This document shows positions 1 through 64,000 of a DNA stretch of 64,000 bases, in pieces. Each line of letters starts with the position of its first letter. Positions within the stretch are counted from its first letter, which is position 1. The stretch is taken from contig JAUYMS010000019.1 in the NCBI GenBank assembly GCA_030698625.1, positions 1 through 64,000 of the forward strand. The letters are read 5' to 3'. This DNA is from Candidatus Omnitrophota bacterium (lineage in GTDB: Bacteria > Omnitrophota > Omnitrophia > Omnitrophales > Aquincolibacteriaceae). The position numbers and the translations under genes are program-made. Under the pieces are notes generated by a model. It was not told where the DNA came from and did no database searches. It saw only the letters and a list, made by a program, of their open reading frames with translations.

Positions 1-1
1 C

Positions 2-877
2 TTTCAGAAGGCTAAGGAGCTGTTGGTAGCGCGAAGAAATTATACTGTCAGAAACGTGAAGTATAAATACTTGCTCCAGGGGCGCATCAAGTGCGGCGAC
101 TGTAGTAACTCGGTTTCGGGCACGGCCGACCGGCAGGTCCAGAAGAGGAATGGGAAAACCTATGGTCCTTATTTCAAGCTTTACTATCGATGCACGTATT
201 TTGTTAAAAACGTCTATAAGAAACTAACGAAATGCAATCTTCGTTACATCCAGGCAGAGCTTCTTGAATCGCTTGTTTGGAATGAAATTGAAGCCATCCT
301 AGAAAATCCCAGGCTAATCGAAAAAGCATTACTTGATAAAGAAGCCCACGATCCTCAGGGTAGGAAGAATATTCAAGACGAATTAAACCGGCTGGAGTCG
401 CGGTTGGGCACAATGGATAGGGAAGAGCAGCGTATGCTTGAAGCCTATCGGCAAAATATTATTAGCCTGGAACAATTGAAAAGCCAGATGGCGCAAATTA
501 AAGATGAGTTGGAAAAGCTTTCTAACCGAAGAAATGAGCTTACGAGTTTCCTTGCCGATAGGAAAAGCATTAACGTACAAGATGCCGTTGATTATTTAGA
601 GCAAGTGAAAAAAGGAATAGAGAAATTCACTTACGAATCAAAGAAAAAAGTAGTTCATCTTCTGAACACCCATGTCATTGCCAACATTAATGGGGTAATC
701 GATATTTTTTGTACCTTCCCCTCGAAAGAACCACGTTTTTCAACCGATAGTTCTCATGTTTTTTCCCTGCAGCCGTCGGCAGGACCCATATCCTTGCGAT
801 CAGCGGTTTGCACCTGTCATTGGTTGCGGGCTCCTTTTTTGTTCTCATGCTCACACTGGGCTGCACGCAAAGGGTGA
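2..877 (+). CDS. Large serine recombinase, C-terminal part (5' end outside window)
   Basis: The frame is open from base 2, so the catalytic N-terminal domain lies upstream of the window; the TTG at 23 is not a real start. Visible are the C-terminal recombinase segment YLLQGRIKCGDC (zinc-ribbon Cys pair at bases 92-103), a YYRC and a later Cys completing the ribbon, then a helical segment of the LESLVWNEIEAIL type and a long coiled coil (bases about 370-560). This order is typical of large serine recombinases that integrate phages and integrative elements. The DNA is visibly more AT-rich than the genes downstream. Homology to the family stops near base 720; the frame then continues to a stop at 875-877 in DNA whose other frame is comEC, so the last 30-50 codons are probably host sequence read out of frame. 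Acts on att sites in the cytoplasm. Family assignment is firm; the true C-terminus is uncertain. Confidence 0.85.
   Translation, partial: FQKAKELLVARRNYTVRNVKYKYLLQGRIKCGDCSNSVSGTADRQVQKRNGKTYGPYFKLYYRCTYFVKNVYKKLTKCNLRYIQAELLESLVWNEIEAILENPRLIEKALLDKEAHDPQGRKNIQDELNRLESRLGTMDREEQRMLEAYRQNIISLEQLKSQMAQIKDELEKLSNRRNELTSFLADRKSINVQDAVDYLEQVKKGIEKFTYESKKKVVHLLNTHVIANINGVIDIFCTFPSKEPRFSTDSSHVFSLQPSAGPISLRSAVCTCHWLRAPFLFSCSHWAARKG
735..790. other. Probable element/chromosome junction (att site) inside comEC
   Basis: Upstream sequence is recombinase-coding and AT-rich. From about base 778 the other frame abruptly encodes the conserved ComEC core GRTHILAISGLHL. The comEC frame has a TAG at 748-750 and no family resemblance before about 770, so the transition lies between roughly 735 and 780. 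Large serine recombinase genes commonly sit next to their att site, which fits. The exact 2-base crossover cannot be read without the other element end. Confidence 0.6.
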
Positions 878-2223
878 CCGCTCTGCTCTCCTTAATTGTG
901 GTGGTCGCCTATGTGGCCTTGGCAGGCTTTCGCGTGCCCGTCATCCGTGCGGGTTTCATGATTGCCGCTGTCCTCGCTTCGGTCTGCGCCGGCCGCGAGA
1001 AGAGCAGTCTTAATTCGTTGTTTCTTATCTATTTCATTTTGCTGCTCATCGATGTCCGGACTCTTTATCAGATCTCATTTCAGCTTTCTTTCATTTCTGT
1101 TTTATCGCTCGTCCTTATTCTGCCTCGCGCCATTGAGTTGCCTAGGCTGCCGGGGGTTTTGAAGCAGACGCTCGCCATTACGATTGGGACGTTTCCGCTC
1201 ATCGCCTACTACTTCAATATTTTTTCACCGATTTCGCCCATCGCTAATATGGGCGCCGTGTTCTTTTTCTACATTACGCTGCTCGGGGCTTTGGCCTCAT
1301 TGCTTTTGGGTTCGCTGCCGTTTTTAGGGCCGATCACCGTTTGGGTCACGACGGCGGCGCTGAAATGCGGCATGGTATGGATTAAACTGCTATCTCAGAT
1401 TCCGTGGGGATTTATTTATGTGAGGTCGCCGGGGCCGGGCATTCTGGCTGTTTATTATGTAAGTCTTATCCTGCTGGTTTTCGGCAAGCGTCAGAAGTCT
1501 CCGGGGCATCGGCGGCTATCACGTTTGATGTCCGTGATCTGCTTGATCGCGGCCGCGGCGTTTTTCGTTCCGGAGCGGTCCGGCCCGTTTTCGTTGACCG
1601 TACTTGCGACAAAACGCGGGCCCTTGGTGCATGTGCGCGGCGAAGGAATCGGGAATTGGATATTCTGTACGGGGTCGCGCGAGGCCGACCGGCTTGCGGT
1701 GCCCTATCTGCGTGCGAAAGGCCTGCGCAAAATCGACGGCGTGATGCTCATGAGCTCAGGTAAGAATCCCCGGAGCAGGCCGGAAGGCCTGAGCCGGCAT
1801 TTTGATGTGAGCAGATGGTATACGCCGTTGTACCTGACTGACAATCAAATGGTCTTAGAACAGGTTTCCGGCGGATCGACGAAGGAGGCGTCGGTGCGCA
1901 TGTGGGATGTGCATGAGCGGCACCCTCTGCTAAAGCTGTCCTACGACCGCTTTGATTTTCTCTTTTTACCGTCGATGAATGCAAACACCCTGACGGGCCT
2001 CAAAGACACGGGCGCCCTGGCGGGGGTTGAAGTTGCCGTGTTGCCGAACGGAACTCACACGGAGGGCGAGGGAGCTCGGGCTGCCCAAATAATCCGCCTA
2101 CTCGAAGCCGCGCAAATCCCGTTTCTCGTCAGGGATCAGACAGGCGCGATAACCTTTGATGTACAAAAGGGTAAGGTTTTGCTCAGAAGTCCGAAGGAAA
2201 GCCCTATAACCGGCATAGTTTAG
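778..2223 (+). pseudogene. comEC: comEC 3' fragment (DNA-uptake channel), truncated by insertion
   Basis: ComEC is the inner-membrane channel for transforming DNA. The fragment begins in the middle of the Competence domain at HILAISGLHL and keeps several hydrophobic spans (bases about 800-1570), then a C-terminal soluble region that should be the metallo-beta-lactamase-like domain. No credible start codon or ribosome binding site precedes it; TTG at 808 lies inside the conserved core. The N-terminal OB and membrane part is missing and is expected on the far side of the inserted element. The C-terminal domain also looks degenerate: after VPYLRAKGLRKIDGVML one expects a His-rich SHxDxDHxGG motif, but the sequence reads MSSGKNPRSRPEGL with no metal-binding His/Asp cluster. 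So the protein may have lost nuclease-type activity before, or independently of, the insertion. Could also be a scaffold misjoin. Confidence 0.8.
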
Positions 2224-2224
2224 A

Positions 2225-2253
2225 TTGACAGCCGATAGCCCATCTGCTATATT
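2225..2253 (+). promoter_or_regulatory. Sigma70-type promoter for the TPR-lptE-holA unit
   Basis: TTGACA at 2225-2230, 17-base spacer, TATATT at 2248-2253 with an extended TGC just upstream. It starts 2 bases after the comEC stop and lies 45 bases before the TPR gene start, leaving room for a leader with AGAGG before the ATG. Confidence 0.75.
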
Positions 2254-2298
2254 GTCCTCGCTTTAAATCCCGCACAAGTAGAGGTATTCAATCAAGTT

Positions 2299-5200
2299 AT
2301 GAAAAATAAGAAGGTACTAGCCTTCTTTTTTCTATTTGTAATTCCCTCCCTTACGACTCAAGCCTATTGGGTCTGGTCTCCGGAGTCGGGAAAGTTTGTT
2401 AATCCTGAAGGTGTTGTGGAGGATTCCGCCGAAGAACAGTATGAGTATGCGATGAAGTTGTATCGCGAGCAGGACTACGACGGCGCAATCAAACAACTCG
2501 AAGAGTTGGTCAAGCATTACCGGACTTCTGAAGTGGCGCCCGAAGCTCAGTACCGTTTGGGCATCGTCTATGAAGAAAAGAGCGAGTACTTGAAGGCTTA
2601 CGGAGCCTTTAAAAAGTTGATCGAGTCCTTTCCTCAAAGCGAAAGAATCGCAGAAGTTGTAGAGCGGGAATTCCGTATCGGCAATCTTTTTCTTTCCGGC
2701 CGAAAGGCTAAACTCATGGGTCTTGAAATTTTGCCCTCGCTGCCCAAGGCCGCCGAAATTTTTCAGCACATCATAGACAATGCCCCTTACAGCAAGTACG
2801 GCGACCAGGCGCAGTTCCGGCTCGGTCTTACGCATAAGAAGTCCGCAAAGTTTGGTGAGGCGGTTGACGCCTTTCAGGCCCTGCTCGATAATTATCCCCA
2901 GAGTGAACTCATCGCCGAAGCCCGTTTCCAACTCGCTGAAACCGCCTATCTGAGGTCTAATGCATCCATTCGCGATCAGCGTGCGCTCGAGGATGCTTCT
3001 CAGGAAGTCGACCGCTTTCTAGCCAGATACCCCGATTCCGCAGCAACCGAAAAGGCGGCAAAATTGCGCGGCGAAATCAGTGAAAAGAGCGCCGAGAAAA
3101 ATTACAGAATTGCGGCCTACTATGAAAAGACGAATTACCTTAAGAGCGCGCTTATTTACTACAGGGAGGTCGCCAACCGTTTCCCGCAAACGCAGTGGGG
3201 ACATAAGGCCGCCGTGAAACTGAAAACGATTGAAGCTCCCGCCACTTATCTCACCGAGCAGACAACGCAGGTTGCCGGAGAAATTCAAGCCGTCGAGGCC
3301 GAGCTTGCCGCAGTGGCCGAAGATGACGCAATTGAAAAAGACAGATTGAAGAGACAGATTGAGCGGCTTGGAAACAGACAGAGGACCATCGAAAAGAGTA
3401 AGAAGGAAAGTATCCAGAGCCGGCGTGAAGATTTGAAGCGGCGCCAAAGCGAGCTTAAGGAGAAGTTTAAGAAGCTGGAAAAGAAGCGTAAGCTCCTCAA
3501 AGACAATTCTTCTGAGGATCTGAAACGCGCTATGGACCGTTGGCATACCTCTTTAGAGGCAGAGCAGGCCGAGCTATTATCGGAGGAAAGGCAAATTAAA
3601 GGCTGGGGCAGCGCGTTAGGGCTTAAGTCTCCGGGATTGCGTTGGGATGTCCTGCCGTTTGTCGGGGAGGGTTCCACGGAACTCGACAAGGTTCGCGACT
3701 TCGAGGCCAAGAAGCTCTTTAAGGCCGCAGATGATAAAAGGGACCTCCTTGATGAGAAGGAACTGCTTTATCGTCAGCGCGGGGAGATTGTGGCATCCTT
3801 GGATGAGTTGGAGACAAAGCGGCTTGGGCTCGATGCCGAAGACGAGCGGCTCATCGCGTTGACAGGAGCGGGCCAGGACACCTTACGGCAACGCCGGGAT
3901 GAGCTTGCCGCAGTTCGGGCGGAAATTGAGCGCCTTGAAAAGGAGCTGGCCGAGAAGCGCACAGCTTATGAGAGGCAGTTCAGAGAAGCCGCATGGTTTT
4001 CCTGGGCGGGTCTTCCCGGACAGGTTGCCAAGACATCGGCACAGGCCGTGGGGGCTTCATTCGAAAAATCTTTCGAGTATTTGAATCCCTTCAGCCACAG
4101 CAGCTCAGACTTCCGCGAGCTTGATATTCAGGAGCTGACCGAGATGAGAATGCATCTGCGGGAGAAAATTCAGGCACAGCGCTCGGTCGTTAATACGCTG
4201 AATCGGGCGTTTGATCAGGAGTTTGCGTTAGAAGAACAGAAGCGACTCTTGGCATCGCTTGAGACCGACGAAAACGTCGATGCTCGCGCGATACGAAAGA
4301 CCGTGAAGCAGCTGCAGAAGCAGATTCGCTCCCGCTATGAAGAAATTGACGACCGCCACAGGCAAAAGCAGCACCTGGTTGAGGAGGTGGCTGTTCTCAT
4401 TAAGACGAAAGAGTCACAAGCCGGCCTCGTTGCGCGCACCGGCAAGATTATCGCGTTACCCGCGACCACCTTTGCCCGGTTGGGCCATGCCTTTATCTTT
4501 GGAAGAAAAGCCGATGATGTTCAGGTGACCGAAGCCGTTAATGCGATGAAAGGCGAAGAAGGCCTTTCAAAGCAGGCTCGGGAGCTCCGGGATGAAATCG
4601 AGCTTCAGAGTCTTATGATTGAAGCTCGCAACTGGGAGATCAACCAGCTGCAACGGGAACTGGAAATTGCACAAGCGCAGGCATCTCTGGCCGGCGGTTA
4701 TAAATTCCGATCGTCTCTGGTAAGCGTACCCTACCTTTTTTTAACCGATGCCCTTGACGGTGCTAAGCGCATTGTGCCGCAGAAAGATCGCCCGGAAATT
4801 CTTTTCAATCGCCTGGAGAAGGAAACAAATTCTCTGGAAAGAGACAAGGCCGAGGCGGCTCGTCTGGATGAGGTGATTCTTGAAAAGACCGGGGGGCGCG
4901 CACTTCCGGTTGAAACGGTTCCTGTGCCTGAACCTGTTGTTGACGCCGTCACTGCCGAAGAAGGTGCCGATGAGTCGGCTCTCAGAGCCGAAATTGAGAA
5001 TCTCTCGGAGACTATCGAGGCGACGCAAGAGCGTTATGAACAGGAGAAGAAGGTCGTAGCCGATGAACTGCGTGCGCTTGCCGAAGAAGCGGACGGCGGC
5101 AAGGCCGGAAAGCAGATTGTGAAGGAGAGCAAGAAGGCCCGCAAGCAGGAGGATAAACTGCGCGAAGAATTGCAGGGGATCGAAGAAGAGATCCTCTCGT

Positions 5201-5433
5201 TGATTAGCAAAGAGAAGAATGTTGAAGATACGGAAACCTCGATTCTTCAGCGGCGAATCGAGCGTATCGACCACGCTGTGGAGAAGGTCACCTCACAAGC
5301 CTTGACCCAAGATCTCCTCAGTGAGAGGGGACGCATGCAGGAACGCCTTATTCAGATAGAATCCCGCCAGAATTTCCTCAGTAAAGAAACCGACCGTTTT
5401 AAACTGACACAAACCGAGTCTCTGAATTCATGA
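2299..5433 (+). CDS. TPR and coiled-coil envelope protein, 1044 aa
   Basis: Starts with a hydrophobic Sec signal (residues 1-22, ending TTQA) followed by YWVWSPESGKFVNPEG, a short aromatic segment. Residues about 45-310 contain several tetratricopeptide-type repeats of the YbgF/BamD style (for example EEQYEYAMKLYREQDYDGA, then APEAQYRLGIVYEEK). From about 320 to the end the protein is dominated by charged heptad-like helices rich in Glu, Lys, Arg and Gln, interrupted near residues 560-610 and 700-740 by less charged stretches. No catalytic motif is visible. It shares a promoter and a 4-base overlap with lptE, which suggests a periplasmic scaffold for outer-membrane biogenesis, but the specific function is unknown. 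It is much longer than BamD (about 250 aa), so calling it BamD would be wrong. Confidence 0.75.
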   Translation: MKNKKVLAFFFLFVIPSLTTQAYWVWSPESGKFVNPEGVVEDSAEEQYEYAMKLYREQDYDGAIKQLEELVKHYRTSEVAPEAQYRLGIVYEEKSEYLKAYGAFKKLIESFPQSERIAEVVEREFRIGNLFLSGRKAKLMGLEILPSLPKAAEIFQHIIDNAPYSKYGDQAQFRLGLTHKKSAKFGEAVDAFQALLDNYPQSELIAEARFQLAETAYLRSNASIRDQRALEDASQEVDRFLARYPDSAATEKAAKLRGEISEKSAEKNYRIAAYYEKTNYLKSALIYYREVANRFPQTQWGHKAAVKLKTIEAPATYLTEQTTQVAGEIQAVEAELAAVAEDDAIEKDRLKRQIERLGNRQRTIEKSKKESIQSRREDLKRRQSELKEKFKKLEKKRKLLKDNSSEDLKRAMDRWHTSLEAEQAELLSEERQIKGWGSALGLKSPGLRWDVLPFVGEGSTELDKVRDFEAKKLFKAADDKRDLLDEKELLYRQRGEIVASLDELETKRLGLDAEDERLIALTGAGQDTLRQRRDELAAVRAEIERLEKELAEKRTAYERQFREAAWFSWAGLPGQVAKTSAQAVGASFEKSFEYLNPFSHSSSDFRELDIQELTEMRMHLREKIQAQRSVVNTLNRAFDQEFALEEQKRLLASLETDENVDARAIRKTVKQLQKQIRSRYEEIDDRHRQKQHLVEEVAVLIKTKESQAGLVARTGKIIALPATTFARLGHAFIFGRKADDVQVTEAVNAMKGEEGLSKQARELRDEIELQSLMIEARNWEINQLQRELEIAQAQASLAGGYKFRSSLVSVPYLFLTDALDGAKRIVPQKDRPEILFNRLEKETNSLERDKAEAARLDEVILEKTGGRALPVETVPVPEPVVDAVTAEEGADESALRAEIENLSETIEATQERYEQEKKVVADELRALAEEADGGKAGKQIVKESKKARKQEDKLREELQGIEEEILSLISKEKNVEDTETSILQRRIERIDHAVEKVTSQALTQDLLSERGRMQERLIQIESRQNFLSKETDRFKLTQTESLNS

Positions 5434-5954
5434 AGTTTTATCGACTGACGGCATTTTCCGTACTCATCCTAAGTCTGTCTATCGCCGGATGCGGTTACAC
5501 GCGTGAAGCCGTACTGCCCCGAAATATAAAGACGATTTACGTCGATACCGTGAAAAATAAAGTCCCGCTCGATAAGATCTATGCCTACGTAGCGGGCTTG
5601 GAGATGGATATCACCAACGCCATTATCAAGCGGTTGCATGAAGACGGAAACCTTCGCGTCGTAAAGCATAACGAAGCCGATGCGGTGCTCGAAGCCAACC
5701 TTATCGGTTTTGAACAGGAAGGCGTAAGATTTACGAGTTTGGAATCCGTTGAAGAGTACCGGCTCTTTATCGTGCTCGAGTTGAAACTCCTGGACGGCCG
5801 GACAGGCGAGATCCTCTGGGAAGAGCTCTCGTTTTCAGGAGATACGGAATACTTTGTCAGCGACGTCAGAACCCTGGCTCGGGAGAAGGCCTCTGAAGAA
5901 GCCGTGATTAACCTGGCCCGCAACGTCGTTGATCGCATTGTTGAAGACTGGTAA
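5430..5954 (+). CDS. lptE: LptE-family LPS-assembly lipoprotein
   Basis: A 174-residue lipoprotein. The signal ends in a lipobox SIAGC with the acylated Cys at about residue 21, followed by GYTREAVLPRNIKTIYVDTVKN, the usual start of the LptE fold in non-proteobacterial diderms. The middle carries alternating beta strands and the typical ADAVLEANLIGFEQEG segment. LptE plugs the LptD barrel in the outer membrane and helps deliver lipopolysaccharide. The ATG overlaps the previous stop (ATGA), implying translational coupling to the TPR protein; holA follows after 6 bases. A diderm cell plan is strongly implied. Confidence 0.85.
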   Translation: MKFYRLTAFSVLILSLSIAGCGYTREAVLPRNIKTIYVDTVKNKVPLDKIYAYVAGLEMDITNAIIKRLHEDGNLRVVKHNEADAVLEANLIGFEQEGVRFTSLESVEEYRLFIVLELKLLDGRTGEILWEELSFSGDTEYFVSDVRTLAREKASEEAVINLARNVVDRIVEDW

Positions 5955-5960
5955 CCCCGC

Positions 5961-6914
5961 GTGAGCCAAAATTGTTGCCTCCTCATCGGCGACCCGTTTC
6001 TCGTAGAGCAAAGGCGAAATGCGCTAGTTGCATCGATTCGCGAGAAATGCGGCGATAACATTGCTGAACAAACTTCACACCTGTCAGACACCCCGCTTGC
6101 TCAAGTCTTAGCTGAAGCTCGCACGCTGCCGTTCCTAGTTTCTGCGCAGATATTTTATTTGCGCGAAGCCGACCGCCTAAATAAAGACGATGCCCAAACG
6201 CTCAAGTCTTATTTGGAAAACCCCACATCGAACACCTATCTGATTTTGGAAGCCTCTGCCATCGATAAAAGGCACGCCCTGGTCAAGCTCATGGAAGCGG
6301 CCGGTTCGCTCTATGTGATGGATGATTCGCAGAAGAGATCGATGGCATCGCGTTTTCTGGTTGAAAAACTGAAATCAGCGCGTAAGACGATTACGCCGCC
6401 GGCACAGGCCTACCTGGAATCCATGGTCGGAGACGCCCCGATGTTTCTGGGTACGATTCTGGATCAGCTGGTCAATTATGCCGGCAACGAGGAGAAGATC
6501 ACCGAAGAAATGGTCCACGAATTTGAGGAAAAGTGGAGCCAGGTTGACATATTTAAGTTTGCAGATGCCTTAGCGACAGGAAATATGGCGAAGGCATTAA
6601 AGCTGCTGCGTGACGCGAGTGAGGAGAGCGGAGGTGATTACCCGTGGCTCATCGGGTTCTTGCATTGGCAGCTTCGGCGCTTCTGGGTTGCGAAAGTGCT
6701 CCTCGACGAAGGCGTATCACAAGACGCAGTGTTGGCTAAGTGTCGTATCTCAAAAAGGCAGGCCCCTTATTTTATGCGGCAGTTGAAGCCGATGTCTCAA
6801 GTGAAGCTAAAGCGCGCCCTTGAGGGACTTTTTCAGGTGGATTGGAAGATGAAGACGGGCGCAGTGGATGCGGCGGCAGGATTGGAGAGTTGGGTTGTGG
6901 AGTGGACGGGCTAA
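5961..6914 (+). CDS. holA: DNA polymerase III subunit delta
   Basis: 317 residues, near the family norm of 320-345. It starts with GTG at 5961, 6 bases after lptE. Family features: N-terminal LLIGDPFLVEQRRNAL, a central TYLILEASAIDKRHALVK segment, and C-terminal helices beginning VDIFKFADALATGNMAKAL that contact the clamp-loader collar. The delta subunit opens the beta clamp during clamp loading. The lptE-holA-rpsT order is common in bacteria. The stop is immediately followed by the rpsT stop on the other strand, so the two genes converge with no space between them. Confidence 0.9.
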   Translation: MSQNCCLLIGDPFLVEQRRNALVASIREKCGDNIAEQTSHLSDTPLAQVLAEARTLPFLVSAQIFYLREADRLNKDDAQTLKSYLENPTSNTYLILEASAIDKRHALVKLMEAAGSLYVMDDSQKRSMASRFLVEKLKSARKTITPPAQAYLESMVGDAPMFLGTILDQLVNYAGNEEKITEEMVHEFEEKWSQVDIFKFADALATGNMAKALKLLRDASEESGGDYPWLIGFLHWQLRRFWVAKVLLDEGVSQDAVLAKCRISKRQAPYFMRQLKPMSQVKLKRALEGLFQVDWKMKTGAVDAAAGLESWVVEWTG

Positions 6915-7178
6915 TTACTGCTTACTGATTTTTACGAGAAACTTTTCTACGCGGGTTTTCTTCCGGTCGGCGCGGCCCTTCGGAATGATCCCTCGAGACA
7001 CCGCCTTATCATAACGCGATATGACACGACGCGCGAAGTCTTTAGCCTTTTTGGGATCGCTCTCGAGTTCACCCAACTGCTGGCTCAGGGTCTTCAGCTG
7101 AGAGAGGGCAGCCTGATTGACGGCCCTCTTCTTGGCATCGCTTCTCATGCGTTTCATAGCAGATTTAATATTAGGCAT
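6915..7178 (-). CDS. rpsT: 30S ribosomal protein S20
   Basis: 87 residues beginning MPNIKSAMKRMRSDAKKRA, the standard basic S20 N-terminus, and ending in a Lys/Arg-rich helix. S20 binds 16S rRNA early in 30S assembly. It is transcribed opposite to its neighbours from its own promoter, whose -10 box ends only 6 bases before the ATG; no Shine-Dalgarno sequence fits in that space, so the mRNA is probably leaderless. It converges directly on holA. Confidence 0.97.
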   Translation of the reverse strand: MPNIKSAMKRMRSDAKKRAVNQAALSQLKTLSQQLGELESDPKKAKDFARRVISRYDKAVSRGIIPKGRADRKKTRVEKFLVKISKQ

Positions 7179-7184
7179 CCAGGG

Positions 7185-7213
7185 AATTTATCATAGCCAA
7201 GACTGCTTGTCAA
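7185..7213 (-). promoter_or_regulatory. rpsT promoter, predicted leaderless start
   Basis: Read on the minus strand: TTGACA (7213-7208), 17-base spacer ending in TGA, TAAATT (7190-7185), then 6 bases and the ATG. A transcription start 7 bases after the -10 box would coincide with the A of the start codon. Confidence 0.7.
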
Positions 7214-7239
7214 TCAGCATCAAATAGGAGCTAAAAACC

Positions 7240-8829
7240 GTGAGCAACGAGAACCCAAAGCCGGGTTCAACAAAGCGTCATCTCGTTAAGTCGGCAGGAC
7301 TTATGTCGATTATGACGTTGTTTAGCCGTCTCCTGGGTCTCGCGCGCGATATCGTGTGCGCCAAAACGTTCGGGACGAGCTGGCAGTGGGACGCGTTTCT
7401 GTATGCCTTTCTGTTTCCGAATTTTTTCCGCCGCATTATCGGCGAAGGCGCCCTCTCCAGTGCCTTTATTCCCGTCTACAGCCAAACGCTTTCCAGTCAG
7501 GGGCAAGACGAGGCCTTCCGGTTTGCCAATGTGGTGTTTACGGGGATGTGCGCGGGGTTTCTGGTCCTTCTTTTTATTCTGGAGGGGGTGTTCCACATGC
7601 TCTTGGGTCTACCGGAGCTTTCACCCACGCTGCGCCTGACCTTTGATCTGCTCCGGGTCCTCTTTCCGTATCTCTTGTTTATTTGTTTGTTTGCCCTCGG
7701 CATGGGCATTCTCAATAGTCACCGGCATTTTTTTGCTCCGTCGCTCGGGCCGCTGGTCCTCAACATCGTATGGATCGCCGGGGTCATCTGGCTCGTGCCG
7801 CATGCGGGCCCGGACTTGGCCGATCAAACACGGTGGCTGGCCTACGCCTTACTTGTTGCGGGGTTTTTTCAGGTTGCCGTAGAGTTACCTTCGCTGCATC
7901 GCATGGGGTTCCGTCTCAAATGGATCTGGGATTTTATGTGTCCGGCTTTCAGAAAGACCATGCAATTGCTCATGCCCGTGGCCGTGGGTTTTGCGGTGGT
8001 GCAGGTCAATATCCTCGTCGATATGTCGCTTGCGCTTGGCCTCGGACCGGGTGCCAATTCCAGCCTTTGGTACGGCACCCGTCTTATGCATTTCCCGGTA
8101 GGTGTTTTTGCGATTGCTATGGGAACGGCGTTGCTGCCGACGATTTCCGAACAGATGGCGAAAAAAGACCTTGAGGCAACGGCTCGTTCGGTATCGTTTG
8201 CGCTTCGAAGTGTTTTTCTGATCATCCTGCCTTGCTCGGTCGGCTTCATTCTCCTGAGCTCTCCTATCGTGCATATGCTCTTCGAGCGTGGCCAGTTCGA
8301 TGCCGAATCAACAACCCGCAGTGCGGGGGTGCTCGTGGGGTATTCGATCGGACTTTTTGCGTACTCAGGATCACGCATTGTCGTGGCCGGTTTTCATGCG
8401 GCGCAGGACACCAAGACGCCGGTCAAGATCGCGGTCATCGCCATGACCGCCAATCTTGTTTTTGACTTGATCCTCATGCGATTTTTCGCCGAAGCGGGTT
8501 TGGCGATGGCCACCTCCGTGGCGGGAATTCTCCATTTCTTCTTACTGATAGCTTTTTATAACCGAAATATTGTGAAGATCGATCTTGGCAGAATCTTTCG
8601 CGCTCTCCTAAAAATTCTGCTTGCCAGTCTCTGCATGGGAGGGTTTTGCTTGGCGGTCTATTCACTCGGAGGCCGCGTGTTGGGCGATGCTCATATCAGC
8701 CATATCCTGCTCCGAGTTTTGGGCACTATCACGTTTTCCGCGTTCGCGTATGTCGGATTCTGCCTTATCTTTAAGATTCGCGAAATGCAGCAGGCTTGGG
8801 AGTGGATGCGCAACCGGCGCAAATCATAG
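7240..8829 (+). CDS. murJ: Lipid II flippase MurJ
   Basis: 529 residues with about 14 hydrophobic spans throughout. The N-terminus is the conserved SIMTLFSRLLGLARDIVCAKTFG followed by DAFLYAFLFPNFFRRIIGEGALSSAFIPVY, diagnostic of the MviN/MurJ family of MOP exporters. MurJ flips the peptidoglycan precursor lipid II across the inner membrane. The start is GTG at 7240, preceded by AGGAG 8 bases upstream. uvrC follows after 7 bases, so they are likely co-transcribed. The divergent region with rpsT is only 61 bases. Confidence 0.95.
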   Translation: MSNENPKPGSTKRHLVKSAGLMSIMTLFSRLLGLARDIVCAKTFGTSWQWDAFLYAFLFPNFFRRIIGEGALSSAFIPVYSQTLSSQGQDEAFRFANVVFTGMCAGFLVLLFILEGVFHMLLGLPELSPTLRLTFDLLRVLFPYLLFICLFALGMGILNSHRHFFAPSLGPLVLNIVWIAGVIWLVPHAGPDLADQTRWLAYALLVAGFFQVAVELPSLHRMGFRLKWIWDFMCPAFRKTMQLLMPVAVGFAVVQVNILVDMSLALGLGPGANSSLWYGTRLMHFPVGVFAIAMGTALLPTISEQMAKKDLEATARSVSFALRSVFLIILPCSVGFILLSSPIVHMLFERGQFDAESTTRSAGVLVGYSIGLFAYSGSRIVVAGFHAAQDTKTPVKIAVIAMTANLVFDLILMRFFAEAGLAMATSVAGILHFFLLIAFYNRNIVKIDLGRIFRALLKILLASLCMGGFCLAVYSLGGRVLGDAHISHILLRVLGTITFSAFAYVGFCLIFKIREMQQAWEWMRNRRKS

Positions 8830-8836
8830 AGAACTC

Positions 8837-10285
8837 ATGAGTCGACGTCTTCCCGTGAGAGAACAGATCAGCCGTCTTCCGATGAAGCCGGGCGTGTATC
8901 TGATGAAGTCCGCCGAGGCGAAAATTCTCTACATCGGAAAGGCGCGGTCTCTGCGCCAAAGGGTCCGTTCGTATCTCGTCAATAAGGGGCAGTTTCCGAA
9001 GATCACGGTGCTCATGGGCAAGGTGCGGGAAGTCGACTATGTCGAGACGTCTACGGAAGTGGATGCCTTACTTCTCGAAGCCCGCCTCATCCGCAAATAC
9101 CGCCCTCGATACAATCAAGAGCTTAAGGACGACAAAAGCTACCCCCTGTTGAAGATCACGGGAGACCGCTTTCCCCGCATCCACTTGTCGCGAAACCGCA
9201 AAGACAAAAAGGCCATTTATTACGGGCCCTTCACGGATGCGAAACTGTTGCGCGAAGCCATCACGTTGATCAACACTCTGTTCCCGCTCAGAAAATGCCG
9301 GCGTCTGCCCAAGACGGCCTGCTTGTATTACCATATCGGTCAATGCCTGGCGCCCTGCATCAAGCCGGAGATAAAGAGCGAGTACGATCGTCTGGTTGAT
9401 GAGGTGCGGGGATTTCTCGGTGCCGGCAAAAAAAGCTTTGTGGAGTATTTGGCTGACAGAATGCACCAGGCGGCCGCAGAATTGCGCTTCGAAGATGCCC
9501 AGTATTTCAAGGAGCAAATAGCCGCATTAGGCAAGTTGAAGAAGAAGAGGTTTTCGCTGAGGAAGGGAGAAGATGCGGGAATTGCACTGTCCGCAACTCT
9601 GGAGCTGAAGAAACAGCTTCTGATGGATAAACTCCCGGAAAAAATCGTGTGTTTTGATGTGTCTAATATTCAGGGCAGCGACGCGGTAGCATCGAAGGTG
9701 AGCTTCTACCGGGAGTTGCCCGACAAACTGGGTTACAGGCGGTACAAGATCAAGACAGTGAAGGGCATTAACGATTACGCCATGATCCAGGAAGCACTGA
9801 GTCGAATGCTTGCGGCTCTCAAAGAGGGTAGGGAAGCTTTTATCCCGGACGTGATCATGATTGACGGCGGCAAGGGTCATCTCGCGGCCGCGCAGGAAGT
9901 GCTGCGGGAGCAGGGATTTGAAAGTACGGAGCTTATCTCCCTGGCAAAGCGATTTGAGACTGTCTATCACTCGAAGACGAGCGGGGAGCTGCGCCTCGGC
10001 AAAAGCTCGCCCGGACAGCATTTGCTTCAGAAAATTCGCGACGAAGCACACCGGTTTGCGATTAGCTACCACCGCCTGCTAAAGCAAAAGTCGATTACCC
10101 GGTCTGTGCTCGATGATATTCCGGGTATTGGCACCGAACGCAGGCGCGTCTTGCAGCGGCATTTTGACTCTATGGATGAATTAAAACGGGCGGGGCTCGA
10201 TCAAATCGCAGGCCTGCCCGGAATGAATGCCCGTGCCGCCAAAGCCGTCTGGGAATTCCTCCACCCAGCCCAGACCGTGGCTTAA
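8837..10285 (+). CDS. uvrC: UvrABC excinuclease subunit C, short form (482 aa)
   Basis: Contains the GIY-YIG nuclease domain (residues about 10-90: PGVYLM, ILYIGKA, then the KYRPRYNQELKDDKSYP segment), a UVR motif near 200-225 (AAAELRFEDAQYFKEQI), the RNase H-like C-terminal nuclease (CFDVSNIQGSDAVAS, then DVIMIDGGKGHL and DEAHRFAISYHR) and a terminal helix-hairpin-helix (DDIPGIGTERRRVL). Most UvrC proteins are about 600 residues. Here about 100-130 residues between the UVR motif and the RNase H-like domain are missing, while both nuclease centres appear intact. The frame is open upstream into murJ, but ATG at 8837, 7 bases after the murJ stop, begins the conserved sequence. UvrC makes the dual incision in nucleotide excision repair. 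Confidence 0.93.
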   Translation: MSRRLPVREQISRLPMKPGVYLMKSAEAKILYIGKARSLRQRVRSYLVNKGQFPKITVLMGKVREVDYVETSTEVDALLLEARLIRKYRPRYNQELKDDKSYPLLKITGDRFPRIHLSRNRKDKKAIYYGPFTDAKLLREAITLINTLFPLRKCRRLPKTACLYYHIGQCLAPCIKPEIKSEYDRLVDEVRGFLGAGKKSFVEYLADRMHQAAAELRFEDAQYFKEQIAALGKLKKKRFSLRKGEDAGIALSATLELKKQLLMDKLPEKIVCFDVSNIQGSDAVASKVSFYRELPDKLGYRRYKIKTVKGINDYAMIQEALSRMLAALKEGREAFIPDVIMIDGGKGHLAAAQEVLREQGFESTELISLAKRFETVYHSKTSGELRLGKSSPGQHLLQKIRDEAHRFAISYHRLLKQKSITRSVLDDIPGIGTERRRVLQRHFDSMDELKRAGLDQIAGLPGMNARAAKAVWEFLHPAQTVA

Positions 10286-10328
10286 ATTTTGCATAAATAC
10301 CGGGCTTTTTCCCTCCTATATATGTAGG

Positions 10329-10368
10329 TGACTCCGGAGCCAAAGATTTTCCGCAGTTCTATGAGTCA
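10329..10368. repeat. Nested inverted repeat downstream of uvrC
   Basis: TGACTC (10329-10334) pairs with GAGTCA (10363-10368); inside it CGGA (10335-10338) pairs with TCCG (10350-10353), leaving a 9-base asymmetric bulge. No U-tract follows. It lies in the 186-base gap before the giant gene but upstream of that gene's promoter, so it would be in the uvrC 3' region. Function unknown; chance is possible. Confidence 0.3.
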
Positions 10369-10404
10369 ATCAATGTCAGGATATAGCCATAAATAGCCTT
10401 CATT

Positions 10405-10433
10405 TTGACCTCGACCAAGATAGATGCTACCTT
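10405..10433 (+). promoter_or_regulatory. Promoter of the giant gene
   Basis: TTGACC (10405-10410), 17-base spacer ending in TGC, and TACCTT (10428-10433). The start codon at 10472 is preceded by GGGAG, so this transcript has a normal short leader of about 30 bases. Confidence 0.55.
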
Positions 10434-10471
10434 CTTAAGATCTTTGTTAAACATTTTAATTATGGGAGTTT

Positions 10472-10588
10472 ATGGAAAAAATTAGCACCTTCAATTTCAT
10501 ACCGTTTAAGCGAAGCATCGCTGCTTTCGTGGCGCTCGCTTTATGTCTGACTCAGGTCTTTATCCCGTCGCCTGAGGCCATGGCTGCC
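10472..10588 (+). other. Signal peptide or anchor of the giant protein
   Basis: Residues 1-39: a polar N-terminus with FKR, a hydrophobic core AAFVALALCLTQVFI, then SPEAMAAE with an AMA-type cleavage site. It predicts Sec export of at least the first region, which conflicts with cytoplasmic-type domains later unless membrane spans bring them back. Confidence 0.7.
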
Positions 10589-13500
10589 GAGACCGTCGCC
10601 GACCGTATGGAGGTTGCGGCAATCTCTGCGGATAAAATTTCAGTTCCTCAGGAATTGGGTTATGTGACGGATCACTATACCGGCTCCCGAGAGAAGCTTG
10701 TTGTCTTCATGCAGGATGCTCACGCCAACGGCTCAGCTCAGGTATCGATCGCCGGTTTGATTTCGCACTTCCGTGAAACCTATGGCATTCAGACCGTGGC
10801 TCTCGAGGGCGTCGAGGGAGAACTCGACAGCACGCTCTTTCGCGCTTATCCAAATCGCCAAGCGTTGGAATCCGTGTTTAACGGGTACATGCAAGCAGGG
10901 GAACTATCGGGCGCTGCGGTTGCGAGTGTCCTCCAAAAAGACAGCGGGTCCTATATCGGTATCGAGGATTGGAAGCTGTATGAAGCGGGCGTCCGCTCCT
11001 ACTTGGAGGCGCAACGTTTGAGAGGCCCCTATGAGCACGAAGCAACGCTCCTGCGCGAAGGGCTCGAAGGGCTCAAGGCTCAAAAATTTTCACATGACGC
11101 TTTGCAGCTTGCCGGTCAATTGCGTCGTGCGGAGGGTCATCCCGGAGAACTCCTGAGTGTGATCAAGTTTCTTGCCGAGCGGCAGAGACCCGATCCTGAG
11201 ACATACCCCATCCTTTCAGCGCTTTATGCCAAGATTACGGCCGAAGAAATTCACGACGATTATTCTCTCGACCGCGAAATCCAGGAACTGGCCGCTCGCT
11301 TGAAGACGCATGTCCGCGCGGTGAAGGACGTTCGCATGTTTCACGGCAAGCTTCAAGCCTGGAAAACGGGAAGGCTGGATCGCGGCGGCTTTGCTCATTA
11401 CCTGAGCTCGATCTTGGAAGCGGCCGAAGTTCCCGATCTTTCCGCAAAACTGCAAAGGCTTATCGACGATCAGGATGTGCTCGACTCCACAAAGGGGCAG
11501 GGCTTCGCCGCGGAGTATGACGCCTTTGCGGATGCGGTGAAGGCCGCCGTTTACACGTCTGCGGTAGAGCAAGACCTCGACCGCATCGAGACGCGAATTC
11601 ATGCCGTCGAAAAACTGGGCTCCCTGGAGATCGCGCGTGCAGGCTGGGAGAACCTCGGAGTTCATGAGGTTCAGCCCGTGAAACTTCTGACTGAAGATGA
11701 CGACCTCCTGTCGTTTAGCGCAGGCGTTGACGCTTTTGTGACTCGACTGGCGGCAGACTTTCAGCCTTTTGTGCAGTTCTACGATATTGCCGTAGCGCGT
11801 GAGAAGGTTTTTAGTGACGAGCTCACGAGCCTGTTAAGCCGCGGGGATGAAGATAAGGTTCTTTTTCTCGGCGGAGGGTTTCATGCCGAAGGCATGATGG
11901 AGACACTTCGCGAACGCGGCATCTCGTATGTTCTCATTGCCCCAAAAATCTCCGAGGTACCCGAAGACTCGAGATATCAGAATCATATGCGGGGCCGCGT
12001 TTCGTGGTCGGAGTATTTCGAAGTGACTCACGGACGGGTGAATTTGTTTAACGCGTTCAGCCGCGCGGCAGTCGACCGTCTCTTAGGCGAGGATCCCTCA
12101 CGCGAGACTTTAAAGCACTGGAGAGACGGGATTATCCGGGCATTGACGCGAGAAAGTCGAGTCGGCCAGGCCTCGCGTTATACGCGTTTTCTTGATGAAG
12201 CCGTTTTGAGGCAGGCCAATCCCCAGGCGCTCGGAGAATTATCGGACAAGTGGCATGCCGAACTGGAAACGTTTATTCAAAAACTGCAGGTACTCGAGAG
12301 GCAAAACCAGATCACCGAGGCGAAGGTAGCGGAACTCTTAAATCATCCTACCAGCGTTGCCCCGGGGGCGAATGCGTCCCTGCGACCCGATGCGAGCCTC
12401 TTTCCGTTTCACACGGTGGTATCCGAAGCGGCTATTGCGACACAGCCGCAACAGGCTGCGCCTGTCATAGCCGATGCAGCAGCCGGTCGTTCGGAACTGC
12501 GTGCCGTATTTGGGAAACAAGAGCAAGATTGGAGTCTTATCGATACCCAAGTGACCTTGGCTGAAATCCTGGGACGAAATGCGGGTGTTGACCAGCTTAT
12601 TATCGTGGCAAATAACAGCGGTACGCTGGTGGAAGCGCGGGAGATCCCCATGGATAACGCTACCCTCGCCCGACTCTCTTACTTGCTGGGAGAAGAGGGT
12701 GTTCACTTGGTGGTAAACACCGGCGACCCCTATAAAGATCTTTCAGGTATTACGCATGCCGATTTGATTGCAAAGCTGAAAGCACCGGATAAAGCCGAAC
12801 AGCGCAAGCGGTACCATGTTATTGCACAAGGCGGAGCCATCGCCGCCGAGTTCGATGATAGCGGCGAATTGAAAACGAGGCAACGCGTCGAAGATTGGTC
12901 CCTGGAAGAACGCATCAGTTATGTCCGCGCACTGATTAACGTTTTCTACGAAGAGATCAAGAAGCGGCACTCCATCTGGAACGAGCTCCTGAGCGACATT
13001 GAAGATGCGCAAGTTGAAGCAGCCAGACGCGACACCCTAGCGAGGCTAGATGCGCACGAAAGGGAGGGGACCTGGAATCTTGCTCCCGAAGATACTGAAT
13101 TTCGTTTTAGCCTCGTCCCTGATTTTCTCCGGGACGCCATCGGATTGTCGCCTCTTGAGGTTCCTTTTATTCACGAAGAGGGCACTATGGTCAATGTGGA
13201 TCTCGACAGCCACTCCACTCTGCGCTCCAATGAATTTTTCCGGGATTTGGCTAAGGCCGCCCATGAGACGATCAGTAAGGCCACCGCAGTTTACACATCT
13301 TTCGGAGACCGTTGGATTAATCTCAGCCGCACAAATAAACTAAATGGGGTCAAAGAGACGATCGAAAATCAGGTGTTCCCGCAGTTGGACCGTAACAAGA
13401 AAACACTCGTTGTTGTCTTGGGCGATGCCGGCAACGACATTCCAACGCTCAGTCTGGATTTCCCGAATCATCCGAATGTGAAAGTCTTACCCATTTTTCT

Positions 13501-16500
13501 GAATCCTGATCCGGTCTTTGCGCCGCTCCTGCCCGATCATTCCTATGTCACCAAGCAGCCACGCTTAGAGGGCGCAGCTCCTGTTTTTCAGTACCTGGCT
13601 ACTTTACCAGGCAGCCCGGTACGCTTGGCGCCTGTTCTGTCTCTTGCTCGCTGGAAGGACGCTCGGCCCGGGCTGACTCGCCGCCAACGAGTCACAAGAA
13701 CCCTCTTGGCGGCATCCCTGATCGCTGTTCCCGCCGCCGCATTTATTATAGCCGCGTCATTGGCCGAAGCGATCACGATGCAAGTGCTTGGGCAGGCGCT
13801 CAATCTCGGCATTAAAGTGGGGTTTGCGTATGCAGTGATACTGGGAATAGTGGTTCTGGCTCGCGAGATGAGGATCCGCACGCCGGAGCCGGTGCGGAGG
13901 AATTACGGATTTTCTCTGAATCAGACGGATGCCGGCAAAGGACTGGAAAACATCATCAGGGAAACTCTCGGTCATGTCGATCTGACCCTGCCTGAAATCG
14001 TAAGGATCAAACTCGACCGCGACATCGTTTATGATCGCGATAGAGACAACGGCCTTACCTTGGCGGCGGTGTCGACGATCCGAGAAAGATCGAATGAACT
14101 GCAGAACTATCCCGAGAGCGGTCAGCGGCTCACGGTTACGTATGAGGAATCCCCGGATGTTGTCATTGAACGTGAAACGGTTTCGAGGACAGTGCCGTTG
14201 ACCATCGTGATCGGCAGTTGGAATGAACGGCTTATGGACATGCTGAGGAAGCGTTCCCGTATTTATCAACTGCGCGATCCAGAAAACAGCACTGCCGTTG
14301 AGTTGACAGTACAGCGCTTTGCCAATGAAAGCGGCCGAGTGGTGCTGGCCTATGACGAGGCTTATGCCGATAGCCCGGCCATCGCATTTTTAGAGAATTC
14401 CTTCCTGGCTTCGGCAAAGCAGGTCGGCCGGCTGGAGTATCCCGGCCACGAACTGCGTTTGCGCGAGTGGCGCACATCCGTAGGCCATCAGATTGACCGT
14501 AAACTCCGGCAGGCCTATCCCCAGGGCGAACTTGACATGTTGCGCTCCGAGTTGCGATTGGCAAAAGAGGTTATTTACCCCGGCATTAGAGCAGGGTTTC
14601 ACATAGCCCTTGACCAGGACGACGTATCGGGACGGGTGATCCGTGATCTTCAGGGAGCGGCACTCAGAAACGAAATCGTAGAGGCCGAGACGTTTATGTC
14701 GTCGGAAACCAAGTCGTTGCTCGGAAGCGTCAGGCTTCGATTAATCGAGCCCAGCATGCCCGCCGAGAGGGGCTTTGTGTATTTCCGCAATCGCGGAAGT
14801 TATCAAGTCACCTATACGCCGGAGGCTGAAAATGACATCTATATTCCCGTTGCCTTGTGGAATTGGGCGTTGGCCAATCCGCATGCGTTGGCCGCTCTGC
14901 TGCAGCGGAATATTTATTACTCGACGGCAGACGCTGTATCTGAAAAAGTCGCAGCAGCGGCAGAGCGTGAAGCCGATCCGGACGGTCAGCTTCGCAAAAT
15001 GATTGACCGCTTGATCAGGCATGCCGAACGGGAAGTTTACAAGTCGGAAAAGGTCTGGAAAGGTGTCCCGAATTTTTTTCGAGGTCCGGTTGCATTTGCG
15101 CTCAAGATTGTTCTGCCTGTCGTGAAAGCGATGGATTTTATAGCCTGGGCGGCCCTGAGCATCTTTCTTGTGCCCGGCGCCGGAATTGTCAACCTCCTAC
15201 TTTATGGTGTGGCCTTATTGGCGCACTTGGTGACGGGCGAGACGATTATTGCAAGACAGGTTCGTGCGCCGAGCCGTTCGGGGCTTGATCTGCAGCAGTG
15301 GTTGAGAATCCATCTTGGGTTTGGAGCAGAAACTCGCACAGAAAACGTCCGAGCGGTCCTACGTGACCGCGATCGCGGCCGCTACCCCATTTTAATAAAA
15401 GCACTTCTCGACGAAGAGGCCGTCGTACGCCGAGCGGCAGCCGAGGCGGTCGGTGAACTGAATTTGGCGGGTGCGCGCTTCATATTACGGCGCGTGGCGG
15501 CCAACGACAGGCATCCGCTTGTACGCAGCACAGCTGCCGAAGCGCTGGTTAAGTTAAAAACGGCTTCTAGGCCAAAGCCGGTAAATTTAAACCGGCCGGC
15601 GGCGAGGTCCGAGCTTCGCAACGTGCCGAGTCAGGTGCGGGGTTGGTTTCGCGCTAATCTCGATGAATTAAGAAACGCTTATGAGGAACATAAAGTGCTC
15701 GGCATTGTAGAGCTTCTCGGCCGTGAGATCGAGCGTGCGAGAACAATCAGCGTGACCCTGTTTACGTTGGTGATTCTACCGGTAACACTTGCAAGCTTCT
15801 TCGCTTTGGGAGTTCCTCTTTCATTTCTTTTTGGGCATGAAGTTGCACACGCGGTAGTTCATGGTTTTTTTATCACCGTTTTCATTCAGGCGTGGGCCTA
15901 TATTCTGCGAGCAATCGGCAAGATCAAGGAGCGGAGTTACGACCTGCGCACCGCTGAGGGCAGGCAAAACAGTGCCAAACTGGCGGGAAATTTGCTCCTG
16001 GCCGGCGTGGCCGTTACCGGTGTACTGCTATCCGGTCTCCCGATTCATATACGCCTGATCTTGAAAAGCGCACTGCATGTTTTTCTGGCAACCCTGCACA
16101 CCTTCGGTCTCGCTCCTGATACCTCGCTCACAAGTTCCGACGCAAGGCGCCTTGCAGCCAAAGAGGGCGCAAGTATCAGCATGGTGTTCAGTGCGGGCCT
16201 TATCGACCTGAGTTTTATCTTTCTGGCCGGCTTCGGCTGGGGCTTCGTGAACTTTTACGAAATCTTGAAGCACAATTATGCCAGCCGTCCCGATCGCGCG
16301 GCGAAATCTCGATTGGAGGCTTTGCTGTGGCGGACCGAAGACATCTCGATGAATGCCATGGAGTCGGTCATTGATTTTGTGGGCAATGTCGTTGCACGGT
16401 CTCTTACCTGGGTTGCCAACAGGGCCACGAGCTCTGTCGGGCTAATCACGATAAGCGCTTTTGCTTTCACACTTCTCACTTATGGTTTTACGGCCGCCTT

Positions 16501-19500
16501 GATTGCGGCTGTTGTCGTTGCTTTGGGCACGAGCGCTTTGGTGTTCGCCACTCTTAGGCAGTTCGGCCGCATTAACCCTATGTTGCGAATCCTCGGCCAT
16601 CAATACGCCTACAATTCGATTTTGCCGCCGGTTGCCTATGGCTTACTCCGGCTGCCCATACTGGTCCGTGACGGGATTAACCGCCTGGTCGGTTTTTCGC
16701 TAGCTGCCATAACGGGAGGGTATCGCCGTTTTCAGGATGCCCGCTCTGTGTTCCGCAGGCGTTTCAGGGCAGCGAAACAGATAACGGCTTTCTACGCTCT
16801 GAGCATTATCCTGGAAGCCGGTGTCCGTGAATTCAGGAAGCCAAATCCGGACACCATCGTGATCGCAAAAAAGTTTCTTCAAGGTGAGACCGAGGCAGTA
16901 TATCGCCAGCGTTCCGAACTGCGTACGGATCAGGATGCCGTTGATCCTATGGATGTTGGTTTCGAGCCGCCTGCGGGCGAAATTGAAACACTTGAGCTGA
17001 CGCGTAGTGCCGTCATTGCCATGGTTCCGCAACTCGTCCTGGCTTTTGAAGCCATGAAGGCCAGGGGACTTGAGATCCGGGCTTTTGGTGGAGCGGTGCG
17101 CGGACTTGCCTTTGCGACGCAGTTTGACTACCCGTTGCCTATATCCGAACTCGATATTGGTGTGCCCGTACAAGCTATCATGGGTGACCAGTTTGACGAC
17201 ATGATGGCTGCCGAACGTGACTATGAAGAGTTAGTGTCTCGACGTGAGCGCAAAATGGGGCATCCGATCGAGCATTTGCAATTCCACGAGACGCCTGAAT
17301 TCAACATGGGGTTTGTTTTGCGCGAGAGCCTGGAATGGTCCATTTCGAAGTTCTGGCTGGAGTATGAATCCGATCGAAAGCGCTACCTTCTCAAAGGGAA
17401 ACAGGACTGGGTTGACGATTTGAGGAATAAGCGCCTGCGTCTTGTCGGGAACCAGTTTCTCGAATTCGATCGCTTACCGAAACTCTTGGATCAGGCACTG
17501 CAATACCTACGGCTGGGTTTTGTCATCGATGAGGAAAGCCTAAAAGCCATTGAGCAAGCGGCTGCGGATTCCAAGGAAGTACGGTATGAGGCGATACGGA
17601 AAGAGATCACAGAAAAGCTCGCGGATGTCCGTTTACGAATGGAGAGTGTCACCGCTGACGCAGAACCGTCCCAAGTCTTATCGGAATTTTATCCAAAAGC
17701 GAACGTCGTTCGCGATTGGGCCTTTTCCGGCCCGAGTGAGGATGACCGCCGCCGGCTTGTCGAGTTGCGCCGCGAATATCTCACGACGCGCTATGGATCG
17801 GAGGGGGCTCTTGATCGCTATAAGAACGGCGGTTCTCGATACGAGGGATTTTATCACCGGGGCAACGAATGGTTGTTAAAGGCCCCCAAAAAGGGTGCGT
17901 TACTTCCGAGTATGGTTGGAGACATCGCTCTGGGTGCCGAAATCGGCGGGGGCATTTTTGCACCTTACTTTACAGTTAGTCATGATGTCCTTACGCACCA
18001 CGGTTTAGATGTTACGCCCGAGGGAGAGATTGATGGGTCGCGTGAATGGATGGTTCAGAAAGTCGCCTTTTCTCTGAAGGCCCTTTTCTACTACCTGAAG
18101 GAGCAATGGAATGGGTCGGCCGACGAGGAACGCCGGGCGCAGATTGCAGCCGACGTTCAGCTGCTTTTTCAGGAGTGGCGCCGTTTGGTCTACCGCGGCT
18201 GGGCCCTGGGCATTCTGCTTTCGGACCCGACGATCGCGAACGCGGGCCTCACCGCAGAAGGGGATGTGCTTCACATCGGCGTGTCGTTTGATCAGACTTG
18301 GATGCGCTTTTTTAAAGGCTCCACGAGCGCTGCGGACCTGGCCAATAATGCCAACCGTAATTGGCTGACTCAGCTGTTTGGCTCGGAATTGGCCCGGGAG
18401 TGGTACGGCCCCGGACTTGACGGCTTCTTTTTTGACGTGCTCTGGCCGAGTGAGGGCGGAGGAACTGCCAGCCGCGCCGTCGCCGAAGATAATCGCGCAC
18501 CGGTTTTCGGCCCGGGCGAAGAAGAGGAGGTCCGTGCTGCCTTTCTCGCCTCAGTGAAGGACCGCTCCGAACTGCGGAGCGATAACAGGACTGAAACCAT
18601 TTACGACCGCCTGGAGAGGAAGGAACAACAGGCTCGTGAAATCTTGAGGGCTCAATATCCCGGGGACCTCGTTCTCGAAGATTTTTTTAGAAACTTCTTT
18701 GCGGGTTTCAGTGTGGGGCATTTGCTATCCAATACCGTAACTGCCGAGCGGCTTGCACATGAGATCTCACTGCTTTACGAGATGTTCATCGAATACATAG
18801 CCGGTGATGCACCCGAATATTTCATGAGCGTTAAAGCCTTTAATCCGGACGAGATCCATGAACTGCCTGGAGACGCCGATTTCACGACCATTCTCGTCAT
18901 GGCCCAAAACCGAAAACATCTTCACTCGGATGTCGAAGAAGCCGTCGAGGATTTCGGAGTACGTGTCATCGAGCGGCATCAGTACACTATTTTTAATCCC
19001 AACACACAGGCCGAGGTCAGTGTATTTGCCATCGAAGTCGAACATAAAGAGCGCAAGGGGAAACTGAGCTCTACAGAAAGAGACTCTGTGCGTACAGCGA
19101 TTGAGGGGGTTCTACTCAACACCATGAAGCATGGGCACGAAGAGGTTCGCCTAGCGGGTTCCTCGAAACTCAAGCATGCCATTAAGCAGGCGACGGCAGC
19201 GCCGCTCAGAACGCCCACCGATAAGATCGAGGATGTCGCACTGGATATCTATGCCGAATTGCGCGGTACCGACGATATCAATAACCCGGAAAAGGTGCTC
19301 GAAATTCTAAATCGTGACCTCAAAAGATTTAACGAAGCAATCAAAAACATCCTGCGTAAACTGGAGTTTTTGCCGAAGACGCTCGGTGTCGAACCTGAGC
19401 AGGTGAAACCCATCCGTGAGTATCTCGAAGCCTTGCAGACTGAGACGTTGCAGCTTGCCCTGATTCCCCGCATCAGCGTGAAGCAGCACCGGCAGGATGC

Positions 19501-22500
19501 ACTCAGTATCTTCCTCCACATCGTACAGAAAGAGGTCGATGAAGCGATGACTTCCGACGACAGTATCTCAAGGCGCGGCCTAACGCTCGCGCAGGTACGG
19601 TTCGTCGAGGCGGCGGTCTATGACGAGATGCAGAAAAGTTTCAGCTACTTGGACATGACCCGCCATCACAGCGAGGAAGCGCAGTTAAGGGAAGCCGAAG
19701 CGCAGGTGCGGCGCTTTAAAGAGGCCTTGGCCCGTGCGCTCAGTGGCGATAGGGGAGAGTCCATCGAAGCGTCCCTGGAGAATCTGGAGGCTATCCTCGA
19801 TGGCAGCGGACTGGATGACGAAATCAGCGGGATTGCCGGTGTTAAAGGGGCGATCGCCGATGTGGCGAGGGACGTTATACGCCGCATAGGGATTAACGAA
19901 GGAGGCGGAATGTCGGCCGCGCCTATTGTTGAGTGGAACGAAGGGCAGGAACCGGGACAAGCCCTTCAACAGATCAACCCTAAGGCCGAATACGCAATTA
20001 TCCAGGCCGTGATCCCGTATGTCGAGGCAGCTGAACGGAATTTATCCGAGGCGAAGGGCGGCATGGCAAAAAAGGCCGCCCGCGAAGATCGCGCCCGCGC
20101 TCACGAACTGCGAACAATATTTGACGATGCTGCGGCGATGCTTGTCGCCTCAAACGGCTATGATGCGATTGATTCCCTGGGCACCATCAATGAGAAACAG
20201 CCCGTTGTGTTGTTCGCCCACGGTAATCTCAACCCCTTTAAACTGAAGCGGCTTTTCCTGCGTTATAATATTGTCGCGATCGTCGCTAACAAGGGAACGG
20301 TAGGGTCGCATTGGGTCTTCGTAGCCGAGCAGCGGGCCAAAGCGGTACCTGTCCTCTTTTTGGATAGCGGCGAGACCGATGTCACCGGCGATACGATTTT
20401 CGGTCACGAAGTCATTGTCGACGGAGGCGGTACTCTGATCCTCGATCCTTCGGAGGACACTAAAGAAGAATACAAACCCAAGATCGAAAAAGTGGAAAAC
20501 TATGCAGTTGTAGCACGCGCGCTGGCCCAACGACGGACGGGCATCTCGGTCGCCGCAAATGCCGATACTCCCGAAGAAGTCGAAAACGCTGTCGAGAACG
20601 GCGCAGAGCATATCGGATTGGTCCGGACGGAGTATCTCTTTGGTATGGATAACCGCCCCCTCCGTGAGTTCCTTCGGGCTTATGTAGCAGGCAGTGAAGA
20701 TCTTGAAGCTAAACGGCAAGCGCTTGTCGACGAGTTCGAAGGCACTTTTCGCGAATTGGCACTCAGCGCTCAGGGCCGTGAAGTGACGATTCGTATGTAC
20801 GACTTCGCCAATCCCGATACGGACAGCAAAACGGCGGAATTAGTCCTCAATCAATACAACCCGGATAAAAAATACGGCCCCGCCTACTATAAAACCCCAA
20901 TCGGCCGGGCCCTGCTCGAAATCGAGAACGAAGCCGCGCTGCGCGCCAATGCCCGTTTGGATAAGCCTACGATCAAAGTGCTGTTCCCGCTCTTTCGACA
21001 CCCCGTAGACCTCGCACGGTATCTCGAGATAGAAGACAAATATGTTGCGGATGGGGGCCTTAGAGACCTGTCGATGATGCAGATTTATAAGCTGTCAAAG
21101 CTTTATCGTGCGGATGCTGAATTCATGGATAGGGTCTTCAACGATGTGAAGAAGCGTCTTCTTGAGCCGGAAGGCGGCAAGCCCGCCCCAATTGCCGATG
21201 CCGCTAAGCAGACGAAGGTGAAAGGGACAAAGGAAGGTATTATGCTGGAAATGATCGAGGGTATCTCATTGCTCAATATATTGGTGGACCTCTTTGATTT
21301 TATCAGTATCGGTACCAATGATTTAACGGTCAGTCTCTTCCGGTCGTACGGGATCACGCGTGACGGCAATCGTTATCTGAGCCAGATAGTCAGCACTCAT
21401 CTGAATCCCGTGGTCCTGCGCGCCATTGCCTATATTGCCGGCCAGGCAAAGAGCGCCGGCGTCTCCTGTAGTGTCTGCGGTACCTTGGGCGGTTTTGAAC
21501 AGTTTCTTCCCTTCGCGATCGGGCTCGATAATCTGGCACTCAGTGTGTCGTTGGGGCTGATCCCCGAGTTAAAGCACGAAATTAGGGGCCTCGAAAAGGC
21601 CGACGCCGAAATCTTCCGGGAGCTTTACCCGGACGGCGAGAAATATGACCATTCCTCTTTCAATGATGAACTCGAGAAAGCGGCAGTGAAACTCGCCGAA
21701 GCTATTCTCGCGGGTAACGAAGACTTCGCTATGGATAAAGCAGCCGCGGAAGTGATCGAACGGGTGCGCCAGGCGCAGCAGGAGAGCACCGAATTCCATG
21801 AGACGCTCACGGCGGTTTTGGACGGTAACTTTGAAGATACCGCGGAAAGTGAGGACGAATACACTGTAGAAATGGACCGGAGATCGACAGCCGGACAAAC
21901 CGGGGAACACGTGACGCGTACTCTCGATGTCATGGTGGGTCTCACAGGCGTGCATTTCCTGCCCGTGCAAGCATTTAGGCCGTTCATTAAAGAGGGCATG
22001 ACGGCGGTCTTGAATCGGCGTTCCTTTCGCGGCATAGGCGAAGCGACCTTCGATCTTAAAACGGTGAAAGCACTGGATGTTCTAAGCAACCGAACGCCCG
22101 GTTATCACATTATGGAACTTGCGGTTACGGGAGACTCAGGTGATGTGGATGAATTTGTCAATGCCGTGTTGAGATGGAGGGATCACAGGGCAGACGGCGA
22201 GTTGTTTCTTGCCGCGGAATTCGTGCGAGGGGAATATACGCTGCGGGGTGAACTGCCGGCCGAGGCATTTGCTGCCGTTTTGGCGGACCAACCGGATTAT
22301 AAGGATTTTACGGCGAAGCTTGAGGTGCCGGAAGCAGATGGCGGTCAGTATCTTGAGCCGGTGGATCTCCGGGATGCGGCTAAGGTTGCGGGGTTGAACC
22401 TGCAACCCGGGACGCTATTAACGTTTTATCTCCGCGGCGAGAATGCCGAGAGCGTTCTCGGTAAACTGGAGGCCGCCGCAGGCGACAGCCTTGAACCCGT

Positions 22501-25500
22501 GGAAGAAGCCCGGGTCGTGGGGGCTCCGCGGGAAGAGACCGCTCGGGCCTTCGACTTTCATGGTGCGTTAGAACCCCGTGATGAAGGCAAGGTGCGGATG
22601 GTGGGTTCTTATACCATCGGAGATTCCGGTATTCCTCTTGAGGCCGCGACGGCCATAGCCGTGAAGCGAGTGGATTATGAACATATTGAAACGGTCACCC
22701 TGAGTTTCGGAGAAGGAGATCAGGCCATAACCCTCTCTGTCGACGACCCCTTTCTCTTGTTTTCTGCGGAGATATCACCCGGGACGGTTGTGACGCTTGA
22801 AGCGGAAGGAAGCCGGGAAGAGGTTGTGTCTTTGATTCAAGCCCTTGAGGCGATTACGGGCGCCGCGGCGAATTCCGAAACTGCCCCGATTTTTAACCGG
22901 GTCGAGGCACCTGCCGCTGAACAGGCAAGAACAGCGGTCGAGTTTTTCGGCACAGCCGAGGATTTAGATGAAGGTGTGATTCGCGTGGTGCAGCCCTACC
23001 GCGCCGGGCCGGATGGGATACCGCCGGACATTGCCAATAGAATCGTCCAAGCGCGGGGTGAATACGGCAAGATTACGACAGCGAATATCCATGTAGGCGA
23101 GGGCGATCAGGCCTTTGCCGTAAACATGAGTGAGTCCTTCATGTTGGTGGGCGCCGAAATTGCTCCGGGTGCCAAAGTGGAGCTTGAATTAGTCGGGCCC
23201 CGCGACGATGTGAGTAAATTATTTCAATATCTTGAAACCTTTTTCACGCCGCAGCGGTCCGAGTTGAGGACGGACGAGGAAACCTACGATAGTCTGGAGA
23301 CCCTAGTGCAGCGTGCCGAGCGCGGCGAATTTCACGAACTTTTTGCGCAGATTACCTTGGACCTTCCCTTCATCGATAATCCGAAGGAAGAAGCGGCAAA
23401 GAAACAATTGGCGGCACTTCGAGTCTTGATCAAGGCCGCAGATATCGAGCTTCCTGAGGCTGTTTACCTCGCCTTTACATTGGAGCCGTCTGATTTCGAA
23501 TTCCCTTCGTGGGCTGACAGCCTTTATCGGTATGGCCGTTCAGAAGTCAATCAGAGCCTGACGTATCGCACGCGAAATTTTGCCGCAACGTACGATCGAT
23601 GGCTCAAGGCCTGGTTTGAAGATCCGGGAAATCCGAGACATGCCCGGGGCCGCGGTTCGCTCAAGGCTGAATACGATAGTCTGAAAGCACTCGGGCCGAA
23701 GCGGTTTCGCGAAGTCCTTGAGGGCCGTGACGGCGGTTGGGAGTTTGACATACGCGAAGAATTTTTAACCCAAAAGGGTTTTGATGAGACTACGGCAAAC
23801 TATATTGCGAGTCTCGACGAACCAGAGCAACCGGCTGACGAAGCCGCCGGTGAGGCCGAGCGCTCGGAGCTCAAGCCGCGCGGCGCTATCATAGCCGATG
23901 TGCAGATGGGATTGCAGTACGGAATCGATCGGAACGACATCCTTGAAGGTATTCGGACGGGATTCAATGAGGATCTCGCAGTGCTGAAACGCAGACCGCC
24001 TGCCGAATTTCATGGGGCCTACGCTATCTTGTTAGAAGAGACGATACGGGCAATCTATTTCGCTTATGAATTTGATCCGGAGGAAATTGCGGTGATTGCC
24101 TTGGGCAGTCTTTCGCGCATGGCGACGCCTTTTGGTACCGATATTGACCTCTTGATTCTGCTCAGTGAGGAAGCGGCCGGGGATGCGGCGAACCGACGTC
24201 AGCTAACCGGCAAGCTGCGCGAGTTCGTCGAAGATGTGGACGCCATCGTACCGTTCGGCGCTGATTTTCCGGCAAAAATCAAGACGGCGGAGGGCCCGAT
24301 CGATATTCCCACCGTGGCGGAACTCAAGGCGCATATTGATCAATTTGAGGGGGTCGGAATTTCGAGTCTGTTGGACAACCGATATCTTTCAGGTAATCAA
24401 GCGATATACGACCAATTTAGGTATGACGTAGGTCCCGCCGCGGCGTGGCAGCAGGAGGTGTGGTTCGCGTTGGATATTGAGACTCCGGGAAATGAAAGCG
24501 GCGCGAACGTACCGGCGCCCATGCGTTTGTTTCGAACCGTCGGAAAGTTGCTCGAGCGTCTGAATGAACTTCCGGATAAAGAGCTTACGTTTGTGGGCGG
24601 CAAGGTAGACGACATTTTCAATGAGTTTGGAGTGCAGGCACCCCACGACCGCTCGCATATCATTGACACGGTTCTTAATGAGCGCGACCGGATCGGTTTC
24701 GGTCAAGAAGGGGAATACGCCATTTTGAACCTTATCAATCACTATCTCCTTGACGGGCTCGATCGGAGGGTGAAGGTCGTTCCCTTCGTTTTGGAAGACT
24801 ACAAGATCAAAAACGGGCCCTCCGGCCTCAAAGTTTTGAGTTTGCTCGGCTATATAGGAAGAACCGTGAAGGGGCTCGACACATGGGAGTGGCATTCCGA
24901 AACGGAGGGCCAGCGGGTTTTCGGCGACTTGGTTCGCATACTCCGTGAGAAGGGCTTCGACTGGTTCGAAGTAGAGGCCGACCGGGAAAGCCGTGAGGAG
25001 AGTGCGCTCTATGCCAGCCGGTATTTCGGGCGAGAGCTGACAGAGGACGAGGATCTTACGGTTGTCGAGACACAACAGTTTCTGTTGCGGCTGAGGACAG
25101 CATCCAATTTGGCCTGGGAAGAAAAACTCGGCGCTGAGATGGCGACGGCACGCGAAAGCAGTAATCCGGTTCTTCAAGAAGAAGTCAAGCGGCACAAAGA
25201 TCATTATATGCACGGGCAAATCGGTGAGCGAGTTGCTGAGCTCTTGGGTTTTCCGGATAAAGAGACGGTTCGGGACAGGATCGTGAGAAGTCATTTCTTT
25301 GTGCAGGCGCTTGCGACTCGTATCATCGACCGAGTCGGTGACGACCGGTCAGAGTTGAGGCAAGTCGAACCCGAAAACCTTGCGGAGGCTTATGAGAGTG
25401 TCCTCCTGGCGGTCATCGCGGCGCAGCGCGCGACTCCGGAAGCCGTTAGTTCACTCGTGACTGCGATTCGTGCGAAGGGAATCACCGGCGAGGAGGACTC

Positions 25501-26335
25501 GGGCGGTGTTGCTCAGGAACTTTTCGACGTCCTCACGACACGGCTTGCCGCACTTGCGGCCGCTTTAGAGCCGACCGCTTTTAAGGATGCCGCAGTGCGT
25601 CCCGGCGTCTATGAGCGCAGTCTGACTTTTCAGCTTGAGCATCCCGAATATGTGCTTCGTCACGCTCAATTCCTATATGAAAGCCCGGTATTGCTCGAGA
25701 GTCTGATTCATGCTTATTTGCAGGTTAATTCGCAGCTCAATTTCTCGTTTGTGATTCCGGTGCCCGAAAACCGGGAGGTTCAGCGCTGGCTTGTCCTTTT
25801 CCTCGCCAAACTGAATGATGTCATCAACTCCGGCCGGTATCGATCGGGTCAGATTCAAGCCCATATCGGGCTTCTCGGTTCCGGAGGGCAGTTTGAATCC
25901 GTCCGGCCGTTTCTCGGCCAACTCAAGGCACTTCAGTTGGAAAAGCTGATCGATGTCAGCGAAATCCGCTCGGATACCGCCGAGACGACGCGTGCGCTGA
26001 ACAAGTTTATCGGGCCGCAGGGGAATACCCTGCTGTTTACATCGGACGCCGCTCACTACGATTCCCTCACACGGCAGGTGAACCGGGAGCAGCAGTACCG
26101 GGTGATACAACTCGAAGACCTCCTCTTTTCCGAGGCCTTTCCGATAGCGACACTACTCATCTTTGAGGTCGCGGGTATTAATGAACTGACCAAAGAGCTG
26201 CTCGAAGGCCTTCCGAATCAACTGCCCGTCCAGGACAAGGTGGGCATCCGCAACGGCCACCTCGTCATCTTTGAATCGGCCCGCGAGCTCGTACTCGAAG
26301 CCACCGCCGCCGAACTCATCGCCGCCATGGCGTAA
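10472..26335 (+). CDS. Giant multidomain protein, 5287 aa (PTS Enzyme I/HPr-like, two nucleotidyltransferases, membrane regions)
   Basis: One uninterrupted frame of 15,864 bases with ATG at 10472 preceded by GGGAG. Residues 1-39 form a Sec-type signal or anchor ending AMA-A. Recognisable regions in order: TraB/Tiki-like (70-495), HAD-like (700-1050), hydrophobic segment (1075-1135), uncharacterised (1140-1535), hydrophobic segment (1540-1590), HEAT repeats (1610-1700), multi-span membrane region with HEVAH (1755-2080), poly(A)-polymerase-type nucleotidyltransferase (2165-2390), uncharacterised (2400-2690), ACT-like plus helical region (2750-3200), Enzyme I-like (3240-3720), HPr-like repeats (3815-4255), GlnD-like (4470-4960), unknown C-terminus (4965-5287). 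Eight RSEL(R/K) motifs punctuate it. Codon use resembles the neighbours and there are no internal stops, so it is maintained by selection. It appears to be transcribed alone. The overall function is unknown; PTS- and GlnD-like parts suggest phosphotransfer or nucleotidyl signalling, but a catalytic role is unproven. Cellular topology is unclear. Confidence 0.85.
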   Translation: MEKISTFNFIPFKRSIAAFVALALCLTQVFIPSPEAMAAETVADRMEVAAISADKISVPQELGYVTDHYTGSREKLVVFMQDAHANGSAQVSIAGLISHFRETYGIQTVALEGVEGELDSTLFRAYPNRQALESVFNGYMQAGELSGAAVASVLQKDSGSYIGIEDWKLYEAGVRSYLEAQRLRGPYEHEATLLREGLEGLKAQKFSHDALQLAGQLRRAEGHPGELLSVIKFLAERQRPDPETYPILSALYAKITAEEIHDDYSLDREIQELAARLKTHVRAVKDVRMFHGKLQAWKTGRLDRGGFAHYLSSILEAAEVPDLSAKLQRLIDDQDVLDSTKGQGFAAEYDAFADAVKAAVYTSAVEQDLDRIETRIHAVEKLGSLEIARAGWENLGVHEVQPVKLLTEDDDLLSFSAGVDAFVTRLAADFQPFVQFYDIAVAREKVFSDELTSLLSRGDEDKVLFLGGGFHAEGMMETLRERGISYVLIAPKISEVPEDSRYQNHMRGRVSWSEYFEVTHGRVNLFNAFSRAAVDRLLGEDPSRETLKHWRDGIIRALTRESRVGQASRYTRFLDEAVLRQANPQALGELSDKWHAELETFIQKLQVLERQNQITEAKVAELLNHPTSVAPGANASLRPDASLFPFHTVVSEAAIATQPQQAAPVIADAAAGRSELRAVFGKQEQDWSLIDTQVTLAEILGRNAGVDQLIIVANNSGTLVEAREIPMDNATLARLSYLLGEEGVHLVVNTGDPYKDLSGITHADLIAKLKAPDKAEQRKRYHVIAQGGAIAAEFDDSGELKTRQRVEDWSLEERISYVRALINVFYEEIKKRHSIWNELLSDIEDAQVEAARRDTLARLDAHEREGTWNLAPEDTEFRFSLVPDFLRDAIGLSPLEVPFIHEEGTMVNVDLDSHSTLRSNEFFRDLAKAAHETISKATAVYTSFGDRWINLSRTNKLNGVKETIENQVFPQLDRNKKTLVVVLGDAGNDIPTLSLDFPNHPNVKVLPIFLNPDPVFAPLLPDHSYVTKQPRLEGAAPVFQYLATLPGSPVRLAPVLSLARWKDARPGLTRRQRVTRTLLAASLIAVPAAAFIIAASLAEAITMQVLGQALNLGIKVGFAYAVILGIVVLAREMRIRTPEPVRRNYGFSLNQTDAGKGLENIIRETLGHVDLTLPEIVRIKLDRDIVYDRDRDNGLTLAAVSTIRERSNELQNYPESGQRLTVTYEESPDVVIERETVSRTVPLTIVIGSWNERLMDMLRKRSRIYQLRDPENSTAVELTVQRFANESGRVVLAYDEAYADSPAIAFLENSFLASAKQVGRLEYPGHELRLREWRTSVGHQIDRKLRQAYPQGELDMLRSELRLAKEVIYPGIRAGFHIALDQDDVSGRVIRDLQGAALRNEIVEAETFMSSETKSLLGSVRLRLIEPSMPAERGFVYFRNRGSYQVTYTPEAENDIYIPVALWNWALANPHALAALLQRNIYYSTADAVSEKVAAAAEREADPDGQLRKMIDRLIRHAEREVYKSEKVWKGVPNFFRGPVAFALKIVLPVVKAMDFIAWAALSIFLVPGAGIVNLLLYGVALLAHLVTGETIIARQVRAPSRSGLDLQQWLRIHLGFGAETRTENVRAVLRDRDRGRYPILIKALLDEEAVVRRAAAEAVGELNLAGARFILRRVAANDRHPLVRSTAAEALVKLKTASRPKPVNLNRPAARSELRNVPSQVRGWFRANLDELRNAYEEHKVLGIVELLGREIERARTISVTLFTLVILPVTLASFFALGVPLSFLFGHEVAHAVVHGFFITVFIQAWAYILRAIGKIKERSYDLRTAEGRQNSAKLAGNLLLAGVAVTGVLLSGLPIHIRLILKSALHVFLATLHTFGLAPDTSLTSSDARRLAAKEGASISMVFSAGLIDLSFIFLAGFGWGFVNFYEILKHNYASRPDRAAKSRLEALLWRTEDISMNAMESVIDFVGNVVARSLTWVANRATSSVGLITISAFAFTLLTYGFTAALIAAVVVALGTSALVFATLRQFGRINPMLRILGHQYAYNSILPPVAYGLLRLPILVRDGINRLVGFSLAAITGGYRRFQDARSVFRRRFRAAKQITAFYALSIILEAGVREFRKPNPDTIVIAKKFLQGETEAVYRQRSELRTDQDAVDPMDVGFEPPAGEIETLELTRSAVIAMVPQLVLAFEAMKARGLEIRAFGGAVRGLAFATQFDYPLPISELDIGVPVQAIMGDQFDDMMAAERDYEELVSRRERKMGHPIEHLQFHETPEFNMGFVLRESLEWSISKFWLEYESDRKRYLLKGKQDWVDDLRNKRLRLVGNQFLEFDRLPKLLDQALQYLRLGFVIDEESLKAIEQAAADSKEVRYEAIRKEITEKLADVRLRMESVTADAEPSQVLSEFYPKANVVRDWAFSGPSEDDRRRLVELRREYLTTRYGSEGALDRYKNGGSRYEGFYHRGNEWLLKAPKKGALLPSMVGDIALGAEIGGGIFAPYFTVSHDVLTHHGLDVTPEGEIDGSREWMVQKVAFSLKALFYYLKEQWNGSADEERRAQIAADVQLLFQEWRRLVYRGWALGILLSDPTIANAGLTAEGDVLHIGVSFDQTWMRFFKGSTSAADLANNANRNWLTQLFGSELAREWYGPGLDGFFFDVLWPSEGGGTASRAVAEDNRAPVFGPGEEEEVRAAFLASVKDRSELRSDNRTETIYDRLERKEQQAREILRAQYPGDLVLEDFFRNFFAGFSVGHLLSNTVTAERLAHEISLLYEMFIEYIAGDAPEYFMSVKAFNPDEIHELPGDADFTTILVMAQNRKHLHSDVEEAVEDFGVRVIERHQYTIFNPNTQAEVSVFAIEVEHKERKGKLSSTERDSVRTAIEGVLLNTMKHGHEEVRLAGSSKLKHAIKQATAAPLRTPTDKIEDVALDIYAELRGTDDINNPEKVLEILNRDLKRFNEAIKNILRKLEFLPKTLGVEPEQVKPIREYLEALQTETLQLALIPRISVKQHRQDALSIFLHIVQKEVDEAMTSDDSISRRGLTLAQVRFVEAAVYDEMQKSFSYLDMTRHHSEEAQLREAEAQVRRFKEALARALSGDRGESIEASLENLEAILDGSGLDDEISGIAGVKGAIADVARDVIRRIGINEGGGMSAAPIVEWNEGQEPGQALQQINPKAEYAIIQAVIPYVEAAERNLSEAKGGMAKKAAREDRARAHELRTIFDDAAAMLVASNGYDAIDSLGTINEKQPVVLFAHGNLNPFKLKRLFLRYNIVAIVANKGTVGSHWVFVAEQRAKAVPVLFLDSGETDVTGDTIFGHEVIVDGGGTLILDPSEDTKEEYKPKIEKVENYAVVARALAQRRTGISVAANADTPEEVENAVENGAEHIGLVRTEYLFGMDNRPLREFLRAYVAGSEDLEAKRQALVDEFEGTFRELALSAQGREVTIRMYDFANPDTDSKTAELVLNQYNPDKKYGPAYYKTPIGRALLEIENEAALRANARLDKPTIKVLFPLFRHPVDLARYLEIEDKYVADGGLRDLSMMQIYKLSKLYRADAEFMDRVFNDVKKRLLEPEGGKPAPIADAAKQTKVKGTKEGIMLEMIEGISLLNILVDLFDFISIGTNDLTVSLFRSYGITRDGNRYLSQIVSTHLNPVVLRAIAYIAGQAKSAGVSCSVCGTLGGFEQFLPFAIGLDNLALSVSLGLIPELKHEIRGLEKADAEIFRELYPDGEKYDHSSFNDELEKAAVKLAEAILAGNEDFAMDKAAAEVIERVRQAQQESTEFHETLTAVLDGNFEDTAESEDEYTVEMDRRSTAGQTGEHVTRTLDVMVGLTGVHFLPVQAFRPFIKEGMTAVLNRRSFRGIGEATFDLKTVKALDVLSNRTPGYHIMELAVTGDSGDVDEFVNAVLRWRDHRADGELFLAAEFVRGEYTLRGELPAEAFAAVLADQPDYKDFTAKLEVPEADGGQYLEPVDLRDAAKVAGLNLQPGTLLTFYLRGENAESVLGKLEAAAGDSLEPVEEARVVGAPREETARAFDFHGALEPRDEGKVRMVGSYTIGDSGIPLEAATAIAVKRVDYEHIETVTLSFGEGDQAITLSVDDPFLLFSAEISPGTVVTLEAEGSREEVVSLIQALEAITGAAANSETAPIFNRVEAPAAEQARTAVEFFGTAEDLDEGVIRVVQPYRAGPDGIPPDIANRIVQARGEYGKITTANIHVGEGDQAFAVNMSESFMLVGAEIAPGAKVELELVGPRDDVSKLFQYLETFFTPQRSELRTDEETYDSLETLVQRAERGEFHELFAQITLDLPFIDNPKEEAAKKQLAALRVLIKAADIELPEAVYLAFTLEPSDFEFPSWADSLYRYGRSEVNQSLTYRTRNFAATYDRWLKAWFEDPGNPRHARGRGSLKAEYDSLKALGPKRFREVLEGRDGGWEFDIREEFLTQKGFDETTANYIASLDEPEQPADEAAGEAERSELKPRGAIIADVQMGLQYGIDRNDILEGIRTGFNEDLAVLKRRPPAEFHGAYAILLEETIRAIYFAYEFDPEEIAVIALGSLSRMATPFGTDIDLLILLSEEAAGDAANRRQLTGKLREFVEDVDAIVPFGADFPAKIKTAEGPIDIPTVAELKAHIDQFEGVGISSLLDNRYLSGNQAIYDQFRYDVGPAAAWQQEVWFALDIETPGNESGANVPAPMRLFRTVGKLLERLNELPDKELTFVGGKVDDIFNEFGVQAPHDRSHIIDTVLNERDRIGFGQEGEYAILNLINHYLLDGLDRRVKVVPFVLEDYKIKNGPSGLKVLSLLGYIGRTVKGLDTWEWHSETEGQRVFGDLVRILREKGFDWFEVEADRESREESALYASRYFGRELTEDEDLTVVETQQFLLRLRTASNLAWEEKLGAEMATARESSNPVLQEEVKRHKDHYMHGQIGERVAELLGFPDKETVRDRIVRSHFFVQALATRIIDRVGDDRSELRQVEPENLAEAYESVLLAVIAAQRATPEAVSSLVTAIRAKGITGEEDSGGVAQELFDVLTTRLAALAAALEPTAFKDAAVRPGVYERSLTFQLEHPEYVLRHAQFLYESPVLLESLIHAYLQVNSQLNFSFVIPVPENREVQRWLVLFLAKLNDVINSGRYRSGQIQAHIGLLGSGGQFESVRPFLGQLKALQLEKLIDVSEIRSDTAETTRALNKFIGPQGNTLLFTSDAAHYDSLTRQVNREQQYRVIQLEDLLFSEAFPIATLLIFEVAGINELTKELLEGLPNQLPVQDKVGIRNGHLVIFESARELVLEATAAELIAAMA
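10679..11956 (+). other. TraB/ChaN/Tiki-like region of the giant protein
   Basis: Residues about 70-495. It opens with VVFMQDAHANGSAQVSIAGLI and VALEGVEGELD, and closes with VLFLGGGFHAEGMMETL. The His-containing opening, EG motif and GGxH near the end are the layout of the Tiki/TraB/ChaN superfamily. Members bind haem or act as metal-dependent proteases; no activity can be assigned here. Confidence 0.5.
12569..13621 (+). other. HAD-like phosphatase region with altered motif I
   Basis: Residues about 700-1050. Motif IV is clear (GDAGNDIPTL, residue 984 onward) and the tail resembles Cof-type HAD phosphatases. Motif I, normally DxDGT, reads ANNSGTLVE near residues 712-719, so the nucleophilic and acid/base Asp residues are replaced. 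Probably non-catalytic or a binding domain. Confidence 0.55.
15299..15571 (+). other. HEAT-repeat region of the giant protein
   Basis: Residues about 1610-1700: two to three HEAT/PBS-type repeats such as LIKALLDEEAVVRRAAAEAVGEL followed by LRRVAANDRHPLVRSTAAEALVKL. They follow a hydrophobic segment (1540-1590) and end at an RSELR motif (1712). Likely a protein-interaction surface. Confidence 0.7.
15734..16711 (+). other. Multi-span membrane region with an HEVAH motif
   Basis: Residues about 1755-2080 contain at least six hydrophobic stretches. The first is followed by FLFGHEVAHAVVHG, with HExxH at residues 1789-1793 in a hydrophobic setting, as in site-2-type (M50) intramembrane proteases. 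The second M50 motif (NxxPxxxLDG) is not seen, so protease function is only a possibility. Confidence 0.5.
16964..17641 (+). other. Poly(A) polymerase / CCA-transferase-type nucleotidyltransferase region
   Basis: Residues about 2165-2390. AFGGAVRGLAF (G2206) matches the GGxVRD head motif and ISELDIGV (D2228) the DxD strand. DWVDDLRNKRLRLVGNQFLEFDRLPKLLDQALQYLRLGFVI follows the head-domain/neck layout of CCA-adding enzymes. In GGxVRD the Asp is Gly, and DxD is ELD, so catalysis is uncertain. Confidence 0.6.
20189..21631 (+). other. PTS Enzyme I-like catalytic region of the giant protein
   Basis: Residues about 3240-3720. A phosphohistidine-type loop GTVGSHWVF places His at 3280. The TIM-barrel part has VAANADTPEEV, GAEHIGLVRTEYLFGM, VTIRMYDFANPDTDSK, GIMLEMIEGI, FISIGTNDLT and SVCGTLGG with Cys at 3669. 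These correspond in order to Enzyme I's RTEFLF, RTLDIGGDK, GIMxE, FFSIGTNDL and CGExAGD motifs, so the PEP/Mg-binding residues and active Cys are mostly kept, with local changes. A helical stretch upstream (IADVARDVIRRI) resembles the HPr-binding domain. Confidence 0.7.
21914..23236 (+). other. Tandem HPr-like repeats of the giant protein
   Basis: Residues about 3815-4255. The first unit, VGLTGVHFLPVQAF, keeps the HPr-type His (H3828) with Arg changed to Leu. Three further units of about 85-105 residues follow, the last two clearly related to each other (SFGEGDQAITLSV and HVGEGDQAFAVNM; AEISPGTVVTLEAEG and AEIAPGAKVELELVG). The later repeats lack the phospho-His. Placement directly after an Enzyme I-like region supports an HPr origin. 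Confidence 0.5.
23879..25351 (+). other. GlnD/DUF294-type nucleotidyltransferase region
   Basis: Residues about 4470-4960. ALGSLSRMATPFGTDIDLLILL (G4545, D4557, D4559) is the GSxxRxExxPxSDxDLL motif, with Glu replaced by Ala but both metal-binding Asp retained. Further on, QQFLLRLRTASNLAWEEKL and GQIGERVAELLGFPDKETVRDRIVRSHFFVQA mirror the helical linker of GlnD. No HD domain follows. Confidence 0.65.
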
Positions 26336-26357
26336 ACAGAGATACCCTTCCCACGGG

Positions 26358-26386
26358 TTGCAAGATGCCTCATTCGCTGATAAGAT
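26358..26386 (+). promoter_or_regulatory. prfB operon promoter, predicted leaderless
   Basis: TTGCAA (26358-26363), 17-base spacer ending TGA, TAAGAT (26381-26386), then 9 bases to the prfB ATG at 26396. The space before the ATG is pyrimidine-rich and holds no Shine-Dalgarno sequence. Confidence 0.65.
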
Positions 26387-26395
26387 GTCTCCCTT

Positions 26396-27500
26396 ATGGA
26401 AGAAATCATCCGCGAACTAACCGAAAAAGTTGACTATCTCAAAGAGAAGCTCCAAGAGATAAGGGGGTATCTTTGACGTCGACTCACGAGACAAAGAAAT
26501 AACTGCCCTCACCGAAAAGATGTCCCAGCCCAATTTCTGGGACCGACCCCAAGAAGCCCAGTCCGTCGTTGAAAAACTGAAGATCCTAAAAAAGGTCGTC
26601 GACCCGTGGAAAAAGGGCCATCGGGACGTCGCCGATGTCGCCGAGCTTCTTGGCATGCTCGATGAAAATCAGGGGGAAGAAATAGCGGACATACGCGCAG
26701 AGATTGAGCGCCTGATCCGTGAGGTCGACAACCTGGAGTTTCAGCGGCTCCTGTCCGGACCGAACGACAGCCGGAGCGCGATCTTGAGCCTTAATGCAGG
26801 GGCGGGAGGCACGGAGTCGTGTGATTGGGCCGAGATGTTGCTCAGGATGTATCTTCGGTGGGCAGAGAAGCATGATTATAAAATGCAGATTGTCGATGTC
26901 CTCTCCGGCGAAGAAGCGGGAATCAAGAGCGCGACCGTTATGATTCAAGGACCCTATGCCTTTGGCTATCTAAAAGCGGAAGTCGGAGTTCACCGCTTGG
27001 TCCGCATTTCTCCTTTTGATTCGAATAAACGCCGCCATACCTCGTTTGCGTCTGTGGACGTGATCGCCGAAGTCGATGATGCCGTTGAAATTGAAGTGAA
27101 GGATGCGGATTTGCGCATCGATACCTACCGCGCCGGCGGTGCGGGAGGGCAGCACGTCAATAAAACCGAAAGTGCGGTCCGTATCACACATCTCCCCACG
27201 AAGGTTGTTGTGCAGTGTCAGAATGAACGGTCGCAGCATCAGAATAAGCAGGTTGCGATGAAACTCTTGAAGGCGCGCCTTTATGAGAGACGTATGAAGG
27301 AGAAAGATCAGGAGATGAAGAATCAGTACGGGGATAAAATGGAGATCGCGTGGGGTTCACAGATTCGCTCCTATGTTTTCCATCCGTATACGATGGTGAA
27401 GGATCATCGTACCGATGTCGAAACCTCCAACGGCCAGGCCGTCATGGACGGCGACCTCGATGAATTTATACAGGGGTATCTCAAAAAAACGGTAAAATAA
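26396..27500 (+). CDS. prfB: Peptide chain release factor 2, with programmed +1 frameshift
   Basis: Translation begins at ATG 26396 ([15 protein letters not shown]), meets an in-frame TGA at 26474-26476 after 26 codons, and resumes +1 as [12 protein letters not shown] to the stop at 27498-27500, giving about 367 residues, the RF2 norm. Diagnostic motifs: SPF codon-recognition tripeptide in [15 protein letters not shown], and GGQ in [19 protein letters not shown], which triggers peptidyl-tRNA hydrolysis. RF2 reads UAA and UGA, so the in-frame UGA makes its own level control translation. It heads a unit with secA 4 bases downstream. Conceptual translation needs a join: 26396-26473 and 26475-27500. 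Confidence 0.95.
26462..26477 (+). promoter_or_regulatory. prfB recoding signal (internal SD plus CTT-TGA-C)
   Basis: AGGGGG at 26462-26467, a three-base spacer TAT, then CTT TGA C at 26471-26477. This is the classical RF2 autoregulatory frameshift site; the internal Shine-Dalgarno element and slippery CTT are identical to the Escherichia coli arrangement. Confidence 0.95.
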
Positions 27501-27504
27501 ACCT

Positions 27505-30111
27505 ATGATTCAAACGCTTCTCCAAAAATTCTTCGGGACACAGAACGATCGCAACATCAAGAAACTCTGGCCCGTTGTTGAGCAGGTTAATGCGTTTGAG
27601 CCCGAGATGGAAAAGCTCAGCGACGGCGAACTGCGTGCCAAGACAGACGAATTCCGGAAGCGCCTCGCCGACGGCCAAACCCTCGATGATTTCCTGCCGG
27701 AGGCGTTTGCGGTTGTGCGCGAGGCCTCGAAACGCACGACGAAGATGCGTCACTTTGATGTGCAGATTCTCGGCGGACTTGTTCTGCATCGAGGAAGTAT
27801 CGCCGAGATGTCGACCGGTGAAGGAAAAACGCTCGTGGCCACGATGCCGATCTATCTGAATGCCTTGACGGGAAAAGGGGTTCATCTCGTGACGGTTAAC
27901 GATTACCTGGCACGCCGTGATTGTAACTGGATGGGCCCTATTTATGAATTTTTGGGACTGACCTTCGGGGCGATTCATCACGACATCAAGAATGACGAAC
28001 GCCGCGCCGCGTATGCCTGTGACATTACCTACGGCACTAATAATGAATTTGGTTTCGATTACCTGCGCGACAACATGGTGGCCAGCTCGAAACAGCGTGT
28101 TCAGCGTAAATTGAACTATGTCATCGTCGACGAAGTCGATTCCATTCTGGTTGACGAAGCACGAACCCCGCTCATTATTTCCGGACCCGCGGAGGAATCC
28201 ACCGACAAGTATTATAAGATCAATCGGATCATTCCGAGTCTCAAGGAAGAAGACCACTATAAGAAGGATGAAAAAGCCCACACGGTCACTTTGACGGAAG
28301 AAGGTATTCGGCGCTGTGAAGAATTGCTCGGAGTCGAAAACCTTTATGAGAATACACAGATCGATCTTATTCACCACATCGCACAAGGGTTACGGGCTCA
28401 CGTACTTTTTAAACGCGATGAAGAGTATGTTGTCAAAGACGATCAGGTCGTAATCGTCGATGAATTTACCGGCCGGCTCATGCCGGGCCGTCGTTTTTCG
28501 GACGGTCTTCATCAGGCGCTTGAAGCAAAAGAAGGCGTTAAGATCCAAAGGGAGAATCAGACGCTCGCTACCGTGACCTTCCAGAACTTCTTCAGAATGT
28601 ATGACAAGATTGCCGGTATGACCGGTACGGCGGCCACCGAAGCCGTCGAATTCAAAAAGATCTACAAACTCGATGTGGTGGTCATGCCGACAAATCGTCC
28701 TTGTGTGCGTAAGGACCATGCGGACTGCATCTACCGTACGGAGCGCGAAAAGTTTGAAGCCGTGTGCCGGGAGATTGTGGAAGAGCATAAGCGGGGCCGT
28801 CCGGTTCTGGTGGGAACAATTTCCATCGAGAAGTCGGAGCGGTTGAGCAACATTCTCAAGCGATACAATCTGGCGCATACGGTCTTGAATGCCAAGTATC
28901 ACGAGAGAGAGGCCGAGATTGTTTCATCGGCCGGGCAGCCGGGATCGATTACGATTGCGACGAACATGGCCGGCCGCGGTACGGATATCGTGCTCGGTGA
29001 GGACATTGCCAAGAACGGGGGATTGGCCGTGATCGGAACGGAGCGGCACGAGTCGCGCCGCATCGATAACCAGTTGCGAGGCCGTTGCGGACGTCAAGGC
29101 GATCCGGGATCCTCCAAGTTTTATATCTCTCTTGAAGACGACCTCATGAGAATTTTCGGCTCCGACCGGATTTCCGGGTTGATGCAGAAGCTCGGCATGC
29201 AGGAAGGCGAAGAGATTCAGCACCCCATGGTTTCGAAGGCCATTGAAACGGCCCAGAAGAGGGTGGAAGGGCGCAATTTTGAGATCCGTAAGCATCTGCT
29301 CGAATTTGACGATGTCATGAACCGCCAGAGAGAACTGATTTATGCCGAGCGTGATTTGGTGTTGAAGGGTGAGAATGTCAAAGAGCATATTTATGAGATG
29401 GCGGAGAATGTGCTGGAGAGCCTTCTCGGAACTTTTGTCCATCCCGACGTGGCCGAAGACGACCGCAATACGCAGGGGTTGTGCGATGCGTTGAAGGCAA
29501 AATTCGGAATAGACCTCAAGGCAATCGTAGATGAAAACATAGGGGATCTGGATGCTCTGCGTGACGGCATCATGGAAAAAATCCGAGTCCACTACGACTA
29601 TCGGGAGGAGCAATTCGGCGGTGAGCAGATGCGCTACCTTGAGTCTTATATCCTTTTGCAGATGATCGATTCGAAATGGAAAGACCACCTCTATAATCTG
29701 GATAATCTGAAGGAAGGCATCGGGCTGCGTGCCTATGGACAGCGCGATCCGCTTATCGAATACAAGCGTGAGGCGTTTATCATGTTTGATGCCATGGTCG
29801 ACACCATCAAGGAAGAGGCGATTGAGTTGCTTTTCCGCGTTCAGGTCGTGCGGGAAGAAAAGGTTGCAAGTGCCGTCAGCGATTCACACACTCAGTTCCT
29901 GCATCCGGAGTCTCAAGGCATGGGAAGCATTCCGCAACCGGCGTCGGCCGCACAGCAAGCGGGGCTCGGCTCACGAATGTCGACTGCGGGCCGTCCTCAG
30001 CGCGAAGAGACTGAACCCGTGCGGCGTCAGGCGCCCAAAGTCGGCCGCAACGATCCCTGTCCCTGCGGGAGCGGAAAGAAATATAAAAAGTGTCATGGTA
30101 CGAATGAGTAA
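27505..30111 (+). CDS. secA: Preprotein translocase ATPase SecA
   Basis: 868 residues. The Walker A region MSTGEGKTL lies near residue 103, the DEAD-type [20 protein letters not shown] near 210, and NMAGRGTDI in the second motor domain. The C-terminus ends with a SEC-C zinc motif ([13 protein letters not shown]), which in many bacteria binds SecB or ribosomes. SecA drives preproteins through SecYEG. The start is ATG at 27505, 4 bases after prfB. The stop overlaps the lnt start by 8 bases. Length and motif order are normal. Confidence 0.97.
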
Positions 30112-31771
30112 GCCTGTTTTGCCCGCGGCTTTTCTCTCCGGAGTGCTCCTCGTTTTGTGTTTCCCTAAATTCTCGGTCAGCCTTCTGGCTTGGGTTGCCC
30201 TGATTCCTCTATTAGTTGCCATTCGCAATGTGTCATCCGGGCGCGAGGCTTGGTGGGCGGGTTTTGTGACCGGGCTCGTATTCTTTGGTGTGACATTGAC
30301 ATGGATGAATTATGTGGCGGTGGTTGGCTGGTTATTCTTGTCGTTGCTGGAGTCCGTGTTTTTGGGATTTTTCGCCCTGCTTGTTTATGACGCACGGCGC
30401 TTTCGGAGTCCGGTTCTTCGATCATTTATAGTTGCGCTTGCCTGGTCACTCATCGAGTTTTTCCGCTCTGAGGTGCCGGTCTTCGGTTTCGGAAGCAACA
30501 TTTTAGCGTACTCACAGGCCGGTAATGACTGGATTCGTCAGGCTGCAAGTTTGGCGGGGGCCTATGGCCTGAGTTTTTTGATTGCTTGGGTAAACGCTTG
30601 TCTTTTCGAAACGGTCATCGCGCGCCGTTTCACGGCGTCGTTGCTCTTGGCGCTTGCCATCTTTCTGGGGCTGGGGGGATACGGATATGCCCAGATGCGT
30701 GAAACCACATCGCCGGCCGGTATCTTGCGTGTTTCTCTCATACAAGGCAATATCCCGCAGAGTGTGAAGTGGGAGACGATGGCCCGGGATAAAATCATCG
30801 AGATCCACTTGGCTCTGAGTAAACTGGCGAATTTTTCAGGGACCGATCTTATTATTTGGCCGGAAGCCGCTTTTCCGGGTTACTTTAACCGGGATGCTCA
30901 GGCCTCGCAGCTTGTAGAGTTTGTGCGGGAACACCAGGTCCCGCTGTTATTCGGGAGCCCGCATCTTGAGGGGGTTAGCGAGGCCTACAATAGTGCCTAC
31001 TTAATGACCTTAGACGGCGAGCTCAAGCAGCGCTATGACAAACAGTATTTGGTTCCGTTCGGAGAATATGTGCCGCTCCAGCCCTTCTTGGGATTTTTGA
31101 AACCGATCGCCTATTCTATGGGAGTGAGTAATTTTATTGCGGGTACGGAGCCTACGATCTTCCGTCTCCATAACGATGAACTTCATTTTTCTACGCTGAT
31201 CTGTTTCGAGGATTTATTTCCCGGCCTTGCTCGTTTGCGGGCGGATCAAGGCGCCCAGTTTCTTGCTGTTATGACCAATGATGCCTGGTTCGGCCCTACG
31301 GCAGCACCGTACCAGCATTTGCAGGCTTCCATATTTCGAGCGGTGGAAAACGGCGTTCCCGTTGTGCGTGCTGCAAATACCGGTGTCTCGGCCTTTATCT
31401 CAAAAAGGGGAAAAGTTTTGGGGAGTGTGCATGACGCGGCCGGTAACGACACGTTTATCGGGGGGCACGCGACTGTGGCTATTGTGCTCGACGCGCAGGA
31501 AACCTTGTTCCGGAAAGGCGGCTGGCTTTTTCCGTATCTCGCGGCACTTCTCCTTGCTATTATTTCGGCGATGCGAAAACCGGGAAATGGGAGCTATCCC
31601 TTGCGGGCACTATTATTAGCATTGCCGATCATGGCTGTTTACGGATGTATTCGCATGCAAGCAGGTGCTTCCGCCTGGCATCAGGGCAGCGAAGATCAAT
31701 CGCCTCACGCGCATTCGATTGGTTTTGATACGAATGACATCGTGCAGCGAGATGTACTGGAAGTTGATTGA
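30104..31771 (+). CDS. lnt: Apolipoprotein N-acyltransferase
   Basis: 555 residues. About six membrane spans (residues 1-200) precede a nitrilase-fold periplasmic domain with the full Glu-Lys-Cys triad: E254 in [10 protein letters not shown]313 in [14 protein letters not shown], and C367 in [12 protein letters not shown] final span lies near 470-490. Lnt adds the third acyl chain to outer-membrane lipoproteins, which fits the lptE and Lol genes nearby. The frame is open far upstream inside secA; ATG at 30104 ([13 protein letters not shown]) or ATG at 30095 are the realistic starts, both overlapping the secA end. Confidence 0.95.
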
Positions 31772-31772
31772 T

Positions 31773-32894
31773 ATGTCTTCAAAGAGGATTACCGGATGTG
31801 CTACCGAAGAGGGAACGCAAAAGTATAAGGCACGTTTCAGCGACAGCGTCGACCCGGGGCATTTCCGTCTTCATGACGGGCTGTGGATGTCTTCGATTGG
31901 AATGGGAAGTTATCTGGGCGAGTCGGACGAAGCTACTGATAGGCTCTATGCTGAGGCGCTGCCGACCGCCATTTCCCTGGGTATTAACGTGTTCGACTCG
32001 GCGATTAATTACCGCGCGCAACGCAGCGAGCGGGCCTTCGGAGCCGCGCTGGAGACTCTCTTTGCTTCGGGGGCCTATGCGCGTGAAGAACTGATCGTCA
32101 GCACGAAGGGGGGATTCCTCCCGTTTGACGGGTCTTATCCCAACGATCCGCTGGCCTATTTCAAACAGACCTATGTGGACACCGGTCTCTTAAAGCCGGA
32201 AGAAATCGCGCAGGGCTGTCATGCCATGACGCCATCTTATCTAGAGAACCAACTGACTCAAAGTTTGACGAATCTGCGCTTGGAGACGATAGACACCTAT
32301 TACCTGCATAATCCGGAGACGCAACTGGGCGAAATCGAATGTGATGAATTTCTGAGGCGTCTGAGTGCGGCATTCGATTGGCTCGAGAAGAAAGTCGCGG
32401 AAGGAAAGATTCGCCGCTATGGAGTTGCTACGTGGAACGCTTTCCGTGTCGGCAGAGACTCGGAAGAATATGTGTCGCTTGAAGAATTGGTGGTTCTGGC
32501 ACGTGAAGCCGGAGGGCCGGACCATCACTTCAAAGTGGTTCAACTGCCGTTTAACCTTGCGATGCCGGAGGCTTGGGTGTTATCAAATCAGTCCTATGGA
32601 GCCAACCTGGTTCCTGTATTGGGTATGGCAAAGAGACTCGGCCTGACCGTTGTCGGCAGTGCGGCCTTACTGCAGGCCGGGTTGCTCGGTCTGTTTCCCG
32701 ATGCGCTCGAAGGCTATTTCAAAAATCTTGAGAAACCGGCACAGCGGTGTCTTCAGTTTGCGCGTTCTGTCCCCGGAATTGCGACAGCTTTGGTGGGAAT
32801 GAAAAACGAGGAGCATGTTCGCGAGAATGCTCAAGCCGCGCATGTCCCGCCTTTGACGGAACAAGATCTCATCCTGATGTTTCAACAATCCTAG
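31773..32894 (+). CDS. Aldo/keto reductase family protein
   Basis: 373 residues, one base after the lnt stop. The AKR tetrad is visible: Asp in NVFDSAINY, Tyr in the same segment, Lys in VSTKGG and His in YYLHNPE. The C-terminal part carries the NADPH-binding region (VVGSAALLQAGLL, ATALVGMKNEEHV). At 373 residues it is longer than the typical 280-330, with an N-terminal extension and an insert after VSTKGG. Probably an NADPH-dependent carbonyl reductase; substrate unknown. It ends 2 bases before the convergent FabL-like gene. It closes the prfB-secA-lnt unit, so a link to the adjacent lipid cluster is possible but not shown. ATG at 31773 is chosen by spacing from the lnt stop. Confidence 0.85.
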   Translation: MSSKRITGCATEEGTQKYKARFSDSVDPGHFRLHDGLWMSSIGMGSYLGESDEATDRLYAEALPTAISLGINVFDSAINYRAQRSERAFGAALETLFASGAYAREELIVSTKGGFLPFDGSYPNDPLAYFKQTYVDTGLLKPEEIAQGCHAMTPSYLENQLTQSLTNLRLETIDTYYLHNPETQLGEIECDEFLRRLSAAFDWLEKKVAEGKIRRYGVATWNAFRVGRDSEEYVSLEELVVLAREAGGPDHHFKVVQLPFNLAMPEAWVLSNQSYGANLVPVLGMAKRLGLTVVGSAALLQAGLLGLFPDALEGYFKNLEKPAQRCLQFARSVPGIATALVGMKNEEHVRENAQAAHVPPLTEQDLILMFQQS

Positions 32895-32896
32895 TG

Positions 32897-33655
32897 TTAA
32901 GTTATAGAAAGCCCGCCGTCGGCCACAAGTGTCTGACCGACAATCCATTCTGACGAGGGCAGTACGAGAAACTCCACGACGCGTGCCAGATCATCGGGTT
33001 CCCCGATCCTGCCGGCAGGTGTCCGCTGCACGACTTCCGCAACCATCTGTTCTCGATTCTGAACGAACTGAAGGGCGTCGGTCTGCACTAATCCGCCCGA
33101 TACGCCGTTGACACGAATGCCCTTGGGGGCAAGTTCTGCGGCGAGATAACGGATCAGAGCCTCCAAAGCAGCTTTAGAAATCCCTATGGCGCCATAGTTC
33201 GGGATGTACTGTTGAGCGCCCAGACTGGAGAGTGCGACAATCGTGCCTCCGCCTCTTTTTTCCATCGAAGGTAAGGCACTCTGGGTTAAAATTAGCAGCG
33301 CCTTAGTATTGACGTCGAACGACAGATCCCACTGGTTCAACTTAAGTTTATGGGCCGGCTTGAAGGCGCCGATGGCGGCATTGTGGACTAGTATATCCAG
33401 GCCCCCAAAATCGTTGATCACGCTATCGACCAATTGGCGGGCCGCTTTGGGATCCCCCACATTTGCTTGGTAGAGGCCTACGCGGCCTCCCTCTCGAGAT
33501 ATTTCTTCCTCGGCTGTGTTGGCGCTCGCTGTATTCCTTACATAATTGACCGCAATATCGGCCCCCAGTTTGGCCAGACGCAGGGCAATGGCCCTCCCGA
33601 TTCCTCGGGAAGCCCCTGTAATTAATGCGATTTTTCCCTTTAACTCTTGTGGCAT
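32897..33655 (-). CDS. fabL: FabL-like enoyl-ACP reductase III (SDR)
   Basis: 252 residues, short-chain dehydrogenase. N-terminal GASRGIGRA binds NAD(P)H; NAAIGAFKP is the NNAG-type motif. The catalytic pair is NYGAIGISKAAL, with six residues between Tyr and Lys. That YX6K spacing separates enoyl reductases (FabI, FabL) from YX3K ketoreductases, and SSLG, VNGVSGGLVQTDAL and NREQM match Bacillus FabL. It would reduce trans-2-enoyl-ACP. It is divergent from the ACP/ketosynthase operon and may serve it, or be the general enoyl reductase. Its promoter -10 box lies 8 bases before the ATG and no Shine-Dalgarno sequence is seen. Confidence 0.85.
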   Translation of the reverse strand: MPQELKGKIALITGASRGIGRAIALRLAKLGADIAVNYVRNTASANTAEEEISREGGRVGLYQANVGDPKAARQLVDSVINDFGGLDILVHNAAIGAFKPAHKLKLNQWDLSFDVNTKALLILTQSALPSMEKRGGGTIVALSSLGAQQYIPNYGAIGISKAALEALIRYLAAELAPKGIRVNGVSGGLVQTDALQFVQNREQMVAEVVQRTPAGRIGEPDDLARVVEFLVLPSSEWIVGQTLVADGGLSIT

Positions 33656-33663
33656 AGCGACTT

Positions 33664-33692
33664 AGGATAGACGTCGGGATGGTTAAAATCAA
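33664..33692 (-). promoter_or_regulatory. fabL-like gene promoter, predicted leaderless
   Basis: Minus strand: TTGATT (33692-33687), 17-base spacer, TATCCT (33669-33664), then 8 bases (AAGTCGCT) to the ATG. Confidence 0.5.
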
Positions 33693-33708
33693 ACAAAAAA
33701 GATTTTTT

Positions 33709-33736
33709 TTGGAGTTTGAGGCGCCTGTGATATAAT
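33709..33736 (+). promoter_or_regulatory. Promoter of the lipid/polyketide-like operon
   Basis: A perfect TATAAT at 33731-33736 with TGA directly upstream (extended -10). The -35 candidate TTGGAG (33709-33714, 16-base spacer) is weak, as expected for extended -10 promoters. The first gene starts at 33770 behind AGGAG, so this transcript has a leader. It diverges from the fabL promoter within 114 bases. Confidence 0.65.
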
Positions 33737-33769
33737 CCCTGTTCCGAAGTTTAAGCCTCATCAGGAGTT

Positions 33770-34396
33770 GTGAGTTCAGCCATCCAAAAAATACGCGACT
33801 GGCAGAGTTGCCTCTTAGACGGGATTGTGCGGGGAAACGCGCACATTGGATTGGATGCTCGTGCGGAAGAGTTCGTACGGCTCTTTGAAAATTATTTGCC
33901 GCAAAAAAGCTCAGTGCTCGATATCGGGGGGCGATGGGGTTTTTATGCAAGGCCGCTGGTGAATAGGGGACATCATGTTACTGTGCTTGACGTGGTGAAA
34001 CCCGGATTGCAGAAAGTGCCTGTCGTCATGTATGACGGTGATCGTATTCCGTTTCCAGATCACAGTTTTGATGTCAGTCTTCTTATCACTGTCTTGCATC
34101 ATATTCCCGACATTGAGCATGTTATCCGTGAAGCCCATCGCGTTACGCGTAAGAGATTGATCGTGGTAGAAGATATCTATCACCATGCACTGGGGCGGTT
34201 TTGGACTGAGTGGCGCGACAGGATCTACAATCTGGAGTTTTTTGGGCACCCTTGTAATTTTAAGAAGGCAGATGAGTGGGTTAATTTTTTCCGGACTCAT
34301 GGTTTTCAGTTGGAGCATCAGAGCGAGGTTTATACCTGGCTTTGCGGCATGCGCATATTGAACGGGATATTTGTTTGTCTGAAAGAGGAATTATAA
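33770..34396 (+). CDS. SAM-dependent methyltransferase, class I
   Basis: 208 residues, GTG start at 33770 with AGGAG 3 bases upstream. SAM-binding motif I is SSVLDIGGRWGFYARPLV, followed by VTVLDVV (acidic residue at the end of strand 2), DRIPFPDHSFDVSLLITVLHHI (motif IV region of the Methyltransf_11 type) and RLIVVEDIYHH. First gene of the ketosynthase operon, so it probably methylates the product or an aromatic or hydroxy starter, as methyltransferases do in aryl-polyene clusters; the substrate is not determined. Confidence 0.8.
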   Translation: MSSAIQKIRDWQSCLLDGIVRGNAHIGLDARAEEFVRLFENYLPQKSSVLDIGGRWGFYARPLVNRGHHVTVLDVVKPGLQKVPVVMYDGDRIPFPDHSFDVSLLITVLHHIPDIEHVIREAHRVTRKRLIVVEDIYHHALGRFWTEWRDRIYNLEFFGHPCNFKKADEWVNFFRTHGFQLEHQSEVYTWLCGMRILNGIFVCLKEEL

Positions 34397-34402
34397 TTCG
34401 TG

Positions 34403-34795
34403 ATGTCAGCAGAAAGTACGGTCAATGAGGACCGCCCGGTTGAAATAGAGCAAGTCCTTTGGATAAAGCAGGGAAGCGGCATTGCGGCGTCGGGCCGTGT
34501 CCCTCCTGATGCTGAATATTTTCAGGACCATTTCCCCAGGTTTCCTGTGCTTCCGGGTGTATTGATGCTTGAGCTTTTTCGTCAGATGGCCGAGCGGTAT
34601 TACCAGGCAAAGGTTGTCGTGAGGGAAGTAGGCCCCGTTAAATTCTCAAATTACCTAAGACCGGGTCAATCTTGGGAAGGGCAGATGGATGTGGTATCGC
34701 AAGAGGACGGGGTGGCGTGTTGGAAGGGGCGCCTTAGACACGAAGGGCGGACGATCGTATCGGCGTCTTTGTCGTTTGAAATTAAGCACGCATAA
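34403..34795 (+). CDS. FabZ/FabA-like 3-hydroxyacyl-ACP dehydratase (hotdog)
   Basis: About 130 residues. The conserved dehydratase helix region reads YFQDHFPRFPVLPGVLMLELFRQMA, with the catalytic His in DHFP and an acidic residue at MLEL, as in FabZ (HFPxxPxxPGVL...E). The remaining strands fit a single hotdog fold. It would dehydrate 3-hydroxyacyl-ACP. GTG at 34400 or ATG at 34403 both follow the methyltransferase stop closely; ATG is preferred. Lies between the methyltransferase and the ACP in the same operon. Confidence 0.8.
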   Translation: MSAESTVNEDRPVEIEQVLWIKQGSGIAASGRVPPDAEYFQDHFPRFPVLPGVLMLELFRQMAERYYQAKVVVREVGPVKFSNYLRPGQSWEGQMDVVSQEDGVACWKGRLRHEGRTIVSASLSFEIKHA

Positions 34796-34831
34796 AAATT
34801 AGGGATTTCTTTAAGGAGGTATGACGCTCGC

Positions 34832-35224
34832 ATGGAAGACGAAATGTTTAAGAAAATTCAGGAGACGCTCGCTGGAGCTCTCGGGGTAGATGCCGAAGAG
34901 GTGGAACTGGACGCTTCTCTGACTCGTGATCTCGGTGCTGAGTCCATCGACTTTATCGACATCATTTTTCGCTTAGAAAAAGCCTTCGACATCAAGATTC
35001 CGAGCGGGGAACTTTTCCCGGGGCATCTGCTTAACGATGAAAGGTACGTGCGCGAAGGGCGCGTGACGCCCGAGGGGCTTCAGGAACTCAAGATCAAGGT
35101 ACCTTACCTTGCCGTTGATACATTTGCTCAGGACCCGCAGGTTTCAAAGCTTGCCGAGCACTTTACCGTCCAAATGGTAGTCCACTACATCGAAGACCGA
35201 CTTGCCAAGCAGCCTAGAAGCTGA
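34832..35224 (+). CDS. Acyl carrier protein, extended (130 aa)
   Basis: The N-terminal 60 residues are a normal ACP: GVDAEEVELDASLTRDLGAESIDFIDIIFRLEKAF, with the phosphopantetheine-bearing Ser in GAESID. Instead of the usual short helix III, about 50 extra residues follow (beginning ELFPGHLLNDERYV), with the terminal helix MVVHYIEDRL at the end. A typical ACP is 75-85 residues. AAGGAGGT at 34813-34820 is a perfect Shine-Dalgarno but 11 bases before the ATG; ATG at 34821 is out of frame and closes after 17 codons. Carries the growing chain for the cluster; AcpS is the next gene. Confidence 0.88.
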   Translation: MEDEMFKKIQETLAGALGVDAEEVELDASLTRDLGAESIDFIDIIFRLEKAFDIKIPSGELFPGHLLNDERYVREGRVTPEGLQELKIKVPYLAVDTFAQDPQVSKLAEHFTVQMVVHYIEDRLAKQPRS

Positions 35225-35226
35225 GG

Positions 35227-35610
35227 ATGACGATTCGCGGCATTGGTATTGATCTCATCACTTACTCCAAGGCCCGCAAATTCCTCAGTACCCACGGCAG
35301 GGAAAAGGCGAACCGCCTACTCACCGCTTCCGAGAAGAAAACCTGGGCCGCAAAGAGCTTTTCCGAGCGGCATTTTTCATGTCTCCTAGCTGCTAAGGAG
35401 GCCTGTTTCAAGGCCCAGAATCGTGCGTGGATGGGCACACAGGGGTTTTCTGATATCGAGGTCAATACGGGTTCTCGGGGTGAGTTTCAAGTAAGTGCGC
35501 GGAACTCGGGGAAAGGCCCCGTTTGCAGGGGCTGGGGCAGCTTTTTCAGCAATGATAAATATGTAGGCGCCCAGGTCATCCTCTGGGATAATACGCCGGA
35601 ATGCGGCTGA
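35227..35610 (+). CDS. acpS: Holo-ACP synthase
   Basis: 127 residues. MTIRGIGIDLI carries the metal-binding Asp and LLAAKEACFKAQ the conserved Glu and Lys of the AcpS family. It transfers 4'-phosphopantetheine from CoA to the ACP Ser. It begins 2 bases after the ACP stop, so a dedicated activator for that ACP is likely, though it may also be the general AcpS of the cell. It overlaps the next gene by 10 bases. Confidence 0.88.
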   Translation: MTIRGIGIDLITYSKARKFLSTHGREKANRLLTASEKKTWAAKSFSERHFSCLLAAKEACFKAQNRAWMGTQGFSDIEVNTGSRGEFQVSARNSGKGPVCRGWGSFFSNDKYVGAQVILWDNTPECG

Positions 35611-36050
35611 GGCCTTCGATGCGTTGGCTGCTCTTAGATGAAGTGATAGGGATTGAGAAGGGCAAGGCGGCGCGTACACGCAGCCGTGTTCCTAATGGGG
35701 TAGTTAGCCCCGAAGTCCTCATGACCGAAATGATGGCGCAGACCGGGGGCATGCTCCTGGGAGCCGAGACCGATTTTCAGCAGGACCTGGTCTTTGTCAA
35801 GATTGAGAAAGCCTCCTTTAGTGGCGACTACAAAGCGGACGATGTCCTCGATATCGAAGTCACTTCAGAGAATTTGCATCCCGAAGGGGCATGGCTTGAC
35901 GCCCGCATTCAGAGCCGGAACCGCACCGTGGCGAAGAGCAGACTCCTCTTAATGGAAGTCTCCCATCTGAGAGAGAGTAGCGCGGAACCGATTACATTTC
36001 ATGCAGCTTTCATGAATCATTTTAGTGTTCGCGAAAAGGTTTCTGGTTGA
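35601..36050 (+). CDS. Second hotdog-fold dehydratase-like protein
   Basis: 149 residues from ATG 35601 (ATG 35619 is an alternative). RWLLLDEVIGIEKGKAARTRSRV, then SPEVLMTEMMAQTGGMLLG and DLVFVKIEKASFSGDYKADDVLDIEV follow the FabZ strand-helix-strand order. The HFP motif is missing, and the central helix keeps the MTEMMAQ acidic residue. This resembles the catalytically reduced dehydratase partners of type II polyketide or aryl-polyene pathways. A thioesterase-like hotdog cannot be excluded. Stop and next start overlap as TGATG. Confidence 0.6.
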   Translation: MRLRPSMRWLLLDEVIGIEKGKAARTRSRVPNGVVSPEVLMTEMMAQTGGMLLGAETDFQQDLVFVKIEKASFSGDYKADDVLDIEVTSENLHPEGAWLDARIQSRNRTVAKSRLLLMEVSHLRESSAEPITFHAAFMNHFSVREKVSG

Positions 36051-37342
36051 TGGCAAAAAGAAGAGTCGTTATTACCGGACTCGGCGTAATCAGTCCCTGC
36101 GGTGCCGGGTGGCAGCCCTACTGGGAGGCACTTGTCCACGGCCGTTCGCATATTAGAACCATCCAGAGTATGTCCCTCAATGGGTTCCCCTCGAAGTTTG
36201 CCGGTGAGATTCCTGATTTTGATCCCCGGGGTTATGTCAAACAGCGCAAATCTCTGAAAGTGATGTCCCGCGAAATTCAACTCGCAGTAGCCGCCAGTCA
36301 ACTTGCCGTTGAAGATGCCGGCTTGGTGATATCCGAAGAGGACAAGGATCACATAGGCATTTGTCTGGGGACGGGCATCATTAATAATGATCTCGATGAA
36401 GTCGGTATAGGTATTCGCAACGGCATGGATGATGAAGGTAAGTTTGACATGGCGAAATTCGGGCAAGCAGGTATCCGATCGCTTTACCCACTGTGGTTTT
36501 TGAAATACCTGCCCAACATGCCGGCCTGTCACATATCCATTGCCCATGGTCTTCGCGGCCCCAGTAATACGATTACGACTTCATCCGCTTCGGCGGCTCA
36601 GGCGATTGGGGATGCCTATCGTACGCTTGAGCGTGGTGATGCGGATGTCATGATCGCGGGCGGCACGGATTCAAAGATCAACGCCTACGGCATGGGACGC
36701 TTTGAAATGTTGGGCCTTTTGTCCCGACGGAATCACACGCCGCAAGATGCGTATTGTCCTTTTGATCAGAAGCACGACGGAATCATCGTGGGAGAAGGTG
36801 CCGGATTGATCATCCTCGAGGAGCGCGAGCGTGCACTGCGCCGAGGTGCCCAAATTTACGCCGAATTGATAGGCTACGGCGTGTCTTCAGACTTCAATCC
36901 GGATCCTCGTCAAACGACTGACACTATGGGCAAATGCATAGCGATGAAGACGGCACTCAAGGACGCAGGTATTCACAATCGCGATGTGTCGTTTGTGGTT
37001 GCCAATGGTAGCGGTATTCCATGCCAGGATATTCAAGAGGCGATTGCCCTACGTGAGGTTTTCGAGCACGCTGAAAACGGTTTAAGAGTGACGGCGTTGA
37101 AGCCCATCACCGGTCATCTTGTTTATGCCTCCGGAGGTGTTGAGATGACGGGAACCGTTATGGCTCTTCGTGAGGGTATCATTCCTCCGCTCATCAATCT
37201 GAAGAACCCTCATCCCGAATGTTCTCTGCCGTTTGTCACGGATGAATTTCAGCCGTGTGACGGCGATATTGCCCTGTTCAATTCCTTTGGGTTCGGAGCC
37301 CAAAACGTTTCACTTGTTATGCGCCGAGGGGAATTCTCTTAA
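36050..37342 (+). CDS. Ketosynthase-like protein lacking active-site Cys (chain-length-factor-like)
   Basis: 430 residues with the complete FabF/KAS II thiolase fold: VVITGLGVISPCG at the start, RGDADVMIAGG, PFDQKHDGIIVGEGAGLIILEE and FNSFGFGAQN. The nucleophile position, normally TACAS, reads TTSSAS, so Cys is Ser (S179). The first catalytic His, normally AHGTST, is Asn (N319 in VVANGSG). The second His is kept (H356 in ITGHLVYASGG). This is the pattern of a KS-beta or chain-length factor that pairs with an active KS. The active KS follows immediately. ATG at 36050 overlaps the preceding stop by one base. Confidence 0.85.
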   Translation: MAKRRVVITGLGVISPCGAGWQPYWEALVHGRSHIRTIQSMSLNGFPSKFAGEIPDFDPRGYVKQRKSLKVMSREIQLAVAASQLAVEDAGLVISEEDKDHIGICLGTGIINNDLDEVGIGIRNGMDDEGKFDMAKFGQAGIRSLYPLWFLKYLPNMPACHISIAHGLRGPSNTITTSSASAAQAIGDAYRTLERGDADVMIAGGTDSKINAYGMGRFEMLGLLSRRNHTPQDAYCPFDQKHDGIIVGEGAGLIILEERERALRRGAQIYAELIGYGVSSDFNPDPRQTTDTMGKCIAMKTALKDAGIHNRDVSFVVANGSGIPCQDIQEAIALREVFEHAENGLRVTALKPITGHLVYASGGVEMTGTVMALREGIIPPLINLKNPHPECSLPFVTDEFQPCDGDIALFNSFGFGAQNVSLVMRRGEFS

Positions 37343-37343
37343 G

Positions 37344-38636
37344 ATGAACGACAGACGCGTAGTCATTACAGGCATTGGGATGGTTTCTCCCTTGGGGCTT
37401 AACGTAGACGAAACGTGGGCAAATTTGCAAGCGGGCCGTTCAGGAGTCGGCCGGATCAGTTTGTTTGATGCGGAACAGTTTCCTACCAAGATTGCCGGGG
37501 AAGTGCGCGGTTTTGATTTTGAGAAGTGGGTTGCAAGTGACGAAGCCCTCGGCTCTGCTACGCGCAGTACGTTTTTTGCCCTTGAATCAGCGCAAGAGGC
37601 CGTGGCAAGCGCGCGCCTTCATCAAGCGGATTATGATCCCGAGCGGTTTGGTATTTATTTCGGTGCCGGCGACAGCGGTATAGACTTCGGTCCGTTTGTG
37701 GATACGGTCGTGGCCTCTTTCGGATCCAACGGGGAGGTTGTCGACAAGTCCCTTTTCCTGGAAAACTCAGTTCAGAAGATGAGCGGTATGCGCGAGCTTG
37801 AAGCACAGCCCTTTATGACGGTAAATCATTTGGTGCGCCGCTTTACTATCCGCGGGCCCGTGGCCAGTTGCCTGACCGCCTGTGCGGCCTCGAGTCAGGC
37901 TATCGGTGAAGCCTTTGAGTGGATACGCCGTGGGGATGCCGATATTGCACTTTCGGGGGGTTCTCATGCCATGATCTACCCGTTGGGTGTGGCCGGGTTC
38001 AGTCTGCTGACGGCGCTTTCCACCCGCAACGCCGAGGCCGAGAGGGCTTCAAGACCTTTTGATAAGGGGCGTGACGGATTCGTTATAGGAGAAGGGGCGG
38101 CGGTCCTCGTTTTGGAAGAGCTTTCTCATGCCGAAAAGCGCAATGCCCCGATTTACGGTGAACTCGTCGGTTACGGTTCAACGGCAGATGCGTACAGGCT
38201 GACCGATATGGACCCTGAAGGCAAAAGTGCTAGCCGCGCGATGGAAATCGCGTTGCGTAAAGGCGGTATGGATGTGAGCGATGTGGATTATATCAGTGCG
38301 CATGGAACTTCGACGTTGGTTAACGATGCCGTCGAGACGCTCGTGATCAAAAAGGTAATGGGTAAAAGGGCGTACGAGGTTCCGGTGAGTTCCATCAAGT
38401 CAATGCTGGGTCATATGATTGCTGCGGCGGGAGCAGTGGAAGTTATCGCGTGTCTGCTGTCGATGCGTGATAGTGTGATCCCTCCAACTATTAACTATGA
38501 GGAACCCGATCCCGCATGTGATTTGGATTATGTGCCGAATGAGTCGCGCAAGACCGAAGTGAATGCGGCACTGTCCAATTCGTTTGGTTTCGGGGGCCAG
38601 AACATATGTTTGGCGGTGAAACGTTATGGCAGCTAA
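37344..38636 (+). CDS. Beta-ketoacyl-ACP synthase (active KS, FabF type)
   Basis: 430 residues. The full catalytic triad is present: C180 in TACAAS, H320 in SAHGTST and H357 in SMLGHMIAAAG. The N-terminus VVITGIGMVSPLG and the C-terminus SNSFGFGGQN are typical. It should perform decarboxylative condensation on the adjacent ACP, probably as a heterodimer with the upstream Cys-less paralogue of the same length. ATG at 37344 begins one base after the upstream stop; the frame is open further upstream inside that gene but without homology. It overlaps the next gene by 11 bases. Confidence 0.92.
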   Translation: MNDRRVVITGIGMVSPLGLNVDETWANLQAGRSGVGRISLFDAEQFPTKIAGEVRGFDFEKWVASDEALGSATRSTFFALESAQEAVASARLHQADYDPERFGIYFGAGDSGIDFGPFVDTVVASFGSNGEVVDKSLFLENSVQKMSGMRELEAQPFMTVNHLVRRFTIRGPVASCLTACAASSQAIGEAFEWIRRGDADIALSGGSHAMIYPLGVAGFSLLTALSTRNAEAERASRPFDKGRDGFVIGEGAAVLVLEELSHAEKRNAPIYGELVGYGSTADAYRLTDMDPEGKSASRAMEIALRKGGMDVSDVDYISAHGTSTLVNDAVETLVIKKVMGKRAYEVPVSSIKSMLGHMIAAAGAVEVIACLLSMRDSVIPPTINYEEPDPACDLDYVPNESRKTEVNAALSNSFGFGGQNICLAVKRYGS

Positions 38637-39726
38637 AGGAAGATCAGTTTTTCTGACCGGGGTTACAGGTGCCCTTGGACGCGATTTTGTGAAGGAGTTG
38701 TTGACGACAACGGATAGCCAGTTATTTCTGCTTATCCGGCCGCAAAGACGATTCTCGCACTGGGATCGTGCACGTAAGATTTTGGCTTCGTGGGGACTCG
38801 AAGCCTATTTGGGAACCCGTGTTCAGGTTATGGAAGGGGATGTGACGTCGCCGAATTTTGGTCTTGCGGACTACGACCTCGACATTCTTCGCCGTGAAGT
38901 CGAGGAGTTTTATCATATCGCCGCGCTCACGGCCTTGAACGGAAGCCGGGAGGATTGTTTTCATATCAATGTGCACGGAACCCAGCATGCTTTAGATTTG
39001 GCTGAAGAATTTCGAAAAGAAGGAAAGCTGCAACGGTTCTTTTATTTCAGTACGGCGTTCGTTGCCGGAAGTTTGCAGACATACTGCGCTCAGGAGGATG
39101 AGCTTCCGCCTCATCCTGCTCACGCCAATCATTACGAGGCAAGTAAATACGCGGCCGAGAGTTTGGTGCGTAAACACATGGCAGGCGGACTCGGCGTCAC
39201 TATTTTTAGACCGAGCATCGTGGTGGGAGATTCGCGTACCGGTGAAGTGGCCGAATTTAATGTGATTTATCCTTTTATGAAGATGTTCGCGCACGGGATC
39301 CTGAAGACGCTGCCGACCAAGCTGGATAACACTTTCAACATTGTTCCCATTGACTTTGTGATACGTGCCGCGGCCCATATTGCCGGCCGTTCTGATTCCG
39401 TGGGAAAGACGTACCACCTCGTCTCGCAGAATCCTCCTTCAATCGGCAGTTTGCTGCGGTTGAAAAACGAGGAATATCCCCAGATGCCGCCTATCGAAGT
39501 TATTGCGCCGGAGGACTTCAAACGTGAAGGGTTGTCGGCAGAAGAACAGATGGTTTACGATATGTTGTCACCCTACCTAGGGTATCTTAACGACCATCTG
39601 CATTTTTATACCGCGAATACCGAGGCGGGCTTGGCGGGAAGCGGCATAGAATTCCCGAAGACTGACTACGAATTTCTGAAGATCCTCACGAGTTACGCCG
39701 TTGAGGCAGGCTATATTCTCATCTAA
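38626..39726 (+). CDS. Thioester-reductase-like extended SDR
   Basis: 366 residues. FLTGVTGALGRDFVKELL binds the dinucleotide; the extended-SDR Ser/Tyr/Lys are in FYFSTAFVAG and HYEASKYAAESLV. The wide C-terminal region (FRPSIVVGDSRTGEV, NIVPIDFVIRAAAHIA) is that of the NAD_binding_4/thioester reductase and fatty acyl reductase group. In a cluster ending with an ACP-bound product this would release the chain as an aldehyde or alcohol. Epimerase function is the alternative. Its last 4 bases overlap the stop of the convergent glycosyltransferase. Confidence 0.75.
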   Translation: MAAKGRSVFLTGVTGALGRDFVKELLTTTDSQLFLLIRPQRRFSHWDRARKILASWGLEAYLGTRVQVMEGDVTSPNFGLADYDLDILRREVEEFYHIAALTALNGSREDCFHINVHGTQHALDLAEEFRKEGKLQRFFYFSTAFVAGSLQTYCAQEDELPPHPAHANHYEASKYAAESLVRKHMAGGLGVTIFRPSIVVGDSRTGEVAEFNVIYPFMKMFAHGILKTLPTKLDNTFNIVPIDFVIRAAAHIAGRSDSVGKTYHLVSQNPPSIGSLLRLKNEEYPQMPPIEVIAPEDFKREGLSAEEQMVYDMLSPYLGYLNDHLHFYTANTEAGLAGSGIEFPKTDYEFLKILTSYAVEAGYILI

Positions 39727-40883
39727 CGCCAGGTGGTAGCCTTCTTTGTTAAGGCCATCCAGGTTGCATCCAATAGGATGATTGAAACAATGAATGCTGC
39801 CAAAGGGTACAGGAGTGCGAATAGCCTCTTAGCCCTTACAATGGAATAAGCCTTCCACGCCGTACCCAGAATAAAAATCAGTAGTACAAGAGAAGCACCC
39901 CAAAGGAAACCGTATTGCTCCGGTAGGGTGAGGGCGAGACGGGTCAGCGGTATGAGAAATAAGTAGGGCAGGACTGAGAAGGCTACGAGACTTATCGTTT
40001 TTCCGACGAGGGGCGCCGGCTTTCTTTCAAATGCATGCAGAAAAATACGCCGCCAACCCTTCCAGATGCCGGCAAATGAATCGTACATCCTCGTGCCATA
40101 GACATCCATGCCAAATGCGCACTGCGTGTGCGAGCCGCTTTGTTTGCTTTTCTTCATGAGAGCAAAGTCTTCCAGATAAGCTTCCTTAACCGATTCATGG
40201 CCGCCCAACTTGCGATACAGATTTTTTTGGATGAGCAGGTATTGTCCGTTGGCAAAATAAACGGACGACCTCGGGTGATTGACTCTCTCAAGGGGAAACC
40301 AGAGGCCGATTAGCGCCATGGCGCAGGGCTGAATCAAGTACTCCCAGAAGCTCTTCACGAGACAGCGGGGCAGGAGTGTCAGGAATGCAATGTCCCTGGA
40401 AAGGACATGCTGCATACTCGCTCGGATACTGGAAGGTTCGTGCCGCGTATCCGCATCCGTGAATAGAAGCCAGTTCCCGCGTGCTTCGGCAACCCCCGTA
40501 TGGATTGCGAAGTTCTTACCGGTCCATCCCGGAGGTGTTTCCGGGGCATTCATGTATTTCATGCGTCCCCTCAAGCTGGGAGCCTCGGCGCCCAAGTTGC
40601 GGAGAATCGTTTCTGTGCGGTCGGTCGAGTTGTCATTGATTACAATAATCTCGAACTTCGCATAATCCTGGTTGAGCAGCGAATTCACGCAAAACTCTAT
40701 GTTTTTCTCCTCATTCTTCGCGGGTATAATCACGGAAACGAGTTCGTTCTGTTCCTCGAGGGCGGGGCTCGGCCGTACGACGGGCGCGGTATCGAGAGTT
40801 TTGAGAGCGAGGCGGCTACGGTACATCCACACCAACGCCGTTACCGTAAAGAACCAGAATAAGGGATTCATGATCCGTTCCAT
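39723..40883 (-). CDS. Membrane glycosyltransferase, family 2 (HpnB/CrtQ-like)
   Basis: 386 residues. An N-terminal span (residues 5-20) anchors a GT-A domain: VSVIIPAKNEEKNI, IIVINDNSTDRTETIL, PPGWTGKNFAIHTGVAEA and LLFTDADTRHEP (DxD-type metal site). YLEDFALMKKSKQSG supplies the usual ED motif. The C-terminal 120 residues have about four hydrophobic spans. GWTGKN plus FTDAD is characteristic of glycosyltransferases acting on carotenoid or hopanoid lipids. It probably glycosylates the lipid product of the neighbouring operon; substrate unproven. Start codon is 8 bases after the predicted -10 box. Confidence 0.82.
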   Translation of the reverse strand: MERIMNPLFWFFTVTALVWMYRSRLALKTLDTAPVVRPSPALEEQNELVSVIIPAKNEEKNIEFCVNSLLNQDYAKFEIIVINDNSTDRTETILRNLGAEAPSLRGRMKYMNAPETPPGWTGKNFAIHTGVAEARGNWLLFTDADTRHEPSSIRASMQHVLSRDIAFLTLLPRCLVKSFWEYLIQPCAMALIGLWFPLERVNHPRSSVYFANGQYLLIQKNLYRKLGGHESVKEAYLEDFALMKKSKQSGSHTQCAFGMDVYGTRMYDSFAGIWKGWRRIFLHAFERKPAPLVGKTISLVAFSVLPYLFLIPLTRLALTLPEQYGFLWGASLVLLIFILGTAWKAYSIVRAKRLFALLYPLAAFIVSIILLDATWMALTKKATTWR

Positions 40884-40891
40884 GGGGCGGA

Positions 40892-40900
40892 ATCATATCA
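40892..40900 (-). promoter_or_regulatory. Extended -10 for the glycosyltransferase, predicted leaderless
   Basis: Minus strand TGATATGAT, followed by 8 bases and the ATG. No convincing -35. It lies back to back with the exporter promoter on the plus strand, 4 bases from its -35. Confidence 0.5.
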
Positions 40901-40904
40901 TAAG

Positions 40905-40934
40905 CTGACAGCGGCTTGCGAGCTTTGTTATACT
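40905..40934 (+). promoter_or_regulatory. Promoter of the RND exporter, predicted leaderless
   Basis: CTGACA (40905-40910), 18-base spacer ending TGT, TATACT (40929-40934), then 8 bases to the ATG at 40943. No Shine-Dalgarno sequence lies between. Confidence 0.65.
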
Positions 40935-40942
40935 AACCAAAT

Positions 40943-43234
40943 ATGTTCAGACTGATTGCAAAATTTGTGTTGCTGGCAAGATGGCCGCTGATTTTGGCAC
41001 TGTTTCTCGCTACTGGAATTGCGGGCTGGAGTGTGCTTGCGCTTCAGATCGACCCTACAATTGAAACTCTTTTCGTAAAAAACTCCGCCGAATATGAGTT
41101 CTACCGCGAGTACCGCGAGCGTTACGGCAGCGACCACCTGATCGCCATCGCCGTGGAGACCGAAGATATGTTTAGCCTGCGAAATCTCCGCAGACTCAGG
41201 CGCCTTACGGAAACGTTGGAATCCTTCGAGGAAGTGGAGCGGGTCTTGAGTTTAGCCAATGCCTCCGATATCCGGCACAAATTTATGGGAGTAAAAGTCG
41301 AACCGGTTCTGGAGGGTGTTTTTGACGGCAAGCGGGATCCTCAGGAGCTGAAGGCAGACATCGTCAACAATGAACTCTTTCGCCATAATTTGATCTCAAC
41401 CGATGGGAGAGTTGCCAATGTTCTTGTATTCCTCAAGGGGGAGCAGACTAAGCGGTCGCGGGGCCAGGATTTTGTAAAGCGCCTTCGCCGTGTTCTGGAA
41501 CAAGAGCGCCGACCGGGTTTCCGGTTTTATCTCGCGGGTGCGCCGATCGAACAGCACGATTTTGTCGATCTTATCCGCAAAGATCAATTCACTTTTGTCC
41601 CTATGATCACTATGTTGCTGGTCGTCGCGACCTTTGTTATTTATCGCAGCCTTGCATGTACTTTTTTGGCCATGTCGTTGGTCTTTATGACCCTCATATG
41701 GACAATGGGAACGATCTCGCTTTTGGGTGAGAAACTGAATTTGGTGACTAGCCTCTTGCCGCCCGTCATTATGATTATCACAGTCGTCAATTCGATTCAT
41801 CTGATGAACCTATTCTTCGAAGTCCGACCGCATCACCCGAGCCTGCGCCGCTGCGTGGTGCTGACAATGGAACAACTGGGTGTGCCGTGTTTGCTGACAC
41901 ACCTAACGACGATTCTCGGATTCATTTCATTGCTGTTTAATCCCGTGCCTGCGATTCGCGATTTCGGCATTTTTGCCGCACTCGGAACCTTTTATTCCTA
42001 CATCGCGCAACTCCTGTTAACGCCTATTTTGCTTCCGGCGCTTCCGTATCGGATCGGAGAACATTTACTGGATGAGACCCATTATTTGAACCGCATCATC
42101 ATCGGCTTTCTCGAGAAACTGGAATATCGCTGGAAGTGGATCATCCTCGGGTTGGCTGCAACCTTTCTGGGTTTGTCTATCTATGGAATGACGAAGCTTG
42201 AGGTGGACACCAACCTCATCAAGCAGATGAGGCCGGATTCTCAGTTAGCGATCTCTACCCGGTTTATCGATGAAAATTTGACGGGCGTGTACTCGCTCGG
42301 ATTTGTCATGCGGGCTAAAGACGGCAAGAGTCTTGTTGATGCCGACAAACTCAAGCGCCTCGATGCGTTCAAGGACTTCCTGGAATCCAATCCCGAGATC
42401 CCGAACGTCAACAGCATTACGACACTCATCAAGAGAATTCACGCAGCGAGGGAGGGCTCGCCCGAGGCTTACTTTATCCCCGAGGACCAAGATACTCTCG
42501 AGAAATACATGAGTGGCATGGTGAAATCGGGAGATCCGGAATTGTGGAAGCTGATATCGCCGGATCTGAAAGAGGTGCGCATTGAAGGCCGCATGAAGGC
42601 CGTCGGTACTAAAGACGGGGCGAGAGTCGAAGCGATGGCGAGAGCCTACCTTGACGAAAAACTTTCCGACGTCTTTGAGTCGCGTTTAACGGGGAGCGTT
42701 GTTCTCCTGGGGCGCATGGCCAAGGATTTGATCGGGAACCAGATGCGTAGTTTTGTTTTCGCCTTCGGCTCTATTCTCATTCTCATAGCGCTATTGTTTC
42801 GCTCTGTGCGAATTGGCTTGTTGGCCGCAATTCCCAATGTACTGCCGATCATCGGGGTTTACGGTATCATGGGGTTTATGCATATCGAGCTCTCATCCCC
42901 GACGGCTATGATTTCCAGTATTGTGCTGGGGTTGGTCGTAGATGCTTCGATTCATTTTCTTCATCGATTCAAATTGGAATTCCAGAAGCGACAACATTAC
43001 CTTCAGGCCCTGCACCACACCTATCGCAACGTAGGGCAGGCGATGGTTGTATCCACGAGCATCCTCGTGGTTGGGTTTGCTTCCAGCGTCTTTGCGGCCT
43101 TTCGGCCGACGATTCACTTTGGGGTCCTCACCGGTCTGACCATCTTTTTTGCCCTCATTTGCACCCTCCTGATCCTCCCCGTCTGTGTCGTCATGACACG
43201 GCCCTTTGGGGAGCCCCGCGTTTTCGACCGGTAG
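40943..43234 (+). CDS. RND/MMPL-family lipid exporter
   Basis: 763 residues with the duplicated RND layout: an N-terminal span (residues 8-35), a large periplasmic loop, five spans (about 215-375), a span near 397-415, a second periplasmic loop, and a final five-span bundle (about 600-755). IEPVxA-type and TTILGFISLLF segments and LGLVVDASIHFLHRF match MMPL/HpnN-type exporters. At 763 residues it is a short, lipid-type RND protein rather than a drug pump of about 1040. It would move a hydrophobic product across or out of the inner membrane. Divergent from the glycosyltransferase with back-to-back promoters, so the two are probably co-regulated parts of the lipid cluster. Confidence 0.85.
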   Translation: MFRLIAKFVLLARWPLILALFLATGIAGWSVLALQIDPTIETLFVKNSAEYEFYREYRERYGSDHLIAIAVETEDMFSLRNLRRLRRLTETLESFEEVERVLSLANASDIRHKFMGVKVEPVLEGVFDGKRDPQELKADIVNNELFRHNLISTDGRVANVLVFLKGEQTKRSRGQDFVKRLRRVLEQERRPGFRFYLAGAPIEQHDFVDLIRKDQFTFVPMITMLLVVATFVIYRSLACTFLAMSLVFMTLIWTMGTISLLGEKLNLVTSLLPPVIMIITVVNSIHLMNLFFEVRPHHPSLRRCVVLTMEQLGVPCLLTHLTTILGFISLLFNPVPAIRDFGIFAALGTFYSYIAQLLLTPILLPALPYRIGEHLLDETHYLNRIIIGFLEKLEYRWKWIILGLAATFLGLSIYGMTKLEVDTNLIKQMRPDSQLAISTRFIDENLTGVYSLGFVMRAKDGKSLVDADKLKRLDAFKDFLESNPEIPNVNSITTLIKRIHAAREGSPEAYFIPEDQDTLEKYMSGMVKSGDPELWKLISPDLKEVRIEGRMKAVGTKDGARVEAMARAYLDEKLSDVFESRLTGSVVLLGRMAKDLIGNQMRSFVFAFGSILILIALLFRSVRIGLLAAIPNVLPIIGVYGIMGFMHIELSSPTAMISSIVLGLVVDASIHFLHRFKLEFQKRQHYLQALHHTYRNVGQAMVVSTSILVVGFASSVFAAFRPTIHFGVLTGLTIFFALICTLLILPVCVVMTRPFGEPRVFDR

Positions 43235-43235
43235 G

Positions 43236-43254
43236 GGGGGGAGATTATCCCCTT
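43236..43254 (+). terminator. Possible weak hairpin terminator after the exporter
   Basis: GGGGA pairs with TCCCC around the loop GATTA (43238-43252), extendable by two G-U pairs. Only TTAATT follows, so the U-tract is poor. It sits between the exporter stop and the lysS promoter. Confidence 0.3.
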
Positions 43255-43256
43255 AA

Positions 43257-43286
43257 TTGACACCCTCCTCGGGGCTGTAATATAAT
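43257..43286 (+). promoter_or_regulatory. Consensus promoter for the lysS operon
   Basis: TTGACA (43257-43262), 18-base spacer, TATAAT (43281-43286): both hexamers are perfect. The ATG at 43332 is 45 bases downstream with a GAAGGTG ribosome binding site, so this unit has a leader. Confidence 0.85.
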
Positions 43287-43331
43287 GTCTCTTTGTTTTC
43301 TAAGTCTTTAAAAATGAAGGTGTAATGAAAA

Positions 43332-44738
43332 ATGGAGCAGGAATCTAAAGTGACCGAATCCCGTTTTTTACCCAAAGAGTCCTTGACCGCAATTCTAGAG
43401 AATTTTTCGGAAGACCGTAAGATTCGGACCGCCGGACGTTTTATGGCAAAGCGGGTTATGGGCAAGAGCATTTTTGGCGATCTCAAGGACGAGAGTGCCC
43501 GAATGCAGCTCTACGTTAAGAAGGACAATCTTGGCGAAGAGGAATTTAAGGTATTTAAAGCGCTTTCGATAGGGGACATCCTGGGAATTGAAGGGAGTCT
43601 GTTCTTATCCAAGACCGGTGAAAAGACCATCAAAGTAGAGAAATTCTGGCTCTTATCAAAGATTACGAGAATGCTTCCCGAGAAGTGGCACGGTCTCAAG
43701 GACGTGGAGACACGGTACCGTCAGCGATACGTGGACCTTATTGTCAATGACGAGGTGCGTAAGACTTTCAAGACGCGCAGCAAGATTATCGGCCAGATCA
43801 GAAAGACCCTGGATGATAAGGGCTTTATGGAAGTCGAGACTCCCATGATGCAGCCGATACCCGGCGGTGCGCGCGCCAAGCCGTTTGTGACTCATCACAA
43901 TACGCTCCACACAGACCTCTATCTGCGAGTCGCCCCTGAACTTTACCTAAAGCGTTTATTGGTAGGGGGATTTGAGAAGGTTTATGAGATCAACCGTAAC
44001 TTCCGCAATGAGGGTATTTCGGTGCGGCACAACCCGGAATTCACAATGCTTGAGCTTTATCAGGCGTATGCCGATTATACAGATATGATGTCTGTCACCG
44101 AAGAGATCATCTCCGGGCTGGTGACGTCTCTCCACGGCCGGGATGAGATTCCTTACGGGGACCGGATATTGAATTTTAAAACGCCCTGGAAGCGCATCCG
44201 GTTTTATGATGCTTTGGAGGAAAAGACAGGTATTAATTTTCGCAAGACAGATATCCGAGAAGCCGCGGGGAAGCTTGGCGTCGATGTCAGCCCCGAGTCT
44301 GAGGATGTGGACATCCTCAATGATATCTTCGGGATTAAGGTGGAAGAGGATCTCTGGGATCCCACTTTCGTTCTCGATTATCCGACGGTGATGACGCCCC
44401 TGGCAAAGGCTAAGGACGACGACCCCGAGTTGGTTTACCGCTTTGAGTTGTTTGCGGCCCGGATGGAAATTGCCAATGCTTTTTCTGAGCTGAATGATGC
44501 GGCTGTGCAAAGGCAGCGTTTGGAAGCGCAGAAAGACATGATCGGCGAACATAAGGAAATTGATGAAGACTTTCTCATGGCGCTTGAGTATGCCATGCCC
44601 ACGGCCGGCGGGCTTGGCATCGGCATTGATCGTCTCGTCATGCTACTTACAAATCAGAGTTCGATTCGAGATGTTATTTTGTTTCCGCTACTGAAACCCG
44701 AAAAACATAAAGTTACTCAGGAAGAGCCCGTACCCTAA
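43332..44738 (+). CDS. lysS: Lysyl-tRNA synthetase, class II
   Basis: 468 residues, slightly shorter than the usual 490-505, with a short N-terminus before the OB-fold anticodon domain (IRTAGRFMAKRVMG). Class II motifs: motif 1 FMEVETPMMQPIPGGARAKPF, motif 2 FEKVYEINRNFRNEGISVRHNPEFTMLE, and motif 3 GLGIGIDRLVMLLTNQSSIRDVILFP. It charges tRNA-Lys in the cytoplasm. First gene of a unit continuing with the lol genes and ilvE, a common lysS-lolC-lolD arrangement. Confidence 0.97.
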   Translation: MEQESKVTESRFLPKESLTAILENFSEDRKIRTAGRFMAKRVMGKSIFGDLKDESARMQLYVKKDNLGEEEFKVFKALSIGDILGIEGSLFLSKTGEKTIKVEKFWLLSKITRMLPEKWHGLKDVETRYRQRYVDLIVNDEVRKTFKTRSKIIGQIRKTLDDKGFMEVETPMMQPIPGGARAKPFVTHHNTLHTDLYLRVAPELYLKRLLVGGFEKVYEINRNFRNEGISVRHNPEFTMLELYQAYADYTDMMSVTEEIISGLVTSLHGRDEIPYGDRILNFKTPWKRIRFYDALEEKTGINFRKTDIREAAGKLGVDVSPESEDVDILNDIFGIKVEEDLWDPTFVLDYPTVMTPLAKAKDDDPELVYRFELFAARMEIANAFSELNDAAVQRQRLEAQKDMIGEHKEIDEDFLMALEYAMPTAGGLGIGIDRLVMLLTNQSSIRDVILFPLLKPEKHKVTQEEPVP

Positions 44739-44740
44739 TC

Positions 44741-46042
44741 ATGGCATTCGAACGATTTATTGCCTGGAAACATCTCGCGCATCGCCGGAAGACGGGTTTT
44801 ATCTCCCTCATTTCCATTATTTCCGTGGCCGGCGTTTCGCTCGGCGTTATGGCGCTCATCGTTGTGCTGGCGGTTATGAGCGGTTTCGACCGCGAGCTCA
44901 AAATGAAGATCGTCAACGTGCAGCCCCACTTGCGGATTGAGAAAGTCGGGGGCATCTTGGATGCGGCAGCCGAAATCGGATCCATTCGCACTTTGGGAAT
45001 CCCGGGTCTTGAGACAGCTGCGTCCTACGTCGAAGGGCAGGCCATTGTTCGTTCGCAGGATAATGCGACCGGGGTTCTGGTCAAGGGGGTGGATAGCCAG
45101 AATGAGGATCTTGCGCTCTATCGCGAGAAGATGAAATTCGGGGCCTTGGATTTTGAGGACACCGTAACCGTTCAGAGCAAGCGCCGCCTTTTGTTTTCCC
45201 GCAAAGTCACGGAGACGGAATTGGGCGGCATCGTAATCGGAGAATCACTCGCGGCCGTGCTTCGCGTGCGCGTCGGTGATATCGTGCACTTGATCTCGCC
45301 TTTCCAGGACAACAACGATTCCATTATTCCTCTGCGGGCCGAGAGCCGGCCGTTCCTCGTTAAGGGAATATTTCGCATGGGGATGAGTGACTTCGACAGC
45401 GGGCTTGCCCTTATAAGCCTCTCTAAAGCCCAAGCCCTTTATCACCTCGACGACCGGGTGACCGGACTCAGCCTGCGCTTTGCTGATGTGGATGAGGCCG
45501 AGCGCTGGAAGTTTTTCCTTCGGGGTCATTTTTCTCCCGATTATTATTTACGGACGTGGTATGACATGAACCAGAATTTCTTTCAAGCTTTGAAGGTCGA
45601 GAAATCGGTCATGACCATCTTACTTGCGCTCATTGTTTTGGTGGCGGCGTTCAATATCGTTTCGACGCTCATCATGATTGTGATGGAGAAGACGCGAGAT
45701 ATCGGAATCTTACGGTCCATCGGCGCGACCCGCGCGAGCATTCGGCGAATTTTTCTCATGGAAGGCTTTACGGTGGGCATCCTCGGGGTGGCTACGGGAA
45801 CCGTTTTGGGGCTTTTGGTGACTCGGTACCTAAATAATATTACAGCTTTCATCCGAGAGACAACGGGGCTCGAATTATTCCCGAGTGACATCTATTACTT
45901 TGATAAGATCCCGACCGAGATTCACGCGCAAGATGTCGTTGCGATTGTTTCTTTCGCCCTCATTACGTCGATTGTTGCCGGTTTTTACCCGGCTCACCGT
46001 GCGGCCAGTTTGAGCCCTGTAGAAGCTTTGCGCTATGAATAA
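44741..46042 (+). CDS. lolC: Lipoprotein-releasing ABC transporter permease (LolC/LolE family)
   Basis: 433 residues, four spans: one at residues 20-45 (ISLISIISVAGVSLGVMALIVVLAVMSGF, a family signature) and three in the C-terminal third (about 285-425), separated by a periplasmic MacB-like domain. The end AHRAASLSPVEALRYE is typical of FtsX-family permeases. LolCDE extracts mature lipoproteins from the inner membrane for LolA. Only one permease gene is present, so it probably forms a homodimer (LolF-like). Starts 2 bases after lysS; the next gene overlaps by 8 bases. Confidence 0.92.
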   Translation: MAFERFIAWKHLAHRRKTGFISLISIISVAGVSLGVMALIVVLAVMSGFDRELKMKIVNVQPHLRIEKVGGILDAAAEIGSIRTLGIPGLETAASYVEGQAIVRSQDNATGVLVKGVDSQNEDLALYREKMKFGALDFEDTVTVQSKRRLLFSRKVTETELGGIVIGESLAAVLRVRVGDIVHLISPFQDNNDSIIPLRAESRPFLVKGIFRMGMSDFDSGLALISLSKAQALYHLDDRVTGLSLRFADVDEAERWKFFLRGHFSPDYYLRTWYDMNQNFFQALKVEKSVMTILLALIVLVAAFNIVSTLIMIVMEKTRDIGILRSIGATRASIRRIFLMEGFTVGILGVATGTVLGLLVTRYLNNITAFIRETTGLELFPSDIYYFDKIPTEIHAQDVVAIVSFALITSIVAGFYPAHRAASLSPVEALRYE

Positions 46043-46748
46043 TACGACGCAGGACCTACTCGCGGCCTATGATCTGAAAAAGGAATACACTACGCCAAGC
46101 GGGGAGTTGGAGATTCTCAAGGGCGTACACCTAACTCTAGAGCCCGGGGAAGCAGTTTACGTGTTCGGGCGATCGGGTTCGGGAAAGTCGACGCTCCTGC
46201 ATCTGCTTGGCGGACTGGATCAAGCGACCTCGGGTAAGATCCTCTTTGAGGGCGAAGACATGACACTTCTTAAGGAACGCGAACTGGCACGCGTGCGCAA
46301 TAGGCGGATCGGTTTTGTGTTTCAATCTTATTACCTTTTACCCGAACTCACTCTTTATGAAAATGTACTTCTTCCGACGATGATTGCCGGGAGGCGAAAT
46401 GATAAATGGACTAAAGAATGTTTGAAGCGTGTAAAACTTTATAGCCGGGCGGACCACTACCCGTCGGAACTATCCGGAGGTGAAAAACAACGAGCCGCCA
46501 TTGCCCGCGCACTTGCAAACCGCCCGTCGGTCGTGCTGTGTGACGAACCTACGGGCAATCTTGATGAAGAGACGGCCGGTATTGTGATGTCCCTCCTCGA
46601 GGATTTGAACCGGCGTGAGGGGCAGGCGTTTATAATCGTGACTCATGATGAGGCATTGGCCTGGCACGCTCATCGAACCTATCGTTTGGTGGACGGAATA
46701 CTGATTCCGGAGGCCCGGGGACCTGTGAATGTCGAAAAGATTAGCTGA
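46035..46748 (+). CDS. lolD: Lipoprotein-releasing system ATPase LolD
   Basis: 237 residues. Walker A GRSGSGKSTLL, Q-loop FVFQSYYLLPELT, signature LSGGEKQRAAIARAL, Walker B VVLCDEPTGNLD and switch His in IVTHDEAL are all intact. The MacB/LolD-type hallmark LSGGEKQR and the overlap with the permease support LolD. It energises lipoprotein release. Confidence 0.93.
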   Translation: MNNTTQDLLAAYDLKKEYTTPSGELEILKGVHLTLEPGEAVYVFGRSGSGKSTLLHLLGGLDQATSGKILFEGEDMTLLKERELARVRNRRIGFVFQSYYLLPELTLYENVLLPTMIAGRRNDKWTKECLKRVKLYSRADHYPSELSGGEKQRAAIARALANRPSVVLCDEPTGNLDEETAGIVMSLLEDLNRREGQAFIIVTHDEALAWHAHRTYRLVDGILIPEARGPVNVEKIS

Positions 46749-46775
46749 GAGAGATTCTGTCTAAGGAGTTTATCT

Positions 46776-47675
46776 ATGGGACTGCAAGTTTACATTAACG
46801 GAAAATGGATGCCTAAGGAGTTGGCGAGCGTTTCTGTCTTTGATCACGGATTGCTCTATGGCGACGGTGTCTTTGAAGGGATACGCGCCTACGGCAGTCT
46901 TGTCTTCCGACTCAGGGAGCATTTGCAGCGCCTTTGGGAGTCCGCCCATACGCTTATGATCACGATTCCGCTCACCAAGCAGCAGATGGAGCGGGTGATT
47001 ATCGAAACTCTCAGGACGAACCGTCTTCAGGATGCCTATATTCGGGTTGTGGTAACGCGCGGCGTCGGTGATCTCGGGCTTGATCCGGCCAAATGCAAGA
47101 CGCCCACCATTTTTGTGATCACTGACAAGATTGTACTTTACCCGGCATCGCTCTATAAGAAGGGGCTGAAGATCATCACCGTGCCGACGGTTCGAAATCT
47201 TCCTGAAGCCATCAATCCGGCTATCAAGAGCTTGAATTACCTGAACAATATTCTCGCTAAGATCGAAGCAAAGAACTCCGGCTGTGAGGAGGCCTTGATG
47301 ATGAACCATCAGGGGTACGTCACGGAATGCACGGGTGATAACATTTTTATGGTTAAGACTGAGAGTGGAACTCGGAGGAAACCGGTACTGATTACACCCC
47401 CGGATTATCTTGGCGCTTTGAAGGGGATTACGCGTCAAGCCATTATTGAATTGGCGCAGAGCAGAAAGATTGCTTTCGAGGCCAGGGTGATTACGCGCCA
47501 TGATCTATTTAATGCCGATGAGGTGTTTCTTACGGGCACTGCCGCCGAGGTTATTCCCGTGGTTGAGATTGACGGTCGCAAGATAGGAGCCGGCAAGCCG
47601 GGTAAGATGACCAATATTCTGCTCGGAGACTTCCACCGCCTGACAAAGAAGGACGGGGTTCGGTATCGCCTTTGA
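46776..47675 (+). CDS. ilvE: Branched-chain amino acid aminotransferase
   Basis: 299 residues, fold-type IV PLP enzyme. FDHGLLYGDGVFEGIRAYGS is the family N-terminus; the PLP Lys is K151 in AIKSLNYLNNILAK; EALMMNHQGYVTECTGDNIFMV and LTGTAAEVIPVVEIDGR complete the cofactor site. It interconverts Leu, Ile and Val with their 2-keto acids; D-amino acid or aminodeoxychorismate members are less likely from these motifs. AAGGAG 9 bases before ATG 46776. Last gene of the lysS unit. Confidence 0.9.
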   Translation: MGLQVYINGKWMPKELASVSVFDHGLLYGDGVFEGIRAYGSLVFRLREHLQRLWESAHTLMITIPLTKQQMERVIIETLRTNRLQDAYIRVVVTRGVGDLGLDPAKCKTPTIFVITDKIVLYPASLYKKGLKIITVPTVRNLPEAINPAIKSLNYLNNILAKIEAKNSGCEEALMMNHQGYVTECTGDNIFMVKTESGTRRKPVLITPPDYLGALKGITRQAIIELAQSRKIAFEARVITRHDLFNADEVFLTGTAAEVIPVVEIDGRKIGAGKPGKMTNILLGDFHRLTKKDGVRYRL

Positions 47676-47766
47676 GGCCCTGAGCCACACCCATCCTATA
47701 AGTCTTTTAATTTAAACGAGTTAACCCAATCATGGTTGAGCCTTAGGCGAGGCCGGATGGAAACCG

Positions 47767-47775
47767 TGATATAAT
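47767..47775 (+). promoter_or_regulatory. Extended -10 of the mcsA-mcsB-clpC unit, predicted leaderless
   Basis: TGATATAAT with a perfect TATAAT at 47770-47775, 9 bases before the mcsA ATG. The -35 region has no good match. No Shine-Dalgarno sequence is present. No CtsR-type repeated heptamer operator is recognisable around it. Confidence 0.65.
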
Positions 47776-47784
47776 GAAAACACT

Positions 47785-48297
47785 ATGAATTGTAATGTGT
47801 GCGGGGTTAACGAGGCCACGATTCATCTTACGGAAATCGTGAACAATCAGATGGTCGAGATACATCTCTGTGACACCTGTGCTCAGGAAAAGGGTACTGA
47901 TTTTAAGACGCATTTCAATCTGGGGGATTTGCTTATGGGGTTATCCAGTTTGGATCAGGCGAACGCGTCATCAGAGAAGCGGCTGGCCAAGGTGTGCCCC
48001 AATTGCGGCATGAGCTACGAGGAGTTCGGTAAGTCAGGACGATTGGGCTGTAGTGAGTGCTATGAGGCATTTGCCAAGATGTTGCTGCCGCTCATACAGC
48101 GGGTGCAGCGAGCCACGCATCATCTCGGCAAGAAACCGACCAAGATCTCACGTTCTGTGCGTACGACTTATGACCTCCGTCTTTTGCAGGATCGCCTCAG
48201 AAAAAGCGTGGACTCGGAGGAGTTTGAGAAGGCGGCCATGTTGCGTGATGAAATCAAACGTATTGAGGACAGGCTTAAAAAGGGAAAGAAAAAGTGA
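47785..48297 (+). CDS. mcsA: McsA, zinc-finger activator of the arginine kinase
   Basis: 170 residues. Two CxxC zinc knuckles at the start (MNCNVC, HLCDTC) and two more in the middle (VCPNCG, LGCSECY), then a C-terminal UVR/coiled-coil motif (LRKSVDSEEFEKAAMLRDEIKRIEDRL). This is the standard McsA layout: it binds and activates McsB and contacts ClpC. It overlaps mcsB by 4 bases. A regulator CtsR gene, normally upstream in Firmicutes, is absent here. Confidence 0.92.
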   Translation: MNCNVCGVNEATIHLTEIVNNQMVEIHLCDTCAQEKGTDFKTHFNLGDLLMGLSSLDQANASSEKRLAKVCPNCGMSYEEFGKSGRLGCSECYEAFAKMLLPLIQRVQRATHHLGKKPTKISRSVRTTYDLRLLQDRLRKSVDSEEFEKAAMLRDEIKRIEDRLKKGKKK

Positions 48298-49358
48298 GTC
48301 AGGTAGACGTTTTTATAAATCAGACAGCCGAGTGGTTGCGTGCAGCCGGACCCGATAGCGATATCGTCGTCAGTTCCCGGTTGAGGCTTGCCCGTAATAT
48401 TTCGGGGTTTCCCTTTCTGCAGAAGATGTCCGTTCCTCAACAGCAGGAAGTCGTTGAAAAAGTGAAAGTAGCTACCGAGACATGCGTGGGCCTGAAGGAA
48501 GCCTACTACCTTCGTTCTACCGACCTGAGCGAACTGGATCGCCAATTTCTGGTGGAACGGCATCTGATCAGCCGCGAACATGCGACCGAGGGCGGATCCA
48601 AGGCTGTGGCAATTACTCCCGATGAGGTCGTGAGCTTGATGATTCTCGAAGAGGATCATCTTCGATTGCAGACCTTTCAGTCGGGATTTAGTTTGGGCGA
48701 GGCCTGGAAGATTATCGACGTGATCGATAACGAGCTCGAAGCCGAGCTTGATTTTTCGTTTAATCCAAACCTTGGATATTTGACCGCGTGTCCCACGAAT
48801 GTGGGCACAGGGCTGCGCGCTTCGTGCATGCTGCACCTTCCGAGTCTTGTTCTGACAAAACAGGTGCATAAAGTCTTGCAGGCGCTGACCAAATTAAATT
48901 TTGCGGCACGGGGCCTATATGGAGAGGGCACTCAGGCTACGGGTAATTTCTTTCAATTCTCCAATCAGATTACGCTTGGACAGCGCGAAGAAGAGATGAT
49001 CGATAATCTCGAAAGAGTGATTCGCCAGGTGATCGCTCACGAAAAAGAGGCGCGCCAGTTCTTGCGTTCAAAGCGGAAAGTGAAGTTTGAGGATCAGATC
49101 TGGCGTGCCGTAGGAACACTGAAGTCGTCGCGAATTATCTCTTCGTCGGAAGCGACTCAGCTGCTGTCTCTCGTGGAACTCGGCATTGATATGGACTTGG
49201 TGAAGTCGAGCTTGACGCAACAAGAGTGGAGCGGTCTTTTCTTGTTGATTCAGCCCGCGCACTTGCAGAAAATTAATAAGAAAAAATTGAATTCATCAGA
49301 GCGGGACATCTGCCGCGCCGATCTTATAAGGGAACGGCTTAAAAAAATAACACTATAA
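48294..49358 (+). CDS. mcsB: Protein-arginine kinase McsB
   Basis: 354 residues, GTG start overlapping the mcsA stop. ATP:guanido phosphotransferase signatures: DIVVSSRLRLARNISGFPF, LMILEEDHLRLQ and the catalytic-Cys segment TACPTNVGTGLRAS with C166. The C-terminal arginine-binding region (LSLVELGIDMDLV, DICRADLIRERL) is present. McsB phosphorylates Arg residues and marks proteins for ClpCP degradation. With McsA and ClpC next to it, the pArg quality-control system is complete apart from ClpP and a YwlE-type phosphatase, which are not in this window. Confidence 0.95.
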   Translation: MSQVDVFINQTAEWLRAAGPDSDIVVSSRLRLARNISGFPFLQKMSVPQQQEVVEKVKVATETCVGLKEAYYLRSTDLSELDRQFLVERHLISREHATEGGSKAVAITPDEVVSLMILEEDHLRLQTFQSGFSLGEAWKIIDVIDNELEAELDFSFNPNLGYLTACPTNVGTGLRASCMLHLPSLVLTKQVHKVLQALTKLNFAARGLYGEGTQATGNFFQFSNQITLGQREEEMIDNLERVIRQVIAHEKEARQFLRSKRKVKFEDQIWRAVGTLKSSRIISSSEATQLLSLVELGIDMDLVKSSLTQQEWSGLFLLIQPAHLQKINKKKLNSSERDICRADLIRERLKKITL

Positions 49359-49374
49359 TCTTCGGAGGTTAGGC

Positions 49375-51819
49375 ATGTTTGATAGATTTACGGAAAGAGC
49401 CAGGAAAGTAATTATTCTCGCCAAGGAAGAAGCGAAAAGGTTTAATCACGATTATATCGGGACCGAGCATATTTTGTTAGGACTCATCAAGGAAGGGGAG
49501 AGTGTTGCTGCGGCCGTGTTGCAGAATCTCGGCCTGTCGTTGGATACGATCCGTCTTGAAGTGGAAAAGCTTGTCCAGTTTGGCCCGAGCACTATTGTGT
49601 CCGGCGATATTCCTTTCACACCGAAAGCCAAGAAAGTGATCGAGCTTGCTATGGATGAAGCCAGGCGGCTCGGCCACAACTACATCGGGACCGAGCACTT
49701 GCTCCTGGGATTGATTAAGGAGGGTGAGGGTGTCGCGAGTCATGTGCTTATGAATGTCGGCCTCGATCTCAACAAGGTTCGCGCCGAAGTTATCAAGCTG
49801 TTAGGGTCTTCCACGCCGTCCGGGTCTGCGGGCGGAATCGGGACCCCTGCCGGGACGGGGAAATCAAAAACAAAAACACCGGCTCTGGATGCCTTCGGCC
49901 GTGACCTTTCAACGATGGCGCGCGAAGGAAAACTTGACCCGGTTGTGAACCGTCAGGATGAAATCGCGCGTGTGATCCAGATTCTGGCGAGGCGCACGAA
50001 GAATAACCCCGTGCTTCTCGGAGAAGCCGGAGTCGGGAAAACGGCAATCGTCGAAGGTCTGGCGCAGCTAATTATTTCCGGAGACGTGCCGGAGATTTTG
50101 ATGGATAAGAGGATCGTCGTGCTCGATCTGGCTCTGATGGTTGCCGGCACCAAGTATCGCGGACAATTCGAGGAGCGCATCAAAGCGGTGATGGACGAGA
50201 TTCGCCGTTCCGAGAACGTGATGGTGTTTATCGATGAAATTCATACCCTCGTCGGGGCAGGTGGCGCCGAGGGTGCGATTGACGCCTCCAACATTTTGAA
50301 ACCAGCGCTTTCTCGCGGCGAGATTCAGTGCATCGGTGCTACGACGCTTGATGAATATCGTAAGTACATCGAGAAAGATGCCGCGTTGGCCCGCCGCTTT
50401 CAGACCATTATCGTAGACCCGCCTTCGGTCGATGAAGCCAAGCAGATCCTCAAAGGCCTGCGCGATAAGTATGAGGCGCATCATCGTGTCAAAATTTTAG
50501 ATGAAGCCATCGATGCGGCGGTCGTGCTCTCCGAGCGTTATATTAGCGGCCGTTTCCTTCCCGACAAGGCGATTGATCTGATTGACGAGGCGGGAAGCCG
50601 CGCGCGTCTTTCTATGACGACGATGCCCAAGGACCTCAAAAAGCTGGAAGGCGAGATCGACGCGTTTAAACGCGAGAAAGAAGAGGCCATCAAGTCTCAG
50701 GATTTCGAAAAAGCAGCCAAGCTGCGCGATGATGAGCGCAAGGCCAAAGAGGAACTGTTACGGGTCAAAAAGACCTGGAAGGAGTCTAAGTCCGAGGTGG
50801 AAGTACAGGTCACTGAGGAAGATATTGCGACTATCGTGTCAAAATGGACCGGTGTTCCCTTGCAGCGCTTGGAGGAGAAAGAAACGGCTCGCTTGCTTCG
50901 CATGGAAGATGAAGTCCATGCGCGTGTCATCGGGCAGGACGAAGCCATCCGTGCTATTTCTCATGCGGTTAGGCGTGCCCGTTCAGGGCTTCGCAACCCG
51001 CGGCGTCCTATCGGTGCCTTTATCTTTCTCGGACCGACGGGCGTCGGAAAGTCGTTGCTCGCACGTGCTTTGGCCAACTTCATGTTTGGCGATGACGATG
51101 CCATAGTTGTCGTCGATTGCTCCGAGTATGGAGAAAAGTTTAACGTTTCCCGCCTCGTCGGAGCGCCTCCGGGTTATGTGGGGTATGAAGAGGGTGGACA
51201 GCTCACCGAAAAGATTCGCCGCCGTCCCTACTCGGTGATTCTCTTCGACGAAATTGAAAAAGCCCATCCTGACGTGTTTAACATATTGCTGCAGCTTATG
51301 GAGGAGGGGCGCTTGACTGACTCCTTCGGCAGGAAAGTGGATTTTCGTAACACCATTGTGATTATGACTTCCAATGTCGGAGCAGATCTAGTCCGCAAAG
51401 CAGGCATCGGGTTTGGCACGAAGGAAGACGATGTCAATTACGATAAGCTCAAAACAAAACTTCTGGATGAAACCAAAAAAGTTTTCCGTCCGGAATTTCT
51501 TAACCGGGTTGACGACATTGTTGTTTTTCATCCCCTGGCTCGCCAGGATCTGGAGCAGATCATCAATATAGAACTTGAAGAGGTTAAGAGCCGGCTCAGA
51601 GAGAAGGGCATGGAGCTGGAACTTACAGCTGAGGTTAATAAGTTTCTTATTGATAAAGGTTATGACCCCGTTTATGGCGCGAGGCCCCTCAAGCGCGTGC
51701 TTCAGCGCTATATCGAAAACGTTCTGGCCGAGGAAATTCTTTCCGGTAAGTTTGAAAGCGGATGTAAGATCCGTGCCGAACTTCGGGGTGAAACGATTCA
51801 GTTTGAAAAAACGTCCTGA
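49375..51819 (+). CDS. clpC: AAA+ unfoldase ClpC
   Basis: 814 residues. Double Clp N-terminal repeats (residues 3-150, [20 protein letters not shown] and the copy at [15 protein letters not shown]), D1 with Walker A GEAGVGKT near 216, a UVR-containing middle domain ([17 protein letters not shown], near 440-465) that marks ClpC rather than ClpA or ClpB, and D2 with GPTGVGKS near 553. ClpC unfolds pArg-tagged substrates for ClpP. GGAGG lies 8 bases before ATG 49375. Third gene of the mcsA-mcsB-clpC unit. Confidence 0.96.
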
Positions 51820-51834
51820 GGATAGGCTGGCGGC

Positions 51835-53736
51835 ATGAGACCGCGGTTAAAAACTCTATTATTGTGCGTCGTCGTCGTGACGGCGGCGCTTATCCTGGGT
51901 TCACATTTTCTTCTTCATGGTGCGGTCGCTAGCGACACCTTCCGTCGTTTTGCCGAGGCCGAACTCGGAGAGCTCTTTTCGAGTGAAGTGAGCATCGGTA
52001 AAATCCACACACGTTTTTTCTACAAGATCGTTTTCACGGATCTGGATGTTCGCCGTCCCGAAGGAAGTGACTCCTCCTCCCTGCGCATTCCCTCAATCGT
52101 TTTTCGGTATGATCCTCTGCGTGTTCTGGGGCAGCGTTTTCGCTCGCCTGCGGGCGTGGTCCTTGAAGCCCCGAATGTGAATCTTGCCGGGACGAGTTTT
52201 CTGGCCGGTCTGAACCAGACCGGTCTAGGCACAAATCCAAATGGTTTTTCCGCACTCTCTAATCTTGCTTTGGAGGGTGGAACAATCGATTATGTCATTC
52301 CGCATACGGGAACGAACCTTCACATACGCGATGTCTGGGCACAGTTCCGGGCTGTCGATAAAGGGAAGACTCTGGTTGATCTGAGAGGACGTATGGAGGG
52401 GGTCGCGGACGGTCAGCTACATATTCATGGAACCCTGAGCGCGGCCGGCCAGCCCCATGACCTAGTTATGGACTTTGAAGCGAGCAAAACCGATAACTCC
52501 AGGAAGTCTCCGACAAAATTAAACGCGAAGATCACATGGGCGGAGGACCGTATTTCCTTCAATCGAGTGAATCTAAATCTTCAGGGCTGGGAGCTTGGTT
52601 TTGAGGGCAGCTTACAGCCGTTGAGTGCTTATCCGACACTGAACCTTCGGTGTACCGTCACGAGGGGAGTCCTTCAGGGGGAAGTTTCCATGACGGCTGA
52701 TCTCACATCGGAACGCATTGTGGGAACATTCAAAAGAACCGACGGTGAGGTTGATCATTGGCAAGGTCGTATTTCCCGTCGCGGGGCAAGCCTGAAATTT
52801 GAAGAGCTGGTGTGGGATACGGGATTAACGGCCAAAGGGCAGTTTAATTTTGACTCGGGTGATTATAACTTTGATTTTGAGCATGGCAGACAACGGTGGT
52901 CAATTCTTTCTAATTGGCAAGGGCGGGATGTCGGCATCCTGGTGGATATCAATCATGCGAAACTCGCGGGGCTTGACGTCACAACCCGCGGCGGAATTCA
53001 CTTGAAGCCGAAAGATTCTTGGGACGGCGCACGGCGCTTTCAAGCAGATTTCCGAAGCGATTACTTCCTCCTCGAGCAAATGCCGCTTCATGACTTTAAG
53101 GGTAGTTTTGAATTGACTGCTGCCGGAATTGAAAATCTTTTGGCGACGTGGGGAGGCGTGTTTGGGGTGCAGGGCGACGTGCTTCTCGAAGAGAACGCCC
53201 CCGAAGCCAGTTTGGTTGTTCACGTGACAGACTTTGATCTGAGCAAACTTCAGGACTACGCAATCCGTCCGTTACCGAAGCCCTTTGGCGGCTTTTTAGA
53301 GGGCAGGCTTAAAGTTGAAGGGGCGCTCGATAACCCGGAGCTTATCGGGGATTTCCGTGTCAAAAACGGCCTCTTGCGAAGACTCGATTATGACCGCGCG
53401 ATTGTCCACGTTAGAGGATATCTGCCGTACCTTGCGCTGCAAGACTCAAAAGTTTTACGCGGACGCAGCACGTTGTATCTTAAAGGGGCCCTGGATTTTT
53501 CATTGCAAAATGCTTTCCATGGAGTTCGTATTGAGACAGCGGACAAACTTGTACTGTGGAAAGGCGTCAGCATTGGCACGAGTGCTGCCGAGGAGGGTGT
53601 GGAGTTTGCCCCCTCTATGGAAAAGTTTCCGTTAATGAGACTAGTTTTAGAAGGTAAGGGTCGCGATTCGACCGGTGATCCGGATCAGCTTCAGGATGAA
53701 GGCTACATTGCCGCCGGTCCTAAAATACAGTTCTGA
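51835..53736 (+). CDS. AsmA/TamB-like inner-membrane-anchored envelope protein
   Basis: 633 residues. An N-terminal span (LLLCVVVVTAALILGSHFLL, residues 8-27) is followed by FRRFAEAELGELFSSEVSIGKIHTRFFYKIVFTDLDVRRP, the usual entry into AsmA/TamB-type repeating beta groove proteins. The remainder is almost entirely short amphipathic beta strands with repeated 'GxLxVEGALDNPxLIGDFRVKNG' style segments near 490-530, a TamB hallmark. Proteins of this fold bridge the periplasm and move phospholipids to the outer membrane. It starts 15 bases after clpC and stands 12 bases before mlaE, consistent with a shared lipid-transport role. Confidence 0.7.
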   Translation: MRPRLKTLLLCVVVVTAALILGSHFLLHGAVASDTFRRFAEAELGELFSSEVSIGKIHTRFFYKIVFTDLDVRRPEGSDSSSLRIPSIVFRYDPLRVLGQRFRSPAGVVLEAPNVNLAGTSFLAGLNQTGLGTNPNGFSALSNLALEGGTIDYVIPHTGTNLHIRDVWAQFRAVDKGKTLVDLRGRMEGVADGQLHIHGTLSAAGQPHDLVMDFEASKTDNSRKSPTKLNAKITWAEDRISFNRVNLNLQGWELGFEGSLQPLSAYPTLNLRCTVTRGVLQGEVSMTADLTSERIVGTFKRTDGEVDHWQGRISRRGASLKFEELVWDTGLTAKGQFNFDSGDYNFDFEHGRQRWSILSNWQGRDVGILVDINHAKLAGLDVTTRGGIHLKPKDSWDGARRFQADFRSDYFLLEQMPLHDFKGSFELTAAGIENLLATWGGVFGVQGDVLLEENAPEASLVVHVTDFDLSKLQDYAIRPLPKPFGGFLEGRLKVEGALDNPELIGDFRVKNGLLRRLDYDRAIVHVRGYLPYLALQDSKVLRGRSTLYLKGALDFSLQNAFHGVRIETADKLVLWKGVSIGTSAAEEGVEFAPSMEKFPLMRLVLEGKGRDSTGDPDQLQDEGYIAAGPKIQF

Positions 53737-53748
53737 TTCCCGTATTTA

Positions 53749-54567
53749 ATGGAAGCATCAAAAATCAAATCACTCAGAAAACTGGTTCCGATTCGGCTGT
53801 CGCTGCGTGCCGTCGGGACTATAGGCTTGCAGATGGCGTATCATGCCGGAGCGCTTGCCTTTCTCCTGCGAGATACCCTCAGGGTGCTGTTCGGTGCGCC
53901 GGTCAAATGGCGATTGACCTTGCAGCAGATGCACAAAATCGGAGTCACGTCGCTACCCCTCGTTGTTCTTACGGCGCTTTTTACCGGAATGGTATTATCC
54001 CTGCAGTCCGCTTATCAGCTGCGCCTCTTTGCGGCAGAGCAATTCATTGCCGACCTTGTAGCCCTATCAATAACTCGAGAGCTTGGACCTGTTCTCACGG
54101 CAATGGTTGTGGCCGGTCGTGTGGGGGCCTCGATCGCCGCCGAATTGGGCACTATGAAGGTGACCGAACAGATTGATGCGCTCAAGGCTCTTGCGGTCGA
54201 CCCCATTCGATACCTTGTGGTGCCGCGATTTTTGGCTGCTTTTCTGATGTTATTTGTCCTGACAATCTATGCCGACGTCATCGGAATGCTGGGCGGCTAC
54301 GTCATTTCCGTTTTTAAACTCGGCAGTAGTCACTATCAGTATCTGAGCCGCAGTATCGACGCCCTCGCTGTCAAGGATGTGATAACGGGACTGGTGAAAG
54401 CTTTTTTCTTCGGGGGCATTATCGCGATCGTCGGCTGTCATTTCGGCTTCCATGCTTCGGGCGGAGCCGAGGGAGTCGGCCGCGCAACAACGTTGGCCGT
54501 GGTGACCGCATTGGTTCTTATCATTGCTTCAGATGCGCTCTTTACGGCGGTATTTTACTTCTTTTAA
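53749..54567 (+). CDS. mlaE: MlaE-family lipid ABC transporter permease
   Basis: 272 residues with five or six hydrophobic spans. Family signatures: IGVTSLPLVVLTALFTGMVLSLQSAYQL, ITRELGPVLTAMVVAGRVGASIAAELGTMKVTEQIDALKALAVDPIRYLVVPRF, and CHFGFHASGGAEGVGRATTLAVV. It forms the membrane part of the Mla system that moves phospholipids between the outer and inner membrane. A short N-terminal extension (about 35 residues) precedes the first span. The stop is one base before the mlaF start. Confidence 0.93.
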   Translation: MEASKIKSLRKLVPIRLSLRAVGTIGLQMAYHAGALAFLLRDTLRVLFGAPVKWRLTLQQMHKIGVTSLPLVVLTALFTGMVLSLQSAYQLRLFAAEQFIADLVALSITRELGPVLTAMVVAGRVGASIAAELGTMKVTEQIDALKALAVDPIRYLVVPRFLAAFLMLFVLTIYADVIGMLGGYVISVFKLGSSHYQYLSRSIDALAVKDVITGLVKAFFFGGIIAIVGCHFGFHASGGAEGVGRATTLAVVTALVLIIASDALFTAVFYFF

Positions 54568-54568
54568 G

Positions 54569-55321
54569 ATGATTAAAATCCGCGGACTCCATAAGTGGTT
54601 TAAATCACATCACGTATTGCAGGGCCTGGACCTGGATATAGAAGAAGGCCATACGCTTGCGATCATCGGAAGGTCGGGCTGCGGCAAAAGTGTTCTATTG
54701 AAGCACATTATGGGGCTCCTGGAACCGGATGGGGGCCATATCCTGGTCGATCAGGTGGATATCTCCTCATTGAGCTCGCGTGAACTCGGGGAGTTTCGAG
54801 GTCGGATCGGCATGTTGTTTCAGGGTGCGGCATTGTTTGATTCCCTGACTGTGGAGGAAAACGTAGGTTTCTCGCTCTACGAGCACACGGATCTTTCCGA
54901 AGAGGTGATACACGAGAAGGTGCGTGAGAAACTCGCTCTGGTGGGTTTGAAGGATATCGAGAATCATATGCCGGCGTCACTGTCGGGCGGTATGCGCAAG
55001 CGAGTTGGCTTGGCACGGGCTATCTGTAGTGAGCCTAAGATCATCCTCTATGATGAGCCGACAACGGGTTTGGACCCGATTAATGCGGATGCAATCAATG
55101 AGCTAATTCTCGAGATGGCGGATCGGCTGGGTGTGACATCGATTGTTGTGACACATGATATGAAAAGCGCTTATAAGGTGGCGGATCGTATCGCCATGCT
55201 ATATCATGGAAGAATTATCGGGACAGGCACGCCGGATGAAATCCGGGAAACGGACGACGAGGTTATCCGGCAGTTTGTCACGGGGTCGTCGCACGGCCCC
55301 ATTACCCGGGACGAAAGCTAG
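54569..55321 (+). CDS. mlaF: MlaF-family lipid transporter ATPase
   Basis: 250 residues from ATG 54569, one base after the mlaE stop; the frame is open upstream into mlaE but homology begins at MIKIRGLHKWF. Walker A GRSGCGKSVLLKHIMGLL, Q-loop MLFQGAALFDSLTVEENV, signature LSGGMRKRVGLARAI, Walker B IILYDEPTTGLDP and VVTHDMKSA are intact. LSGGMRKR and GLLEPDxG are typical of Mla rather than importers. It powers MlaE. Confidence 0.93.
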   Translation: MIKIRGLHKWFKSHHVLQGLDLDIEEGHTLAIIGRSGCGKSVLLKHIMGLLEPDGGHILVDQVDISSLSSRELGEFRGRIGMLFQGAALFDSLTVEENVGFSLYEHTDLSEEVIHEKVREKLALVGLKDIENHMPASLSGGMRKRVGLARAICSEPKIILYDEPTTGLDPINADAINELILEMADRLGVTSIVVTHDMKSAYKVADRIAMLYHGRIIGTGTPDEIRETDDEVIRQFVTGSSHGPITRDES

Positions 55322-55350
55322 CTTTTTTAGAAGAAAAGGGCACAAATCGC

Positions 55351-56190
55351 ATGGTTGAAGGCGCAGGTGGATCCCACAATAGCTCAATGAAGAAGGGTCG
55401 CGACGAGACCGTTGTCGGCATGTTCGTAATTGTCGGTTTTCTGCTGCTAACCATCGTAGTCTTCTTCGTAAGCGGTGTTTACGTCTTCCGTAAGGGCTAT
55501 ACCCTGGAGGTTGTCTACCAATATGTCAGCATTCTAGACAAAGGGGCCCCTGTGAGGATGGCCGGGGTTAGGATTGGTGAGGTGAGCAAGGTAGACCTTG
55601 TTTTCGATGAAGATCTCGGCCAAACCCGTGTGGTTGTTAAACTTTTCATTGAAAAGGGGGTGGAAATTAGAGAAAATTACCTGTTCTATATACGGGGCAC
55701 TCATATCCTGAGTGAGCCGCATGTCGAGATTGCGCCCCAACCGGGCAGTTTCCCACTCTTGCAGGAGGGAACACGGGTTGACGGGGTGGATCCGACACCG
55801 ATTGAGGCCCTGGTACATCGTGGTCATCGGATCGCCGAAGATCTGGAGCAAATGATAGGAAATCTGCGACATGCTCTGGAAGACGAGGAAATGGCCCGAG
55901 CGATCAAAGAAACAGTCCTGAATCTAGCGACTTTGACGGATTCGTTAAACCGTCTCATGAGTGATTCAGAAGAAGATCTTCGGGAAGCCAGGCGAAACAT
56001 TAATATTGTCTTGGAGTCCCTCAGCGGCGTCTTGGATAAAATCGATTCCGGTGACGGAACCATTGGCAAGCTTCTCGCCGAAGATGAGCTTTATCAGGAG
56101 ATGAGGGAATTTGTTAAAGAAATTAAGGAGCATCCTTGGAAGCTACTTAAACGTGATGATAAGAGGAAGAAAATCCTCGGTATCGTCTAA
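55351..56190 (+). CDS. mlaD: MlaD-type MCE-domain lipid-binding protein
   Basis: 279 residues. One N-terminal span (VGMFVIVGFLLLTIVVFFVSGVYVF), then a single MCE domain (residues about 45-130: KGAPVRMAGVRIGEVSKVDL, then SEPHVEIAPQPGSFPLLQEGTRVDGVDPTPIEAL), and a helical C-terminal tail that ends GDGTIGKLLAEDELYQEMREFVKEIKEHPWKLL. MlaD rings carry phospholipids in the periplasm. ATG 55351 is used; ATG 55387 would give a shorter cytoplasmic tip. MlaB and MlaC are not present here. Confidence 0.9.
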   Translation: MVEGAGGSHNSSMKKGRDETVVGMFVIVGFLLLTIVVFFVSGVYVFRKGYTLEVVYQYVSILDKGAPVRMAGVRIGEVSKVDLVFDEDLGQTRVVVKLFIEKGVEIRENYLFYIRGTHILSEPHVEIAPQPGSFPLLQEGTRVDGVDPTPIEALVHRGHRIAEDLEQMIGNLRHALEDEEMARAIKETVLNLATLTDSLNRLMSDSEEDLREARRNINIVLESLSGVLDKIDSGDGTIGKLLAEDELYQEMREFVKEIKEHPWKLLKRDDKRKKILGIV

Positions 56191-56255
56191 ATATTTTATG
56201 ACCCATCATTTTTTCAAAACTTCATTTTTTGATACTAACATAAGGAGTCGATTCA

Positions 56256-57356
56256 ATGATAATTGCTATCCGTATTCTCTTCGTATGTACTTGTGCTTTG
56301 TTGGGTTATTTTTCAGAAATGTCGTGGTTGCCGATTGTCAAAGGTTCCGCAGCGCCTCTCATTCGTTCAATAAGCGGATTTCTCGTTGGGACTCTCGTCA
56401 TATCGATCGACATCTTCTTTAAACAGTATACAGTTCGGAATATCCTCTCCGTTATTGTCGGCGCCGCTCTGGGGCTTTTAGTCCACCGCCTCTTCATGTC
56501 GGTGGTGGCGCTTACGCAACTTCCTCCCGACTCCGTTCGCAACCTAGGCATTGCTACGGCTGCTGTTTTCACCTACCTCGGTGTCATCACGATCCTCAGG
56601 GGTCAAGACGAATTTGCGCTTATGATCCCATTTATAAAGCTGGACACTAAAGGGACGGGGGAGGAGCTTATCCTCGTCGATACAAGCGTTATTATCGACG
56701 GACGCATTGCAGACATTTGTGAGACTCACTTTATATCGGGGAAGTTAATTGTGCCGCGGTTTGTTCTTAAGGAGTTGCAGCTGATCTCCGATTCGTCGGA
56801 TCCGCTAAAGCGCAACCGCGGCCGCCGCGGCCTCGATATCCTGAATCGGATTAAAGGGAATCCTAACGTCCAAGTTAAGATCAATGAAATGGATTTTCCG
56901 GAGTTTTCCACCGTGGATGCCAAATTGGTCAAGATGGCTCAGGTGACCAATGCCAAGGTATTCACGAACGACTACAACCTTAATAAGGTAGCAGAACTTC
57001 AGGGTGTGCGCGTACTGAATATCAACGACTTGTCGAATGCCCTAAAGCCTATTGTCATGCCAGGCGAGGTGATGCAGGTCAAGGTGCTCAAGGATGGCAA
57101 GGAGCATGACCAGGGAGTTGCCTATCTCGACGATGGAACCATGGTCGTGGTCGATAACGGGCGCCGGCGCATCGGGCAGACACTCGGCGTCACGATTACG
57201 AGTGTGCTTCAAACGCAAGCCGGCCGTATGATTTTTGCAAAACCCGCCGATGAAGTCGACCGAGGAGATGCCTCGGAGCGTGAGCCCCGCCGCGAACGGC
57301 GTCCTCCTCGCCAGGATCACCGTAAGCACAATCACGCCAACGAAAAGGCGAGGTAG
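56256..57356 (+). CDS. Membrane-anchored PIN-TRAM domain protein (YacL-like)
   Basis: 366 residues. Four N-terminal spans (residues about 1-115), a PIN nuclease domain starting [19 protein letters not shown] with Asp residues for metals (also [13 protein letters not shown]), and a C-terminal TRAM domain ([28 protein letters not shown]). The tail is basic and disordered (residues 335-366). This is the YacL/TRAM-PIN architecture; nuclease activity on RNA is presumed, the biological target is unknown. AAGGAG 9 bases before ATG. In many bacteria this gene precedes ispD, as here. Confidence 0.9.
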
Positions 57357-57361
57357 CGTGA

Positions 57362-58567
57362 ATGCGAGCAAGCCTGATTGTGGCTGCGGGCGGCAGCGGC
57401 CTGCGATTTCTCAAGGGCCTTAGGTCTAAGGGCGCGCGGTTCCGTAAAAAGCCTGTCAGTAAAATCTTCTTTCCCTTGCAGGGCCGCTCTGTTCTTGCCC
57501 GGTCACTGACTCCGTTTACCGAGATTCCGTTCATTCGCGAGATTATCCTGGCTGTGCCGCCGAATTCAGTTAAGGATGTGAAGAAGCTTTTGCAGCGCGG
57601 AGACTTTCATGGCGTCAAACTTGTGGCCGGCGGTGCCACTCGTGCTGCGTCGGTACTTTCTGCGCTCAACAAGGCGAACCGACGGCATGATTGGATCATC
57701 GTGCATGATGCAGCGCGGCCTTTTGTGCGACCGCAAGCTATCAGGAAACTCTTTGCCTCGGTTCGAGACACAGATGGCGCGATTCTGGGTAAGCGTGTGG
57801 TGCCAACGATTAAGAGAGTGACATCGACACGACGCGTTATTGAGTCGACCGTCGACCGCTCACATCTTTTTGAAGCCGAAACGCCGCAGCTCGTGCGCCG
57901 CTCAGTTTTGCTCCGAGCCTATCGTGATAATCCCAATGCACTGCGTGCCACTGACGAAGCCTCGCTTTTGGAGTCGATCGGGGCGAAGGTGAAAGTTGTG
58001 CCTCATGAGGGTTGGAATCCAAAGATTACGACCGTCGAAGATCTCGAACTGGCTGAAGCCGTTTTAGCCAAACAGTATCCGGATGAAACGCGTGTCGGAT
58101 TCGGCCGTGACACTCATCGTTTGGTGGCTGGGAGGAAGTTTTATCTGGGCGGTATCAGGATTTCGGCAGAGGCGGGTCCTCTGGGGCACTCCGACGGTGA
58201 TGCGCTTCTGCATGCGGTTATCGACGCGATATTGGGTGTTACCGGTGAGGGCGATATCGGAGATTGGTTCTCAGACAAGACAAAGAAATGGAAGGGGATT
58301 CGGAGCGCCAAGATGTTGCAGGCGGTATTGCGCAAATCCACTGAATTGGGTTGGAAAGTCATGCACGTAGACACCGTGATCAGCCTGGAAAGGCCGCGCT
58401 TGGGAAAAATGAAACTGGTGATCAAGAAAAAGCTTGCGGGATTATTGGGTATCGAACGCGGGCGCGTTTCGATCAAGGCGAAGTCCTCAGAGGGGCTTGG
58501 TGCGATCGGCGAAGGGCTTGCCATTCACTGCGAGGCCGTGGTCAGTATGCGGAAGGCCGGATCATGA
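57362..58567 (+). CDS. ispDF: Bifunctional IspD-IspF (MEP isoprenoid pathway)
   Basis: 401 residues. IspD part (1-235): VAAGGSGLRF nucleotide loop, VHDAARPFVRP and TPQLVRRSVLLRAY, with ATDEASLLESIG. Compared with the usual loop, about 12 basic residues (LKGLRSKGARFRKKP) are inserted between the Gly-rich loop and the following Lys. IspF part (about 242-401): VGFGRDTHRL with metal Asp/His, GHSDGDALLHAVIDAILG, and KAKSSEGLGAIGEG. IspD makes CDP-methylerythritol and IspF closes MEcPP; the intermediate kinase IspE is elsewhere. Follows the PIN-TRAM gene after 5 bases; its stop overlaps gltX (ATGA). Confidence 0.93.
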   Translation: MRASLIVAAGGSGLRFLKGLRSKGARFRKKPVSKIFFPLQGRSVLARSLTPFTEIPFIREIILAVPPNSVKDVKKLLQRGDFHGVKLVAGGATRAASVLSALNKANRRHDWIIVHDAARPFVRPQAIRKLFASVRDTDGAILGKRVVPTIKRVTSTRRVIESTVDRSHLFEAETPQLVRRSVLLRAYRDNPNALRATDEASLLESIGAKVKVVPHEGWNPKITTVEDLELAEAVLAKQYPDETRVGFGRDTHRLVAGRKFYLGGIRISAEAGPLGHSDGDALLHAVIDAILGVTGEGDIGDWFSDKTKKWKGIRSAKMLQAVLRKSTELGWKVMHVDTVISLERPRLGKMKLVIKKKLAGLLGIERGRVSIKAKSSEGLGAIGEGLAIHCEAVVSMRKAGS

Positions 58568-60003
58568 TTCGTGTTCGCTTTGCCCCGTCGCCGACAGGAT
58601 ATCTGCACCTCGGAAATATTCGAACCGCGCTGTTTAACTACCTGTTTGCCAAAAGGACCGGCGGAAAATTTATTTTGCGCATTGAGGATACCGACCAGGA
58701 GAGATCCCGGCTGGAATTCGAGGAGGCGCTCAAAGAAGATCTTCTGTGGATGGGGCTTCGTTGGGATGAGGGCCCTGACGTTGGGGGAGAGCACGGGCCG
58801 TATCGCCAGTCGGAAAGATCGGGAATTTACAGCGAATACATTGATCGTCTTATCAAAGAGAAAAAGGCCTATTACTGCTATGTGACCGAGGAAGAAACCA
58901 CGGAGATGAAACGCTTGGCATTGGAAGAGCGCCGCTCGGTGCGGCATGACAATCGAGGCCGGAATTTTACGCGCGCTGAGATCGAGTCGCGAAAGGTGCG
59001 CGGCATAAAGCCAACCGTGCGGTTTAAGATCGATCAGCCCGAACTGAGTCTGAATGATCTCGTGCGCGGAGATGTTTCCTTTAATCTGGACGATATGGTG
59101 GGTGATTTTATCATTCAGCGGGCCGACGGACAGCCCACATTCCATCTGGCCGTGTGTGTCGATGACGCGTTGATGGGCGTGACTCATGTCATTCGCGGTG
59201 AAGATCACCTGTCGAACACACCCAAGCACATTCTCCTGACTCGAGCCATGGGACATGAGCCGCCCAAGTATGGGCATCTGTCGTTGGTTCAGGGGCCCGG
59301 AGGCGAGCCCCTTTCCAAACGCATGGAGTCGATATCGATTAAAGAATTTCGGCGAAGGGGCTATCTACCGCATGCGCTTGCGAACTATATCGCGCTCCTG
59401 GGGTGGTCCCCCGGCGGTGACAGGGAAATCCTCAACTGGGAAGAGCTGCAGCATCTCTTCGATATCACGAAGACGAGCCGATCCGCCTCCAGTTTTGATC
59501 CCCAAAAACTGGATTGGGCTAATGGTGAGCATCTGCGGCTTTTGTCGGAAGACGCGTTCTGCCGTGTTGCCGCGGCTTATTTGAAGGCTTATAAACACGT
59601 GCCGTTTGATGAAGTGTTCTTAAAGACGGCTCTGCCGGCATTCAAGGAAAATATCGAACGCCTTGAACAACTAGAGGATCGTTTCGGGATATTTTCCGAC
59701 GATTTTAAGTACGAGAACAGTGATGCTCTGAAAAGCGCAGAGTCCCGCGAAATCTTTGAAGTGGGATTGGCTGTTTTGAAGACTATGGTCGAGACCGGGC
59801 AGGCCGGAGCCGAGGAGTTTTGCTATGAGGCCTTCGTCAACGGGATTAAGCCAAAGGTTAGAGCGAAAGGTAAGAAGCTCTTCTTGCCGCTTAGGATTGC
59901 CCTGACGGGCCGTGAGCATGGGCCCGAACTGAAGAAAATCTTCCCGGCTTTTGGCGCCGAGAGGGTTCGCCTTCGTTTGGAAAGGGCCCTGGGCAAGTAC
60001 TAA
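58564..60003 (+). CDS. gltX: Glutamyl-tRNA synthetase
   Basis: 479 residues, class I synthetase. MIRVRFAPSPTGYLHLGNIRTALFNYLFA carries the HIGH-type motif, and GEPLSKRMES the KMSKS-type loop. The C-terminal helical anticodon domain ends GPELKKIFPAFGAERVRLRLERAL. The frame is open upstream over 200 bases inside ispDF, but the conserved start is ATG 58564. Charges tRNA-Glu (possibly also tRNA-Gln if the cell uses GatCAB; not decidable here). Stop TAA shares its last base with the cysS ATG. Confidence 0.96.
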   Translation: MIRVRFAPSPTGYLHLGNIRTALFNYLFAKRTGGKFILRIEDTDQERSRLEFEEALKEDLLWMGLRWDEGPDVGGEHGPYRQSERSGIYSEYIDRLIKEKKAYYCYVTEEETTEMKRLALEERRSVRHDNRGRNFTRAEIESRKVRGIKPTVRFKIDQPELSLNDLVRGDVSFNLDDMVGDFIIQRADGQPTFHLAVCVDDALMGVTHVIRGEDHLSNTPKHILLTRAMGHEPPKYGHLSLVQGPGGEPLSKRMESISIKEFRRRGYLPHALANYIALLGWSPGGDREILNWEELQHLFDITKTSRSASSFDPQKLDWANGEHLRLLSEDAFCRVAAAYLKAYKHVPFDEVFLKTALPAFKENIERLEQLEDRFGIFSDDFKYENSDALKSAESREIFEVGLAVLKTMVETGQAGAEEFCYEAFVNGIKPKVRAKGKKLFLPLRIALTGREHGPELKKIFPAFGAERVRLRLERALGKY

Positions 60004-61415
60004 TGACCCCTCAATTCTTTAATACCCTGTCGGGCCGAATCGAGGCCTTTGAACCGTTAAACGGAAAAGAAGTTCGCATGTATACATGCGGGCCAACGGT
60101 CTATGACTATGCCCATATCGGAAATTTCCGAACTTTTATCTTTGAGGACCTGCTGCGGCGGTACTTGGAGTCACAGGAATTCCGGGTACTGCATACGATG
60201 AATATTACGGATGTTGACGATAAGACCATCGCCGGTGCAGCCCGTGAGGGAGTTGCTCTTGAGGAATACACGCGCAGATTTACGGATGCCTTTTGCGAGG
60301 ATCTGAACACGCTCAATATTCGACGCCCGAACCATCCGGAAAGTGAGCCGAGAGCGACGGCGGATATTCCCGTGATGATTGAGCTGATACAGAAGCTCGT
60401 CGAGACCGGGCATGCCTACGAGAGCGACTGTTCCGTTTATTTTCGCGTGAACTCGTTCCCTAATTACGGGAAACTGTCGAAGAAGAGACTGGAGAAAAAT
60501 ATTACGGGTGCGCGAGTCGATAGCGATGAGTACGAAAAAGAGGACGGCTCGGACTTTGTTCTGTGGAAGGCCGCCAAGGAGGGAGAACCTTCCTGGGAAT
60601 CCCCGTGGGGAAAGGGCCGACCCGGTTGGCATATTGAGTGTTCGGCCATGAGCATGAAGTATCTCGGGGCGACATTTGATATTCATGCCGGAGGTGAAGA
60701 CCTGGTTTTCCCGCACCACGAAAACGAGATTGCTCAGTCTGAAGCCGCGACCACTAAGCCGTTTGTTCGCTACTGGCTGCACAGCAAGCATTTGCTTGTA
60801 GACGGTAAGAAGATGTCGAAGTCCGAAGGGAATTTTTATACTCTTCGCGATCTGTTAGGAAGGGGTTACGACCCGATGGCGATTCGATATGCGCTGCTCG
60901 CGACGCATTACCGCATGCCGCTGAATTTTACTTTGGAGGGATTGGACGCGGCGCGCAATGCCCTCAAAGATCTCAAGGCCTTTTATTCCAGCGTGATTAA
61001 TCACGAGGTCTTCGGCCGCAGGTATTCCGCCGAGGATCAGCTGATGAGTAACGCCCAAGATCTTGAGAAGGATTTTTTTGGCGCCTTGGCCGATGACCTA
61101 AATATCTCGAAGGCGCTGGCTTCTCTTTTTACGTTTGTGGGCGAGACGGACACGCGGATAAAATCCGGAGCATTGTCCGAGCAGGATCATAGCGAGATTA
61201 GCCGCGTTCTCAAACGGTGCAATCAAGTGTTAGGGGTGGTGCCCGAAGAGCGCTATGGAGATTTCCCGGAGGATATTCGGCAGTGGCATGAGGAACGAAA
61301 GTGCGCACGTATCGAGAAGCGGTTCAGCTCGGCGGATAAATGCCGCCAAAAACTGTCCGAATTGGGCTATATTGTGTGGGACGAGGCCGACGGAATTTCG
61401 GGAATTGCTAAATGA
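60003..61415 (+). CDS. cysS: Cysteinyl-tRNA synthetase
   Basis: 470 residues. TCGPTVYDYAHIGNFRTFIFEDLL contains the zinc Cys and HIGH motif; GWHIECSAMSMKYLG and HHENEIAQSEA supply further zinc ligands; GKKMSKSEGNF is the KMSKS loop. The C-terminal DALR-type helical domain and anticodon region are present. ATG at 60003 overlaps the gltX stop by one base; tmk overlaps its end by 4 bases. Confidence 0.97.
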   Translation: MTPQFFNTLSGRIEAFEPLNGKEVRMYTCGPTVYDYAHIGNFRTFIFEDLLRRYLESQEFRVLHTMNITDVDDKTIAGAAREGVALEEYTRRFTDAFCEDLNTLNIRRPNHPESEPRATADIPVMIELIQKLVETGHAYESDCSVYFRVNSFPNYGKLSKKRLEKNITGARVDSDEYEKEDGSDFVLWKAAKEGEPSWESPWGKGRPGWHIECSAMSMKYLGATFDIHAGGEDLVFPHHENEIAQSEAATTKPFVRYWLHSKHLLVDGKKMSKSEGNFYTLRDLLGRGYDPMAIRYALLATHYRMPLNFTLEGLDAARNALKDLKAFYSSVINHEVFGRRYSAEDQLMSNAQDLEKDFFGALADDLNISKALASLFTFVGETDTRIKSGALSEQDHSEISRVLKRCNQVLGVVPEERYGDFPEDIRQWHEERKCARIEKRFSSADKCRQKLSELGYIVWDEADGISGIAK

Positions 61416-62026
61416 AGCAAGGCAGAATGATTACGTTTGAAGGGGGCGAAGGAAGCGGCAAGAGCACGCAGATTCGGAGGGCCGCGGCCTACCTCAGGAA
61501 GCGTGGCCATCGGGTATTGCTTTTGCGGGAACCCGGAGGTACGCGCGTCAGCGAAGCGATACGCAAGGTCGTTATGAGTAAGCGATTTCGGGATATGACG
61601 CCGGAGACCGAGCTCCTGCTTTATCTGGCAGCGCGGGCGCAGATTGTACAGGAAAAAATCTTACCGGCGCTTAGAAAAGGGACTATTGTGATTTGTGACC
61701 GCTTTGAGGACTCAACCATTGCTTATCAGGGGTTTGCGCGCAAGCTATCGCGAGACGGCATCTTAGAGACGAGCCGGCGCTGGGTGCGAGGGTCCTTGAA
61801 ACCGTATTTGACCTTTCTTTTAGACCTACCGCCGAAAGAGGGTCTCAAGCGGAGCGGCCGGCGTGATCGTATCGAGACTGAATCTTTGTCCTTTCACGAA
61901 AAGGTCCGGCGGGGTTTTCTCACATTGGCACGGCAAGAGCGTCGTCGTTTTCTCGTGCTGGATGCGAGCCGTAAGCGGGCCGAAGTTGCGAGGCAAATTC
62001 GAAAGAGGCTTGAGCGTGTCTTCTAG
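61412..62026 (+). CDS. tmk: Thymidylate kinase
   Basis: 204 residues. P-loop FEGGEGSGKSTQ, DR motif VICDRFEDSTIAYQG, lid-type region RRDRIETESLSFHEKVRRGF. It phosphorylates dTMP to dTDP. The DRx motif is DRF-E-DST, the bacterial form. ATGA overlap with cysS; followed by holB, a common tmk-holB pair. Confidence 0.95.
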   Translation: MKQGRMITFEGGEGSGKSTQIRRAAAYLRKRGHRVLLLREPGGTRVSEAIRKVVMSKRFRDMTPETELLLYLAARAQIVQEKILPALRKGTIVICDRFEDSTIAYQGFARKLSRDGILETSRRWVRGSLKPYLTFLLDLPPKEGLKRSGRRDRIETESLSFHEKVRRGFLTLARQERRRFLVLDASRKRAEVARQIRKRLERVF

Positions 62027-62852
62027 TATCGTTGAAAAACAACCGTTTCCCGTTCGCGTTTTGAACACGCATGTTCGAAAAGATCGAGTTGCTCATACCT
62101 ATTTGCTCACAGGGAAACAGGACTCGGGCCGCGAAGATCTTGCCCTCGCTTTTGCCTCCGCGCTGAATGACGAGGAGGGATTGGAATTTGGTGATCTGAG
62201 CGGACGGAATGGAAACCGCATAACGACAAACCAATACCCCGATATGCTCTGGGTCGGGGAAGATGCGACCGCCCGCTCGATCAAGATCAGTGAAGTCCGC
62301 AAGTCCGTCGAATGGAGTCATTTGCGTTGCTATGAAGGGAAGTGGAAGATTGTCATTGTTCGCGATGCGGAACGGCTTACGGTTGAGGCCCAGAATGCGT
62401 TTCTAAAAACCCTGGAAGAGCCGCCCGCGCACACTGTTTTTTGCCTCCTCGTGGAAAATAAGGAACGTTTGCTTGAGACTATTCGCTCGCGCTCTTTTGA
62501 GCTCCGGTTGCAGCCATTAAGCGACGACCTCGCCGAACTTGCCGAGCGCGTACCGGCAGAATTCGGGCGAAAGCGATGGGAAGATTTTTTTGAGGCGTAT
62601 AACACCGAGGAAAGGATCGAGGTCAAGGCGCTGCTTGATTCGCTGACAGCTTACTTGCGGGCGTGCTTGATCCGGTCGGCAAGTTCCGGTGAGGGGAGTG
62701 AATTCGCGTGGGCGTGGATTCGGTCCCTCGAAGTTCTTTTGGAGAGTAAACAGGCCCTCAATGAAAATGCAAACCAGAAATTGACTCTGACAAGACTGGC
62801 GATGCTTTTCAAAGAGTTACTGCCTAACCCCGAGATGGTTCGAAATGGCTGA
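62016..62852 (+). CDS. holB: DNA polymerase III subunit delta prime
   Basis: About 278 residues from GTG 62016 (TTG 62010 is possible), overlapping tmk by 11 bases. RVAHTYLLTGKQDSGREDLALAFA replaces a true P-loop (no GKT), as expected for delta prime. The sensor-type AQNAFLKTLEEPPAHTVFCLLVENKERLLETIRSRSFELRLQPL is the SRC-containing segment with Arg-Ser-Arg-Ser instead of S-R-C. Clamp-loader stator. The zinc-finger Cys residues of E. coli delta prime are absent. The frame is open upstream in tmk without homology. Confidence 0.88.
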   Translation: MSSSIVEKQPFPVRVLNTHVRKDRVAHTYLLTGKQDSGREDLALAFASALNDEEGLEFGDLSGRNGNRITTNQYPDMLWVGEDATARSIKISEVRKSVEWSHLRCYEGKWKIVIVRDAERLTVEAQNAFLKTLEEPPAHTVFCLLVENKERLLETIRSRSFELRLQPLSDDLAELAERVPAEFGRKRWEDFFEAYNTEERIEVKALLDSLTAYLRACLIRSASSGEGSEFAWAWIRSLEVLLESKQALNENANQKLTLTRLAMLFKELLPNPEMVRNG

Positions 62853-64000
62853 TAAAAAATACTACATCACGACGCCGCTTTATTATGTGAATGCCAAGCC
62901 GCACATCGGGCATGCCTACACGAATATTTTATGCGATACCTTTGCGCGTTTCCGCCGCTATCTGGGAGAGGATGTCTTCTTCATGACAGGGACCGATGAG
63001 CACGGGACAAAGATTGAAAAGGCGGCCCGTGATCAAAATATGGAGCCGAAAAAGTATGTTGATGAAATGGTTCCGCATTTTAAGGATCTCTGGGAGCAGT
63101 TGGGGATTCAATACGATTATTTCATTCGCACAACCGATGAGGACCACAAGGAAACGGTGCGAAAAGTTCTGGAGGATCTTGGGGCTCGAGGCGAGCTCTA
63201 TAAGGATAACTATCAGGGATGGTATTCGGTCAAGAGTGAAACCTTTTATGCCAAGGCCGAGCTTGTCGATGGGAAGTGCCCTGATACGGGCGGAGAAGTA
63301 CAGGAGATAGTCGAAGAGAACTATTTTTTCCGTATGTCGAAGTATCAGGACTGGCTCATGGATTACATCCGTAAAAACCCCGACTTTATTCAGCCCGAAA
63401 TCCGCCGCAATGAGATCCTGGGTTTTCTTAAACAACCCTTACAAGACCTCTGTATTACGCGTCCCAAAGAGAGATTGTCGTGGGGGATTCCTTACCCGTC
63501 TTCTCCCGAGCATGTCATCTACGTCTGGTTTGATGCCCTTATTAATTACGTCAGCGGTGTCGGCTATAAGCGCAACGAGGATCAATTTAGCCGGTACTGG
63601 CCTGCCGATGTTCATGTTGTGGGAAAGGACATTGTTCGCCACCACGCTGTTTACTGGCCGATCATGCTCAAGGCATGCGGCGTCCAGATGCCGCATAAAG
63701 TACTGGCGCATGGTTGGTGGACGCTGGCGGGCGCCAAGGTATCGAAGTCGAGCGGTAATATCGTAGACCCTATCGAATTGATTCGAAAGTATGGAGTTGA
63801 CGCCTTTCGCTATTTTCTCTTGCGCGAAGTCACGATAGGTTATGACGGGGCTTATTCGGAGGACCTTCTGCGCCAGCGCTATACGAGTGACCTTGCCAAT
63901 GATTTGGGTAATCTCTGGTTTCGAGTTGCTTCGATGCTGGCAAAGTACTTCGGAGCGGTCGTGCCGCATGCGGATACCCTCGAGTCGGAAGGTCTCATAC
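62845..64000 (+). CDS. metG: Methionyl-tRNA synthetase (3' end outside window)
   Basis: At least 385 codons from ATG 62845, overlapping holB by 8 bases; no stop before the window ends. HIGH motif PHIGHAY (residues 19-25), TGTDEHGTKIEKAA, EENYFFRMSKYQDWL and KMSKS motif KVSKSSGN (K298-S302). The region that holds zinc knuckles in other MetRS reads GWYSVKSETFYAKAELVDGKCPDTG: the CxxC/CxxCE pair is reduced to a single Cys, as in zinc-free Thermus-like sublineages. Charges initiator and elongator tRNA-Met. Last gene of the operon seen here. Confidence 0.95.
   Translation, partial: MADKKYYITTPLYYVNAKPHIGHAYTNILCDTFARFRRYLGEDVFFMTGTDEHGTKIEKAARDQNMEPKKYVDEMVPHFKDLWEQLGIQYDYFIRTTDEDHKETVRKVLEDLGARGELYKDNYQGWYSVKSETFYAKAELVDGKCPDTGGEVQEIVEENYFFRMSKYQDWLMDYIRKNPDFIQPEIRRNEILGFLKQPLQDLCITRPKERLSWGIPYPSSPEHVIYVWFDALINYVSGVGYKRNEDQFSRYWPADVHVVGKDIVRHHAVYWPIMLKACGVQMPHKVLAHGWWTLAGAKVSKSSGNIVDPIELIRKYGVDAFRYFLLREVTIGYDGAYSEDLLRQRYTSDLANDLGNLWFRVASMLAKYFGAVVPHADTLESEGLI

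Follow-up and report, generated by a model that had tools for sequence, protein, structure and literature searches.

Layout of P0001 and its sister giants

Approximately 40 giant proteins are encoded by the genome to which the window (the whole stretch of 64,000 nucleotides analysed here) belongs and, as these were examined stretch by stretch, one pentapeptide tag is found to separate unrelated enzyme modules in all of them. One such giant is P0001 (10472..26335, + strand; 5287 aa), which seven copies of RSELR and one of RSELK split into nine segments. On balance, we consider it probable that P0001 is a secreted multi-enzyme polyprotein precursor, whose R[SA]E-x-R sites a lineage-specific reader would cleave. 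The original prediction had described a single frame behind an N-terminal signal sequence and several membrane spans, and these features hold: the frame starts with ATG and is uninterrupted, MEKISTF..FVALALCLTQVFIPSPEAMA forms a signal-type N-terminus, and about ten further hydrophobic spans lie at aa 1077–2028. The residues and motifs that it cited are all found as stated, at H3280 (GSH), R3385 (RTEYLF), D3617 (IGTNDL), C3669 and H3828 (GVHFLP); what it overlooked are the eight RSEL[RK] pentapeptides and the some 40 sister proteins that this genome encodes.

All features of P0001 lie on the + strand. The signal-type N-terminus and a conserved N-module (aa 1–672; 10472..12487) are followed by tag 1 (RSELR, aa 673; 12488..12502) and by cassette 1 (aa 678–1357; 12503..14542), which is HAD-like (GDAGNDIPTL), contains two transmembrane spans, and is homologous to the first cassette in the C7:34923 giant (E 5e-60; 32% over 399 aa). 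Tag 2 (RSELR, aa 1358; 14543..14557) has atypical flanks and may be internal; cassette 2 beyond it (14558..15604) comprises two hydrophobic spans and HEAT repeats (Pfam HEAT_2, E 5.5e-8). Tag 3 (RSELR, aa 1712; 15605..15619) and tag 4 (RSELR, aa 2147; 16910..16924) enclose cassette 3 (15620..16909), a polytopic membrane cassette without a family match. Its HEVAH motif (FGHEVAHAVVHG; window 15830–15865, aa 1787–1798) resembles those of intramembrane metalloproteases, and a role as a processing enzyme is possible.

Of the CCA-transferase-like part in the original prediction a trace is left, in cassette 4 (16925..18562): the match to NCBIfam PcnB has an E-value of 0.047 and, in place of the GG-x-VRD and DxD motifs of CCA/poly(A) polymerases, the cassette has GGAVRG and ELD. 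At tag 5 (RSELR, aa 2698; 18563..18577) an alignment with a giant of a related genome (G005) starts, with the tag as its first residues in both proteins, the tag being RAELR in the latter; it is followed by cassette 5 (18578..23254), which contains the Enzyme I (EI)-like and HPr-like regions. Tag 6 (RSELR, aa 4262; 23255..23269) and tag 7 (RSELK, aa 4464; 23861..23875), the sole K variant in 66.8 kaa of giants, bound the short cassette 6 (23270..23860), to which no family is assigned. Cassette 7 (23876..25345), which has a homologue in the C38 giant, is a GlnD/DUF294-like nucleotidyltransferase. The motif GS..TDIDL is present at 4545–4560, with the predicted DxD intact as DID, but the family match is weak (NCBIfam, E 8e-4) and covers the nucleotidyltransferase stretch only, with no match to an HD or ACT domain in Pfam or NCBIfam, so that assignment to GlnD proper does not stand. 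Tag 8 (RSELR, aa 4959; 25346..25360) precedes the C-terminal cassette (25361..26335), which ends ..ELIAAMA-COOH and has homologous C-termini in a giant of another relative (G008; E 1e-7) and in the C38 giant.

The gene is set among housekeeping genes, with ComEC, BamD/TPR-like, holA, murJ and uvrC on one side (window 808–10285) and prfB, secA and lnt on the other (window 26520–31768). Further along (window 36047–43234), two adjoining beta-ketoacyl synthases, a male-sterility-type reductase and an MMPL transporter form a predicted lipid or aryl-polyene-like biosynthesis cluster.

Frequency, codon usage and flanks of the tag

In P0001 the exact RSELR pentapeptide is present seven times, where 0.016 would be expected, whilst every other pentapeptide of the protein occurs at most twice. 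A degenerate DNA pattern for RSELR is found 415 times genome-wide, in dense arrays on many contigs, compared with 124 for the reversed control; limiting the pattern to CGN/TCN codons gives 310 and 20, respectively. The P0001 and codon-limited counts led us to reject chance or composition as the source of the tag. Frames read from these arrays are 2,217 to 14,273 aa in length and carry 2–18 tags apiece, with a median spacing of 541 aa. The tag is confined to giants, with 216 copies in long frames (171,000 aa) and none in the short frames of the same contigs (36,985 aa). It is also close to invariant: 97 exact copies occur in 66,782 aa of the genome's own giants, where every one-mismatch neighbour is at chance level, and 214 copies occur in 168,072 aa, where any R-x-E-x-[RK] variant is found at most three times.

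All six synonymous codons are used for the leucine of the tag, and all six for its last arginine, so the peptide has remained fixed whilst its codons drifted, which indicates selection on the peptide; a DNA repeat or mobile element was rejected as the nature of the tag on the same ground. The serine is encoded by TCN in 96 of 98 copies, compared with a background of about 60%, implying that the tag copies share a common source. Tandem tags, RSELREAGTAMRSELR, are found twice in one giant (L018; C13:38330), around aa 2630 and 3323, possibly a micro-cassette that was duplicated together with its tag. Common ancestry of the tag copies, nested tandem tags and the shuffling of cassettes among giants would all be accommodated if the tag were a scar of the gene capture or recombination that added cassettes to giants, the peptide itself having no present function. 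We nonetheless regard this explanation as very improbable, as the amino acids of a DNA scar would drift, and an invariant peptide in the face of full Leu/Arg synonymous drift speaks for continuing selection on the protein.

The flanks of the tag are linker-like, with P/A at −2, Q/D/A at −1, S/T/A at +1 and D/E at +2 to +5. The preference at +1 to +4 ([STA][DE]x[ED]) equally fits a helix N-cap, which counts against a polyprotein. It can instead be taken, together with the transmembrane spans and the secretion signal, as consistent with giants that stay uncleaved and act singly as surface machines in predation or symbiosis, the tag then being no more than a structural linker or helix cap; the machine role is the view published for Omnitrophota giant ORFs (PMC10066038, PMC12419801). 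Structural linkers tolerate substitution, however, whereas the one-mismatch neighbours of the tag are at chance level, and switches of tag between genera (see below) would have no structural reason; we therefore consider the uncleaved machine unlikely. Of seven Tat-type motifs in the genome's own giants (168 kaa), four lie no more than 35 aa behind a tag, against 0.31 expected. In three giants (L005, L009 and L091; C2, C7:13373 and C21:84352) such motifs stand directly behind the tag, for example as RSELR-MDDDSRLTRRDFLKVV and RSELR-AMSRRGFLERVMKTA.

Tags mark cassette boundaries and differ between lineages

Between giants, 43 homologous blocks (50,606 aa, counting both sides) contain eight tags, each of them with its partner on the other side. 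Random placement would put 40.7 tags in these blocks and leave 26.6 of them unmatched (minimum 13 in 500 shuffles), against none observed. About 20 Pfam domains are found in seven giants, comprising HAD, PfkB, PP2C, Fic, His phosphatase, receiver, HD, UDPG dehydrogenase, PPDK, methyltransferase, TPR and HEAT families, and none of them spans a tag; in one giant the receiver and HD domains occupy separate, adjoining cassettes. As far as sequence can tell, the giants would qualify as polyproteins, in the sense of several autonomous proteins in one frame with a fixed separating recognition sequence. An assembly or stop-codon artefact was rejected as the source of the giants, since the same grammar is found across many contigs and some 30 genomes.

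Related genomes use variants of the tag, here given as genome-wide count/reversed control count. RSELR itself predominates in the window's genome (310/20), in which RSEMR and RAEVR occur only three times each, and in G011 (138/9), G022 (89/10) and G015 (85/10). RSEMR is used in G017 (171/1) and G004 (79/3), both of one genus, and in G006 (72/0), G012 (45/1) and G016 (41/0), whilst RAEVR is found in G024 (38/3), G019 (39/7) and G008 (27/3). Single giants carry these dialects in arrays, with 11 copies of RAEVR in one giant of G019 and nine of RSEMR in a giant of G012; one giant of G006 mixes five RSETR with five RSEMR. A trans-acting reader with a lineage-specific preference would be the simplest cause of such dialects.

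Relative to their length, some giants are poor in tags or lack them, which counts against the polyprotein reading. The C28 giant has four tags in 10,379 aa, and a giant of 35,113 aa in genome G060 (L135–L140; G060:C37:79001–187000), which carries the N-module, has about seven R[SA]E-x-R tags; nearly tag-free giants are also present in G007 and, in one case, in G010.

The EI–HPr cassette

The Enzyme I-like and HPr-like regions of P0001 lie together within one RSELR-bounded cassette (aa 2698–4261). The Enzyme I assignment of the original prediction is well supported, with matches to Pfam PEP-utilizers_C (E 1e-29) and NCBIfam PTS_I_fam (E 4e-28), and a BLAST match to the separate EI of the same genome (E 3e-11). 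Both an EI fold and conservation are found in the predicted region (3240–4255), the AlphaFold model matching EI/PPDK structures in Foldseek (E 1e-14), with one canonical EI included in the alignment from which it was built; the model is poor overall (pLDDT 57.8), with the barrel at 80–93. H3280, R3385, R3441, E3593, D3617, R3630 and C3669 are invariant when P0001 is compared with its three orthologous giants and with the canonical EI that the genome encodes, and represent the EI catalytic set, which we take to be H189/R296/R332/E431/D455/R465/C502 in E. coli numbering. The conservation of all seven residues suggests that the cassette is probably an active phosphotransferase. The domain scores 98.3 bits against TIGR01417, below the cut-off of 341.7. 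For the HPr-like repeats the case is moderate: H3828 is kept (GVHFLP), but the Arg is lost and the score of 22.5 bits (E 1.2e-4) lies just under the Pfam cut-off of 23. The orthologous giant of G008 has a near-canonical HPr site, GCHLRPA (TIGR01003, E 1.7e-4; 21.5 of 47.9 bits).

The cassette recurs in giants of three other genera (G005, G008 and G017) with E-values of 1e-67 to 1e-35, its internal order kept and its neighbouring cassettes different, so the pairing of EI with HPr is a conserved one. Beyond it, the match of these giants to P0001 is limited to the N-module and, for one of them, the C-terminal cassette. The proposed self-contained phosphotransfer/nucleotidylation machine does not survive this comparison: the GlnD-like, CCA-like, membrane and HEAT parts each belong to cassettes of their own, none of which accompanies the orthologous EI–HPr cassettes, and this argues against a conserved EI–HPr–GlnD machine. 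With some 40 giants sharing one grammar and differing in content, the set of domains in P0001 is one draw from a shuffled repertoire and not a pathway by design.

Since EI requires PEP, the EI–HPr cassette must reach a cytoplasm, be it in its own cell, prior to export, or in a partner cell. The number of spans upstream is even, hence an intact exported chain would place the cassette outside the cell. This would favour release of the cassette before export, or its delivery into another cell.

Terminal regions of the giants and the proposed reader

Complete giants open with a secretion-type signal and the conserved N-module of about 500–600 aa. A profile search of the window's genome with the N-module found about 43 frames totalling 244,976 aa (20.9% of bases), a sum in which some frames end at contig ends. 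Some N-modules (C41:91636–93371, C7:10906–12270 and similar) matched the profile as two separate parts or lie in short frames, and are possibly split or have a divergent helical insert. By profile search, the module is present in each of the 29 relatives, from the family and order, with which testing began and, more widely, in 85 of 145 Omnitrophota, among them every genome of the order (47 of 47). The longest frame that carries it is the one of 35,113 aa; a scan with a single N-module protein returned one Omnitrophota record, RA.bin19.

The AlphaFold model of the N-module (pLDDT 91.5, pTM 0.87) and the alignments place four residues that are invariant or nearly so (H, E, E and H) at the ends of successive strands, H84, E112 and H471 being among those that are invariant. 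Among Pfam families PF04187 (ChaN/Tiki) matches the largest number of N-modules, 7 out of 51, though at sub-threshold level (best E 0.0014). The Foldseek fold search gave no match with E ≤ 0.001, with EreC, 3b55, 2rad and HopBA1 among the weak matches, and no match to the PDB was found by sequence. We read the N-module as a putative, divergent ChaN/Tiki/EreA-like domain, and probably an enzyme. It resembles that superfamily in the H, E, E, H residues at strand ends and in its best Pfam family by member number; it differs in being sub-threshold in both sequence and fold search, and in having a large helical insert.

At the opposite terminus, 21 of the 22 giants scored end in [ASTM]A, compared with 1 of 83 other frames; for a terminal A alone the figures are 21/22 and 7/83 (p 4e-15). 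The C-terminal cassettes are not one family, as an iterative HMM joined only three members, which leaves the terminal [ASTM]A as the only general trait of this end.

In the mechanism that we propose, a Sec-type signal and ChaN/Tiki-like N-module would be followed by a series of cassettes with independent functions (for P0001, the EI–HPr, GlnD-like nucleotidyltransferase, HEAT, membrane and HAD modules), the last of which ends in ...[ASTM]A. A dedicated protease would read RSELR and cut, most likely after the last Arg (RSELR|[STA]; P1 Arg, small P1′), with a preference that varies by lineage (RSELR, RSEMR, RAEVR and others), thus releasing the cassettes as separate proteins. We infer the cut, its position, its agent and its timing. 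The leading candidate protease would be the N-module, acting in cis, since metalloproteases occur among Tiki and its related families; alternatively, a PDZ-type C-terminal protease recognising the ..AA tail may be the reader. A clostripain-type (C11) arginine protease was considered for this role and rejected, the C11 family being absent from 29 genomes.

Several lines of evidence count for a polyprotein: the excess of tags, their dialects, the lack of unmatched tags and of Pfam domains crossing a tag, the linker-like flanks, the Tat-type motifs behind tags, the N-module throughout the order and the [ASTM]A tail, as well as contents that are autonomous soluble enzymes (EI–HPr, UDPG dehydrogenase, PfkB, PP2C, Fic, receiver and HD). 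The missing significant fold match for the N-module counts against it, as does the near-invariance of five residues, which is stricter than for most protease sites. Such strictness suits binding, and each R[SA]E-x-R could be a ligand for docking or tethering, recognised by a cognate receptor on the surface or on a scaffold, so that intact giants are pinned at many points, as with dockerin or sorting repeats. A ligand of this kind, of which each giant would have 2–18, needs a sequence-specific, lineage-tuned reader just as much. No receptor is known, however; intracellular enzymes with intact EI chemistry would make little sense tethered outside the cell, and Tat-type motifs right behind tags suggest former or future N-termini. 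Docking therefore appears to us fairly unlikely, and processing of a polyprotein remains our preferred reading.

Relation to known systems

Giant ORFs of Omnitrophota were reportedly also the subject of a 2023 preprint by West-Roberts et al. Those in print have been termed poorly understood (Seymour et al. 2023, PMC10066038), and the lipocone paper (PMC12419801) mentions giants that are rich in enzymes. The giants described here resemble those of the former paper in phylum, in their very long frames, in their transmembrane spans and in having few annotated domains; they differ in the interpretation, since adhesin or predation roles were proposed there for single giants. Within the searchable text on Omnitrophota giant ORFs there is no mention of a punctuation peptide, of dialects, of a common N-module or of a cassette grammar. 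A literature search, with preprints and most subscription papers outside its reach, returned RSELR in unrelated contexts only and nothing for Omnitrophota and polyprotein. Within that range, the tag punctuation system appears to be new, whilst the giant ORFs themselves were already known; an earlier description may exist in literature beyond it.

Giant bacterial ORFs have been catalogued yet left unexplained, their modules taken as one machine, and a fixed, lineage-specific separator makes them parsable: cutting in silico at the tags yields cassettes of normal protein size, which can be annotated and assayed singly. If the tag is cut, bacteria would have a polyprotein strategy on a genome scale, together with a protease that is highly specific for a pentapeptide and comes in several natural dialects; if it is bound and not cut, they would have an equally specific docking system. 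Either way, the purpose of giant proteins becomes testable.

Cassette 5 shares with PTS Enzyme I, PtsP (EI-Ntr) and EI–HPr fusions the EI fold, the seven catalytic residues and an HPr-like domain downstream. It differs from them in lying far under the NCBIfam cut-offs, in lacking the GWRAIR loop, in having several degenerate HPr-like repeats and in being lodged in a proposed polyprotein.

MARTX toxins are single giant secreted chains with a variable array of enzyme modules, which are released by proteolysis. The giants would be analogous as giant secreted chains with variable enzyme modules, their release being putative; they differ in their exact pentapeptide tags and in numbering about 40 genes per genome, and no Pfam match to RTX/MARTX repeats or the cysteine protease domain was found in the giants scanned. 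Viral polyproteins yield many mature proteins from one frame by cleavage at a fixed, lineage-specific consensus. By analogy, and if cutting occurs as we infer, the giants have one frame, many parts and a fixed lineage-specific consensus, but here the genes are cellular, at about 40 loci, the cassettes are shuffled, and no structural or replicative virus proteins were seen. Extended to the whole order of Omnitrophota, the proposal, on which we are evenly divided, is that a large share of the proteome (about 21% of this genome) consists of secreted polyproteins, cut at a dialect-tuned R[SA]E-x-R by the ChaN/Tiki-like N-module or another protease and exchanging their cassettes freely, which would make them a cellular counterpart of viral polyprotein processing.
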